A stretch of 64,000 bases of DNA from Centroberyx gerrardi (Eukaryota; Chordata; Actinopteri; Beryciformes; Berycidae), in assembly GCF_048128805.1 (NCBI RefSeq), contig NC_136020.1, positions 9,135,653 through 9,199,652 of the forward strand, in the 5' to 3' direction. The position numbers and the translations under genes are program-made. Every line of letters starts with the position of its first letter. Within the stretch, counting starts at the first letter, position 1. The notes below the pieces were generated by a model. That model made no database searches. It had not been told where the DNA came from and worked only from the letters and a program-made list of their open reading frames with translations. Shown one piece after another: positions 1-64,000 of the stretch.

Positions 1-209
1 ACAGCAGTGGGGGTGGGGGGTTGGTGGGTGCCTGGTAGTGCAGTAGTCCAGTGTATCATAGAGTCACAATCATGGGTGGGTTGAACAGAATAGGACCAAC
101 TTCAGAAATGTGCAATAGCTTCTATACTAGCATCCATGTGCAGATCAGCAGGGTTGGTCTGTATCCTCACACACCTTCATCTCCTCCCACATCCTCTCAT
201 CCCCTTCAG
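1..209 (+). other. SCYL2 intron (left edge)
   Basis: The sequence before the acceptor at 208-209 (a CT-rich tract ending in AG) is intronic. Open frames run through it by chance, but SCYL2 homology begins only at 210. The upstream exons are outside the window. Confidence 0.8.
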
Positions 210-887
210 CCTAAGTACACATGTAAAGAGTGGGAGCCCAACCTCCCTCCACTCTGCCTGCCCAACCCTGAGTACCTGGCCCCCGAGTATATCCTGTCTG
301 TCAGCTGTGACTCCGCCTCCGACATGTACTCGCTGGGCGTGGTCATGCACGCCGTCTTCAACGAGGGCAAGCCTGTTTTCCAGGTCAACAAGCACGACAT
401 CTTCAAGAGCTTCAGCAGGCAACTGGACCAGGTGAGTGAAGGGACTGTGCAAGGGTTGGGGGGAGGGGTGGGCTGTGATGGTCCTGACTAGTGCAGGAGG
501 CAAGAGATTTAAAGTCCTTAACCCTCACACAGATCATCTGTGCCGACTGTCTATTTAGACTGCTCCGAACTAGTGTGGACGATCTTCAAAATCAGTCAAG
601 ATACCAAATCTTGGCTATAATCAACCTAAATGTTGTGTAGTGTGTCTTACTGGTATAGTAGTATGTTGTGTCTTACTGTTATAGTAGTATGTTGTTGTCA
701 TCAGTCAGACACTCCTCTGATTCACCCTCTACCTCCCCCTTACTGTTCTGTAGCTGAGCAGCATAAGTCCAGCAGTGTTGAACAAGATCCCTGAAGAGGT
801 GCGGGAGCATGTCAAGATGCTGCTCAGCGTCACGCCCAATGTCCGGCCTGATGCAGACCAGATGACCAAGGTTTGCATTGTCACTGC

Positions 888-962
<75 letters not shown>

Positions 963-3900
963 AAACTGTGTCACCTCAGCTCATATGCTACATCGTCTTG
1001 GTATGTGCTTTTTGTTGGCAATATCTGTTGGATACGGTTTGAGGACAAATTTCCTTTTTCTTGGGTGTGGAATCCAGATCCCGTTTTTTGACGATGTGGG
1101 TGCGGTGACCCTGCAGTACTTTGACTCCCTCTTCCAGAGGGACAACCTACAGAAGTCCCAGTTCTACAAAGGCCTGCCCAAAGTCCTGCCCAAACTACCC
1201 AAGGTAATTACCTCCACATGGCTTTTCTATGGGAAATGTGAACGTACCTTGGTACATACAGCAACTTTGACTTTGCCACTGAAGACATTGAATTTGTTTT
1301 CGCCCTGTTTCAATAATTGATTGTTCATCACGTTTATCTGTTTTTGTGTCCCTTGCCCTCTGTACTTTGTTACAATCTTGTTGTTACAACCGCTCTCTAA
1401 ATAAACTTGACATGAACATACAGTATCTATAGTTTTAAGTCATCCTCTTCCATCGCTTCTTGATCCCCGTCCTGTTTTCTTTCTCAGAGAGTGGTGGTGT
1501 ATCGTATCTTGCCGGCGCTGACCTCAGAGTTCATCAACCCAGACATGGTTCCCTTCGTGCTACCCAATGTGCTGCTGATCGCCGAGGAGTGCACCAAGGA
1601 GGAGTACATCCGCCTCATCTTGCCTGACCTCACACCTGTTTTCAAGCAGCAGGAGCCTATCCAGGTAGAGAGACACACACACACAGAAACACACAGAAAC
1701 ACACCGAATACATGCTCATGTGCACATAAAGTGATGGCATTTTCTCAGATATTCCACAAACACTGTCCTTTTCAGAAAATATTTGGGGTAACAGGGCTTT
1801 TCTCTTTCATCCTTTGCATGATCTGTTTTGTTCTTTTGGCATGATCTGTATGTTTGATATTTGACAGCGATATTGCATGGTTCAATATAACCCGACTAGA
1901 GAGCATACTCTATATGTTTGGGCTTGGTCTGGGACTGTATCAAGACTTGTCTTTCTCTATATTTTTTTTCATGCTTCTTCAGGCTAGCAATATGGTGAGT
2001 GGTCTTTGTTATGAGTATGCTCCAATAGCATCTACTAGTGTGTGCGTCATGTTTTCTGTAATACTAAAAATGTTACTAAAACCAGTGCAATTATAGTCTC
2101 CCTTCACTTCTACTCACCGCCTTACTCACCAATATGAAATAGGATAGAATTCTCTTGCTTTTGATTCTTATTTTTCCTAACGGTGTCCCTGCGCTGTGCA
2201 GATCCTGCTGATCTTCCTGCAGAAGATGGACCTGCTGCTGACCAAGACGCCGGCGGAAGACATCAAGAACTGTGTGCTGCCTATGGTCTACCGAGCGCTG
2301 GAGGCCCCCTCTGTACAGATCCAGGTACAGGGCGCGGGAAGGGGCTGCTCAACCTAACCTTAATCTTAACTGTTAGTGGGAAAGCTGTCCACTAGATCAG
2401 TGGAGGGAGGAGCCATGATGGCCTAGTGCTTAGTGAGGTCAGAGGGCTGGGGTTTGATCTCCCATGTCGCCATGCCTGTGGAAGTATCCTTTATCCTTCA
2501 AACCTTCCTGCCGTGCCGGCTGGCTGACCCTGCACTCAATAAAGTATGTCAAAAAATGGTGGCAGAAGATTGCTAGGTCTATGGTTGAGTGAGCTATATT
2601 TGATTTTGGTAAAGCCGGATGCTGTTTTTTAAACCTTTTTATGTAGATGTTACTATTTCTGGTGAGGTAATGCTTTGTTGCTGTGGATACAGCCTGCTTC
2701 AATATGATAAAGCACCCTGACAAACTTAACACAGTGTTGCCAACTTGGCTTTCTACTTCATAGGTGTATATTCTGAGCATAACACTTGGGAACCTTGCTG
2801 CTGGAAGACAGCGTTCCTCTTTCTAGGTTGTCTTGAATGTGCAGTAAGAATGGCTGCTCTACTTGAGATGTCATATTTCATAGAATCTTGTTATCTGTGG
2901 CCGACCAGGAGCTGTGCCTGAACATCATTCCGACGTTTGCCAACCTGATTGACTATCCCTCCATGAAGAACTCCCTCATTCCTCGCATCAAATCAGCCTG
3001 CCTACAGACTTCCTCACTAGCGGTGAGTTTCCATCAGACTGCTGTCATTTTCTTCTCTCACCCCGTCCCTGTCAACCCTTTCAACCCATCTACCTCCACA
3101 CAAATGATCTTTTTTCTGCAGTCATTTTTCGTGTTTGTTTACTTTTGCCTTTGTCCTTCTCTAACGCTCCTACCCCTCTTGCTCTACCTCTTGTTTGCTG
3201 TAAAACAGCTACTACCAATTGAATTGAATATGTCTCTCAAAATGTCATTACCTCTGGTGATACTGTTACAACTGTGATACTATATTCAACTGAATATTTA
3301 TTCTGTCTTGGTGTATGTATGTGTCTACCTGTGTCTTTACATAGGTGCGAGTGAACTCTCTGGTGTGTCTGGGGAAGATTTTGGAATATCTTGACAAGTG
3401 GTTTGTCATCGATGAGATCCTGCCCTTCCTACAGCAGATCCCCTCTAGAGAACCAGCTGTGCTCATGGGCATCCTTGGTAAGCAAAGCAGAGACTCTGCT
3501 CTTCAAAAGAACAATTGAGCAAGGGTTGGTTATTTGATTTTTTTTAAAAAATTTTTTACCCCCCTCAGGGATCTACAAGTGCACCTTCACCCATAAGAAG
3601 CTGGGCATCCCCAAAGAACACCTTGCCACCAAGAGCCTGCCTCACCTCGTCTCCCTCAGTATAGACAATAACCTCAACCTCAACCAGGTACACAAAGCAA
3701 ACCACACACACACATAGTCACAATTAGATTTCACACATTTTACCACATCAGTGTCTTTTACCTCTGATTGACTGAGCTGTATACATCTAGACACATTCTG
3801 TACATACTGTATGTTCTTTCATCTGTAAATCTGAACAGCTAGCAAGGCACATTCACACATCCACTCTGTAAATCAGTAATGTGGAGAGTCAACAATGCAT

Positions 3901-5877
3901 ACTTGAACACCCTGCTTATATGATGTCAATTGTAGATCTGTAAACTGCAAACATCTGCTAACCTGTAAATCTGGCAACAAAGACCTTTCATCTTTATTTG
4001 TTGTAGTATCGTCAGCATGTTAGTTTGCTGTGATTAGTTGCATGTATTATTTTCTAAACTCTATATTTGCCCTGTTTGTATCTATATCCTGTTCTGCTGC
4101 TGCAGTGATCCATTTCCCCCATAGGTATCCTTAAGTTTCCTTTAATCTAATCTTATCTGATATATTGTGTGTTTCAGTTTAACTCGTTCATGGTGGTGAT
4201 CCGGGACATGTTGAGTCGCATGGAGGCTGAACACAAGACCAAGCTGGAGCAGCTGCATGTCATGCAGGAACAACAGAGGTGTCTGTCAACACTATTCACC
4301 CTCTACAATAGGCCCCCTATTATTCACTCTGATTACATATCAAATGGTCATACATATTGATGGGGATTTTACACAATAGTGGCTCGACAGCCCAGGGATA
4401 ATTGGATCTATCTTGCAAAGTAATGAGGCTGGATGATGATGATGATGATGATGATACTGGTATGACTAACCAGGTTTGTACAAGTGCCTCTGTTCATATC
4501 TATTTTACTCTTTGACTTTGTTCACTGTTTTCTCCCCCAACAGGAGCATGACCATCTCCACCCAAGGGAACCAATCAGAGGAGACCAAGAGCACACCCAG
4601 CCCTGGCAACCAGGTGAGAGGCTAATTCCATGACAACCAAGAAAGAGATCAGAAAAGATGGGCAAATTCACCATGCAATAAATACTTTTATTTTTTTGCT
4701 TGAAGAGTGCCTTGGAGCTCCTCCTTTTTTTTTTTTTTTAACTGCTGGATTGTAACTGTTAAACTGGTAAATTAGATGTTTGCACCTCTGTGTACTGCAC
4801 TGACTCGTCTTGTCTGCTTTCAGATTGACGATATCTTTGGCAGCACAGGGGTTAATGGGAAAGAGAATGGATCATCAGCACCAGCCTCCCAACCTAATAG
4901 AGTATGGCAACAATGTCACACCTCAGCAGCACAAATTTGACTGGGTTTGAATTTGACCCAGTTTATTCATGGTCTCCTGTCTCTCTTTCCCTTTATCACG
5001 CTTTCCATGTGTCTCCTCTCTGCCTAGATGTCTCTGACTCTAGAGGAGAAACAGCGTTTGGCTAAGGAGCAGGAGCAAGCAGCCAAACTGAGGAACCAGC
5101 AGCCATTAGCACCGCAGACTGTCAAACCATCCTCCACCAACGCACAGGTAACACAAATACACATATGTGCACACAAACACATACTCATGCGCACAAACTC
5201 ATCCTTCCTCACAATCCATCTCTCCCTGTTTTACTTGGCAGGCTAAGGATCTGACCAGCAGCCTTCTCAACAGCATGACGTCTCTAAACAGCATGTCCTT
5301 GGCCAACACAGCGCGACCAGCCCCGGTCCAGGGCACCACCATCGCTGCCTTCCCCTCCACCGGCCCCATGGTGGGCTCCATGGGCGCGCCGGTCTCCAAC
5401 GGCTTCAACCCAGCCATGGGCTTCCAGGCAGGGGGCATGGGGATGGGCATGCGCCCCGCAGGTCCCGGCCTCTACGGGGGCATGGCCACCACAACCAGCA
5501 CACCGAACTTCGGCGCCCTCAGTCAGAATCAAGGACCCCTCGGGCAGACGAATAAAGCCCCTGACTTGTCAGCCTTGGACAATCTCTTTACCTCCAACAA
5601 ACCCAAAGTCACCCTCAACCAAATGGGTCCCAAGCCCGCCCCTGGAACCAGCAGCCCTTGGCTCAATCAGTTTGGCTCGGCCCAGACCACTCAGACTGCT
5701 CCGCTCCAGGGTGCGGCATTAGGCATGGGAGGGGTCCCCAGTGGGTTTGGGATGCAGGCCAACCCTTTCTTCAGCCCGCAGAACTTTTCTCAGCCTGCCG
5801 CCGCCCCTAGCGTGAACCAAGCTGGGCTTAAACATAGTGCGTCAGTTAACAATGATCTCAAAGACTTATTTGGCTAA
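210..5877 (+). CDS. scyl2: SCYL2, SCY1-like pseudokinase 2 (3' part of gene)
   Basis: SCYL2 (CVAK104) is a pseudokinase of clathrin-coated vesicles that binds clathrin and AP-2. Exons read in frame at 210-431, 754-870, 1078-1203, 1488-1664, 2202-2324, 2909-3022, 3345-3477, 3569-3687, 4178-4278, 4544-4613, 4824-4901, 5028-5147 and 5242-5877. Together they give about 711 residues. Human SCYL2 is 929, so the first ~215 residues lie left of the window. Exon 1 here carries the kinase-like C-lobe with an intact APE motif (EYLAPEYILSVSC). The middle exons match the helical HEAT-like region (e.g. QRDNLQKSQFYKGLPKVLPK, LCLNIIPTFANLIDYPSMKN). The last exon is low-complexity, rich in Gly, Met, Asn and Pro. 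It holds an EH-binding type NPF (QANPFFSPQNF) and ends DLKDLFG, as in human SCYL2. All exon phases are compatible and no break is seen. The gene is tail to tail with the WWE gene at 9242. Confidence 0.96.
889..957. repeat. (CA)n microsatellite in SCYL2 intron
   Basis: About 34 uninterrupted CA units begin 18 bp after the splice donor of the exon ending at 870. Apparent Thr-His or Cys-Val proteins read through it are artefacts of the repeat. Confidence 0.95.
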
Positions 5878-8640
5878 ATGTAAACCAAAAGCTGCCGGAT
5901 TCCATATATTCTTTTAATGACTGTAGACAGAGCCTTGTATTCCTGCAGTAAAAGACACTGGTTGAATGTGAAAACGATCAGTCCTGTTGAGGGCGTTGCG
6001 GTTTTTAGTCTCACCTGGTTTGAATTGCGATTCTGACTCTTGCTCCCATTCAACTGGCCACTGGGCCTCAGCGATTAACCTGCACCTGAATTCCATTACT
6101 ACTTGACCAGAAGGACAAAAGGTTGGGGTGGGAACTTGTTATTCTATACTGTGTTCTTAACAATGCTGGGGTTTCCTACTGTTTTGTACTTGACACACTT
6201 GGCAGCGTAAATGTCATGGGTTTAGGTTGATTCCAACTTAGTTTATTCAGGAAGTTATTTGTTCAAACGTGTCACCATGACTGGACTGAATGGAAATGGA
6301 TTTCACTTCCTGAATGGATTGCATCAGAAACTACCCTTCACCCTGGTAGACATTTATCGAAGACAGAAAACTTGGCTTCTGTGGTGTACATCTGCTTAGT
6401 TGCTCTCATCTTGCTCGGGTCTTTGGACACGCTTCTTCCTTTTCCTGACTATTTTAAGACATTTCGCGTGTCTAAAATGATCAGAGGGTTGGCTTACAAA
6501 CAAAGCATACACCAAAATGTCTGAGCCCAGTGGGAGGTAGCATGAAGTGTAGCACTGACAAGCCTATAGTCACTGATCTGCATCCAGGAGGCTCCTCCAT
6601 CGAGACAATCTAAAAGGGGTGTAGAGAATCGACAGCCAAACTGTTGCGACTTAGACGGGGCAAACCAAGTAGCCCCTCTGAGGTCCGTCTCCATGGTAAC
6701 TGTTTCTCTGCAGCAGCAGTAACCTCCATTTTGTGAACTCAAATTGGACTAATGAAACATCCTGTGTCTAGTCTTCATTTTTCCCTGTTATCATCTCATC
6801 GTTGCTCTCAAGTTCTATTGATATAAAACGTACTGTCCTAGAGACTTTCTGATTTGACATTTGAGCCAACTTTTTAAAAAGGGAAGGGTTATTTTTGTCT
6901 GGCCAATGAATTTGTCAGTTCATTGCAATTCACTGTCTGGAAATCTGTATGTGTGTGTGTTGTATGTCAAAGTAAGAGGGTTGACAACCATTTCACTTAC
7001 TTTGAAACAAAGACTTATTGTATCCATTCCAAATGCAGTATGAAGGACCGGTCTTTCTGATGATACTGGAGCAGGATGTATGGAGTAGGTCCTACAGCAG
7101 TGTCCTCACATGATATGATAAAGCAGTGGTTCTCAAACTGGAGGTCACAAGATGATTTATGAGATAGGAAACAAACATATTTCTACTATACAAATTTATT
7201 ATCATTTAATTTTTTTTTTTTCTTGTGAAATACTGAATAGGCCTCTAGGCCTCCTCTGATAATCAAATGAAACAAGTTGAAAAGGGAAAATCATCCTTTG
7301 GTTGAACTGTTCACTACTCTGCATATGCAGCCTTCTGATGGGGGTTGTGAGGAGCCATCACTTTTTTTCAAGGGGTCACGAACCAAAAAGTTTGAGAACC
7401 ACTTTGCAAAAGGAAAGGGGAACAAGGACCATATGCACTGCTTAGGCTATTGTGCCTTACATGGGTACATATTTTTCCTACAGCAAAATTCTACAAACAT
7501 TGAAACTAGACATAGACCGCATCTAATTATTGATGTTTTTCCCCTTACCAGCCATCTGGTAGGTCTGTTTGTCTCTGCTCACTTCTGAACTTGTTTTGCT
7601 GCATGTTACTGAACTGACCACAAAAGATCTAAATATCGATTTTAGCATCTTTCTAATGATGATTCCCAATGATTCCAGTGACCAATGTTATTTTGTTTCA
7701 CGCATCAAACCAGATTTGCTCTGGCGAAGCAAACCTCTTTTGAAGGCGCTCAGTATCATTCAGTGTATAATTTCTGTTAAATGATGTGTACAATGAAGAA
7801 GATATCACTCTCTATATATTTTGATTTGAGCACTTTCCAGCCTACGGGGGACCTGTGCTGTTGATATATTATGAAGAATATATATAGTTATTTAAAGATG
7901 GAGCACTCTGCGAGGGCCTTGGTATTTTCATGTTCTTGTGATAACGATTGAGAGGCCTTAGAAGAGTGGTGTGCAATAATCCTTATGGGTGGTTGAGGGG
8001 ACACCTGGGCTGCGTTTTGATTGGCTCAGGCAGCCCTCCATGTAGCTGCACTGACCTAGAGTAACCTCATAGGTCAGTCAGATTTCCTAAACAGACATAA
8101 ATTAATGTGAACCTTTTGGAGAGAATGCCACCATGTTAGGGTTTTTAGACGCACCTTGATCACTTTGTGTTTCTCACAAAATGCTGATAATTGGGATTGT
8201 TGTTAACATGCTGAAGTGTAACCCCTTTTATTGGATTGATTTTATTTTTTACTATGTATAGTAATGGCGCCTATACAAGGTGAGCTTTCACTCAAGCTGC
8301 ATGGCAGTGTTATTGGCTGGTGAATTGGAAGACATCCTTTTGACTTCAGAGGCGTCTCTGATTGGATGAATCCTTTTTTTATTTGGTTGTAGCTCACAGA
8401 GGGGGCGCGATCTCTGAAGCGCGTCACATATCCTGGCAGGACCCCAAAGCAGAAAAAAGAAAAACCTATTCTTCTACAAGAGTTCGGACCCTTTGTATAC
8501 TACTGCTGTCATATATGTGTAGTGTGGCCTCTATGAACCTTGTCTTGTGTGTTGAGGTGCTGTTCTCTGAGGTGGTTCAGTGAAAATCTGTACATATAAA
8601 GGAAAATACACAATCTAATCTTCTCAAAGGGTGGTCGTTA
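5878..8640 (+). other. Probable SCYL2 3' UTR and flank
   Basis: No further exon is recognisable between the SCYL2 stop and the first exon of the opposite-strand gene. The stretch is moderately AT-rich, has no supported ORF and contains one MITE (7124-7403). I infer it is largely 3' UTR. No single polyadenylation signal stands out as the end. Confidence 0.45.
7124..7403. mobile_element. hAT-type MITE (Charlie-like non-autonomous element)
   Basis: The left end reads CAGTGGTTCTCAAACT and the right end AGTTTGAGAACCACT, an inverted pair typical of hAT/Charlie non-autonomous elements. Just inside each end is a second inverted match (GGTCAC on the left, GGTCACGAACC region on the right). The length is about 280 bp and there is no coding capacity. 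I cannot see a clean 8-bp target duplication, so the copy is probably old. It lies in the presumed SCYL2 3' region. Confidence 0.8.
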
Positions 8641-8689
8641 TTTGTGTGACGGCTTTAAAACACTTTGCTTCAGACACTAGCAAGTCACT

Positions 8690-8695
8690 TTTATT
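8690..8695 (-). terminator. Candidate polyadenylation signal of WWE gene A
   Basis: AATAAA on the minus strand, about 550 bp downstream of the stop codon at 9242. It is the first clear signal below that stop. Assignment is by position only. Confidence 0.45.
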
Positions 8696-9241
8696 TGGGA
8701 AAAGAACAGATAGCCAAAAAGCACTTTTAACATACCACAAGGCAGTTCAATACAGTAACAGTAATAATAAACAATTTCAATAAATACTCCATATGTGCTA
8801 CTTGACTGATGGCAGTTTGCACAAGAAGTAGGCAGGATTATATGAAGCATCAAGATTAGCTTTCTCTTTGGATTTACGGTAGAAAAAAAAAGGAGTCTTG
8901 TCAAATGATAAAATGTGACAGTAAAATGAGTCGAAAGATAGGTAAACGTTTCTCTTCACAAAAAATTGTTTTGAGAAAAGGAAAAAGGGAAAATGCATTT
9001 TAAGTAAGAAACTCATACAAAGAATATTCAGTGTCCCCCTGTGCTCCCTTGCACCTTATAGAAAACGTCCCGTATTTAAATCACCTTGCCTTGTGAGGCT
9101 ATCTAGTTGAACAGAAAGAGGGGAGGCAGTATGTGACAAACCATTCCAGTTTAGCTATTGGAGAGCAACTGGGGCAGGTGAGGTAAGAGGCTTTCCTGAC
9201 TGACTGGTAGGATCAACACCTGATCAACGTCGCCGTCTCAG

Positions 9242-10335
9242 TCACTGATTGAGGCGTTGCACTGATCTGGTGGTGTTAGTGGATAAGTTCTTCTGAGTCA
9301 TGGCTACGAAAGACAAGAGATACCAAGTCATCCTTTCAATACATATACATTTTTATTTTTGGAAAAATTGACTTTCAACATGGTTGGGGCTCACCTGAGA
9401 AGTCTAGCTCATAGTTGAAGTCCCTGGTCTTAAAGCTCATGGTGCCGGACGGGTTTTGCTGGTACTGGATCTCGATCTCCTGACTGGACACGCTGCATTG
9501 ACCTCGTCCCTGCAGGAGGCCGGAGGGGAATGACAAGGCTTGGTCCAATCCTTAATCTGTACACTTCAGTATCATTGCTTTTTAGCCTGGTTAGTTCAGA
9601 ACCAAGATACCATCACAGTCCTGGCATGGTGCTGAGACTAAAATAACTCGCTTTGTTGTGTATTAGGGGAAATACAATTGTTTGTTTCAGCTTTAGTTGC
9701 TTTAACTTGCTTGCTTTGTCCACTACAGTGGAGAAAGTGTTGTGAGCGTGTTTGATCACAGTTGGATTGTGATTAATACATTACAAGGATGTAAGGTATG
9801 AGGATATCTCATAAATCATGTCTCAGCACATTTGCATGTACTTCAACTGGAATTAAAGTACATTTTCATAAAGTGACGCACCAAGACTCAGGCTGAATAT
9901 TTTGGACTCGTACTGACTCAGCGTTTATTAACTGCTCCACAAGGCCTGCATTTACTCATGAAAAAAGAAAGCTGTGTCTTACTTTGGCATAATCTTTCCA
10001 TGCTCCATTGACATCTTGGAACTGCCATCGTGGCAGCGTCCCTGTTCTGCAGAATACAGACATTCATCTTTTGCATGCCAGGATTTTCGTTTTTTGTTTT
10101 CTGTCACAGATTTCAAAGTTGAAAGCACAATAATGAGCATGCACAGATTTTGTGAATACAGTTTCACACAAGTACATGTCTCTCCTTACCTGCTATTCTG
10201 TTGACTCCCATCGGCAGTCCTCCTCACTGACCTTTTAGTCCCAACATTGTTATTGACTTGACACATTCCTATGAACGGCACAGACGTTTTAATGATGAAG
10301 CAGGGTAGAGAATGTGTTAGTGGCAATGGAAACTG

Positions 10336-10370
<35 letters not shown>

Positions 10371-13300
10371 AGTTACCTGAGAAATCCAGGGTGTACGAGA
10401 AGCTATCAACCCTGAAGTGTAGCTGGCCCTGCGGGTTCTGCTGGTACTGTGACTCAATGGCAGCGCTGTCAAATGAACATCTCTACAAACACACACAAAT
10501 AAATCTGTCATACGGAGGAAATACACATTGCCCCTGAACTGCACAGTCACAACTGCACAGTTTAGGTTTTAAGCCTTATTCTGAGTTTATGGGTGTCTGA
10601 TTCTGACAGGTAAACACATTAAAACAAACTACTAAAATCCATTTCCTAGAAAAAAAAAATGTGTTAGCTGACAACAACTGAAAAATGTGCTTGCTTCAGC
10701 TCATCATTAGAAATAATTAATCTTTTAAGTGTTTTCAGTTTGACCACCAGATGCCACTATTCACTCTCTGACATTCATTTCATGGGGAAAAAAAGAGGAA
10801 TAAAAGTTAAATATCTTAAAAAGTAGGCTATACTTTTTTTTTATTGTAAAGCAGACTAGCTGAAAGTATGTAGAGGAGTCCAAAGTTTTGGTGAGATTAA
10901 AAAATATATTACAACTACTATGACTACTACTACTAATACTACTATTATTACTGCTGCTGCTGCTACTAATAATAATGGTGCTAATAATAAAGAAATAGTG
11001 AGAATAGCATGAGTGCACTGGCTTTCAGTTGTCCCACAAACCAAACAGATAAACACCTTTATAACTTGCTGGGACACATCATCAATATGTCAACCTGAAA
11101 TTACTGGATGCTCTACTCACATGTGCTTGGTATTCTGTCCATTGCCCCTCATCTTCCATGAACTCCCACTTGAAGCTGTCGGCTGTGAGCAGCGAGGAGG
11201 CCACTGTGGGAAGAACTGAGTCCGAGAGGAGGCTGCAAGCAGATATAAAAGGCCAAAACATGAGGGGCTTCCAGGGGGAAGAGTCAGGAATAGTAAATTT
11301 CACTATTATTTCTGACTGTTTTGATATGAGCCTGACCAAAGGAGGATCTGTGGTCTATTTGATTTATTTGGGAGTGCTTGACATGAGCCTGAGGAAGATT
11401 TTATGCGTGTGGGATAGAACATTTTTGGACAAAAAATTGGAATCCTGGAGATGAAACCTCTTACCTCCCTGTGCTGGAAAGGGTGGAATTGAGTTTGGGA
11501 CGTCTCCGGACATTCCTGCATACGCCTGTGTGGCAGTTTGTCTGGGCCATGGCTGCCGAGGAAATACGGTCAGTTCGATTTCTTGAAATTGAATTGAAAT
11601 ATACTCGCAGACACACAAACCGATAGCAGTGTCACATACCGGAGAAGTTGAGGGTGTAGGCTGTGGAGCCCACAGTGAATCTGAAGGTTCCCCGAGGGTT
11701 GAGAGTGAACTGACGCTCCACATCTCGACTGCTGACTGAGGAGACGGGCCCGTTGGTGTCCTGATGGAGGGAGGGGGAGGGAGGGAGGGAAGAGAGGGAC
11801 AGAGGAGAAGGAGGAGGACAGAGGAGTGGTGATTGGTGGTGATTTTGCATGCAGAGGCAAGGGGAGATGAGGAGAAATGTGGATTTTAAGACTTGGGGCT
11901 AGGATATCCGAGCCCCCTCCTCACCTTGGTTCCATATTCACACCACAGCTTGTCGTCTCTGAAGTACCAGCCGACGTCCTCCGTCTGGCCCGGAGGCAGG
12001 AAGCTTAGTCTCTGCACCCTCATAGCAGCACTCTGCGTCTCTAACTTATCAAAGTCAATGTACACTCGTCTGTGGAGAGAGAAAGTCCATTCAGGAAAAC
12101 TGGTAATGCTGAAAGGCTGAGGCTGAGGATGAGGCCAGTCAGACCCACACACTGACCCGTAGCCGGCTGTGTTGATGGTGATTCCTAGAGCTCCGGGTTG
12201 GCAGTAGTGGGTCTCGATCACATGGTCGTTGTCAATGCTCAGCCACTGGCGCCTGTCTGACAGCTGCCACTCATAATGCTTCCCACCCCCTGACAAAAGG
12301 AGGAACGTGTGAGTTTTCAGCCCATTCTGCCTTGATTTCTCAAGTAATAAGCATTGATGTGTTCTCAGCCTCTGTTATGCCCTAAGTTAGTCGTATCATA
12401 CACACCTGTCTCGCTTTGTAAATGAAATCTTATTAGTCAGAAACCCCTATGTAAACTTCAGGATGAAGTCATTCTCGTGTTACAGTTTACACATTGTTGA
12501 ACAAACTCTGATATTGACCTGCTGTCTGTCTCCACGACTCTTTATCTGACTCTATTGTTGCCAATCAGACGTGTTTACTTCCTGAAACTATGACTCTGAC
12601 TGAGCTCCAAACTCTGAAACTGATCTTTCATCTCATACATTTTAGGATTTCCCCCGAGATAAGTTGTGTGGCCCAGTGGCTGCTGTGTATTTTTTTATAG
12701 TCCAGGTGGCCTGTGATATTTTATTGTATTTGTAGAGATCAGATTTCTCTGAGCAGATGAGTAGATGATTATGTGCCAGGTTACTGCATTTATGCGTCCA
12801 AATGGAAGACATACCATTAAAGTTGCAGGCATTTAAAATCAGAATTTAATCTTAATAAGACCAGTAAAACACTCTGAATGCTCTCTAAAATCCCTCCTAT
12901 CTCTTCCCTTAGCTCTTACTCTCTGTATTTTCCTAGCACTCACTCTTACATGATCTTTCTATGGTCACAGGAATGTACTGTAGTGAGGGCAGTAACTCCC
13001 TGACCTTTGCACTCTTATTGGTTGCTTGTAATGTTGGTGATCTAGGAATTGAAGCTTAGTCAACTGTAATTGTAAGTCAGTCTGGATTGGATGAGAGTCA
13101 GCTAAATGCCTAAAATGTACATGTAAAAGGAAGTTATTCAAAGATAAATGTAACACAGCAGGAAATTAAAATATGTTTACATACCTGAGGCAGACTGGTC
13201 TGGATTCACCTGCCAATTATAGTCCTCCTCTTCCTCCTCCTCTTCATATCCCTTTAAATTAGTAACATACTTTATCACAAAGACTAACACACCTTGAAAA

Positions 13301-13581
13301 ACTTTTACCAGAAGCTAAATATAATTGTGAATTCAGAGTGAAACACATGAACTAGATTGCTTTGGCCCGGATTGATTCGAAATACAGGACAAGATAATTT
13401 AGTTTATGTATGCTGGACATTTTGTGAACTTACCATGTGTCCCCTGCTCAGGGAGAAGTTGGCATACACTGCAACAACCACGACAAAAGAGGCAGATTCA
13501 ACAAACATAAGAACATAAACTCATAATAAGCAATATCCTTGCGATTACAAAAACAACTTGATAGTTTCATTAAGCCTTACT
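9242..13581 (-). CDS. WWE-repeat protein A (ZAP/PARP12-like, no PARP domain)
   Basis: Exons in transcription order: 13581 (one base), 13468-13434, 13251-13185, 12289-12157, 12069-11925, 11760-11640, 11203-11121, 10482-10377, 10041-9983, 9509-9395, 9303-9242. They give about 308 residues. After an acidic start (GYEEEEEEDYNWQ) come four WWE-type units. Unit 1 is HYEWQLSDRRQW to RVYIDF, as in ZAP/PARP12 WWE1. Unit 2 is VGWYFRDDKLWCEYGTK plus its partner exon. Units 3 and 4 are KWEFMEDEGQWTEY and RWQFQDVNGAWKDY, each split over two exons. The tail AMTQKNLSTNTTRSVQRLNQ matches the basic segment after WWE2 in that family. WWE domains bind ADP-ribose polymers, so an ADP-ribose reader or antiviral cofactor role is inferred. 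There is no catalytic domain and no zinc finger. The start codon appears split by an intron; an alternative is the in-frame ATG ending exon 2. Confidence 0.8.
10337..10366. repeat. (GT)n microsatellite
   Basis: About 15 GT units, in the intron directly downstream of the donor of the WWE exon ending at 10377 (minus strand). Confidence 0.9.
10911..10990. repeat. Compound trinucleotide repeat
   Basis: Interrupted CTA/ACT, ATT and CTG triplets, in an intron of WWE gene A between the exons at 10377-10482 and 11121-11203. It translates only to spurious Ser- or Val-rich frames. Confidence 0.8.
11461..11552 (-). CDS. Alternative C-terminal exon within WWE gene A
   Basis: Acceptor CAG at 11555-11553, then 29 residues AMAQTNCHTGVCRNVRRRPK and nine more, then TAA. 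Splicing from the exon ending at 11640 (phase 1) stays in frame. The sequence is the basic tail (RNVRRRP) that ends WWE2 in the ZAP/PARP12 family. It would yield a two-WWE isoform of about 197 residues. The stop lies inside a donor-like AG/GTAAG. Use as a cassette would shift the frame of the next exon, so I read it as a terminal exon. Confidence 0.7.
13065..13130 (+). mobile_element. Degraded tRNA-derived fish SINE, tail portion
   Basis: The segment TGTAAGTCAGTCTGGATTGG followed by GTCAGCTAAATGCCTAAA resembles the conserved tail of teleost SINEs (usually TAAGTCGCTCTGGATAAGAG then GCTAAATG). Several substitutions indicate age. It lies in an intron of WWE gene A. Confidence 0.6.
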
Positions 13582-13641
13582 TGTTGTCGAGAAGGCGATG
13601 TGGAGGTCTAACTTGTCATTTCACAAAACCATAAAGCCTTT

Positions 13642-13713
13642 CTTACTTTCACTTTCAATTCTGCGCCTGATGTAGCAGTATATGGCTCGTGAGAAAGCAG
13701 GGCAATGACGTCA
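13642..13713 (-). promoter_or_regulatory. Promoter of WWE gene A: ISRE and CRE
   Basis: On the minus strand, 13656-13647 reads GAAAGTGAAA, an exact GAAANNGAAA interferon-response core within TTGAAAGTGAAAGTAAGAAA. A perfect palindromic CRE (TGACGTCA) lies at 13706-13713, and a weak TATA-like TATATG near 13680. The ISRE is about 70 bp above the exon 1 donor at 13581. Interferon induction is inferred from the motif alone. Confidence 0.65.
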
Positions 13714-14526
13714 CACCAAACAAACATTATGAATCTATCTCTGTATTGAATTAATTTGTCGTTTTAAACACTTTTAGCTTGCTTCAGCAGTCTTTTACGT
13801 TTTGTGATAATTCTAGGAGTTTAATAGCAGTCATCAATGTGCTTATTGAGTAAAAAGGCATGTAATCATACTATATTGACCATATAATTTATTAGTTGTC
13901 ATTATAAGGCAATTTAAACTAACCCTAACTCTAACCCCAAGAGATTTGCATTGGATATTCCATAACCAGTTATATGAATGAAAGCAGCACAATGAAACTA
14001 TGTATTAATGTCAAAGACTTTATTTTCCCCCCTCATACTACAGAAGAGGATTATGTTAGAGCTCCACTACCAGCGTCCGTCGCGTTTATTTTCTTTCAGT
14101 GAGGGAGAACGCGTACGTCAGCCATCGAGAATTGAACCTCTGCGATTTTTTCGCTTGGAGCAGACATCCGACGCAACGCAACGCAACGCAACGCAGCAGT
14201 GGAGCATCTTTCACTGCTGGTAAAGGAATCATTCCTTCGATGGCTGACCTGATGGTAGTGGAGCAGGGCCGTTTAGGGCCACATGTGAAAAATGTTATTG
14301 AGTTCTTAGTTTAAAGTCAGAATTCTGAGTTTAAAGTCTACTACCTCTGGGCCTACTACCACGGAGTTTAAATTCAGAATTCAGAGAATAAAGTCAGAAT
14401 TCTGAAATAAGTCAGAATAATGAGTTTAAACTTTGACTTTATTATTCTTTTATTTCTATATTATTACTATATTATTATTTTTTACATGGCCCTAATCCTC
14501 TTCTGTAACATTCACAATGCAGACCT

Positions 14527-14908
14527 TAGGCCTTTGCACACCAAGTCCGTATTTTTCGTCCGAAATTGTCACACGTTTAAACATAAATACGACCTCACGT
14601 TGTGTCAATCACGTTTACACACCGACTCCGAAACTTCCGTCCGTCATTAAAGTTTTCGGAACAGGTTCGATTTTCTGCGTTTTTTCACATCCGTCAAAAG
14701 CCTTTAGAGAGTTGTTTGACCACTCAGAGCCACCGTAGCCTACTGTTGTTAGTTTAATGCATCCATGGTTGTTATTCATCATCCAAAATGGCATCTGATA
14801 AGCTGATTCACATCGTCTCCCAGCACAAAGCACTTTATGACAAACAAAGTAAAGAATACAGAGATAAAGACAGATTGTGGCAGGTGATTTCAGATCAGCT
14901 TGGAATTG
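14527..14908 (+). mobile_element. DNA transposon remnant with MADF-like ORF (Harbinger-type)
   Basis: An ATG at 14788 opens a frame reading MASDKLIHIVSQHKALYDKQ then EYRDKDRLWQVISDQLGI. It has the spacing of a MADF DNA-binding domain (LI..V..H..LYD, then YRD...W..I...LG). MADF proteins accompany PIF/Harbinger and related transposases in fish. The 260 bp before it begins GGCCTTTGCACACCAAGTCC, which looks like a transposon end but is unproven. The frame ends in unrelated repeat sequence near 14908, so only the N-terminal part survives. No transposase is seen. Confidence 0.5.
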
Positions 14909-14950
14909 CCATTACCATTACCAATTACCAATTACATTACCAACTAGAAG

Positions 14951-15125
14951 GGCACTCAGAGAGTGCAGACCTCCGCCAAGGCCAATTGCTTGTTCGTGAG
15001 GCTTGTTCGTGAGTCGGATCTGGATCCGCTCCCAAATTTAATGGGTTCTACGAAGTTTCGTGAAAATCGGGCCAGTAGTTTTTCCGTAATCTTGCTGACA
15101 GACAGACAAACAAACAAACAAACAA
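14951..15125 (+). mobile_element. Dispersed repeat fragment (non-LTR retroelement or SINE 3' part)
   Basis: The segment runs from CACTCAGAGAGTGCAGACCT through GGATCCGCTCCCAAATTTAA and CGTGAAAATCGGGCCAGTAG to a CAGA/CAAA-rich tail. This sequence type recurs in many fish genomes as the 3' end of a retroposon. The family is not certain. It directly truncates the MADF fragment. Confidence 0.55.
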
Positions 15126-15276
15126 GGCACCGAATACATAACCTCCTTAATTACCATTACGCACGACTGGATCTACTGGGATCTCCGGCACAGCCTCCAA
15201 ACACTGATACTATCAGCTCTGGCAGAAAAGTATGGGGCGGCTGTGAGAAGGCAACTACAGAAGGATCATAGAACAT

Positions 15277-15338
15277 CAGAGACTTGACCTCACAACCTTG
15301 TGGTCTACAGACTTGAGCTTAACCACTCTGCCAACTTC
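15277..15338 (-). mobile_element. tRNA-like SINE head or tRNA pseudogene
   Basis: On the minus strand TTGGCAGAGTGGTTAAG resembles a pol III A box of a type II (Leu/Ser) tRNA. It is followed by CACAAGGTTGTG and a B-box-like GGTCAAGTCTC. The B box departs from GGTTCGANTCC and no cloverleaf can be closed, so a functional tRNA is unlikely. Confidence 0.45.
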
Positions 15339-16706
15339 CACTTTGGTGTTCAGAGTAGGAAAACAAAACAAAGGGACAGGTGATAGGTCATAAGTGATAG
15401 TCCTACCTATGTTGAACGCCTCAGAAATAATATTATAACTGTATTAGTGCCCCACATTAATCAATTTAAACATGGCTTTACAGATATCATCTTCAGAGTA
15501 CAGACAGCATTTGTCTTTAGTTTGATCAAACCATCTTGAATATGTAATTTTCCGCCATTCAAAATGGCAGAAAATCCAATATGGTGGACATTGAAAGTGA
15601 TACGGACTGGACTCAGAACCTTCAAAGGGAACCTATGGACATAATAATTTTCTCTCTACTTCACACGGTTCAGAAGTTATTGACCTAAACTTAAAAGTTG
15701 CTTGTTACAGCGGCACAATCTGGCCAATGTGTGTGGGCTGCCTTGCCCAAGTAGTGGGGGTCCATGGAGCCAAATATGGCTGCTGTAGGACTTACAGTTT
15801 CAGACCTGCAGACACTTTCAGTGGAGATAAAGAAAGAAAGTATTCCAGAAAATACAATAATGAAGTAATACCTAATGAAGCAAACATTAGATGAGGATTT
15901 ACCTGCAATAATCTTTTATTTTCATTACAGAATGTGTGATGACATAATCTGTACTATGCTCAGTGTAGAATATGTTTGTACATCTCCATTACTGAGAGCC
16001 AGAGCAAGCCCTGGGAGGATTATATGGCTTAGCTTAAACACCATGTTCGACCAATGTAAAACTCATTAAAGGTGATGTGCAAAGGCAGCATAATGCAGCA
16101 TTGAAATTGCCTTCATTTTAGAATTGATTCCAAAATCCTCTACTGTATTACATCACATAGGCAGTGTATCAATGTATTGTTGTATGATTATAGCATCAAA
16201 ACTATCTTGAATATTGAAAATAGAGTTCCCATATCTGTTCATTTTCCTCTTCAGAATTAGCACCAGCATTGCCACAGATAATATACCCATAATTTGCACC
16301 TTTTTGTGATGGCAGTGTGAGTCAGTGCTGTATGTTTGGTACTGTATTACTGGTTCTGTATTGACACAAATCAAACTAGAAAACATGATGCCATGATGGT
16401 TAGGATACTAGAGACAAAGAGTGATTCAAAACTGTTTTTGTAAAAGGCAAGGTGGGAGTGTAAACTTGTCAGGCAGTGCTTAGTTCTGAGTCAGTAAACC
16501 TCTTATTCTTTTGACACAACCCACTATGTAAAAGGACAAATTAATCTTGCCCTGCCCGGTTCATTTAAGAATATTAGTAAACTGACCCATGAAAAATAGG
16601 CTCCAAACTCCCAAAATAAAAGAATCACACACTAAAGTATATAGTACAATATCATGCAATTGTTGTAAACTGTTGTCTTGATGTCTTCTGCAATCCTCCT
16701 TGTTGC

Positions 16707-18203
16707 TCATGATGGCACACGTCTGATCTTGCGTGAGTGATTGGTTCTCTGGTTGGTTTGGATCATAGCTGTAAAAAAGAGAGTATCATGGTTAATTTTA
16801 TGCAATGTAAGAAACACAAAACGTAGTGATAATATCTTCCTCAGATGCATACACCACATTCTGGACATTCAAATAGATTATAAATGCTTCATATTATGTT
16901 TCAGGAGTCCTATTTGAGTAGGTTACAGCTGAGGTACTGCTGTGCATTGTATAATACAAACATAACCCAACCTCCAAAGTCCATCTTATAGGACTGTCCG
17001 TTGACAGTGAACTGCATGGTGCCGTTGCGGTTTTGCTGATACTTGCTCTCAATGTCACTACTGGAAAGTGAGCATTCAGTCTGAGTGCCCGTCTGCTGAA
17101 ACAAGGCCATTCAACATCATCATCATCATACATCATGGTGTATCTTAATATCATGATCTGGTTTAATGGATGAATTCATTTGGGAAGTTCAAAGTGTGCC
17201 TGTAAAACATCACCTCCATTCCACAGAGGACTCACCCTGTGTTTGAACGAGTGCCATTTTCCACCGCTCCCTTCAAACTGCCACTGAGGTGATTGTGCTG
17301 GTGCTGTGGCGCCCAGAGAAAGCCTGTGGAGAGGTACTGGAGAACCTCTGTTCAGACACAGTGGATTATGGACAACATCAAATTCTGTATTCTGTCGCAA
17401 CGGTTACAGTGTGCACACTGTCCACATTTAACAAATGGGATGGTCGGAAAGTAAATTAATTTATTGACCCTGCAGGGGAAATTCTCTTTTCACTTGTCCC
17501 CATTCTACAATTATCATTACATATTTTTTATACTTTGTGCTGAAAATTTACCAGAAAGGCCAATGAGCAAAATCCAAACTCACCCTTGTCCTGCTTGGTG
17601 TGCGCGGTACTGTGGACGACGAGACACTTTCCTCTTCTTCTTTGCACTCACCTGACGCATTTCTAATAAATAACCGCACAGACAAAAGAGAAAGTAATGA
17701 GGCCGGTGTCGGGCGAAGAAAACAACAGTGTTCACCGTGCTAAATTTGGTCAGGCTTGGGTAATAAAATGTATCATAAGGAGCTGCACCTCTGAATCTGA
17801 TCTCAAGGGTATCGGAGCCGATGCTGAAAGTGAAAGAACTGGTGGGGTTACTCTGGAACTTCTCCTCTATGTCGGAGCTCTGGGCAGCGCTGGGGTTTCC
17901 CTTTGAATCCTGGGAGAAAAAGTCAATGTTCAAGACGATGATAAATCAAAATTCACCAACACTTTCAGATTTAAAACAGTTTTATCAGCCAAACTCAAAG
18001 TCAAAGACGAGACTTGGTGTCTTTGTGGATGGAAAAAGAAGGGTGCACTAGTTTTACTGTTTGTACCTTCTCTCCATATTTAGTCCATTGGCGACGGAAG
18101 CTGCAGTACCAGAGCCACACGGTGTTACCGTCATCCAAGCGTCTCACTTTCAAACTCTTTCCATACACTTTTATCTTCTTAAAATCTATACTCACTGCCC
18201 TGC

Positions 18204-18241
<38 letters not shown>

Positions 18242-20757
18242 ACAACACTGAAGTAGAGAGTGATCATCACCTAATCCTCGGACAATAATCAGTCACGCTT
18301 TCAGCCCTTACCCATATGGTGTGTTGTGGATTTTAATGCCTTTAGTGTGGGGCAGGGAGTACTGGGCCTCGATAATGTGATCATTATCAATATTCTTCCA
18401 GCCTTTTCCATCATCCAGCTGCCACTGGTAGTATCGACCTTCAGCAAGCTTTGTCTCTGGGATAAAAAAAAAAGGTAATATTTAGCATTCATAGCTGAAA
18501 TGTCTTGTAACACTATTGCCTTGCCCGATGTGTGGAGGAGATTGGGAGTGTCTTGAAACTCCAATGGGTGAGGAATTTTTGTTCCAACACGGAGAATTAC
18601 AGGCTGGAAAGTGAGTTTTTAAAGCCAGAAATCTCAGCACCAGGCCAAGTAATCATTAAGTCATTGGTATTGATCAACAACCCTATCAACCCCTCTGCAG
18701 ATGTATTATGGTCCTTTTTGTGCTATTGGGAAGTAAAAATCGGATTTTTTGCCCCTTTATACCGACCACCATCCCTCTCTCTCTGCCGCCCTCTAGCTCA
18801 CCTGCAGCGGTGGATCTGTCCTTGGCCCTGCTGCCTCGTGCAGAGGAAGCCCCTCCCTCTCTGGGGTGTTTCAGCTGACAGCTGGACCCATAGCGGCAGT
18901 TTCCTCTCAGGGCAAACTTGCAGAAGTGCAGGTAGCGGCACTTCTTACCGTCCCGACAGTAACCGCTGTTGTAAAACCGGCAGGGCTCTCCCTAAGACAC
19001 ACACACATCACAACTTACAATGAAAACATAATCAGGCTTTATTGTCATGTGTTCCTGAGGTCATTAATTAAGTGACTATATTATCAGCACCAGTGATGGT
19101 AGTGGTAAATAAAAAGGTGGGTAAACTATGTCTAGTTGGTGATCATCAGAAAGCAGAAACCAGCAAAATACACATGAATCAATTATAATTGCAGAAAAGC
19201 ACTCATTTGTGATTTTTTCCCCTTAAAGACCATATTTTCACGTAACTTACACCAGTTTGACACGACTAACCACAATGTAGATGATGAAAAAATCTCATAA
19301 AAAGTGGGTAAACTTTTTTCCCGCAAATGAAATAACTGGGTTTAGGTGGGTTTACCCTCCACTAGATCCCTTCTCCTAACATAATATGTTATAATAGTAC
19401 GGCTGCTCCCAGCACACTCCATGTAAAACCTCGACCTGGCCCAAGAGGCAGATCCCTACAGTCAACCCACCTGACAGTGGTCTGAGCTGGAAGCTGAGAT
19501 TTCCTCCTCTGTATCTCCATCGCTGTCCGACTCCTCCGTATCGCTGACGCCAGATTCACTGTCAGAGCAGCTTTCCTCCTCACAATCTGGAACGAAAAAG
19601 ACAAACATGACACATAATGTCCGGTGGGCGCTTTAATTCACAACATCCACAAATCAATGATGTGGCGTGATAGATCTCCAATCTGTGATCATTAAAGGCA
19701 AACAACCACCACATAAACATATCACACATCAATAATATTTTCAGAAAATATATACATTTTTTCCTTAACAGACCCTGTTCTCACATCAGTTTGATACTTG
19801 TTAGTATGATGTACACTATGAATTTGAGTTTCCCCACAGTTTATTCTGAAACACTGTAAAAAAAGATGGGTGGGTGTGGTGTGGGTGTACAACAATTTTC
19901 CAAATAATAGGCTGTGATGGATGCTAAAATACTTCATGTAATTCAAACATCAGTCACTTGTCAGGCAATACTATGCATGATGATCTACTGCCCCCTACTG
20001 ACCAATTATAAAACATACTGTTAGGCTATATAAAGCACAGCAATCCTCAACACGAACAGCTCGAGAAACCACATTACAGCGGCTAATAACTGACCTGTTT
20101 CTCCAAATAAACACTGTATAGCTTACAGTAGAAATGCGACTTAGTAGTATGGGGTTTGGGGTTAATGTGCGTCTTTCCTTTGGGGAAGCACCGAAAGAAA
20201 TGAGAGAAATGACCGTGAGAAATGAAACTGAAAGTACACTTACTCTTAGGAAAAAAAAACCTACAATATTCCTGTAATATTCATATAGGGATTTCAAATG
20301 TGTCAGTAGAAAACAAAAGTGAGTTTATAGTAGCCTTATCGTACTTTATGATATTTGTATCTCCTATGGTATCACTATAATATTCACATTTAGGCTATAG
20401 TTTTGTTGTTATAGTTGTACAGTCTCTCTCTAAAATGCAACAGTTCTTTTTCGTAAGGGCAAGTAGCCTATGTCATTTAAGATAAAGAAACTTTACTTGG
20501 TTTGCAAGTGTAGAAAACAAATAACACATGTAAATCCATCCAAGCAAACAAACAACAACCTCATTTGTGAGTCGATAGGCTACTGGCAAGAAATCAATCT
20601 AGCACTGCTGAGAAACAATGCACAATAATAACAACAACAAAAAACAACAACAACGTAAGCGACTAACTAACTACAGAGTTAATTTACAATATAAAACAAT
20701 TTATGATAATATTGACTGCGTTGTAGGCTACTTACTATCTGGACTGACAGACGCCAT
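16707..20757 (-). CDS. CCCH-WWE protein B (ZAP/PARP12-like, no PARP domain), long form
   Basis: Exons in transcription order: 20757-20736, 19586-19471, 18991-18802, 18456-18312, 18199-18067, 17909-17789, 17336-17236, 17095-16972, 16768-16707. All joins are in frame, giving about 337 residues. Domains: start MASVSPD; an acidic Ser-rich segment (SDTEESDSDGDTEEE); two perfect C-X7-C-X5-C-X3-H zinc fingers (CRFYNSGYCRDGKKCRYLH, CKFALRGNCRYGSSCQLKH); WWE1 (YYQWQLDDGKGWKNID); WWE2 (WLWYCSFRRQWTKYGEK); a third WWE (WQFEGSGGKWHSF); and the family's basic tail AMIQTNQRTNHSRKIRRVPS. Zinc fingers of this kind bind RNA in ZAP, and WWE domains bind poly-ADP-ribose. The role is inferred to be RNA/ADP-ribose sensing in innate defence. 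There is no catalytic domain. It is a tandem paralogue of the gene at 9242-13581. Confidence 0.85.
17455..17500. repeat. Short dispersed repeat piece
   Basis: AATTTATTGACCCTGCAGGG followed by GAAATTCTC is a degenerate form of the widespread fish motif TTTATTGATCCCNNNGGGAAATT. A related copy lies at 25727-25765. Parent element not determined. Confidence 0.5.
17580..17662 (-). CDS. Alternative C-terminal exon within CCCH-WWE gene B
   Basis: A consensus acceptor (TAG at 17665-17663) leads to 26 codons and TGA. Joined from the exon ending at 17789 (phase 1) it reads EMRQVSAKKKRKVSRRPQ and eight more residues. The AKKKRKV core is almost identical to the classical SV40-type nuclear localisation signal. 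The Met plus RRP pattern matches the tail after WWE2 in ZAP/PARP12. The product would be about 269 residues with two CCCH fingers and two WWE domains. It occupies the same position as the internal terminal exon of gene A. Confidence 0.7.
18207..18238. repeat. (GA)n microsatellite at a splice acceptor
   Basis: Sixteen GA units on the plus strand form the polypyrimidine (TC)n tract immediately before the acceptor of the WWE exon starting at 18199 on the minus strand. Length changes here could affect splicing. Confidence 0.85.
19091..19370 (+). mobile_element. Non-autonomous repeat, copy 1
   Basis: It starts CAGTGATGGTAGTGG, then AAAAAGGTGGGTAAACTATG. A second GTGGGTAAACTTTTTT lies near 19305. 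The inverted subterminal piece GGGTTTACCCTCCACTAG ends near 19370. The head is shared with the copy at 31478. CAGTG ends suggest hAT, but this is tentative. It lies in an intron of gene B. Confidence 0.5.
19630..19900. mobile_element. Non-autonomous repeat, partial copy 2
   Basis: The segment GATCATTAAAGGCAAACAAC with CACCACATAAACATATCACA, and later TTTTTTCCTTAACAGACC with CATCAGTTTGATACTTG, parallels internal parts of the copies at 19091 and 31478. The ends are not clear. Confidence 0.4.
19988..20001 (-). promoter_or_regulatory. CTCF-like motif
   Basis: The minus strand reads TCAGTAGGGGGCAG, matching 13 of 14 positions of the core CCASYAGRKGGCRS. It lies in intron 1 of gene B. Occupancy is untested. 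Confidence 0.4.
20216..20235. promoter_or_regulatory. Second ISRE-like element in intron 1 of gene B
   Basis: GAAATGAAACTGAAAGTA contains GAAACTGAAA, another exact GAAANNGAAA core. It is about 540 bp inside the gene and could be an intronic interferon-responsive element. Confidence 0.4.
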
Positions 20758-20775
20758 ACTGCAGTTTGCAAGTGA

Positions 20776-20792
20776 GTCTGACTTTCGTTTTC
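20776..20792 (-). promoter_or_regulatory. ISRE at the start of CCCH-WWE gene B
   Basis: On the minus strand 20792-20783 reads GAAAACGAAA, an exact GAAANNGAAA core, 26-35 bp before the ATG at 20757. It is followed by TCAGACT, which fits an initiator consensus, implying a very short 5' UTR. Confidence 0.6.
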
Positions 20793-20847
20793 ATCAAATC
20801 AAAACTTCATAAAGGCGACACCCAGACAGGCTGGGCAGAGACTCAGC

Positions 20848-21013
20848 TAGCAAAAAGTTCCTCACTACATCAGAAAGTCTCAGGTTCAAGTCCTGCAGCC
20901 AGTATTGTGTCATTTGTCCTGCTGAAGTGCCCTTGAGCAAGACACTGAAACCCGTTAACTGAGTTTAAATCACATTAGACTGCCAGCTAAATGTCTACAG
21001 TAGATAAAAAGTG
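20848..21013 (+). mobile_element. tRNA-derived fish SINE
   Basis: A pol III B box GGTTCAAGTCC lies at 20883-20893. It is followed by GAAGTGCCCTTGAGCAAGAC and ACTGAAACCCGTTAACTGAG, the central segment of common teleost tRNA-SINEs, then GCCAGCTAAATG near the tail. The insertion is about 55-60 bp upstream of the ISRE of gene B. Confidence 0.75.
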
Positions 21014-21738
21014 CAGTTGCTTTAGATAACAGCAACTGGGCCATGAGGGAGCACTTCCCTTCGGTTTGCTACTGTATCATTAAAAGAAATGAATAGCATG
21101 CAAACCAAGAGTTGATATTTTATTGAAATAAGAATTGGTGGACTCCCTGTAGACCTAGTTTGCCAGTAGACCCTAGTAACGACCCCGGAAATGTCTTTTC
21201 CAGTAATTCAGTATTAAAGTAATAGTAAAGCGCCTACTTTCCATTCAGGCTCCCATACAAACCCCACACAAACTTTATTATTTTAAATAGCGCGTGACAG
21301 ACAGGTAGAGAGAGAGAGAGAGAGACAGGAAAAGAGAGAGTGAAGTGTGATTGGTTGTTTTGGCTGTCATGCGTAAGCGGAAGTCGTCATTTTGCGTTAT
21401 TTTGTATTCTACAGACAGGTGTGTGGTCCAAAATCCCTATGGAATATATGGGCTTTTCGACAAAAAATACCCCAAATACGGGTTGTGTTGAACAGAGGCA
21501 ACGAGATAGGCATAGAGTACGTTTTGTTCCAGGGGTTAAAATACATAAACCAGTTGGGCAAAACTGTGGTCAAACGTGGTGTAACCTCCATACAGTAGAT
21601 GGCGATATTGAGCGTTTCTCTTCGCTCGTTCAGGCCAAGAATAAAAAGGTAGGGTCCCTCTGAAGGAGGAACAAGCAGCATTTTCCTACGAAGTGCACTT
21701 CACAAATAGGCTAACCTGAAGTGCAAAAAATAGACAAC
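21000..21738. other. Presumed promoter region of the Myb/SANT gene
   Basis: No ORF with homology. An ETS-type GCGGAAGT lies near 21378. A partial CTCF-like ACAGTAGATGGCGA, near 21593, is followed by the gene start at 21739. A short (GA)n run is at 21308-21324. The core promoter is not defined. Confidence 0.4.
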
Positions 21739-24012
21739 ATGGAGATATTGGACCACGCTTATACGTGCACCACATATGATAAAATCAACCCCGTGGAATT
21801 CACATATAAATGTAAGTATAGGCGAGAGGAAATGCCATATTTCGACACATCTTGACACAGTTTACACGGTTAGCTAGGCTACATAGCAAGTGGCCTTCAC
21901 GGTGAAAGTACCCTATAAGCACTCTAACGTGTAGCCTAACTATACCAGGAATTTAACAAACCCTGTTCACCCAATCACCAGGTAGTTTATATTTTGTTGT
22001 TGTATTCACCTAAGATGCCCCATTCAGAAGCAATCAACAGATTTTTGCTCGCTTTTTGATAGTTGATTGTTTGTTGCCCAAAGCCTTCTTCTTAACAGTT
22101 TAGAAATCACTGTTAAGCACAACAGCTTTGAGTGGGTTATTGCTTTGATTTATATATAAAAAAAGATGGCAACACACCATTTGAATTACAAAATGAAGAA
22201 CCAAAATGTTTAAATATTTACTTTTTAAATAAATAATAATTAAATATGATTATTATGATTATGATAAATTATTCTTCCGCCAAGCAATATAGTTCTTGAA
22301 CAGTAGATAGACATGGTGGTTGCTAAAGGACACATAATTAGCAGTATTAGTGATGATTATTATGCTTTATTGGGTATTTTACAGCAGATTCAGCCAAACA
22401 GAACTGAGGATCTGTTTTATAACAGTCTTTTATACAACAGCTCCCATGCAATATTTTTTGATTTTCTTTTCTCTCAGTGAGTCCCAAGGAGACTGAAGAC
22501 TTTGTGAAGCTGAGGGTTTCAAATAATTACCTCTTCTCTGGCAGGAGAAATTCCTCCATGTGGGCATGGAGGTAAGCCAGCAAATTAAAATTCTCAAAGA
22601 TGTTAGTGTATGAAAATGAAAAAGGTTTTAGCAGGTATACTGGTGCAGTAATAGAAAGAATCCAATCTAATGTGATGTTCGGCATTCATATTTTTCTTTT
22701 CTCATTAAGTTCTACTGCTTTTGTTTTGTATAATACTGTAAACCATACCTTTTCTCATACCTTTTATTCAGAAACTTACATATTCCAGTGTTGAAAGTGT
22801 TGGTTGTGTATGTTCGTTTAACCTCCATTTGCCATATTCATGTTTATATTCACTTTGTCTTTGCTGTAATCTATTACTTATTATGGAGCTTCCCCATGAG
22901 GATCATTACTTCCATCTTAAAACAAATATCTTATTCATAAATTACTGTTAACCTGGAAAGACCCTGACCTTTGATTGATGGTGACAAATACTATAAGGAG
23001 TTCATTATCACAGGGAACATGATTTATTGCTGTTCTACTAAACTGCATTTGTAAACCACTCTGCTGATTATAGGGCCATCCTGAAACATATGGGCTTGCA
23101 CCACAAGATGACGCACAGTCAGGCAGCCAAAAAATGGGAAAACATGAAGAAGAAATACAAGGTACTCCGTTTGATCCCACTTGGATTCATCAAGTATTGT
23201 GAGAGATTTTATTTTTCAGTAAGTCCTGACTGTTTGCGCTTTCTCTGTCTCTCCAGGAGCTGAAGAACCCTCCAGAAGGGGTGAAAGTGTTTCCTGAAAT
23301 GTGGCCTCATTTCACCCTGCTGGACGATGCCATGGAGGGCCGGCTGGAGGGCAGCGCCCCCATCCTCAAGGCCTTCCCCGATGACAAAGACGATGACAAT
23401 TTCTTACCCAGCTCCAGACCCAAGAAGAGGAAGATTTCCATGATGAAATCCACGCCTTCCGTTTTGATGGTAGCCGGGCCGGAGATCGAGGTCTCGCTCA
23501 ATGGCGACGAGGAGGGGGAGGGTGAGGAGGAGGAGCAGGGAGGAAGCAGGGAGATAGAGCGCATCATGCAAGAGGTGGAGAACGAGAGGGCCTCGCTGGA
23601 GAGCGAGAGGGCGACGATGGAGAGCGAAAGACAGGTGATGGAGAAGGAGAAGCAGGTGATGGAAAGGGAGAGGCAGGTGCTGCAGAGGGAGAGAGCGGCG
23701 CTGGACAGGGAGGTGGCCGCTCTGGACCGGGACCGGGCCTCGCTAGAGAGAGAGAGGGCGATAATAGAGAGGGAGAAGGCAGTGATGGAGAGAGAGAAGG
23801 CGATCGTGGAGAAGGACAGAGACGCTGTGAGCAGGGACCGGCTGGCTCTGGACAGAGAGAGAGCCAGGCTGGAGAGACTGGCAGCAGCCAAGGGAAGGAC
23901 AGAGGAGGTTACAGAGAGAGGTGAAGACATCTGCAACATAAAAACCTCTGAGCTGGTGGACAGGAAGGAGCGGTTCCTCAACTTGTTTGAAAAGCTCATT
24001 GAAAATTTCTGA
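21739..24012 (+). CDS. Myb/SANT-like DNA-binding protein with 14-heptad coiled coil
   Basis: Exons 21739-21811, 22478-22571, 23074-23161 and 23257-24012 join in frame to about 336 residues. Residues ~25-115 form a trihelix Myb/SANT-like domain. It shows the usual pattern: FVKLRVSNNYLFSGRR, MWAWRAILKHMGL, QAAKKWENMKKKYKELKNPP, then EMWPHFTLLDDAMEGR. A basic RPKKRKIS looks like a nuclear localisation signal. An acidic Glu run precedes 14 consecutive heptads of the form (E/D)RERAxL, giving a long charged coiled coil, and the end is RKERFLNLFEKLIENF. Such domains are common in fish transcription-factor-like and Harbinger-derived proteins. The target is unknown. The gene is tail to tail with epiphycan. 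The start is the only ATG before a clean donor (TATAAAT/gtaagt). Confidence 0.85.
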
Positions 24013-25011
24013 GGGAATCACTTGAACTGCAGTTTCCCAAGCTGTGTGAATATGCTGCCAGGCTATTAGCTGAGGATGATACGATTAAGAGACGTTTTCA
24101 ATAACTTGACATGTGACCATGGCCTTTTTGAATAACTTTTCAGCGGAATTTTGATTTATTTTATTTTTTTCTAGATAACAAACCCTTCTACTGTTTGCTG
24201 TTTGTTTGCCAAAAAATGCCTTCTAAGCAAACATTTTTCCTCTGTTTGCTAAAATATATTTCTGAGTACTATTTAAAACTTGTCTGCTTTTGTATACAAG
24301 TGTACAAGGGACTATAGGTCAACTTAAGTAGCCTATTAATAGTCCAAAATGCACAATGTACTCTACTAATACGTTGTCAATGAAAACGTTAAGCCACTCC
24401 TCGTTCGGAGAGGTCATCAAAACAACTTTATTCAATTGTGGTTATTCCATACAGAGCACACAATAGCAAGCTATTATCATTATTCTTAACCCCATCCACA
24501 ATCAACAACCCCCCCTCCCAAAATCAAACAATAGTCTTGATAGACTCTAGACATTAGAGTCTTATGTATAGGCTATTGCGTATGGTTAAAACATCACCTT
24601 TTGAAATGTAATATACCAAATATTGCAGTTCATGTAAAAAAGTTTTTTTTCAGAATATATATTTTTATATTACAGTACAGACTTTACAACAAATGATTGT
24701 GTTTAAATGCTTCTTTTATTGCATTAGATACTCAATTTACCTTTCATTAAGCTCCAGCTTCAATAAGTTTATGCTAGTATACATTTCCAAAAGTGTTAGA
24801 TTTGTCATTAATATTAATATTAATATTATTTTTTTTACAAAACAAACATATTTAAACAATGTTACTGGTTGTCTTTGCCAGTCTTGAACAGACACCAAAC
24901 AGAAACATACATGCTGTTTGAGGGTTTCATCAATAAACTGATTTCTCCGTATGCCATCTATTGTTTACTCTTAATCAAGTTGCGGAACAGTTTGGCTTCT
25001 GAAAAAGTTCT

Positions 25012-25062
<51 letters not shown>

Positions 25063-25488
25063 ATTTTGGTAGAGGAGGGAAGGAGAGTGAAACTGTCAGT
25101 GTGTGTGTGTGTGTTTCACCTAGATTTCTGAACAGCAGGAAGAAGGTAGATCAGAGTGTGTGTGTATGTGCTTGATTACCAGTGTGATAAATCTGACACT
25201 CTACAGGAATCTGGCTGATAGTGTATGTGTTTGTGGATGTTTATGAAACATGAAAGCATGCATGCACAGTTGTATTGATCTGTACATGATCTGTGTATGA
25301 TCTATGTACAGCAGGAGCAGGTTGGGTAAAAGTTGTATAGTGAATATGTGGTTGTGATTGATTGTTAATCTCTGTGTTTGAGGAGTGAGTGAATGGAGTA
25401 TGTGTTGTGTATGGTCTCGTATGTGTCAGTATGTACAAAGATGTGTGTGCGTGTGTGTTTGATTGTGTGTGTGTGTGTGTGTGTGTGG
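24013..25488. other. Convergent 3' regions of the Myb/SANT gene and epiphycan
   Basis: AT-rich sequence with no supported ORF. Plus-strand AATAAA occurs near 24931, and minus-strand signals occur at 24427 and 24715, so the two transcripts may overlap. A (GT)n tract lies at 25014-25052 and a shorter one at 25466-25488, directly after the epiphycan stop. Confidence 0.5.
24427..24432 (-). terminator. Candidate polyadenylation signal of epiphycan
   Basis: Minus-strand AATAAA in TTGAATAAAGTTG, about 1.06 kb past the epiphycan stop. A second AATAAA lies at 24715-24720. Which is used cannot be told. Confidence 0.4.
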
Positions 25489-28400
25489 TTAGATGAGATC
25501 CCCGATGGGTATGCGGGGCAGGCAGATGTAAGCCTGTGGGGTCCTGCTGAGGTTGATGGGGTTGCCGTCCAGACGGATGTCCTCCAGCGCGTTCCTGATG
25601 TAGTTGAAATCCTTCAGGTTGCAGAACGTGTCCTCGTGCATCATTTGAATGTTGTTACGCTGGAAAAGCGGTTACAGGAAAATACATGAGAAATCGTCTT
25701 CATGGGTATTTGATTAGATTTGATTTGATGAAACCTTAATGATCCCTGTAGGGAAATTGGGCCAATGCAGCATCAGATAATAGGATATAAAAGGATAGAA
25801 CAAATAGAGAGTATTGGCAAATCATAGTATGATTCTAAACAGATTTTTGAATACTGTCAAGACGTACAGTAGTCATATCTCATTCAGGTCTCATTTGTTT
25901 CTTTTTTCTGCTCGTCAACAATTCAGAACTTCAACCTCCAGAGGTCACTAGGGTTGGGGCTCCTAAACCTTTTGGGTATAATTCAGTCTGAAAATTTGTT
26001 TGAACGATGAACACATAAAAGTTGTGTGCACACATTGTAATGGCCAAATACAGTAATTTTTCATTTGAAATAACTATCATATTTCAACTACTTGAAAATG
26101 ATTATGTTTTTTATAGGGACCCCATTTTCATATTGGTGGACCGTACAAGGGGTTCTGGGTTCTGCATTATGCTTTGAAAATTTCAGTTACAATCATGACC
26201 AGTGGGTGGCAATGATGAGAAACTAGGCCAAAGCAAGTACCTGTAGGTGTAGAGATCGCAGACTGTCTGGTAGAGGCACAGGGATGTAATCAATGTGGTT
26301 GTCTGTTAGGTACAGGTACAGCAAGGCAGTCATATCCTGGACACAATGGGAAAAGATACAGATTATTATCAATCTAGACCTTTAGATGTCTGTAAATGTA
26401 GTACAGTATTGTGACAGAAATTCATTTCAATTCAGTTCAACTCTATTGTCATTCCATCTTACAAAAATGCCCAGTGAAATAAAACCTTTTCCTTGGGGCC
26501 ATGGCACATTCCAAACAAGAGTAACCCAAGAGCAGCACAGACAATATAAAGAAAAACAGTGCAGTCCAATATTACCAGTAGCAGTATACAGTGTGTGAGT
26601 GTAATGGTGACTAGAGTGTTGCACAGAACATCTTGTAGCTGTACGTACTTTGAACGCCTCTCTGTGAATACCCTTGGAGCCAATGTTATTATGACTGGCA
26701 TCAATGAGGGTCATGGTCTCTGGCAGAGCGGGCAGCTGTGAGATGTGATTTTCTCGAATCACCAGCTCCTCCAACGCTGGCAGACCCATAAACGCCTTGT
26801 CATCGATGGACGTGATCTCGTTGGCGGTTACGTCAATCCTCTTCAGCTTGTCTGGGAAGAGGCAAGAAAACACACTCTGAGACACTGCTCTTAATGTTCA
26901 CTGACAGTTCACTCCAAAATCAATAAAAAGAAGGGGTCTGATTGAATACATTTACACTGACATTCCCCTTTAAATTTGATTCTGAACATCACTGGTCTAA
27001 TAATCATACAAATCCATTTTCATTCAAAAGGGAGACATGGACGTACTCATGGAAGCGAAGTCAGACTTGTTGATCTTGGTGATTCTGTTGTAGCGGGCAT
27101 AGAAGTGAGTGGTCTCTTTGGGGAGAGGTGGTACACTATCCAGCTTCAAGTCATCGCAGTAGACCGAACTACCAAGGCACGTGCACAGCAGGCAAGTGGG
27201 CATACCTGGAGCACATAGACAAACATGAAGAAGTGACAGAGGAGGGAGGAGGCAAAAACTGAAGAAGTAAAAGAGGCGGAAGGTATTTCAGAGGATAGTT
27301 GTGTTGGATTTGAATGACCAGGCTATCAGACTTGATCCCAAAAAGCCTCAAGAGGCCCTAATCCATAGGGCGTAGTCAATCAAAGTTCGATAGTAGGATT
27401 TCAGAATGAGATCAGTTTCCCCTTCAGTACCCTGTAAAACCTACAGGATTAATTGTATTATTGGATTTTAGACATGTATCGCCATCTTTCCTCTCCAGGT
27501 TCTAAAATGAACTGAGGTTTTGATTGTACTTCTCTGCTTGCAGCGCCTGTGTTGTTCGGTACTGACCTCGCCTGTCAACTTCAGGCTCATCAGGCTCGTC
27601 GGGCTTATCGGGCTCATCGGGCTCTGGCAACCCAGAGCCCGCTGACCCTTCTGTACTCCCAGCACCCTCCTGAGGGGTTGTTGGTGTAGTCGGAAGCAGC
27701 TCCTCCTCTTGTTAGAGACAAGATTAGGCGTTAAAGAAACAGGTTAGACCAGCATGGACATGGAACAGGAAGCCTGGCAATCAGTAGCCCACTGTTTGCC
27801 TCAGTGATAAGTTACACATATTAGCGGGGTTAACAAATGTTTACAACACATTTAACTGATGAATGGAAGTTAAATGAGAATAGGTTTTTGGTGTTAATCA
27901 AATGAAGTATGACATGTTGCTGACAGGTTACAAACAGTATGCTTGTTAGCAAAGAACACCATGGGAAATGGTCTCGAAAACACTTTTGGAGGAAGTCAAT
28001 ATAAGTGGGGTGATGAATGGAAGACTATACAGAATCCAAGGACATTATTTGCTTATAGTCAACTGAAAGAGTTTGGCCTTTATTCTCCTCTAGCTGGGTC
28101 CATTGTGGCTTACAATAGATGTCCACAGTGGACTAGCTATCCATATAATTTACCTCACAAAGGGAAAAGAAAACCTGCATATTGAATATTGCTCCTAGTA
28201 ATCTTCATTTGTACAGTTTCAACTCCAATCGCTCCACGAGTAAAGCTTACTGGAAGCACTATTCAGTGTGAAGGTATTCTTTATCCTTTGTGATCCTTTT
28301 TTCTTTACCCTACAATCTTAAGATACCTCGCACAAGTCTAAGTTAGATACTGACCTTCGTCAATGTCTGGGATCAGTGTGACCCCATGGTCCTCGTCTCC

Positions 28401-31400
28401 AGAGCCAGAGGCCCCAGAGGCCCCAGAGGCTCCAGAGATCCCTAAGTCTCCAGAGGCTCCAGAGGCTCCAGAGGCTCCGTCGTCCCCTGAAGCCCCTGAG
28501 GCTCCTGAAGCTCCTGAGAACTCCCCAGAAGCACCTGATACCTCCTGGGGGATAGTGTCGGGAATGAGGGGCAGCTCCTCCCCTTGTTAGAGCCAAGGGG
28601 TGGGGTCAGGAGACAAGAGGTTAGGAGGGTGGGGGGGCGGGATGGACAGTCAATCAACCCATTAACCAATCAATCACACTCACAGATGAGATGAGACAGG
28701 AGGTTAGGATGACAATGATTACGAGTAAGACAAATACAATGACAAACAGTAGAACAGATGAGTGAAATTACCATTACAAGTAAAGAAGGGATTATCTACA
28801 TTTAACTACATTTAATATGAACGCAGTTAAATGGAAATTAATATAATTTAACATGAAAATCACATTCATAGAGTCAGACAGGTTATTTCAACAAAGATCG
28901 AGAAATGGTGTTGCCATGACCCTTACTAATTCACACAGCTGTTTCAAAGCTACCTACACCTTAAAACAGTGCTCTTTTTCCCGGTCCTGGAAAGCCCTCT
29001 GGTATTGGACATTTCAGGAATATTTTGGGTCAAAATCAAGGGTTATCCAAGACCAGGAATGAAGAAACACACGTCTACTCTGTAGAAGTTTAGGTACTAA
29101 CCTTCAGGTATCAATGTTATCCCTGATAACTCGTCCCCAGAGACCCCAGAGCCTCCAGAGGCCCCTGAGCCCAGGTCATCCCCAGAGACCCCAGAACCAA
29201 ACAGGTCCCCAGAGCCTCCAGAGCCCAGGGGGAGGTCACCGGAAATCCCAGAGCCTCCAGAGCCAAAGTCTCCAGAGGCTCCAGATCCCAGGAGATCCCC
29301 GGATCCCAAGAAATCCCCAGATGCCAAGAGATCCCCGGATCCCCCGGAGCTGAGGAGGTCCCCAGAACCTCCGGAGCCCAGTGGGAGGTCCCCAGACCCC
29401 CCAGACCCACCGGAGGCCAGGAGGTCTCCCGAGCCCCCAGACCCAGAGGCCCCAGAAGCTCCCGAGGCCCCAGACCCCACGGAGCCCCCAAAATCCCCGG
29501 AGATATGAAGGATGTCAATGGGCGTCAGACGCAGCTCCTCCTCTTGTTAGAGACAAGATTAGGTGTTAATAAACAGACAGATTAGACTGAAATGGATCAT
29601 GAATCAGGTTTGGAGCCTGTGAGTTCACAATGATCAGGTTAAGTATTAGCTGACAAATGGACACAATGATTGCACAGAACACATTTAACCAATAACAGCT
29701 AGTTAAATGGAACACATGCACAGGGAAAGGCAGATGTTTGAAGGAGGGGTGATTACTTGCAGAGGTAGGAGTGTAGAGGATTTGTGTGTCTTTTAGTTTT
29801 GCGTGTTTATGTTCATTATTGGTAATGCTGGTTTCACACCTCCATGTGCATAAGAGATAGCCAGGCGCTCTCTCAGATAGAGTGCACTTTGGATATCAAG
29901 TGACTTCATGTTTGTGAGTGTGCAGACTTGAATGCGCGTGCTTTTTCAGACCTTTCTGTGTGTTTGGGCCCATGAGAACCCCAGATCCCCCTGAACCCTG
30001 GGGGATCAGCTGTGGTTTTAGGGGCAACTCTTCCTCCTCCTCCTCCTCTTCCTCCTCCTCCTCTTGTTCTTCCTCCAGAGAGGCCTCAGGTACAGGGTAG
30101 TTATAGTCAGGTGGGGCCAGTGTTCCAATCTCTATCTGAGGGGAAGACAGGAGTGATGAGTCAACGCATGTATGAGGGAATTTAACTTGTAGATCACCAG
30201 GAATTTGAAAAAAGACAGTGAAGAATCTCCATATCCATCATGTTCTTTCTACAGGAATGGAATGTCTTTTTTTTCTTGGTTGAGGTGTCAATACATCAAA
30301 TAAAAATAAAAATTGACCTTTTAGCAAGCAACAGCCTTAAACGGTTGATCATCACTGACACACATAGGAAACTGTCAACAAGTCAAAGTAAACTTTTGCC
30401 TGTTTCTGCTATTGCACAAACTCCCTGCTTACTCTTATTTTTTTTCTAAATAGTAAACAAATTTAACCCTTTTATCATTACTCCCTGGGAAATACAGGCC
30501 ACGATCTCTGTGCTATTCCAACATAAATTAATTGTATTATGCATAATTCTGAGCAGATGATACCTCCTGGTCATTACATACGTATATGCTTAACAACTCT
30601 ACTGTTGATTTCATAAGAATGGTCAGAAATTAGAGAAAACTATGACTTTCCTGTATTTAGATTAACTTACATTTTTTTTTGCGTGTATCTAGTCTTTCAT
30701 ATCTAAACCGTTTTTGGAATTTGAAAGAGATTAATATGATAAAAGACAACTTTGGACCAAGAAACAGGGCATCGAGGCCCCATCCAACCACATTCAGACA
30801 ATAGGCATTACTATCATGAATCATAGAGGACAACATAAACAATGTGCAAAAACTCAAAGCTCATTTTGACCCTGGACAGCTTTAGCACATCACACTCCTG
30901 TCAACAGGCCTAACAACGTGTTTGTTTATCAGTACACAACTGCACATTTGGAATGGGTGATATTTCCAACTACAAAATATTAGACAATTAATTAATTGGC
31001 ACAACAGCAATATATAGCAAGAGTTATCTGCATCCTGAGTAGTCACAACACTCTATAAGCTTTTCATTTCAAAGCTGTCATTTTTTTTGACCATGGCAAA
31101 ATAAAATGTTGCATGAGAATGAGGAAGATGAGCAAAGTTAGAAAAGTTAGCAGGGAAACCCACTAAGACAGTTCAGCCATCTCATCTTGTATATGTATAA
31201 GGTGGCAGCAGTGGCAACTCAACTCAGACTCAAGAATGTCTGTGTGATCATGCTGATGGTTAAAGGTTGAGATATGGCTTGACCTCACATTACTTTCGGT
31301 GCGGCTGGTGTTTATTGAGGACATGGAAAAACACTGCTCTATTCATGCAAAACTGGCACAAATGACAACACAAGACCCTCTCAGTCTCTTAATATCCTAT

Positions 31401-31753
31401 TTCCTATCTAGCCCATCATGAGCAAATATATGGCCACTGTCCTTTATACCCCTTGCACCTATCCATTCTATTACGAGCAGTGATGCAGTGGCTAATAAAA
31501 AGGTGGGTAAACTATGACCTCCAGTCGATGATCACCATAAAGCAAATAACCACCATGCTATCATGTACTACTGTGACACTATAAATGCTATTACATCAGG
31601 AATTTACGTCACAAAGATTTGCCAAAAATGGTGGGTAAACTCTATTACGTAAATAAAAAGTCAGGTAAACTGAGTTCAGGTTAATTTCCCCTTCAGTACA
31701 GGAGGAGACGCATCGTCTGTTTGAATCCAGCCTGGGACCTTTGTCATATCTCA

Positions 31754-31796
<43 letters not shown>

Positions 31797-34700
31797 ATCA
31801 TTTCTGTCTCTCTCTACTGTGATTCAATCCAATAAGGCAAAAATGAACTTTGTACTGAGATGTCACAGGTCAATAGTGTGGCCTCCTCCAACTGGGAACA
31901 AACAAACAACCAGCACAAGGTCGCCCCCACAATACATTTACCTCCCTATTTCCACCACTAGATGGCAGCAAAGTGTGCAGAATTGAGTGACCAGAGGCAA
32001 AGACAGCAATGGCCACTCAGATGGATCCTCCAAGAAAATACAGGAGTAGAGACACCAGTGATGGTGAGAGTCACAGTGATACTAGTAGCAGTGACAGGAA
32101 TAGTGAAATTGATTCATTTTGAGGGTAGAGATTGTTGGTTGATGGTTAAAGACACAGACCTTCAAAGTTTTAATAAAGCCTTAACAAACTGTGGAGTGTG
32201 CATCCAAGGACTAAAGACCAAAACCATGTTCAACTCCCGACTCCTGCCAAGCTTCAAAATCAAATGATTAGGTCAATTTTTTCACACCCTTATTTATCAA
32301 AAAGTGCAGCATTAAGGTATTTTGTGGAAAAAATACAAATTGAGGGACAAAACTTAATGAGTTACAGCACTTCCCATCCCTTCACTAAAAGCCTCCGGTC
32401 TATCCATCTTGCCATATCACTGCATTTACAATCATCTGATATTTCTGGTGTGCAGTATGATGAAACTTGCAGTTCTATCATTCTCCAGACGAGGGCAATG
32501 AAACCCCACACTCTGCCACAGGTAATACCTGACACTCTCTCATGCCCAACAAGGCTGACTCGATCTTCCAAAGAGGGAATGGTCCTTGTGGAACCAAGAC
32601 ACACATGGTAGCTGCAAGAATCCATATTTTTCCTTTTCAACTACTTTCAACCACAGTAGTTAGCTGTCCATTGGCCATCAATAGAATTAAATCAAAGCAT
32701 CAGGAAACACCTGAGTATAGCCTTTAAGTGATAGCTCACTAAAAAAACACATGTGATTAAAAAGCTGTGTCTTATTAGTCCAGCAGAGACATTTAATGCA
32801 GCAGTGAAGAGATATCCAAAACTGAATGTCACTCTTGAGAGCTTGGCAGAGACAGAGTTTGGGATATAACAAGGTAGGCCTTTGAAAGGTCTTGCACAGA
32901 GTTAGCTCGTTGCAGCTCTCCCCTCCACTTCCCCCTTCCCCAAAGCAAACATATACACCCGGGGGAAAGGAGAGGCGAAAGGCTGGCTACCAAAAATACA
33001 GAAAAAAACCTCTGGGAAACAACATGGGAATACAGAATGCACAGGGAGAGACGTTGAATGTGAGCATCAAGTCAAAGCCGAATCTTATGCTGCTGCACTG
33101 CATGGCATACATATCAGTGAATGCATTCAACACGGTAGATGGGAGAAGTTTCAGCTACAAAACGCTAGAACAATTTTGGAAAGTTAGTCTTCCATTGGCT
33201 GGATTGATCCTTTGTAAAACATCTTCCAATACATGCAATGAAAAAATGATTTGCCAAGTTGTCGATTGAGTAGTACTAGTTCTGTACTAGTTCTCTTTAG
33301 TGCTGCAGTATCATGTGCTCTGAAATCTCACCAATCCACACCCAACATGATTCATCCAGAGAAACATGCAGTGTCATCTGTAATGTCGAGGTTAATTCTT
33401 GTACAGTGTGCAGCCTTTTGAGAAGCCATATTGCAATTTTTGAGTCATACATCTGTGGCTCTCCAACCCAGAGCAGTCAGTAAAACACAGACAGAAGCTA
33501 TGGGTCACTGAAAGTTTCACCCCCTTTGTAGCTTAAGGCAAATAAATCACCATATTGTGGACCAGCTAAAAGGTGAAAGGTCAGATCAATATTCATGTCC
33601 CTGTTTGTTTTCAAATAAGATGATTTAACATATTAATAACAGGGAAAATCATGATAAGGTAATATGTTTGATGGAATGGTTGGATAGGGGCCGCGGTTGG
33701 ACATGGTATGACTTTGGATGTTTTCCAAGTGGTACAAATGAGCAACTATGAAGACAGTTAAGAATTAAGCTCAACAGCTTCAAATAACAAAACCCACTTG
33801 TTCCTGAAGGTGTAATTTGGCTCGTGAGACATTGGTAAAAGACAGACACGGTATGTCAAATTAATGGCCCGAATCTGAAGTTGGAAACCAGAAAGTTTGC
33901 AAAGAGTTTTGACTGCAGCAGACTGTAGAGGATTTGCTTGAATAACATCTTAGATAGCCTTTGCTTCTCTCGAAAGACACAAGCCCCGAGGAGAAAGAAA
34001 AGAATTACCAAAAGAGAGCTGGATGTGGAAAGTCGAGACTCAGCATTCCAGAGGCATGGATCTCATCATCGCTTCATTTCTCCCTTGACACTTGACATTG
34101 TGTGTGTGTGTATGTGTGTGAAATCCATTCAGTCTGCACCCCCTCTCCCAACCAGTCTATCTCAAGATCTGCCCTCTCACCTTTAACTGCTGTGTCAAGG
34201 AGACAACATGACACATCCTTGCAATATGATATCGCTCAACACTGCAACCGTGATAGTCCAAGCTTTGGGCTTTTTCACTGCACACCACTGCATGAGAAGG
34301 ATTCCAAAAACTGGAAATGAACTGTTTCTCTTCTCCCTGCTCCCACATATTCCCACAAAGTCTTATGTAATATGCTGTATCATATTCAAAAACACCCAGG
34401 GTTGTTAAACAGCGAGCCATTATCAAACCCGTTCCAATGCAACACATTACAACACACTCTTTCCCACACTAAGCATTGTAAGCTGTAACACTAATCGGTA
34501 ATACTTTGCACACTCTTCACTGACTCAGGCAAAAGGTTACGATTCTACCTTTTTTCAAGGGAGGATGACAAAATCATTTAAGACAGCAACACTGCCTCAT
34601 GTCGTTAGTTCTATTACATCTTGTTGTATCAGCTAAATCTGCATGGGATTGTGGGATAGGTCTTGGACAGCAGCAGTCGTGTGAGTGCACTCCACATCAG

Positions 34701-36842
34701 GTTTAAGTTAAGCGGCTGGCTCAGAGGAAGCCTGTTGAAAATCTGATCTGGACGATTTGCCTCATGCCATCTTGACATTGTTTTGGCCTAATTTCCTTGT
34801 TACAAAGAAATATAAACGGGAACATGAAACTTGGCTAAAGCTTTCCTTCCCAACTCGCATTGCAGACTGGCCACATCACATCCAACTTGGGCTGACTTGA
34901 AGGGCACTTCTGGAATCCATTTTTCCTGTTAGTAACCCCCTCTGCCTTTCTGCACTCATCTTTTAAGGGTTCATGTGCTGAGCAGAGTCTGAGCAGAATG
35001 ACAAAGGCACTCAGCCTCAGACAGCACAGTAGTGCTTGATTTTTGCCCTTCTTACAATACAGCAGGTCACTCTCTACTTAGTTACATAGTTACTTAGTAA
35101 CCAACAGAATAGGATGCACATACAGAGAAATGACGCCATTCCAGCTGCCTATCTTGCAGGCCATTTACAATCACCTGCTGGATCTTGATGAAGAGTGTGT
35201 ATGTTATGGTCAATGGAAGAACATGGTAAATGCATATATTGACCCATCTACGTGTACAGTGACCATATCCCTGCCTTGACTGCAACATACATTACTTTAA
35301 TATTATATTAATCTAATTATACCCATTATACCCATTACTTCATCCAAGATATTTCTTTGAGGAACTGAATTTGAATTCAAAATGAAATGCAGCTCTGACC
35401 TAAGGCAAACCACAGTCCAACAACACCAAGTTATGAACATATGTATTATTCATATTCAGTGTAACATTTTTCCACACAGGTGATTTTGTTGAAATTTGCA
35501 TGAGCAAACCTGTGCCTGCTGCGAGATTAAAAGATGTAACCTTTCATAGATTTATTCAAGCAGATAAATTACATATATAGCTTTCACTGGGGCATAAATA
35601 ATAATATAAATTGTTTGATTCCATGGGTAAAACTGCTCCAGATGCAAATGGGTTTCAGCCTGTGGAAGATCTAGGGCATATAACTTAGATGGTAGCTGGC
35701 CAAGGTATAAAAGTGAAATATTTTGGCCATAATGGTGGTTGAGGCTGGAAAGCAGTCTGTCCATCTTCCAAAAGGCCCCAGCTGGTATCAGCAGGACGCT
35801 TGTTTGCTCCCTGAACTTATTGAACTCAGATCAAAACCAAGCAACCGATTCACCAGTGTTACACTGTTCTTCAGAGTCGTGGAATCTGAAGAAAATCAAG
35901 AGTTTAGAGAATTGTAGCAGCGTGCATAATTGAAATGTGATACGTGTATCATATTGATCTGATATTATGATTTGCTGTCTGTCTCCACAAATCTCCAGAA
36001 ATCACTCAACTTTGCATGGGAGGCATGAGCATTACAATCCAGAAAAAACTGATGTGCATCTCATAAATGTTTAGTTCAAATGTCCTTCAGCCAGTCAGTA
36101 TGTACAGCACAGCAAGTTGACCATGTTATACTACTAAACTATAAATGGTAAATGTTGCATAACTCATGTCAGTCACAAATGATGTACACTAGATTCTTCA
36201 TCCTATGAAGGGCGTGTAAAGGATTTGTTACTATTCTAATGAGCAGCCTAAATAACAACATGGATAAAGTAATGGCAATCAACCCTCTTGTGTCCATGTC
36301 ATTATATATGAAGCCATAATGTATCACTGATAGTTACCTCAATACCATCAAAATGAGGAACTACAAATCCATTTGCTTGAATTGTACAAAATGTTAGAGA
36401 TACCAATTCATAAAAGTGACCAGTGGATCCAAAACTATTCAGTGCAATTTGCATGTCTGTGAATGAGGGGGTGAAGAATTAAGATAAATGTAACATATCA
36501 TTAATGTCAGACAATAATTCCATCATCAAAACATAGGTGTCTCCTTTGTAAATGTATCTGAAATTCAATAATTAAAGGTCGGTGTATTTGCAGGATGAAA
36601 ACTTGGTCAAACCAGTTCCTGTTGTCCTTGATGGACCCATGGTTTCTTACCTGAGGATCATCAATTGTCAGCCCATCTTCATAGTCATAGATATCCTGGT
36701 TCTCCAAATTTAAGTTTTCTAGATCCACATCATAGTTGGCACTGTCGTATCTGTCTAATTCCGCTTGTCGGGCAAATCTGGGGCCGGCCACCACCGCTTT
36801 GAGGACGAAGAGTCCCAACACGAGCCGCACAAGCATCCTCAT
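25489..36842 (-). CDS. epyc: Epiphycan with expanded Ser-Gly region
   Basis: Epiphycan (DSPG3, PG-Lb) is a class III small leucine-rich proteoglycan of cartilage matrix. Coding exons: 36842-36651, 30135-29952, 29542-29102, 28582-28355, 27707-27567, 27205-27047, 26851-26649, 26336-26241, 25659-25489. All joins are in frame, giving about 604 residues against 322 in human. The start MRMLVRLVLGLFVLKAVVAG aligns with human MKTLAGLVLG and lies just after a good acceptor; an in-frame ATG 15 bp upstream is within that acceptor. The N-terminus is acidic and Tyr-rich, then poly-Glu. Three extra exons are rich in Ser-Gly. Next comes the class III cysteine cluster C-X2-C-X-C-X6-C (CLLCTCLGSSVYC). The leucine-rich repeats follow, and the C-terminal end is NPINLSRTPQAYICLPRIP, almost as in mammals. 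About 47 Ser-Gly dipeptides could carry chondroitin/dermatan sulfate chains. Confidence 0.93.
25727..25790. repeat. Dispersed repeat piece in epiphycan intron
   Basis: CCTTAATGATCCCTGTAGGG followed by AAATTGGGCC is the same degenerate fish repeat motif as at 17455. Confidence 0.5.
26415..26600 (+). mobile_element. Retroelement fragment in epiphycan intron
   Basis: TTCAATTCAGTTCAACTCTA followed by TTGTCATTCCATC and CCAGTGAAATAAAACC resembles the 3' end of a common fish LINE/SINE (usual form TTTATTGTCATT...ACAATGAAAT). It ends about 50 bp before the acceptor-side exon at 26649. Family not assigned. Confidence 0.5.
27567..27707 (-). CDS. epyc: Epiphycan duplicated exon 3 (acidic Pro repeat)
   Basis: A phase 1-1 exon of 141 nt. 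It opens EELLPTTPTTPQEGAG and contains one Ser-Gly, then a DEP/DKP repeat (EPDEPDKPDEPDEPEVD). Same head as the two Ser-Gly exons, so a third member of the duplicated series that has diverged. Confidence 0.8.
28355..28582 (-). CDS. epyc: Epiphycan Ser-Gly exon 2
   Basis: A phase 1-1 exon of 228 nt. It opens EELPLIPDTIPQEVSG and carries about 14 Ser-Gly dipeptides (runs of ASGASGASGD), ending VTLIPDIDEG. Start and end match the exon at 29102-29542 (EEL...; TLIP.), showing they are duplicates. Confidence 0.85.
29102..29542 (-). CDS. epyc: Epiphycan Ser-Gly exon 1 (largest)
   Basis: A phase 1-1 exon of 441 nt (147 codons). It opens EELRLTPIDI and then runs about 30 Ser-Gly dipeptides in units such as GSGGSGDLLASG and GSGASGDFG, ending ITLIPEG. 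Acidic residues near Ser-Gly favour glycosaminoglycan attachment. The plus strand appears as tandem CCAGAG/CCCCAGA motifs. Confidence 0.85.
31478..31680 (+). mobile_element. Non-autonomous repeat, copy 3
   Basis: CAGTGATGCAGTGGCTAATA, AAAAGGTGGGTAAACTATGA and GATGATCACCATAAAGCAAA align with the head of the copy at 19091. A second GGTGGGTAAACTC lies near 31631. No coding capacity. Confidence 0.5.
31757..31792. repeat. (TC)n microsatellite
   Basis: About 18 TC units in epiphycan intron 2. Confidence 0.9.
31955..31968 (+). promoter_or_regulatory. CTCF-like motif (full core match)
   Basis: CCACTAGATGGCAG matches all 14 positions of the CTCF core CCASYAGRKGGCRS. It lies in epiphycan intron 2. 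Confidence 0.5.
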
Positions 36843-38512
36843 AGTCCACCTTGACATGGACAGAGAAATGCATAGTCAGAAGAGGAACCTCCATCATAAG
36901 ATTTACAGTGGGACATATAACACAGAACATTAGTCAGAGGCTGAACCCTTTTAAGTTGAGTTTCACTGGTGACAAAAATTCTATGTTACACCCGAAATGT
37001 GATACTTGTTTTTCAAGGCTGCTAAATTGTTATTGCCCAGATGGAAACCAACATGCAATACAAAACCACATCCTTTTTTATATAATCTATGCAAGAACTC
37101 ATAATTCATTCCATGTAAGTGTCATAAAAATGTAAAAGTTTGGATGGTGGTTATGCAATAAAGGGACAAAGAGGCAGTAAGTGATCTTCATGAAATTCAA
37201 ACAGGGAGGAACTGGCTCAGATAATTAGCTTTAAACTACTATATTACTACCAAAAGCATCTGTTCTTGGAATTAAGGACATGCTATGTAATAAAGTGTAG
37301 TACATTTCAATGGTGTATGATATACTGTATGTACACACTTTAAATACACTCTCTATGTCATTAGCAGCATGGCCAGGTTGTGCGAAGGACCAGTGCCTGA
37401 TGTTGGGTCAAAAGTGCGCACATCTCTGAGGTCAGAGAATTCAGCGTTCATTACTGAGGTGCAGACAGCCTGAGGGGCCGACACATGAGGGCCTCTTGCC
37501 TCGCTGCAGCCAGGGGCTCGCTGTTCCAGGGAGCAGCCATCTTGGCTCAAATCAATGCTCGCCTGTGGCGTGTCAAAGGTCAGAAGTCAGAGTTGATCTG
37601 ATAATGAACCATGGGAACATTTCCATGGGTCTGGGGGGAACGCCTTTAAGAAATCTCCTTTCAGACTGTTATGATTCCCTTTGAATAGGGTTGCTGGGTG
37701 TTGATTTGAAATGTATTCAAATGAATATGGATTTTGGGTTGCTTCTTTGCCAAAGTTTTGTTGTTTGGCACACAAGGTGCTGAAATACTGTTAGGGCTGC
37801 ATTTGAATTCTTTTTCTTTTTGAATTATTTTTCCCAATCGCACCATAGTGTCTTCTCTATGGGTGAGAGCTTTGGCAGAAACACTCAACAAAATGCTTAG
37901 CAACAAATTCTGATATAATTGACATATGATTTTTGTTGAGAAGTTTGAAATGAGGGCACAGACAAAAAGACCCATTTCCTCTTAAATCTAAAATGCATGG
38001 ATTGTATGCTTTTTCACTCAATGCAGATGTGCCATGCACTGCACTGGCCCAGATAATTCCTGATCATAATCTTGTCCATTTCCTCACCAGAACAGACTTG
38101 CTAAGTTTAGTGCAGTTTGATTAAGTTCAGAAGTGTGAATGCCAGTGGGAAAGCGCTAACAAGATTAGCATGTGTTAATTACCTCTTAATTAGCCAGCAC
38201 CTCTAGGCAGACATTAGCCTGAGGAACTCATTATCTGACAGTGGGGGATTTCATTGCACACGAATGGCAGGTGTAGCCACATTTCAGCACGGCTGAGATA
38301 GATCATGCAGAATTAAGTCCAAGAAAAGGCAGAGGAGTTTAGAGAGAGTCCTTTAGGCCGGGGCAGAGAAATGGAGAGCGAGGGAAAGGAAGAGGAGAAG
38401 AAAAGAGAAAAGCAGTGAGATGGAGAGAGAGACGTGGACACGATGTTGGCCCTCAGGGTTAGATGGAGAGAGTGAGGAAAAGACTGAGTGAGCGAGAGAG
38501 GGTGAAAGAGAG

Positions 38513-38514
38513 CA

Positions 38515-38549
<35 letters not shown>

Positions 38550-38558
38550 GGGGGAGTG
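38513..38558. repeat. (AG)n microsatellite block
   Basis: AG-rich simple sequence inside a longer purine-rich stretch starting near 38340. Confidence 0.85.
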
Positions 38559-38727
38559 AGGTTTCTAAGCTGACTCGACCCCTCGCCCCTGACAGAGGTC
38601 CTTTATGAGGCCCGGTCGCTGCCTGTCTCAGCACTCAAGCTCGAAATTCCACCGAGGTTTGTGGACAGGATGGCAGTGAGTTACGGCTGCAAGGAAAAGC
38701 TTCATTCAGCACTGAGGGTGCTCAAAC

Positions 38728-38774
38728 ACACACACACACAAACTCACACACACGCACGCACACACACACACATG

Positions 38775-38823
<49 letters not shown>
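38728..38823. repeat. (CA)n microsatellite
   Basis: About 95 bp of CA units interrupted by GCA and TCA variants. Confidence 0.9.
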
Positions 38824-38827
<4 letters not shown>

Positions 38828-40093
38828 TCTTGCAAAGACACATACTCTCACAGATGCACACTCTCTCCCAACACACCTATCTTTCAGAGAGAGAAAATTG
38901 AAAAACCTCTGCTGCTATTTTTGGGATGAGGACAGATATAAAACAAAAAACCTTCCCAGGTTATTTGAGTCATGAATCTGATCTTTGTTGATATGGGATG
39001 GGCGGAATAATCATGCAAATCAATTTGCACATCGTCTCTTTGGACATGGCCAAAGTGCACTGAGTGCTCCCTACCAAGAAAAAGTCAGGTGATTGGTTGG
39101 CATCCTCACTGAAATAGATTTTCTGTCAGTCTTCATAATGTCGTGAAGCTATGAAATCCAGCATGGCTACACTGAAAGAAGGACTATACTACAGACAGAG
39201 GTGTGCTTTTATACAGGCCATCACAGTGTACAGTGTGTGGAAACTGTGTATGTGTGTATGAGTGTAGCCTACAGACTGCCTCTGTGTTATGTTTGGCTCT
39301 GCGTTGGACATTCCTGATATCCAGTGATTCTACCTTTTTCCCCCAAAAGCCACAAGCAAACTTGACAGACTTCCCTTCGCTATTGGTAGTGAAACAAATT
39401 GGTACATTTGTACCACAAGAAGGTAAAAAAAAAAAAACAGAAAATGAAAAATCCTCCAACAAGTAAGTAACAATACACTGAAATAATTAATAAATAAGCA
39501 ACAGTAAACTCAAATAAGTCTGTGCTTAGGAGGATACATTCTATAAAATGTGTTCTACACTACAAGTAAGCTTGTTATCACAGTTTCTGAAAAGCTGAGA
39601 AGTTGAAGGGCGCATTTTGACCAAAAGTGGCCAAGCAAGGTGAAGTGCCAGTGAATCTCCAGAGGCAAAATTCAACCTGCTTGACTTCAAATTTCAATGC
39701 TGTCAAGAATGCAAAAAATACAAATGCAAAAACGACTCCAAATCAATCACTATCACCTGTGTTGTCACTATTCCAACAAACCACCTGTTGGACAGCCACA
39801 CCGGAATCACATCTACTGAAGCTTGTAAAGCTGATGGGCAACATAACAGAATCATAGAATTTACCAAAAGACAAAAAGACATCCAGATTTCAGACAACTG
39901 CAAATGCCCTAAAACAAATGACACGGTTGAAAACTAATTAGCTGTACCACCGATCAATTAGCTAGGCTGCTGCTCTGCAAACCCTCAACATCAATGCTCG
40001 CTGGAGGGGCGAGTCGAGCCAGTCCGCCTGCCTAATCCCCTGCAACCAGAGAGCCATTGAGCCAGCATGAAGATAGTACCAAAGAACGCTTAC

Positions 40094-40370
40094 CTCTGTC
40101 TCCTGCTTTCCCGAATGGTCCCTTCAGCCGTGATGGAGATGCTGAGGGCTCGGGGACTTGGCCAATGGTGAGAGGTCGTGCAGGGTGCCTTGAAGAGGGA
40201 GGGTGTGTGCGTGTGTGCGTGGGTGTGTGAAGGGGTGTGTGTGTGAATGTGACAGTGTGTAGGTGTGTGTGTGTATGTGTAGGTCTGTGCGCTCTGGCAG
40301 ACCCGAGTGCCCTGCCGCTTACGTGTGAAGGTAGGCACTGAGACCGATTGGGCTGGAGCGGATTGCTTTT
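40094..40370 (-). other. epyc: Proposed 5' UTR exon of epiphycan
   Basis: A strong minus-strand donor (GACAGAG/gtaagc) at 40094 is the best candidate partner for the acceptor before the epiphycan ATG. Family genes have a non-coding exon 1. A TATA-like TATATG on the minus strand at 40399-40404 would place the start near 40370. The 5' boundary is a guess. Confidence 0.45.
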
Positions 40371-40443
40371 GGTCACTCAGAGCGCACCCACCCCGCACCA
40401 TATACCCTTTCCACACACCCACATGCACGACCCTCTCAAACGC

Positions 40444-40474
<31 letters not shown>

Positions 40475-41005
40475 CAGACACAGAGAGAGAGCGAAGGCCC
40501 CCCAATGGCAAAATACCTTTTTTATTCCTTACAAGAGTATCCTTTATTTTTCTAGAGAAGAGTGTGGCTCAATCAGACTGAAATATTTGTCTGCCTTTTC
40601 CTGAGGTGAAACTCTGGCATGTGTTGCTTTCATGTATGGGGGGGATCCGCGGGGCCCCTGTACACAATGGGACCTCTGTGAGGAGCCCCTGTTAGCATGG
40701 TGCTGAGAGGAAGTCCCTGCCTGGAGGAAGGCCTCTGCTCTCCCTTTGCTCTAAGCTGCTTTCTCTGTGCACTGTCGCTCGCACAGCACTGCTCCAGCTG
40801 GACGTCCTCCCTGCCTTAACTGCAGATCTGAGCTCAGTTGTAGGGTAAACATAATGGGCTGACATGGAGGAGAGCAATCCGATCTGCGTTCAGAGCTCAA
40901 GAGGACTTAAGCGGGTGAGGCTGAATCACGGATACATGTTCAGTTTGATTTTGTGCTCCAAATCTGCCATGGGATGTGCATCTAATGGGATACTCTCTTT
41001 AAATA

Positions 41006-41046
<41 letters not shown>

Positions 41047-41153
41047 CTCTGTCTTCAGTGTCCATTGTTGAAAGAAGGAATGGGACACACACAGGAAGTT
41101 ATTGGCTGGCTTTCATCTGTCAGCTATATTTGGCCTCAATTTTATTCAACCTG

Positions 41154-41159
<6 letters not shown>

Positions 41160-41212
<53 letters not shown>
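41160..41212. repeat. (TC)n microsatellite
   Basis: About 26 TC units between epiphycan and keratocan. Confidence 0.9.
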
Positions 41213-41216
<4 letters not shown>

Positions 41217-42207
41217 CAAGGTAACTCTAGACCTTTTGATGAGTGAGGGGAAAAGGACCTAGTAGGAATGCCAGACATCGTTCTGCACCTGCTATAAACT
41301 GCAACTTATATTCAGAAGTCTCCGACTGCCAAGCCCTTTCAAAAGGCAAAAAATTGAGTGCAATTTGGCCCAATGCTACTGAATAACCCCAAACATCCAT
41401 GTGCTTTACCGACACAATGATTGAGATCTATATGACTGCGTACAGAGGAGCGCATTGTAAGGAGCCTGAGAAGTCCTGCAGACTCTGCACACTTATATAG
41501 AGGCATTCATATAGTGACTGACAGTGGGATGGAAATGTTATGCCAGATGATTATCATTGAGTTTTGAGCATTCGTTTTTCTTATTTAGACTTCTTATGCT
41601 TCTGGAGAGATCAAATATTTTGGGACAGGAAAAGATTGATGGGGTGGATACATTGACATATTTTGTACATATCTCTAAGATGATTCATTATTTATTCCAA
41701 TTTATTGGCCTGTGTCCATTTGATTCCCTGTGTCTGCAAATCACTAGGGTAAAATGGAGATGGAGGTAATGAAAGAGGGTATGTAAAACCATGCTGTGAT
41801 GGAGAAGTATATACCAGAGTGTGGAGGAAGAATGACTTACCTGTACATTGTATTCCATAGAGATGTAGTTTGATAATGACAAAGCAAGGTAAAGCTCAAA
41901 TGGGTGTGAAAGGTTGCTCAAGACTAACACAAGGGATATTTGTCTCATAGCTGCTCATTTAAAATGACTCAGTTGATCTCAGATGTTCTGTGAATACCAG
42001 TGCAGCATGGATTATGTGCTTAGTGAGTTAAACGTAGACTGAAATAATAGACTTTGAACACCATAAATCTTGTATAATGATAAAGATAATATGTTATAAG
42101 ATTTGGTCCCCACAAATTTTGAGTGGGATTACCTCATGGATGACTTAGTACGAATCTCGAAATCTGGTGAACATCCATCATACCAAATGTCTTAATTGTC
42201 TTCTGAA

Positions 42208-42208
42208 A

Positions 42209-42239
<31 letters not shown>

Positions 42240-42243
42240 AAAA
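42208..42243. repeat. Poly-C then poly-A run
   Basis: About 21 C followed directly by about 14 A. Homopolymer lengths here are likely to be unreliable in assemblies. Confidence 0.9.
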
Positions 42244-42387
42244 CCAACAACTATATACTAGCACTACATGTAGCAAAACTGTATATTTATATATTTTGTT
42301 CATGTAAAGCACTGGTGTTGCAAAATGATATGAAAAAAGAAAAAAAAAAATCAGCCCACACTGGGGTACACATTTACTTTCAGAAAT

Positions 42388-42393
42388 TTTATT
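42388..42393 (-). terminator. kera: Candidate polyadenylation signal of keratocan
   Basis: Minus-strand AATAAA in TTTGAATAAAATTTC, about 920 bp past the keratocan stop. Position fits a normal 3' UTR. Confidence 0.5.
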
Positions 42394-43313
42394 CAAATTC
42401 AAGACAATTACAATGAAATCCCTGGCTAAATTACTCAAACACTAATGAGAATCACTCATACATTATTAAAAATAATGACCAGAATTAAAAAGTGTGTTGG
42501 CATTTTTAAAAATAGTTAACTAATTTTTTGTGTACAAAAAGTTAAGGAATAGTGGGCATGAAATCTCACAGGACTTTCATAAGTATTTTTTTTCCCAATA
42601 TTAAATAAAATAAATTACCTACATATGCATATTTGTGGAATAGAATAGTTTTCAAAAGTTAGCTTAGCCTACTCATACAAGACCACGAAACCTTAGAACA
42701 CAATACCATTCATTTGGCTTCAAGTCTACAAATACAACACAAACTCAAAGGTTTTCTAGGAACAATAGAAAAAAGTTGAAAAGTAATCCATGGCTACGCA
42801 TTCACAAGCATTCCCTCCTGGTCAGAGAAGGATAAGGACAAGGAGTCGTCACAACTGTCCACATGCCATAAATACATACTGTCCATCCTGTCCTAATCAC
42901 AGTCATGCTAAATTATAGTCACAAGTTTTGTTCAAATTTTCACATGCAGATGTTTACACCAATATAAGGCACAACTAGTGGTCAACAGAGAGATATTGCA
43001 GTCTCATTGAAGTATCTAGCCAGTCAGGCATTATAGTTTCTGTTAGATTCTGTTCAAATGGAAAATTGATGTTTTTCTGAACCTAAAAATTTTCCAGATA
43101 TTGTTCTCTAATTAACAAAACTGAAAAAACTTTATGCCAACTTAGTGTCCAATATTTGAGTTTTAACAACATGCAAATGTTACTGATGTCATCATTCTTG
43201 ACCTATGGGTCCACAGATCATGGTTTATCAGACCAGCATCCACATTGCCATTACTTAAGTAATCAGTTGTGGGAAATTAGTATTACATCATGTTGGAAAG
43301 TCGAGTTTTCTTT

Positions 43314-44733
43314 TTAGATGACGATGGACCTGAGGAGACGGAAGCACAGAATGACATCCCTGGGAATTGGTGGCTTAATCTCATTGCCATCTAGTCGGAG
43401 GTAACGCAATCGAGGAACACTTTCGTTGACATAGTCATCCAAAGCCTCGGATGACACGGGGCAGACATCGGAGCCATTCACACCTGTAGTTGCACAAAGG
43501 AAATGATTAATGATTTTAGACGTGAGATAGCGTTACAACATACCCATTTAGTAAACAATCTAATCTAATAAATGCATTAAAGCAAATGTCAGGGGATTTA
43601 TGCATTAGCATAAGGAATATAACATGTTCTGCTCATAATCAGTGCCAAGGGCTTACAGATCACAGTTTTGAATGATGATGTAGGCTACTGCCATTGAGTA
43701 TGAATAAAATGGGGATGCTGCAGTTCAAATGAAGCATTATAATCACCAGATCAGGATTATGTGTATGACCAAGGATACAGATGAAGTTGTTTCTCTAGCT
43801 TTTGAAGCTACATAAGGCAAAACGTAGTGGGAGTTGAGGTTCAGCGCTTTAAGAAAATGTCACAGACTTACTCTTGATCTTGTTGTGGTCGAGGAGAAGG
43901 TGTTCAAGGCCTGCGGGAATGAGGGGCACCTCGGTCAGCTGGTTGTGGGACAACTGCAAGTCCAAAATGCTGGAGATGTTGAACACATCTTTGGGAACCC
44001 CACCGCTGCCAAGCTTGTTGCGGTTGAGCCTGAGGAATGCCATCTTTGGCAAGCCCTTAAAGTACCCGGCTGGGATCTTCTCAATGTTGTTGCCATCCAG
44101 GAAAAGCTGGGTGGTGGTGGGTGGTAGGCCAAGAGGCATGTTGCTCAGCTGGTTCTTCGCTAGATTGATCTGTACCAGGTTGTCGAGACCCTTCAGGCTC
44201 ACCTCAGTCACAGCATCATCCATCAGCTTGTTCCCCTGGAGGTCCAGCAGGCTAAGCTTGTACAGACCGGAGAAGACACCAGCAGGGATCTTGGAGATGC
44301 GGTTGTGAGAGAGTCGTAGCTGCTCCAGGCTGGACGGCAGGTCAGATGGCACAGTGGACAGGAGGTTGTCATCCATGTAGAGGTGCACCAGGTGAGACAT
44401 TTTATTCAGGACACCTTCTTTCAATCCTTCACTAGTGATTTTGTTGTGGTTGAGGTTCAGCCAGCGCAGCTGTGTGGCGTTGCGCAGGGAATCTGCTGAG
44501 AACACCTCGATTAGGTTGTTCTGCAGGTAGAGGTACCATGTGTATGGAGGGATTTTGGGGATAACCTTTAGGCCCTTATTGTCACAGTAGACGGCATTAG
44601 GGAAGTTGGGTGGACAGCGACACTCACGGGGGCAGGCTTGGATCTGGGCCATATAATCCTCATAAGGCATGTCCTGACCCAGAACTGGTCCAACCAGACA
44701 CAAGATGCAGAAAAGGCTCAGGAGGAGTGCCAT
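43314..44733 (-). CDS. kera: Keratocan
   Basis: Keratocan is a class II keratan sulfate proteoglycan of the corneal stroma that regulates collagen fibril spacing. Coding exons 44733-43872 and 43483-43314 join in frame (AAGA/GTGTG), giving about 343 residues (human 352). A signal peptide MALLLSLFCILCLVGPVLG is followed by the class II N-terminal cysteine cluster C-X3-C-X-C-X9-C (CPRECRCPPNFPNAVYC). A full set of leucine-rich repeats follows, and the C-terminal disulfide segment ends RLRYLRLDGNEIKPPIPRDV then ILCFRLLRSIVI. The start is the ATG at 44733, 13 nt after the acceptor, with a strong Kozak context (GTGAAATGG). Transcribed from an upstream non-coding exon near 49275. Confidence 0.97.
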
Positions 44734-44746
44734 TTCACTGCTCAAC

Positions 44747-47700
44747 CTATGGTGGAGAGAGAGGAAAAACAGTATTATTGCCAAATAGCTATAGAATATA
44801 TACACAGAAGAGGACAGTTTTATATTGGCCTTGAGACAGAACAGGTCATGGAATAGAACTGGAGACTTCTGTACACTCCAGATATCCAAGGTAAAGAGGA
44901 TCAGATAAGGGACTTTGAGGAATTAGGACCACACCGTTAAGTGATGACCTATCCTACCTTTTTGTACCTGAGAATCTGTACCTGTTTCCATTATGCTTTT
45001 TCTAGATTAACAGTCAAGGTCAGGCAAGCTTTCAAGCTCTAGACATACTATAGTATTAACAATGCTGTGTTTTCCAGGCTGTGCAAATGTAAAAATTGGC
45101 TTTTTTCATTCAGACAAATCTTGTGGCTAGCTTATTCATCAATCACAAGTGATTGCAAATTCAGCAGACCATTCAACTGTTCGCACATGTACAAACATTC
45201 TAAGTTAAAACTGTTGCCCAAATTAGCCAACATCAGTGTATATCGAGCACTCTACCACTAATGTAACTAACATCCAAGTTCCAATGGTGGTTGCCAACAT
45301 TGCCAAATAAAAAGCGCATCCTGTGCATTTCCAGGTCTTCACTTTGTTTGTGAATGACAGGTAAACCTCTTAAAGACAGGATGCAGAGCCAGGTCAACTT
45401 TAATTGCATTACTACTTGGCTGAAGGACAATCTTGGAGCTCAGACGTCAAGCTGTCTCCGCATTTCCAGTGGTTGTATAATTTGGTTCATCAGGCTGTGA
45501 GTGTGTAAAATGTCTGGCAAAGTCCATCTGGCTTGCAACTCAGCCTTTGCTTGGTACAACTGATGCGATGATAAATGGAGGTAAACACACATGCAAGCAC
45601 ACACACATACACACATATTGCAGCCGTGCATCACATACAATAAGCTGAGAAGAATTGAGTTCTTGGAGGCCATGGACCAGAGAGGCACAAAGACAAAAAG
45701 GAGAGGAGAAGGAGGGAAGAAAATCAGAACCAAGTCAGCTCTGCCATCTTCCATCCACCCGCCCCATCAGTCTGTACTCGATTCCCCTCAGCTGTCATCT
45801 GGTGCTGGTTTAAATTCTTGATGCACTCCACGTTTGTCTGGAACTCATTTTGGATACGCCAAGCTTTTCCATGGACGGGCCCACTTCAAAGACAAGGCCC
45901 GCACACCTGTTTTTAGAGATGTGCCCCTGACACCTCGTATCTCACTGTACTGGGGTCAAAGGTTAGTGACCCTGCTTCTCTTTGGAGCAGCAGGTTTGGC
46001 ACACAAGATAAAGGCACAACCCATGCTTCCATAAAAATGAAACCCAAACACTAAAGTCACAAGACAACAGTTGAGATTTTTCTGTCCCTTTTAGATGCAA
46101 ATTTTGTTGGTAAGCCCTAACATCATCATAGGCATAATGATTAGGAAAGTTTGACTGCAAACTTCTCAATACTAGCAACCCAGTCACTGCACAGCCATAG
46201 ACGTAGAAACCAACCTACCTTAAACTCAGTCAGTTGCTTCTTGCCTATGTCTTCTCTCAGGAAGGTATCAAGCGTAGTTCCAAAATGTGAAGCTACCTCT
46301 CACCTCCCCTGTATTTGTACCACTAGCCGTTCCATTCAGCTTGTGCCAACCCCTCAGTGATGGGACACCAAAGCTTCTCTTGGCCAATCAGACGCTCCCA
46401 GGATCAGAGGTCATAATCCCATGGTGGACACTACGCTAAGCCTCCTCAGTGCTTGAGACATGGCCTACTTAGAAAAAGGCTAATGCAAGCCTACCCATAC
46501 TTTGTTTGCTAACTTCCACATGGCCAACCCTTCCGTCCATGGTTGGCATCGTTGATCTTGTTGTAGCTCTAGTACAAATCCCTTCCTGCCCTTTGTGCTA
46601 ATTTTGAGCTGCTGTCGTGCATGGTGAGATCAGATTTAATTAGTTTGCTGGATTATGATGTTGTTGCTCTCTTTGTCTTAGGTGTATTATGGCAGCAAGA
46701 GATTCACATCTGACTTATCAATCATGACTCGTTTTGACTTGACAATGACAGTAATAAATGGCTCTTGTGTTGCCTTCACTGTAGCATGATGTGGCCAATA
46801 TTCATCTCTTTGTCCAATTTGAAAAGCCTGACTTTGTGCAGTTCATTCCTATGAATTGTTTGATTTGCTACTTCGTAATACTCAGATACAATATGGTAAT
46901 AGGTAATTATGAGGATTTTGATAAGCGTTTCAATTTACATTGTCAAGAGAAAAAGCACGTTGGAGCAACTGTTCAGGCTTGTTCTATCAGTGCAGATAAC
47001 ATCTGACACACGAGGATGACACACTATACTTTAGTACAAAACAGTGTGTGCAGACATGAGAGCTAATGGTGTTATAGGCGGGATGAGGTCAGGGTAAATC
47101 TAAGGGGATTTAAGGGGTAATGCAGATTGGCTAGGCAAAATGTTTTTGAAGAAGGAGCGAGCATCAGGATGGGTGAGGGCTTTCAACGTGTCAGCATGTT
47201 GGCTCATTAAGTGCGTTCTCATTTCCAATGGTGACGGCAAAGGCTTGAATGCAACAGGATAATCCTGCCTGACTGGGTGTGTGAGGATAGGAGCAACGCT
47301 TATAGAGACTGTATGTTAAAGAATTATTACCAGGTAGATGAGTGGACAGTATCTTACATCAGGCACCATGCCCATCTAACAAGCTTTGCTAAGAAATTAG
47401 ACTGTTTGCACAGTTTGATTTGACTTACATAAATGTACAGACAACACTACAAGTCACTGAGTTTTGAAATCCTCTTCTTTGTGCACCTTCCTTAAAATCC
47501 TTGTAATTTTGTCCCAACAGCTCTCATCTTATGGATATGCCTTATCCTTGTTCTAGAGATAAAAGACATATACTAAACCATTTTGAGCACATGCCATATT
47601 TCTATAGCATGACACAGTTTGCTGTCAAAGTACAGGGGCTGGATTCAAACTGTTGAAATAGCAAGTATTTGGCATGCAGCATAGTCTGTTGAGGCACCAG

Positions 47701-49274
47701 GATAGCCCACTCCTAACCTCTCTGCTGAACACAGGGGGTATGGGGGATTGTACTGACATTTTTATTCTTCCAGAATTTCTATTCCTAATGCCAACCAGCT
47801 GCCTCATAATAGGTTTGTGGATGAAACCAAGACACTTAGAAAACTGTAGTAATTTGGAATCATCAGTTAATTTGTCCATCTGATAAGGATTTACAGTCTA
47901 TACAGTACAGTATAATCTATACTGTACTATACTGTATATCTATATCTATATCTAAACCTATATCTATATCTATATCTATCTATCTATCTATATATGATCA
48001 CTTCTGAAGTACAACAGTTTGGATTCTCTAAAACTGGTCATAGGGCAGACAGAGCTTAACTTTATGTGCTTCCCTACCGACACGTCTGTCTAAGTTACTA
48101 TTCAACATCTGTGTCTTTTTACAGGCACTTGCACATTAGGAGTAACCAAACACTTATGCTAGGTGGAAGAAATGTGCATGACACACATAAACAATTAATG
48201 ATGCGTTAAGAGGCATCGTTACTCCTCTACGTTTACTGCTTTTGATTTGATAGAAACTGGTATTTATTTGCCCAGACAGCAGATGGGGTCCACTTTTATT
48301 GTCATTATTAGACAATTAAGTCATTATTGATGTGTGTCAAGAATCAAGATTAAATATTCCCACTGCAGAAAATGGTGACTCAGGTCTTCACAGTTCTCTG
48401 CAGAATGGAACAAGTACTGAAAACAAATGTTGGCTCCAACTTGCTTGACAGACTAAGGAGAAACACATGCAGAGGAATATGATAATACTAATTTCCTGCC
48501 AGGGGCTTTGTGTCTGAGCCAGCTATGTTAATTACACAAGGGGTTGTATTTGCACTGGGCTTCAGGATCGGTTCCACTTGATGGCTTTGCTGAAATCCAG
48601 TTCACGAGTTCCAAACATTGGAAGAGTGAACGTGGCTTACTGTACCCAGAACTGAGAAAGTTTGTGGACAATTATTTTAGACTAGATCTGGAAAAAAGTA
48701 CATTTGGCAGTAAAAGTTTTAGACTTCTTTTCCATCATGTTTGCCATTTTGGAAACTTTTTCTGGAAACTAATTATCATCACAATTATTTTAATTTAATT
48801 AATTAATTTCCAGATATAACTTTAATTGTAAGAGAAATTTTTTATTGTAATCATGTAGAGAATCATGATTGCTAAAGAAAAGTACAGGTACAGCAATACC
48901 AAAATAATGCATTTATATACATTTAAAAGTGTACGGCAAGCAACATCAACACAATCCTTTGAGGTAAAATTCAATTATTGATCCTGATGTAATTCATGCA
49001 ACACTCAATGAAATGATTACTAAACGAAAAACAGAAAAAAAACGACATGCCAAAATCATGACTAAGACATTTAACACCTGCAAAGCCTTCTGTATTTTGC
49101 AAGGCCACTTCTGCATTGCCTGTAAATTATGGAATAGGTAGCAGGTAAAGACCATATCAATCCAATCTTATGTAAATAAACTGAAAAAAGGATCTCTTTC
49201 TGTCCAACCACAGCCTTTCACTCCTCCTCACTCAAACAGATGCATAACAAAAGAAGGGAAAAGACAAACTTTAC
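44747..49274 (-). other. kera: Keratocan intron 1
   Basis: About 4.5 kb between the non-coding first exon and the coding exon. No ORF with homology. A TATATC/TATC repeat lies at 47935-47993. The rest is unremarkable AT-rich DNA. Confidence 0.65.
47935..47993. repeat. (TATATC)n/(TATC)n repeat
   Basis: Tandem TATATC units changing into TATC units, within keratocan intron 1. Confidence 0.85.
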
Positions 49275-49380
49275 CTGCTTCTCCAACCGGTGTGTGTGGC
49301 TTGCATGCAGCCAGGTGAGGTTTGGTTGCAGGGAAGTCGCTGGTCGTCTGCTCCTCTAGTGCTTTGTTCTAGAGATTGTC
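49275..49380 (-). other. kera: Proposed 5' UTR exon of keratocan
   Basis: A minus-strand donor GAGAAGCAG/gtaaag at 49275 pairs with the acceptor at 44748-44747 (CATAG/GTTGAGC). The exon contains an ATG (near 49306) in weak context that is in frame with the keratocan start after splicing. A TATA-like TAATAAAG lies about 30 bp above 49380. The 5' end is estimated. Confidence 0.5.
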
Positions 49381-49399
49381 CGCGGTCTCAGTGGCTCTG

Positions 49400-52300
49400 A
49401 GCTTTATTAGACTTGTGTTGTTGTTGGTTTTATTCCCCTAAGGCTGCACCTTGGACATGCACTGGTTGAACAGAGAGAACGGAGCATGTGTTGTTGGGGG
49501 AGGACGAGTGTGTGCGAGTTGGGATGTCCTTTTGGAGGTTGTATTGGCTACTTTTCTGCCAGCCCAGCATCCCCCCCCCACCCCCCTCTCTTTCGTTTTG
49601 TCTCCTCTTTGGTGTGAAAGTGAAGTCATCAGTGTAGTATTGGTAAAACTGCAGGTGGTGGGGGTCAAACTGCAGCCCCTCCACCCTCTTACAGGTGGCT
49701 TAGACATCACTTAACCCTTTGGTCTGTAATGGGAGGTTACCTCTCGCCCCTCCACCTTGGGGGACGGTATGCAAGAGCGTTTCACGGCTCATTTCAGCAC
49801 ACAGGCCTTGGGCCGTGTTTACCAGGCTGTCAGGTGAGGTTAGAGTGGAGCGTCTCAGGCGTTCCCGCCCACCTTTTTAACAGCAGCACACCTATTCACT
49901 TTCACTCCATCCCGGGACCCCAGGAGGTGGATGGGGTTAAAGCTGCAGCCTTCCACTTTCTCTCTGTCACCCCCTCCCCGTCTCCTCGCCCCGTTTCTCT
50001 GCTCTACCGTGTGCGTGTGTGTGTGTTAAGGCCACAGATGGGACATCTGGACCCCATATCTAGAACCTACACTTTTGGGGATGAGAGTGAGGAAGAGAGG
50101 GATAAAGAGAAGCGAGAGAGAGGAAGAGAGAGGGAGAGAGATTGGAATAAAGGAGGAATGGGAAATATCCAAGCACAATTAAAGCGTGAAAATTAAAGTG
50201 TGAGATAAGAGAAAATTTGGAGAGAAAAGTTAGAGACTGAGACCTGGGTGAAGGTGGATGGACCCGGAGTGCAAATGAAAACAAAGATGGTCTAGAAGGG
50301 AAAGAGAGGCAGAGTGAGAACAGCTGGAGAGGGTCTGGACTGCAGGATGGTCTTTGGAGCCGGACTGCCAGGCCACAACAGCTGATTGTACTTTCATTTA
50401 CCGTCTCAAGTGAGAGGATGTGAGGCCCAAGGCTTTATAAAGGACTTTATTGTCTAGACGTGGGCAGTAGGAGCTGAACGTTGGATTTAAAAAAGGGCGA
50501 GTCAGGAGGAAGAGGAGGAAATTGTCCCAGATCGGGGATCGGTACAAACGACAGTGTAAAAACATGTGAAATGTGGATAAAGTTGTTAAAACAAACATGT
50601 TACATGTTCTAATGGCGATGGCAGTGAGTAGATTGCTAATTCTTTTACCTCTCAACTTGTATCACATTTCCTTGAGCAATGTAGTTAAAGTAGACCTTTA
50701 AACCATTGTAGTATAGGATAGCAGGTAACTATACATGAGTGGTGGGTTTCCGAAATACCTCCCAGCACATACTGACAGACTACCACTGTCTTTCATTTAC
50801 ATAAGTGGGCCAAATTTGAAGTATAATTGACCTTAAAAGCTGGATCTAATTACAAACGCCTAGTGGGAATAAAATGGAACATCTGGAAACGCTTGAAATG
50901 AGAACTATTAATGCCATGTAGCTAATCAACTAACCTGGTGCCTCTAAATAGTGTCTGCTCTAATAAGAGATGCTCAACTCCTGAGTCAAACCACTGGTCC
51001 CAGCACATATGGTGCATATCAGCCAGGATTAGTGGTGTTGTAACTGCAGCTCCACAACTGCACTATTGATACTGTAAAAAGCACCGTCAAGTGAACTTAA
51101 TGTACATGCCAAAGACAATGATTATGAAACTTTGGTCCTGATTTATTATCCACAGTGTCAGTGCACTTCCCAGAGGATGTAAATGGCGGTTGAATTTTAA
51201 TAAACTTTCAAAGGAAATTACTACTGTCTTTGCCAGCTATCTGTATTTGTAGCAATGTTTCAACTGTACTGTATACACTGTTCTTGTAGTATATACAGTG
51301 CTGTGTGGTGATGAGAGCAAGCAATTCTTCTGAAAGATAAATTTTAGTGTGTTCAGTCTTATTCCAAAACACTATGATGATATTACAATTAATAATAGCG
51401 CTATATTAGTTTCTCAAATGTAAATTGAGACAAATCACATATGTTGTGCTCATGATCTTTGAGCGTTGTCTACTGTCACTTCTGGACTTTATGGACACTG
51501 ATACTCATGGGAACAAACTAACTGACAATGAATGTATGCTTGTAGGCTCTGACAGTATCTAGAGATATTTTGGTTCAGACTGCATATACAACACTGTGTG
51601 AATTATAGCTCATTTAGATGTACTTTAAAAAGCTCAAAACAAACAGTCTATGAGTCCACAAGCACAATCTCCAACTCTTTTTTGGTTTCTAGCTTTAGGA
51701 GAGAGTTGTCCATGTTCACAAATAGAGATTGAACTGTGCAAAATTAAAGCAATAACATACAGTATATAGGGTGTATATTTTTGGTGTAGCTCAACTCACA
51801 TCTACTAATATACTAGTGTGCTCTGATAGATCAAATATTTGACTTAAGAAGGCATGTTACAAAAAAAAAAAATCCCAAACAGCTCACATCAATTCTATTT
51901 AAAGATTCATTCTGCATTCTTAAAATGGATGGCACATTTTCTGAAGGTGGTGCCAGGAAGAAACCAAATCTGCACTGAAGGAATGTGCTGTTTTGTTGTT
52001 TTTTCTCCTCTCTGGCACAATGTGAGAAACACATTAGTGCACCCATGGTGCTGGTCATAATGGTGGTGCTCAGACTCCTCCGGCCACCAAAGGAGTAAAA
52101 GCACCTCACCCTCACTAAACACCCTGGGGAGTCTGTCTGCAAGAGGGGCCAAAAACCTGCACAGAAATCCTTGGAATGCTTAGATTGCTCTCTGATTGTT
52201 TTCCAGTGTAACAACACCTTTTGCACATTGATTGGAGCCTGTCCTGATGAGGTGCCAAATGTTTAGAGAGGTTTTTTGTAGTTTTTTTTTTTTTTTTTTT

Positions 52301-54880
52301 TTACTTTTTCGGCTTTAGCTTTGTCACGGTGGGTTATGATGCAAAACGTTTGGGGAACCTAGATTTCAAATTCTGTTTTTTAAATACCCCAAACCCCAAG
52401 GTTCTTAAACCCTTTTCAGCATGGGACCAAAGTGAAAACATCCCATACTGAATGATGAACCAGACTATAGAGAAATGACAACACTGACCACTTTTGACCT
52501 CAAGTGGTCATAAAAGAGAAAGTGGAGGATCCCCTAAAGAGCCAGACATATTGACTAAAACCTATCTTATTATAAACAGAGGAGAACATTCTTCACTTAA
52601 AGAAACTTTCCAAAATTTGAGTGAAAATCCACAGGGAAGCTTTAAGGAAAAAAATTACAAAGTATTTCTTTAATCGCCGTGGAACCTTTGTGGTTTATAT
52701 TTGAGACAGTTGGAGGGGTGGATTTGCACAGAAAATATCTTAAAGCTGCGGCATTATGCAAAACCCTGCAACCCCTGCATCCCTCCAGGACCAGCAGTCT
52801 CCTTCTTGACTATACAGACACATGAAACTGTGTGACAGAAACATGAGCACGTGTCCTCTATAAATTAATGAGCAGAAAAACACTGAGAGAACACTGGGGA
52901 GTAACAGGGACAGGAAGAGAGATACCATGCTGGGTACAGACCCAAATGTAGCGCTCTTTGAACACAGTGTGAGCATAAAAGCTAACAGCGTACACACCGG
53001 CAGGCCTTGAAGAATAAATAAAGAGAGCGATCTTATTATTTATCTTCTGTGTCTCTCTGTTTTTGTCTTCTGTAAATCAGGGCAAACTACAAGACTTCAT
53101 CCCCTAAGCTTCAGGCCAGAAACGCGAGGTGGTAGCTGCACATGGAACTGGTTCAGAGTCGTGCCAAAAGACTAACACACACCAGAGACAACCAGAAAAG
53201 CACAGCGCTGTAAGCCGCGTCTAATCGCACCCTGGCATATTGCTCAGCTGAAATCAAGGCTGATGAACCACATCTGAGTACTGCGGGATATATCTCCAGA
53301 GACAACACTGACAATAGACTGCAGGCCATGTAGCTGGTTGGCTGGTTGGTTTCATTTGGCTTCAGCTCGTCCCTCAAGATGAATTTTTAGTGACAATTTT
53401 CTAACGTTTATGCAGCCTCTGAATGTTCATTCATATTAGAACCTCAACTGGGCATTTTAGGCCTGTGTAGTTCAACAAGGTTCCTGGTCTTCTAGGTTTA
53501 CAAGGTAAACTCACTCTGTGACAGAAAAAAACAATCTAAAGCTTTAGAATCCAAATACAGTTACGGCCATTAAAAGGTCTTAAAAGCATACATTGACATT
53601 TTGAGTCTACATTTGTCTTTCAGCTACTCCAAAAATAACTGTTATTGTTAACATTCTTTTAAACCCAACGAGTATTGATAGCTGCAAGCTAATGAGCAAG
53701 ATTGTTGCTTTACCCACTGGCTTTGATGAGGAATGTTAGCACTGCTAACAAGATATATTTCCATTAACTGAGGTGCCAATACAGAAAAAATTTTCAGCAC
53801 GTGACTAGTGCCTGCTTAAGTTAAAAAAAATCAAGGCATTCCATAAAGTTAATTCCCCCAAATCCACATCCATTTTACACTTGGTCTGAGTGAAATAGCA
53901 TTTTATACAGATTTTGTCCATGAATTTGCATGCACACTAGAAATAACCTGAGATTTACAGTAGGTTTAAAAAGCGATGTCGTACAAATATGTTGGAAACG
54001 TAGTTTATTCAGCTGTATTTTGTATCCTCACAGTAAATTCACCAGCAGTTACTGAGTCAAAGGCCACAAATAAATCATGATAAAATGAGAAATTAACCAA
54101 ACAAAAGGTGATATTCTGATAACATTGCTACAGCATTCAACCAACATGACAATGCTGTCAGTGTTGACTTGGTATTATTTCGAAAAAGCATTTAGTAAAC
54201 ATGGTAAACAACGTAACGATGAACGCACCATAACTGCAAAAGCTGTAGTTTATTATCATAGAATGGTACCATTGGATGCATGCAAGTAATGCAAATGTTG
54301 TATACAAATGAGCAGTGTGCATAACAGTCGACAGCGATGAACTGGATAATGTATAGAAACAGGTCGACTCAATCATGTTTTCTGAAAAGCATCATATTAA
54401 CATCTAAATGTTTCAACTCAGCAGAGATATTCAGTGTGAGAAGTATTTAATTTCAAATGAGGATAATACCAGTGTCTTTTATTCTTGCATCATTGATTGT
54501 ACTTCTATTTTACACTATTCACAGCCCGTTTCCCATTTAAAGCCTCTGCTGTTATGATTTGGGGTAGAGTCTAATGGCAATGATCATCATCAGTCACCTC
54601 CAACAACAAGGACTTGGACCCAAAGCTCAGCCAGGTTGCAAATGACAAACAAACATAGCGGAAGGTGATGCGACTTATCTCACATCATGCTGTTTGCATC
54701 GAACCACTGGCTATGAGAGTCTGAAGTAGCTGAACAATGGTGAACAATGGTGGACATGAGCAAAAACTCAATAACACTGGTATTTTCCTTGAAAACATTT
54801 TGATTCATTCAATATATTGAAAAAATGATTGTTGTGTAAAATCCTTCCTTTGATGGTTTGATGTAGGATGTACAAAACTC
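49400..54880. other. Intergenic spacer between keratocan and lumican
   Basis: No gene recognised on either strand. A GA-rich block lies at 50090-50145. Open frames (e.g. 49729-50196 plus strand, 51831-52226 minus strand) have no family features. Confidence 0.6.
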
Positions 54881-54891
54881 CTATTTTGCTA

Positions 54892-54897
54892 TTTATT
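54892..54897 (-). terminator. lum: Candidate polyadenylation signal of lumican
   Basis: Minus-strand AATAAA in ATAAATAAATAG, about 1.03 kb past the lumican stop. Other AATAAA copies lie near 54250 and 54480, so the choice is uncertain. Confidence 0.35.
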
Positions 54898-55924
54898 TAT
54901 AATTTCTCCCATTAGGCATTATACACCTAAATCTGAGTACACAGTCCGGCTTTCTCCTTACCTGCCGGTCTTTTGCACAGCAACAGAATCTTTAGTGTAC
55001 CCACATCATTAAAAGATGCTAAACACTGGAACATACAAGACAGACAACAAAATTTGAGACACGATGATCAAGACATGGAGATGCTAACTTCAGGCACTGT
55101 ATACTCCATTTTGTCTGAATTCAACGTCCCGTAAATCAAAAAATGACAGTTTGGAATGTTTGAAGCGTGTGTTTACTTTTTAATCAAAAGCATTTTATCA
55201 CTTAGTCTTTTTAATCTTTTTTTCTTGAGACTTTTTTCCAGACATTTTTTTTTTCTTAAATCTTTTTTGCCTTCTTGTTTATTCCAAAAATGACAAATAT
55301 CATTCATAATTGTTATCTACAAATGAAGAGTTTCATTCCAAAATGAGATATCCACCAGTTGAAAACATGGACACCACCTCTAACAAAATTATTAAAGTAA
55401 TTATGGGTAACTATTAAAGTTAGACCTTTACTTAGAAAACAGTTACATTTTTGAGGATAGAATCATCTGTGATTTAGTAATATTGACTGATGAAATTTAG
55501 GAAGCAAAATTTTACCAAAATGGATATACAGTGTTTTGAAATGAAACCCTTCAAATAATATGGAGCCAAACATTTGGAACAACTGATCAAAATGGAAATG
55601 AAAGGATTTCCAAAAAGGCCTTCATATGGTTGATAGCTTGTCATGCCACCAATTATTTATGGCTACAACATTGGATACAGGGGGGTACCTCGATTTGCCC
55701 TGTAGAATACAACCTTGGATTTATTCAAGGTGTATTTTAATTGATGAAGTTACATTACAATACCCCAAAATTGCATACTACTTAGAAAGCACTCAGAAAG
55801 TGCAATGACATGCAAGTAGTGTGGAAGAAGGAATACTGGGACATTTAAATCCACAAGGCTTTGGGCTTAGCTGTGTCATGGAGGTGAGGGGGTCATGGAG
55901 GGGTCATATGTTTGAAGGAAGTCC

Positions 55925-57304
55925 TTAATCAAACATGATATCTGTAGCTTGGCGCAGGCAGTTGGAAGTGTCAGGGGGCATGTTGCTCTCTGTGACGTTG
56001 TTGGCATCCAGACGCAGATGCTTCAGATTGGAAAACTTGGTGGGTCCAATGTACTTGCAGAAACTTGCCAGGTCAAACTCTACAAAGAGACAAAAATGGA
56101 CAGAAAGTGGTTTGAGTTGATAAACAGAAGCAAAAACCTCACTGGCCATTTCCTCACAAAATTCATTACTACTATTATTAATAAATCTGTAAAGCTTGTC
56201 TTTGATATCTGATGTGACAATGATTTGTTAAAGAACGTGCTAGAATTTTCCTCAACCAATTATGCCAGGCAAAAAGGTCAATAGTGACAAAAGAAAAATG
56301 GCTATGGCATAACAGCAAAAGATCATTATACAGAAAATAACAACCAAATACAATATTTGGAATTGTATGATGCTTTCAACTGGGCATCGGAAAATAGTAA
56401 AAAGGAAAGATTGGCACGAAAGCCACTTACTGTTGATCTCATTGGCCTGGAGGTAGAGTTGCTCCAGCTGCTCATTGATCTCAGGGATGGACTGCAGTTT
56501 GTTGAAGGACAGGTCCAGCTCCACCAACGATGTCACGTTGAACACGCCAGCAGGGATCCCAGAGTCCACCAGCTTGTTGTGGGAGATCCTCAGGTACTGC
56601 AGCACTGGCAGCTTGTTCAGGTATCCTGCTCCGACACCGTCAATGTCGTTGTAATCAGCATAGAGGATTTCCAGTGAACTGGGGACCCCAGCGGGAAGCT
56701 TCTTCAGCTTGTTGTGGCTCACATCCAGGGACAGCAGCTTCTTGGGTCCCTTGAAGGCCCCGGAGATGGCCTCGGATGTTAGCTCGTTGTGCTGAATGTT
56801 GACGGAAGTCAAGTTCTCCTTGTCAGTCAAGAGTCCAGAAGGGAACTTGGTCAACTTGTTGTACATAATCTGCAGCTCATCAAGGGACTTTGAGGGAGGA
56901 ATGACTGGTTCTGTGAGGTTGTTGTAGCTGAAGAACAGCTTCTCCAGGCCAGTCAGCTTATCGATGGTACCCTTGGCGATCTTGGCGTTGGTGATCTGGT
57001 TTTTGTCAAGTATCAGCCAGCGCAGTCCAGCAGTAACATTATCGAACACTCCTGCCTTGATCTCTTCGATCTGGTTGTTCTGCAGGTACAGGTACTTGAT
57101 CCCCGATGGAACCACAGGGACAAACTTGAGCTTGCGGCCGTCACAATACATGGCACTAGGGAAGTTGATTGGGCACTCACACTCTTGGTTACAATTGGGC
57201 CCTGAGGGTCCTAGTTGGTTAGCAGGCTGGTCGTCGTAGTCATAGTACTGACACAAGGCCAGGCTGACCAAGGCGGCCAACAGGGGAATGCGGAGAGGAA
57301 ACAT
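55925..57304 (-). CDS. lum: Lumican
   Basis: Lumican is a class II keratan sulfate proteoglycan that controls collagen fibril assembly in cornea, skin and tendon. Coding exons 57304-56431 and 56079-55925 join in frame (ATCAACA/AGTTT), giving about 342 residues (human 338). A signal peptide MFPLRIPLLAALVSLALC is followed by a Tyr/Asp cluster (QYYDYDDQ) typical of tyrosine sulfation. Next are the class II cysteines (CNQECECPINFPSAMYC) and leucine-rich repeats with N-glycosylation sequons such as NLT, NVT and NNLT. The C-terminal disulfide part has FCKYIGP and TSNCLRQATDIMFD. The start is chosen at 57304, five nt after a clean acceptor (CCCCAG/AAATCATG); the frame is open upstream but only within the intron. 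Confidence 0.97.
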
Positions 57305-57309
57305 GATTT

Positions 57310-58593
57310 CTGGGGATCCAACAAACAGAAGGGAAGGGGAGGCAGGGCAGGAGACAAGACAAATGCTACAAGTTAGAATGGCCAAGAGTAACAACAGAGG
57401 TTGACTTTAAATGTAAACTGATAATCTTAAACAGGAATGGGACATAAATCAAATTGTTTTGTTGAAGTCCACATGCCGCAGTTGTTGAGTTCTAGGGAGT
57501 TCAGATGGGGCATTATGATAATTTTAGTTGAAGTCAAATCAATCATCAAATCAAATTTATTGTCAAAGATAATAAAGTAAAGGAAAACAACTATGATGCT
57601 GAAAGGAGGTCCCCACTACCCCCCTGATCCCCCCCCCCGATCCCCCCCCCCGCCCACCCCCCCCCCCCCCCCCCACCCCCCCCCCCCACCCCCACCCCCA
57701 CTCCCCTACCCCCACCTGAAATAACCATAGGGTAAACTCGGGCAATAAAGACCACATATTAACTATGATAATAATAATAATAATAATAATGGATCGAGAG
57801 TTCATGTTAACCAACTGGGGACCAATGAGTCCTACATTCCTTGATTCAATTATCTGTGTGTGCAGCGACAACCCCTAGCCACATCATTACAAGAAAACTT
57901 GAACCATACTGCATACTGCATTGCTAACAGCACAACTTTATCAACTTGATAGAAATCTAAATATAAACTGGTAGTCATAGCAATAATGCATTGCAGATGT
58001 TTAAAAGATATTCATACTGTGTATGGAATACTCAAGAGAATGATTATAGTCCTTGGTTAGGTTTCTAAATAATGTAGCAAACACAAATGAGAGAGATAAT
58101 AAAAATATCCCTCAAACTAATCACTAAAACATCATGACCATATAGAATGAAGTACATAATGCATAAACCAGAATGGTGTTACAAAATAACAATAAAAATG
58201 CAGAGCTATGAAAAATGCAGACAGACATGAGTTACAACTGCAACAGATTAACATTTTCCAAGCTCTAAAGTCACTGTAATCCATTTAAACCGGCATAAAA
58301 AGGCACTGCAGGAACAAATTAACTTATATATACATACAAAAGCTAGATTAATGCACTGTTGTGGGTTTTCCTACTGCAACGTGGAAATCGTCAGACTTTT
58401 AGCTGCTCCAGCACCACTCATTTTTTGTTCCATGCACTATTATTCTTGCCTTTTCCGCTGAAGCACTAGCCCTGTGTCCCAGCCACTGCCCTGGAGCCTA
58501 GCAGTGACAGTTGATAATCCCACCCGGAAAACAGAAATAAAGTGGGATAATCAAACAGGAAATCACAAATCCACTCCTCCACATGCAAGCTTA
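57310..58593 (-). other. lum: Lumican intron 1
   Basis: Holds a long C-rich tract (57618-57716, G-rich on the transcribed-sense strand), a (TAA)n run at 57767-57790 and a short AAATCAAATTTATTGTC repeat-like piece at 57548. No exon. Confidence 0.65.
57618..57716 (-). repeat. C-rich / G-run tract with quadruplex potential
   Basis: Many runs of five or more C on the plus strand, separated by A, T or CA. In the lumican pre-mRNA these are G-runs with short loops, the pattern required for G-quadruplexes. Homopolymers up to about 20 bases make this region assembly-sensitive. Confidence 0.85.
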
Positions 58594-58690
58594 CCTGTGG
58601 TTCTCTCTCTTCGTGTGCGTGGGGTGGAGGGTCAGTAGGTAGAACACTGTAGTGTTCAAAAACTGGAAGTCTCTGGAGAAAAAGACAGAG
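58594..58690 (-). other. lum: Proposed 5' UTR exon of lumican
   Basis: Minus-strand donor GAGAACCACAG/gtaagc at 58594 pairs with the acceptor at 57311-57310. The 5' limit is unknown. A further non-coding exon could lie above it, ending at a GTTAGT donor near 58881. Confidence 0.45.
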
Positions 58691-58949
58691 GGAAAGAGGG
58701 AAAGAGGGGGAGGAGAGAGAGGGGTAGATGGAGAGACAGAGAGAGAAAAAAGGGGGGGAAGAGAAAAAAGGGTGGGAGGCTTCTTCAGCAGCCCAAACTG
58801 GAGTCAGGTCGTCATATAAATTGAAGATGTCATCAGTATGAACGTCTGGGGAGTGCCATCCAAAACCTATATGCTGTTACTAACCAAGAGCAGGTGCAGC
58901 AGGGCAGCCTGGGATACTGGCAGTACAGGCAGCTTGCTCGCTTGTGGAC

Positions 58950-58990
58950 GTGACTGAGAGGACCCCAAAAAGCAGCGTATATAGCTGTTG
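58950..58990 (-). promoter_or_regulatory. lum: Candidate lumican core promoter (TATA)
   Basis: Minus strand CAGCTATATACGC with TATATA at 58983-58978 would direct initiation near 58950, upstream of the proposed non-coding exons. Confidence 0.4.
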
Positions 58991-60118
58991 ATACCCACAC
59001 CTCATTCCCCCCCCCCCAAACAATCTCCTCCCATCCACCCCTCACCTCTGCAAAACCAAACACTTATTGTGCATCCTGGTAATCACCCTCCAAACAACCA
59101 GCCCAAAAACGTTTGGCTGTAAAAAGATAAGTGGGTGTCGGGGAGGTTATGTGTGGAAAAATGCGAAGAGTAGGAGAGGCTATGCGTGGAAAAATGTAAA
59201 ACGATCTCTGGCTGCTATTTAGTCCAGATGCCAATTATTATGCAGGGTAAATTCAGCGGTACCTCTCGAGCTGTAAATAAGGCCTTGGAAAATTTGACAA
59301 AGAGGTTATGAGACAGCCAGAGACGACTTACATAACACTTGACGCAACCGTTTCTTCTCTTTCTCCTTCTCCGGCCAAAGTCATAGCACTCTAAGTGAAG
59401 AAAGGTAGGTTAAGGCAGATGCACGTCCAAAGTATCCCATATGTCTTCACGATAAATCACTCAACTTTTTTCAGACCCCGGTCCCTCCACATATATCTTC
59501 TCCACAAAGCCTTGCAATAAACCTCTGTATAGTCTGTATTCTATACCTCTCGATACAAATAGCGAGACAAAGGCATTCTCAATGGACAAAGTGGAAGTGT
59601 TTTTCTTATCTGGGAGGTGTGGGAGTAGTGGAGGAAGGGAGCGGGGGAGGCAATAGCCAAATGCTTCTCCCATTTGTTTGTGGACATCCATCACAAAGAC
59701 AGAGCATACCGGGAATTGACGTCTGGATTTAATTGGTCGCAGTCCAGTCTGTTTCTCTACTCGCATACCATTCTTAGAAACCATCTTGGATGCATTTCTT
59801 ATGTGTGCAAAGCCTTCATACCTCAAGATGTCTGAGATCCCAGGGTAATTTAGAGAAAAAATGAAATTGCTCATTTTGCACATTTTTCTTTTTCTCCCAA
59901 ACCAAATAATGCATTTAGTGAATATTTGAGGGTCCCACAACCGCCTTTTCAGGAAAGTTATGTCCTCGCTTGCTTCTGCAGGCTCGTTTGACCCTGCTGA
60001 CTCTAGATCATCTTTTTCATTAACTCATTACTCATTTTCCCTTGGTTATTTGAAACAGATATCACCATTCATCTCATAAATCTAAAAGGATAATTAATGA
60101 GCTCTGGGATTAGATGTA

Positions 60119-60958
60119 GGCTACTTATCTTTCAAACAAGGGAAAACTGGTTGGAAACAGTATTAGGACAAAAAAATATGTGTTGTTCAAAGACACTTAA
60201 AAACAATCTCAAATCTCCATAATGAGAAAGCAAGAGGTGACCTAGAACAATCTATTCCGTAAGTCTCTCCCTATTGTTAGCTTTGAACCAAAAGTGAAGT
60301 AGATAATGAACACAGCACTAACTCCCTCCTTTAACCCCCCTACTGTGATTCAATGATAGATGACTTCAGAGTCAGAGTTGTTGCCATGGATGGCCATTAC
60401 CATTACTAGGACTAAGAATGTATTACCTCTGAATGGTCACTTAATGCATGGTAACTACATACCTAACCAACCAAAGGCTATTTGTGTTTCAAGCAAGGGA
60501 CAACTATTGGAAAAAGTACAGTATTAGAACCAAACAGATTCAGTGTGCAGTAAAACACTTTAATTAATTTGTCCCTGTCATTTAAGCACACCTAAAGCAT
60601 CCCAAATCTCCATGAGAGGGCAAGAAATGGCCTACAACAACCTCTCCCTCTATGTCTCCCTCACTTAGTACGTCTATGTCTCAACTGACTTTGAATCTTT
60701 TCAGTTTAGCACTCTATGTTGTTCTTTCCATCTGTCTGTGTACGTCTCTATATGTAAGTCTCTCTTGTAACCTTTGCTTTTGAACAATAGATAAGAGGCA
60801 GGGCACTAACTCCCTCCTTTAACCCCCTTCTGTGTTCTGCTGCTGTGATTCAGTGATGGACGGCTTCAGAGTCAGAGTTGATGTCCCAAAGGCCACCGAT
60901 GGTCATTAGCGTTACCGGGGTCGACAATTTATTACCTCTTAATGGCCATTTAACACAT
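60119..60958. repeat. Imperfect tandem duplication, two units, 357-bp offset
   Basis: Unit 1 is 60119-60458 and unit 2 is 60476-60958. Matching blocks in order: TTTCAAACAAGGGA / TTTCAAGCAAGGGA; CAAATCTCCATAATGAG / CAAATCTCCATGAGAGG; CACTAACTCCCTCCTTTAAC in both; CTTCAGAGTCAGAGTTG in both; TTATTACCTCT/ATTACCTCTTAATGGCCA at the ends. Unit 2 has an extra insertion. Confidence 0.85.
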
Positions 60959-61600
60959 GTTTCTTACATGCACAACAAACTGATAAACAATGTTGGTGCT
61001 TAACTCAACATGTAGCACCACCTTTTCATAGTCCCAGCATGCTTTACAAATCCACTGCATACTGAGTTCATTCATTTTATCGAGGCACATTTTACCATTC
61101 ATATTTGTGCAATCACTTTTCCTTTTGCTGTTGTTGTTGTTGTTTTTTTTTTTTTTTAACATTCTTGTACATTTTAACAAGAAGACACACCTTAGCTCAC
61201 TCCAAGGCACCCCGGTGTACCACACTACACCAACTGTTTTCCTGAACACTGGATTTAGTTTCACTTACATGAATTAACACAGTCCTCAAAGTCTTAAAAT
61301 GCAAATACATGCTCCGTGCACGAAAAGTGAGAGAAATATGTTTTCCCTCCATGAAAGGATTGCGTGAAGGAGGCAGGAATAGAAACAGGAAGCAGCCTGA
61401 CAATGAAATTGGAAAGTCAGTGGAAAATAAGGGTGTGGAGGTTGGGGTGTTGGATGAGCATAAACATTTGCCTTCAACTCCAATTTGCCTTTGATTCGCC
61501 TTCGATTCCTAACTCATACCAAGAAGATTTAAGTGAAGATTTAATTTTTAGCTAAAGTTTTTCTTATTTAATCATGACCAATGCCTTTCCCTAACCGTAA

Positions 61601-61743
61601 CCAAATTGTTTTAGTTGCCTAAATCTAACCCTAACCTTAAATAAAGTTGTTTTAGTTGCCTAACGTCAACGTCAACCATAACCTTAACCCTAGGCTTATT
61701 AACCAATTTGTTTTGCTTGCCTAAACTTAACTGTTAGCTAACC
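61601..61743. repeat. Short minisatellite with TAACCC-like units
   Basis: Three imperfect units of about 42-59 bp, each with TTGTTTTAGTTGCCTAA or a variant, followed by CTAACCCTAACC-like sequence. Only one or two telomere-like hexamers occur, so this is not a telomeric array. Confidence 0.55.
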
Positions 61744-62034
61744 TTTTCACATGACGAACAAGTGAAAATTGCATCTCCAATTTGTCCTATTGTCGTGTCC
61801 CCAACTAAGATTTTTCCTGGTCGACCAAGATTTGTTTATGTTTATGGAATTAAATACATTTACTTATGATTCGACTGTGATTAGTGCGATATGGGGTCTT
61901 TTGATAGATGCAACTAATTGCCAATTTTTCGGGGACACTCTTGCCAGTTAATCCAATTCATGAACGTATTCTTCACATAATTCGTGTCTGCAACACATGC
62001 TCATTTCACAAAACTTTATGAGACCAGGTTGACC

Positions 62035-62131
62035 CTGCTGGTTTTCTATCGACCAGCTAGTTAATTGCATTCACCTGGCATTCCAGGTGTAGATCATTCC
62101 CTGATTAGATGGTTAGAGTGAAAACCAGCAG
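62035..62131. mobile_element. Foldback/inverted-repeat element 1
   Basis: Begins CTGCTGGTTTTC and ends GAAAACCAGCAG. Further inward, TTCACCTGG and CCAGGTGTAG pair around the centre. About 97 bp, non-coding. Confidence 0.6.
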
Positions 62132-62392
62132 CGCTCTCGTACGCAAGGATCAGGACTGAAAACCACTGCAATGGAGAACTCCATTAGAAATAACTCTACG
62201 ACAAGGCCTAATTCATTTCTGTGAGACTGTCCATGGGTATATTTACCACTTTAACAGATACAGTTTTAATCTTTTATGTTGATGAAATGGATTTTGGAAT
62301 AAGGACATAATACTCACAGAAAAAACAAACATCGAATGCAAATATTCTATAGAGCCTACGTACTCCATTCCGGTCCTTGAAGTCAGTGTCCT

Positions 62393-62494
62393 GCAGGTTT
62401 TTGTTCCTCCCTGGTGGTTAATGAGCCACACCTGGTCAGTATCTGTCTTACACTAGGTGTGGCTCATTAACTATCAGGGAGGAACAAAACCTGC
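62393..62494. mobile_element. Foldback/inverted-repeat element 2
   Basis: The left arm GCAGGTTTTTGTTCCTCCCT is mirrored by AGGGAGGAACAAAACCTGC on the right. The arms continue through TTAATGAGCCACACCT / AGGTGTGGCTCATTAA around a loop of about 20 bp. Nearly perfect, so younger than element 1. Confidence 0.75.
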
Positions 62495-64000
62495 GAGCGA
62501 CTCAGTAAGTAAAAGAAAAGAGTCTGATAAAGTAGATTTGTTAACAAAGTTAGGTTGTTGTGACACAAACTGTCCTGTTTAGCCTTTGTTCCATTGGTCT
62601 TAGTCTACTCCAAAGCACTATAAATTGTAGCTTGAGATGAGTCAGCTAGTTAACCTAGACAGTCATTTTTTGGCTTTGTTAGCTAGCTAACTAACTAGCA
62701 GGCTAATTTAGTAAAGCAACAGATGTTAATGTTAAAAGCATAGCCACTACTGTGTAATTCAGATGTGTTTTCAAGATGACAGTGATGGTTATATAGCTGA
62801 CAAGCTAGCTAACAAGCTGACATTATCTAAACACAAAAATGATCAAATTAAATTATCAGTGGTAAAATGACTAGCTCCCAGTCAAAAACAGCACAGAAAT
62901 TAACTCTGTTTTCAATTTTGGTGAGACAGCCAACTCATACATTTGGAAATGCAATCAGCTCTCATGGCTGTCTGAAGAACTGAGGACCACCAATATGGCC
63001 GTGTGTCACATCAGCTGAAAGATCTCCATAAACAAACTTAAGGTAAATTGACCTTTTCTATCTCATCTATTTTCAGCCTATACTTTAAAGATTACAGACA
63101 TGAAGATCAGATTACTACTTTTGGATAATAGATCATCATATAAAAAAAAAAAATGTTTTTCCCCAAAGTATTTCAAAGGGTAATTGATTCACAAACCCCC
63201 CAGATATTGACAAAAACAGCTTTTCATTGGTCCAGATACAGTACACATTGTGCCCTTCATCAGCAGCTTGCCCAAAATGTTTATTCCTTTGAGGTTGGCG
63301 TGTTTTTAACCCTGTTATTGGCAGTGTTTTTGTGTGAATCAGACTGTTCCAAACTATTATTAGTGTGGAGGCTGAAAAACAGACATTCTGACATTTTGCT
63401 TAGTCACTCTGTTTCCTCTCCTCAAATGTGTTGATGTCTACCTCATGTCCTCACATCCTTTCCATGAGACCAAATGGCAGACATTGGCTTTCAACACTGT
63501 TTTCCTCATATTTTATTTGTACCATTACGGTAACTCCATTGAGTTCCTTGTAATAATGCCAAGTGAGTGATGACACTGGAACATTAAATTGTAAATAGGC
63601 CGCTCTAACAAAAGACTACTCAAATTCTGTTTTGAAATCTTCATTCATTTTTATGTTTAATACTCATGTTTCAAGTGTTTCAAATTAGGTGCAACTATTC
63701 ATAGCGATACAGTTCCATTAAATGCTCCAAGTGTATATATTTGTCAACATATATCATTTCACCATATATAACTTGTTTCAGCTCTATTACAGTTAAGCAT
63801 GCTGTTTCAAAAACTTTATACAGCTAATCAGGAGACAATAAACTTCACACATTACAAAAAAATGAGAACAATGAAAGAATTTCCCTATAATGAAGTAGAT
63901 AGGCTCAATTCTTCTGCAGACCAATCCAACCAGATCTTAGTATATTACAATTACATTTACCACAAAATCCCTTTCATATACAGAATGACTGCAGCCGGTT

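Follow-up and report, generated by a model that had tools for sequence, protein, structure and literature searches.

Small leucine-rich proteoglycans (SLRPs) are generally described with one or a few chains. The epiphycan gene (epyc) of Centroberyx gerrardi has three extra exons, two of which contain numerous Ser-Gly dipeptides, and this raises the question of what these exons are and whether they could change the number of chains per molecule. The gene was analyzed in a window of 64,000 nucleotides, i.e., the whole stretch of DNA considered here. We favor, as the fairly probable reading of this DNA, an epiphycan with three tandem-duplicated in-frame cassettes, in which splicing would set the number of potential chain sites.

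Gene Identity and Exon Structure

The gene in the window is epiphycan, a class III SLRP, of a teleost-like fish. Its product has the class III cysteine cluster CX2CXCX6C (CLLCTCLGSSVYC), a spacing used as the criterion for this class (PMC6293640), and a Pfam LRR_8 match (E 1.1e-21); residues 126-332 of the short form match the opticin chain 9wxp (E 3.5e-73). Only FMOD, OGN and ECM2 are named as teleost SLRP duplicates, so a single copy of epyc is expected (PMC6293640). A single copy was found: four C24 exon matches have 85-98% identity, and the other 66 of the 70 genome matches listed have 24-62% identity (150 of 261 candidates scored). Two leucine-rich repeat (LRR) open frames with CX3CXCX9C spacing, 43852-44922 and 56255-57406, lie on the same strand as epyc; in a search with frame 43852-44922, fibromodulin and osteomodulin chains were closest. 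We take the two frames to be keratocan (kera)- and lumican (lum)-like genes, which places epyc beside kera and lum. The same three genes adjoin each other in SLRP cluster C (PMC11917481).

Joining of exons on the minus strand produced a short model of 334 residues and a long model of 604 residues that includes the three extra exons, here called A, B and C. Human epiphycan, for comparison, has 322 residues. The features are as follows:

36651..36842, minus strand: first coding exon, signal peptide and Tyr/acidic N-terminus; donor CAG/gtaaga
29952..30135, minus strand: exon 3, poly-Glu tract followed by a tail in which IPQGSGGSG contains two Ser-Gly; phase 1 at its end
29102..29542, minus strand: extra exon A of 147 residues (441 nt, phase 1-1) with 30 Ser-Gly
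28355..28582, minus strand: extra exon B of 76 residues (228 nt, phase 1-1) with 14 Ser-Gly
27567..27707, minus strand: extra exon C of 47 residues (141 nt, phase 1-1) with 1 Ser-Gly and a Pro/Asp/Glu repeat tail
27047..27205, minus strand: cysteine-cluster exon, class III cluster and first LRR
26649..26851, minus strand: LRR exon (exon joining and Pfam)
26241..26336, minus strand: LRR exon (exon joining and Pfam)
25489..25659, minus strand: last exon, C-terminal LRR, cysteines and stop
29531..29550, minus strand: exon A acceptor-junction 20-mer, genome G000:C24:9165183-9165202
28571..28590, minus strand: exon B acceptor-junction 20-mer, genome G000:C24:9164223-9164242
27696..27715, minus strand: exon C acceptor-junction 20-mer, CTAACAAG/RGGAGGAGCTGC, genome G000:C24:9163348-9163367

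The start codon was placed at 36842; another in-frame ATG exists upstream. The span 27567-29952 given in the earlier note is bounded by the donor ends of exon C and exon 3.

Ser-Gly Load and Acidic Context

The long model contains 47 Ser-Gly, of which 45 are in exons A, B and C (30, 14 and 1) and two are in exon 3; thus, the joined exons reproduce the model of about 604 residues given in the earlier note. In 2000 same-residue shuffles of the 270 insert residues (A+B+C), 13.0 ± 2.8 Ser-Gly were obtained with a maximum of 24, so that the density pointed out in that note is far beyond chance. The three exons differ greatly in load. Exon C, with its single Ser-Gly, consists largely of a Pro/Asp/Glu repeat, and its inclusion in the Ser-Gly brush has to be withdrawn. 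The acidic residues near Ser-Gly, mentioned in the note as a preference of xylosyltransferase sites, do not hold as overall support for such sites: an acidic residue within 4 positions on either side was found for 37 of the 45 insert sites, compared to 33.8 ± 3.3 in 5000 shuffles keeping Ser-Gly units, which is not above composition (a window of 4 upstream and 3 downstream, applied to all 47 sites, gives 29/47).

The cassettes may be translated and yet act mainly as a flexible acidic spacer, un- or lightly glycosylated, with most Ser-Gly free of chains. We consider this rather unlikely. The absence of a general acidic excess speaks for it, as do the depletion of acidic residues upstream of the insert Ser-Gly (13 vs. 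22.2 expected) and the low number of GSG followed by D/E (7/45). Moreover, the dipeptides are not contiguous but mostly at least 3 residues apart and often exactly 3, and at this spacing full occupancy seems sterically unlikely. Conversely, acidic residues are enriched downstream (30 vs. 22.6 expected), SG directly followed by D/E is enriched (16 vs. 8.6 expected), and the position-3 bias of the repeats described below argues that Ser-Gly itself has been kept. It should be noted that chains are most commonly attached at Ser-Gly and that repetitive Ser-Gly is reported to favor heparan sulfate (PMC4598785). As a description of the long epiphycan predicted here, a Ser-Gly "bottlebrush" is plausible.

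Splicing Frames and Signals

All eight combinations of A, B and C keep an open frame; thus, any or all of the cassettes can be skipped, and skipping the three together leaves the 334-residue epiphycan. The exon boundaries are GT/AG. The acceptors of the three cassettes end in AAG and those of five other tested exons in CAG, a difference that hints at cassette splicing. The match to the 9-position donor consensus is 8/9 for A, 8/9 for B and 7/9 for C; the exon 3 donor (AAG/gtctga) matches at 6/9 positions and is itself stronger than the donor of the constitutive exon at 27205 (5/9), which also has the same pyrimidine count as the cassettes (11/16). Taken together, the splice signals do not clearly separate the cassettes from other epyc exons.

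We regard it as improbable that A, B and C are rarely or never included, i.e., that they are relics or give minor isoforms of no function and the 334-residue form is the working protein. The AAG acceptors and the 6/9 donor of exon 3 speak for such relics, whereas the cassette donors, frames that stay open across A, B and C, and the position-3 bias of the repeats argue against them, and so do published long forms. The zebrafish gene dspg3l of Zhou, Shirabe and Kuwada (2006) is reportedly the source cited for long splice variants. Ray-finned fish epiphycan is stated to have short and long splice variants, the long ones being credited to Zhou et al. (zebrafish, 2006) (PMC7310474). A long epiphycan form is therefore not new as such, and the gene described here, which is predicted from DNA, is a striking variant of something known and not a new kind. 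Its insert consists of three exons with 45 Ser-Gly. Among the papers listed from a collection with few subscription journals, titles, abstract openings and selected passages contain no description of Ser-Gly-rich exons in fish epiphycan. The earlier note had epiphycan "turned into" a bottlebrush. The epiphycan identity, the coding-looking exons and the density stand; the wording "turned into" passes over the fact that the frame survives skipping of A, B and C together and that short and long fish variants are in print (PMC7310474).

Coding Character of the Extra Exons

Exons A, B and C look real, judging from their splice ends, phase 1-1 and a pile-up of mismatches in codon position 3. Mismatches between similar 18-mers fall on codon positions 1/2/3 at 13/30/57% in exon A and 13/26/61% in exon B. 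As a neutral control, we used 300 simulated 9-base arrays, in which the highest phase share had a mean of 0.38, a 95th percentile of 0.43 and a maximum of 0.51. In exon A, the Ser-Gly frame alone is without stops across the whole exon. Nine other arrays were also measured, one of which (23588-23859) falls within an open frame and is therefore doubtful as a non-coding control. Because the CT dinucleotide array 31757-31815 (149 mismatches) reached 0.77 and the array 11777-11826 (42 mismatches) 0.48, short simple arrays can be skewed. The mismatch measure separates the positions more clearly than base identity at lags 9 to 36, where position 1 is highest throughout and positions 2 and 3 are close in most exon A rows.

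That the extra exons are non-coding GC-rich intronic minisatellites, or assembly duplicates mistaken for exons, is very improbable. Tandem repeats do overlap A, B and part of C, and there are other long open frames in this region, e.g., 29101-29505 on the plus strand. An intronic minisatellite was nevertheless rejected on the codon-phase bias and the splice anatomy, and we retain the earlier assignment of these exons to the coding model. Assembly duplication, a test set beforehand, was rejected as well, since the exons have diverged from one another and the searches with A, B and the acceptor junction, with the scope given below, hit no other location. The 20-base acceptor junction has three exact matches in 779 Mb, all at A, B and C (none for the reversed control). 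The stretch 29097-29546 around exon A has one genome match in a DNA search that passes over very common words as well as simple repeats, and the 75 whole codons of exon B have one as well (150 of 189 candidates scored). A short collagen-like trimer formed by the Gly-X-Y-like runs of exon B (GAS repeats; Pfam Collagen, E 0.00041, residues 295-332) is extremely improbable, because the score of 20.5 bits is under the curated cut-off of 27.2 and the run is broken and without Pro.

Origin of the Cassettes

The three cassettes are, on comparison of their letters, diverged tandem exon duplicates. The acceptor regions of A and C are identical in 49 of 54 columns. Within the 27 bases that A, B and C have in common there, two positions vary. 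The source is probably the tail of exon 3. Its protein matches that of exon B with a score of 54 (shuffle maximum 47; 0/2000 as good), while the exon 3 match is weak for A (28/2000 shuffles as good), and C does not match (379/2000). Inside exon 3 there is a 14-mer that also occurs at the junctions of A and C (0/500 shuffles as good). On the donor side, exon 3 has no match to the cassettes (485/500, 375/500 and 230/500 shuffles as good).

Proposed Model and Comparison with Known Systems

Under the favored reading of skippable in-frame cassettes, tandem exon duplication, most likely from the exon 3 tail with its two Ser-Gly, would have placed the cassettes after exon 3 and ahead of the cysteine-cluster exon. 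In A and B, Ser-Gly repeats (mostly of 9 bases or multiples) would then have grown under selection for protein. Transcripts skipping the cassettes would encode an ordinary epiphycan, whereas inclusion of A and/or B would add a flexible stalk, with 30 and/or 14 sites for possible glycosaminoglycan attachment, separating the acidic, Tyr-bearing N-terminus from the LRR domain. Splicing could in this way control chain number and, through it, charge and water per molecule in notochord and cartilage matrix.

More tentatively, the co-derived cassettes with their one unusual acceptor may allow splicing to vary the number of potential chain sites between 2 and 47 in eight forms, the longest possibly being a mixed heparan/chondroitin sulfate brush that controls swelling pressure or the storage of growth factors in notochord sheath and cartilage. 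A mixed brush may apply because of the reported effect of repetitive Ser-Gly on heparan sulfate (PMC4598785). Expression of zebrafish epyc is described as weak in notochord and strong in parachordal cartilage (PMC10665197). If true, a more than tenfold rise in potential chain sites through skippable exons would be a natural test of chain number in cartilage and notochord, in an animal group amenable to editing. The gene also points to an easy path by which two sites could become dozens, i.e., exon duplication followed by short in-frame repeat growth.

Other vertebrate epiphycans (EPYC, DSPG3, PG-Lb) share the LRR domain, class III cluster, acidic Tyr-bearing N-terminus and gene neighbors; CS/DS chains are also counted among the characters of epiphycan. 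In serglycin (SRGN), a dense Ser-Gly run is a many-chain attachment stalk; the likeness lies in Ser-Gly density, but epyc is an LRR protein and its dipeptides are spaced. The serglycin family PF04360 is absent from the Pfam matches of the epyc model at E up to 0.1, and a PF04360 search of this genome gave no match, nor did 14 control genomes, so that this genome search carries no weight. Tandem repeats in the chondroitin-sulfate domains of aggrecan also give many Ser-Gly sites in cartilage; however, the aggrecan core is unrelated and its repeats sit within one large exon, in contrast to the skippable small exons of fish epyc. Opticin and osteoglycin are other class III members of the same LRR family. 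For three genes of this genome, presumably one opticin-like and two osteoglycin-like, the 9.6-9.9 kb preceding the cysteine-cluster exon contained no frame with at least 4 Ser-Gly per 60 residues (0/3).

The tail of exon C has an antisense frame that reads Ser-Gly. In same-strand comparison of this tail, 210/300 (A) and 28/300 (B) shuffles were as good; for a possible origin of the tail by inversion of the Ser-Gly array, DNA similarity was weak, with 16/300 (vs. A) and 26/300 (vs. B) shuffles as good.

Gene model and neighbourhood

When the exons of the epiphycan gene (epyc; minus strand, 25489-36842) were joined, they encoded 604 residues with no internal stops, the same figure as the approximately 604 residues claimed in the earlier note. 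The leucine-rich repeat (LRR) part contains the class III cysteine cluster, and its nearest solved structure is opticin (9wxp, E 3.5e-73). Two further LRR genes adjoin epyc:

43852-44922, minus strand: LRR open frame, class II cysteine spacing
56255-57406, minus strand: LRR open frame, class II cysteine spacing

We take these to be keratocan-like and lumican-like, and the class III relatives in the same 779-Mb genome (window at G000:C24:9135653-9199652) are presumably one opticin-like and two osteoglycin-like genes. The two LRR genes, on the epyc strand, fit the clustering of epyc with kera and lum described in an excerpt of PMC11917481; osteoglycin duplicates are given as a teleost feature in part of PMC6293640, which makes a teleost source likely.

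Extra exons and their coding status

Extra (putative cassette) exons of epyc, minus strand
Exon A, 29542-29102: 441 nt, phase 1 at start and end, GT/AG ends, 30 Ser-Gly
Exon B, 28582-28355: 228 nt, phase 1 at start and end, GT/AG ends, 14 Ser-Gly
Exon C, 27707-27567: 141 nt, phase 1 at start and end, GT/AG ends, 1 Ser-Gly

The structure of the epyc gene with these exons is genuine and unusual. A long fish epiphycan has already been published (excerpt of PMC7310474), and the excerpts of the literature searched contain no account of its Ser-Gly nature or exon-duplication origin. The 270-residue insert has 45 Ser-Gly, compared to 13.0 +/- 2.8 (maximum 24) in 2000 residue shuffles; exon 3, which precedes the cassettes, has two. 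The earlier assignment of about 45 Ser-Gly to three exons stands as a total (30+14+1), but not for exon C, which is mostly a Pro/Asp/Glu repeat. Compared with A and B, this repeat has the look of an inversion; the DNA similarity of the inverted piece to either exon is weak.

Three further features lie in or opposite exons 3, B and C:

29952-30135, minus strand: exon 3, uninterrupted 12-Glu run after EEEQ, a codon repeat possibly variable in length
28404-28517, minus strand: GAS repeats of exon B, Pfam collagen match below threshold
27566-27670, plus strand: 35-residue open frame with six Ser-Gly, antisense to exon C

In exon A, the Ser-Gly frame alone is open throughout; exon B has one antisense frame open as well, and exon C one other sense frame. 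Comparing similar 18-mers at lags that are multiples of three, we found mismatches distributed over codon positions 1/2/3 as 13/30/57% in exon A and 13/26/61% in exon B. The 300 neutral 9-base arrays that we simulated under a simple model with independent substitutions had a mean top phase share of 0.38 and never exceeded 0.51. Nine other arrays from the window were measured as well: seven had shares of at most 0.45, a CT dinucleotide array reached 0.77, and one with 42 mismatches had 0.48. The measure is therefore reliable only where arrays are longer and mixed, as A and B are. We read the bias in A and B as protein-level selection.

Splicing

All eight A/B/C combinations remain open, from 334 residues with 2 Ser-Gly to 604 with 47, consistent with A, B and C being skippable exons. 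The acceptors end in AAG in all three cassettes versus CAG in the five others tested, and the donor of exon 3 agrees with the consensus at 6 of 9 positions. Two counts go against a simple splice-signal reading: the cassette pyrimidine counts (11/16) equal that of the cysteine-cluster exon (27205-27047), and the donor of the latter (5/9) is weaker than that of exon 3.

Origin of the cassettes

In the acceptor regions, A and C agree at 49 of 54 columns. All three cassettes have in common a 27-base stretch in which two positions vary; its 20-base acceptor core, CTAACAAGRGGAGGAGCTGC, has three copies in the genome (779 Mb), at A, B and C only, and the reversed control has none. The donor sides are less alike (scores reached by 3, 16 and 5 of 500 shuffles for A-B, A-C and B-C), and the protein-level scores were equalled in 1, 0 and 21 of 2000.

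The 14-mer AACAAGAGGAGGAG lies within the Glu tract of exon 3, in the same frame as in the cassettes; the match of A and C to exon 3 was equalled in 0/500 shuffles, and the gapped match of B in 5/500. As protein, the exon 3 tail EELPLKPQLIPQGSGGSG matches EELPLIPDTIPQEVSGASG of exon B (score 54, 0/2000 shuffles). Exon 3 has no convincing protein match to A or C (28 and 379 of 2000), and its donor end does not match those of the cassettes. The likeliest origin would be a partial copy of exon 3, with an acceptor born at CAAG in the Glu tract, followed by further exon duplication and Ser-Gly expansion in A and B. None of the three class III relatives has a Ser-Gly-rich frame in the 9.6-9.9 kb upstream of its cysteine-cluster exon.

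Expression and candidate function

Excerpts of published work place zebrafish epyc at 36 hours strongly in parachordal cartilage and weakly throughout the notochord (PMC10665197), catshark epyc in chondrocytes and notochord chordocytes (PMC11917481), and a transcript with an epiphycan match in the midshipman saccule (PMC4641692). The cassettes are best read as exons that could add chains to a small leucine-rich proteoglycan. A form with A and B (44 candidate sites) would interpose a charged brush, with the N-terminus on one side and the LRR domain on the other. Since Ser-Gly is the commonest attachment site and its repeats reportedly favour heparan sulfate (both from part of PMC4598785), the proposed likeness to serglycin is fair for layout; the chains may or may not be of the same type. 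The argument from acidic neighbours for xylosyltransferase sites is weak: 37 of 45 Ser-Gly have D/E within four residues versus 33.8 +/- 3.3 by shuffle. Acidic residues are depleted upstream (13 versus 22.2) and enriched downstream (30 versus 22.6), and SG is followed by D/E 16 times versus 8.6.

Other open frames in the window

23230-24009, plus strand: 260-residue open frame whose 147-base tandem array encodes a repeat of high charge; Pfam gave no match at E up to 0.001
11889-12374, minus strand: open frame matching the WWE-type domain PF23466 (E 1.6e-7)
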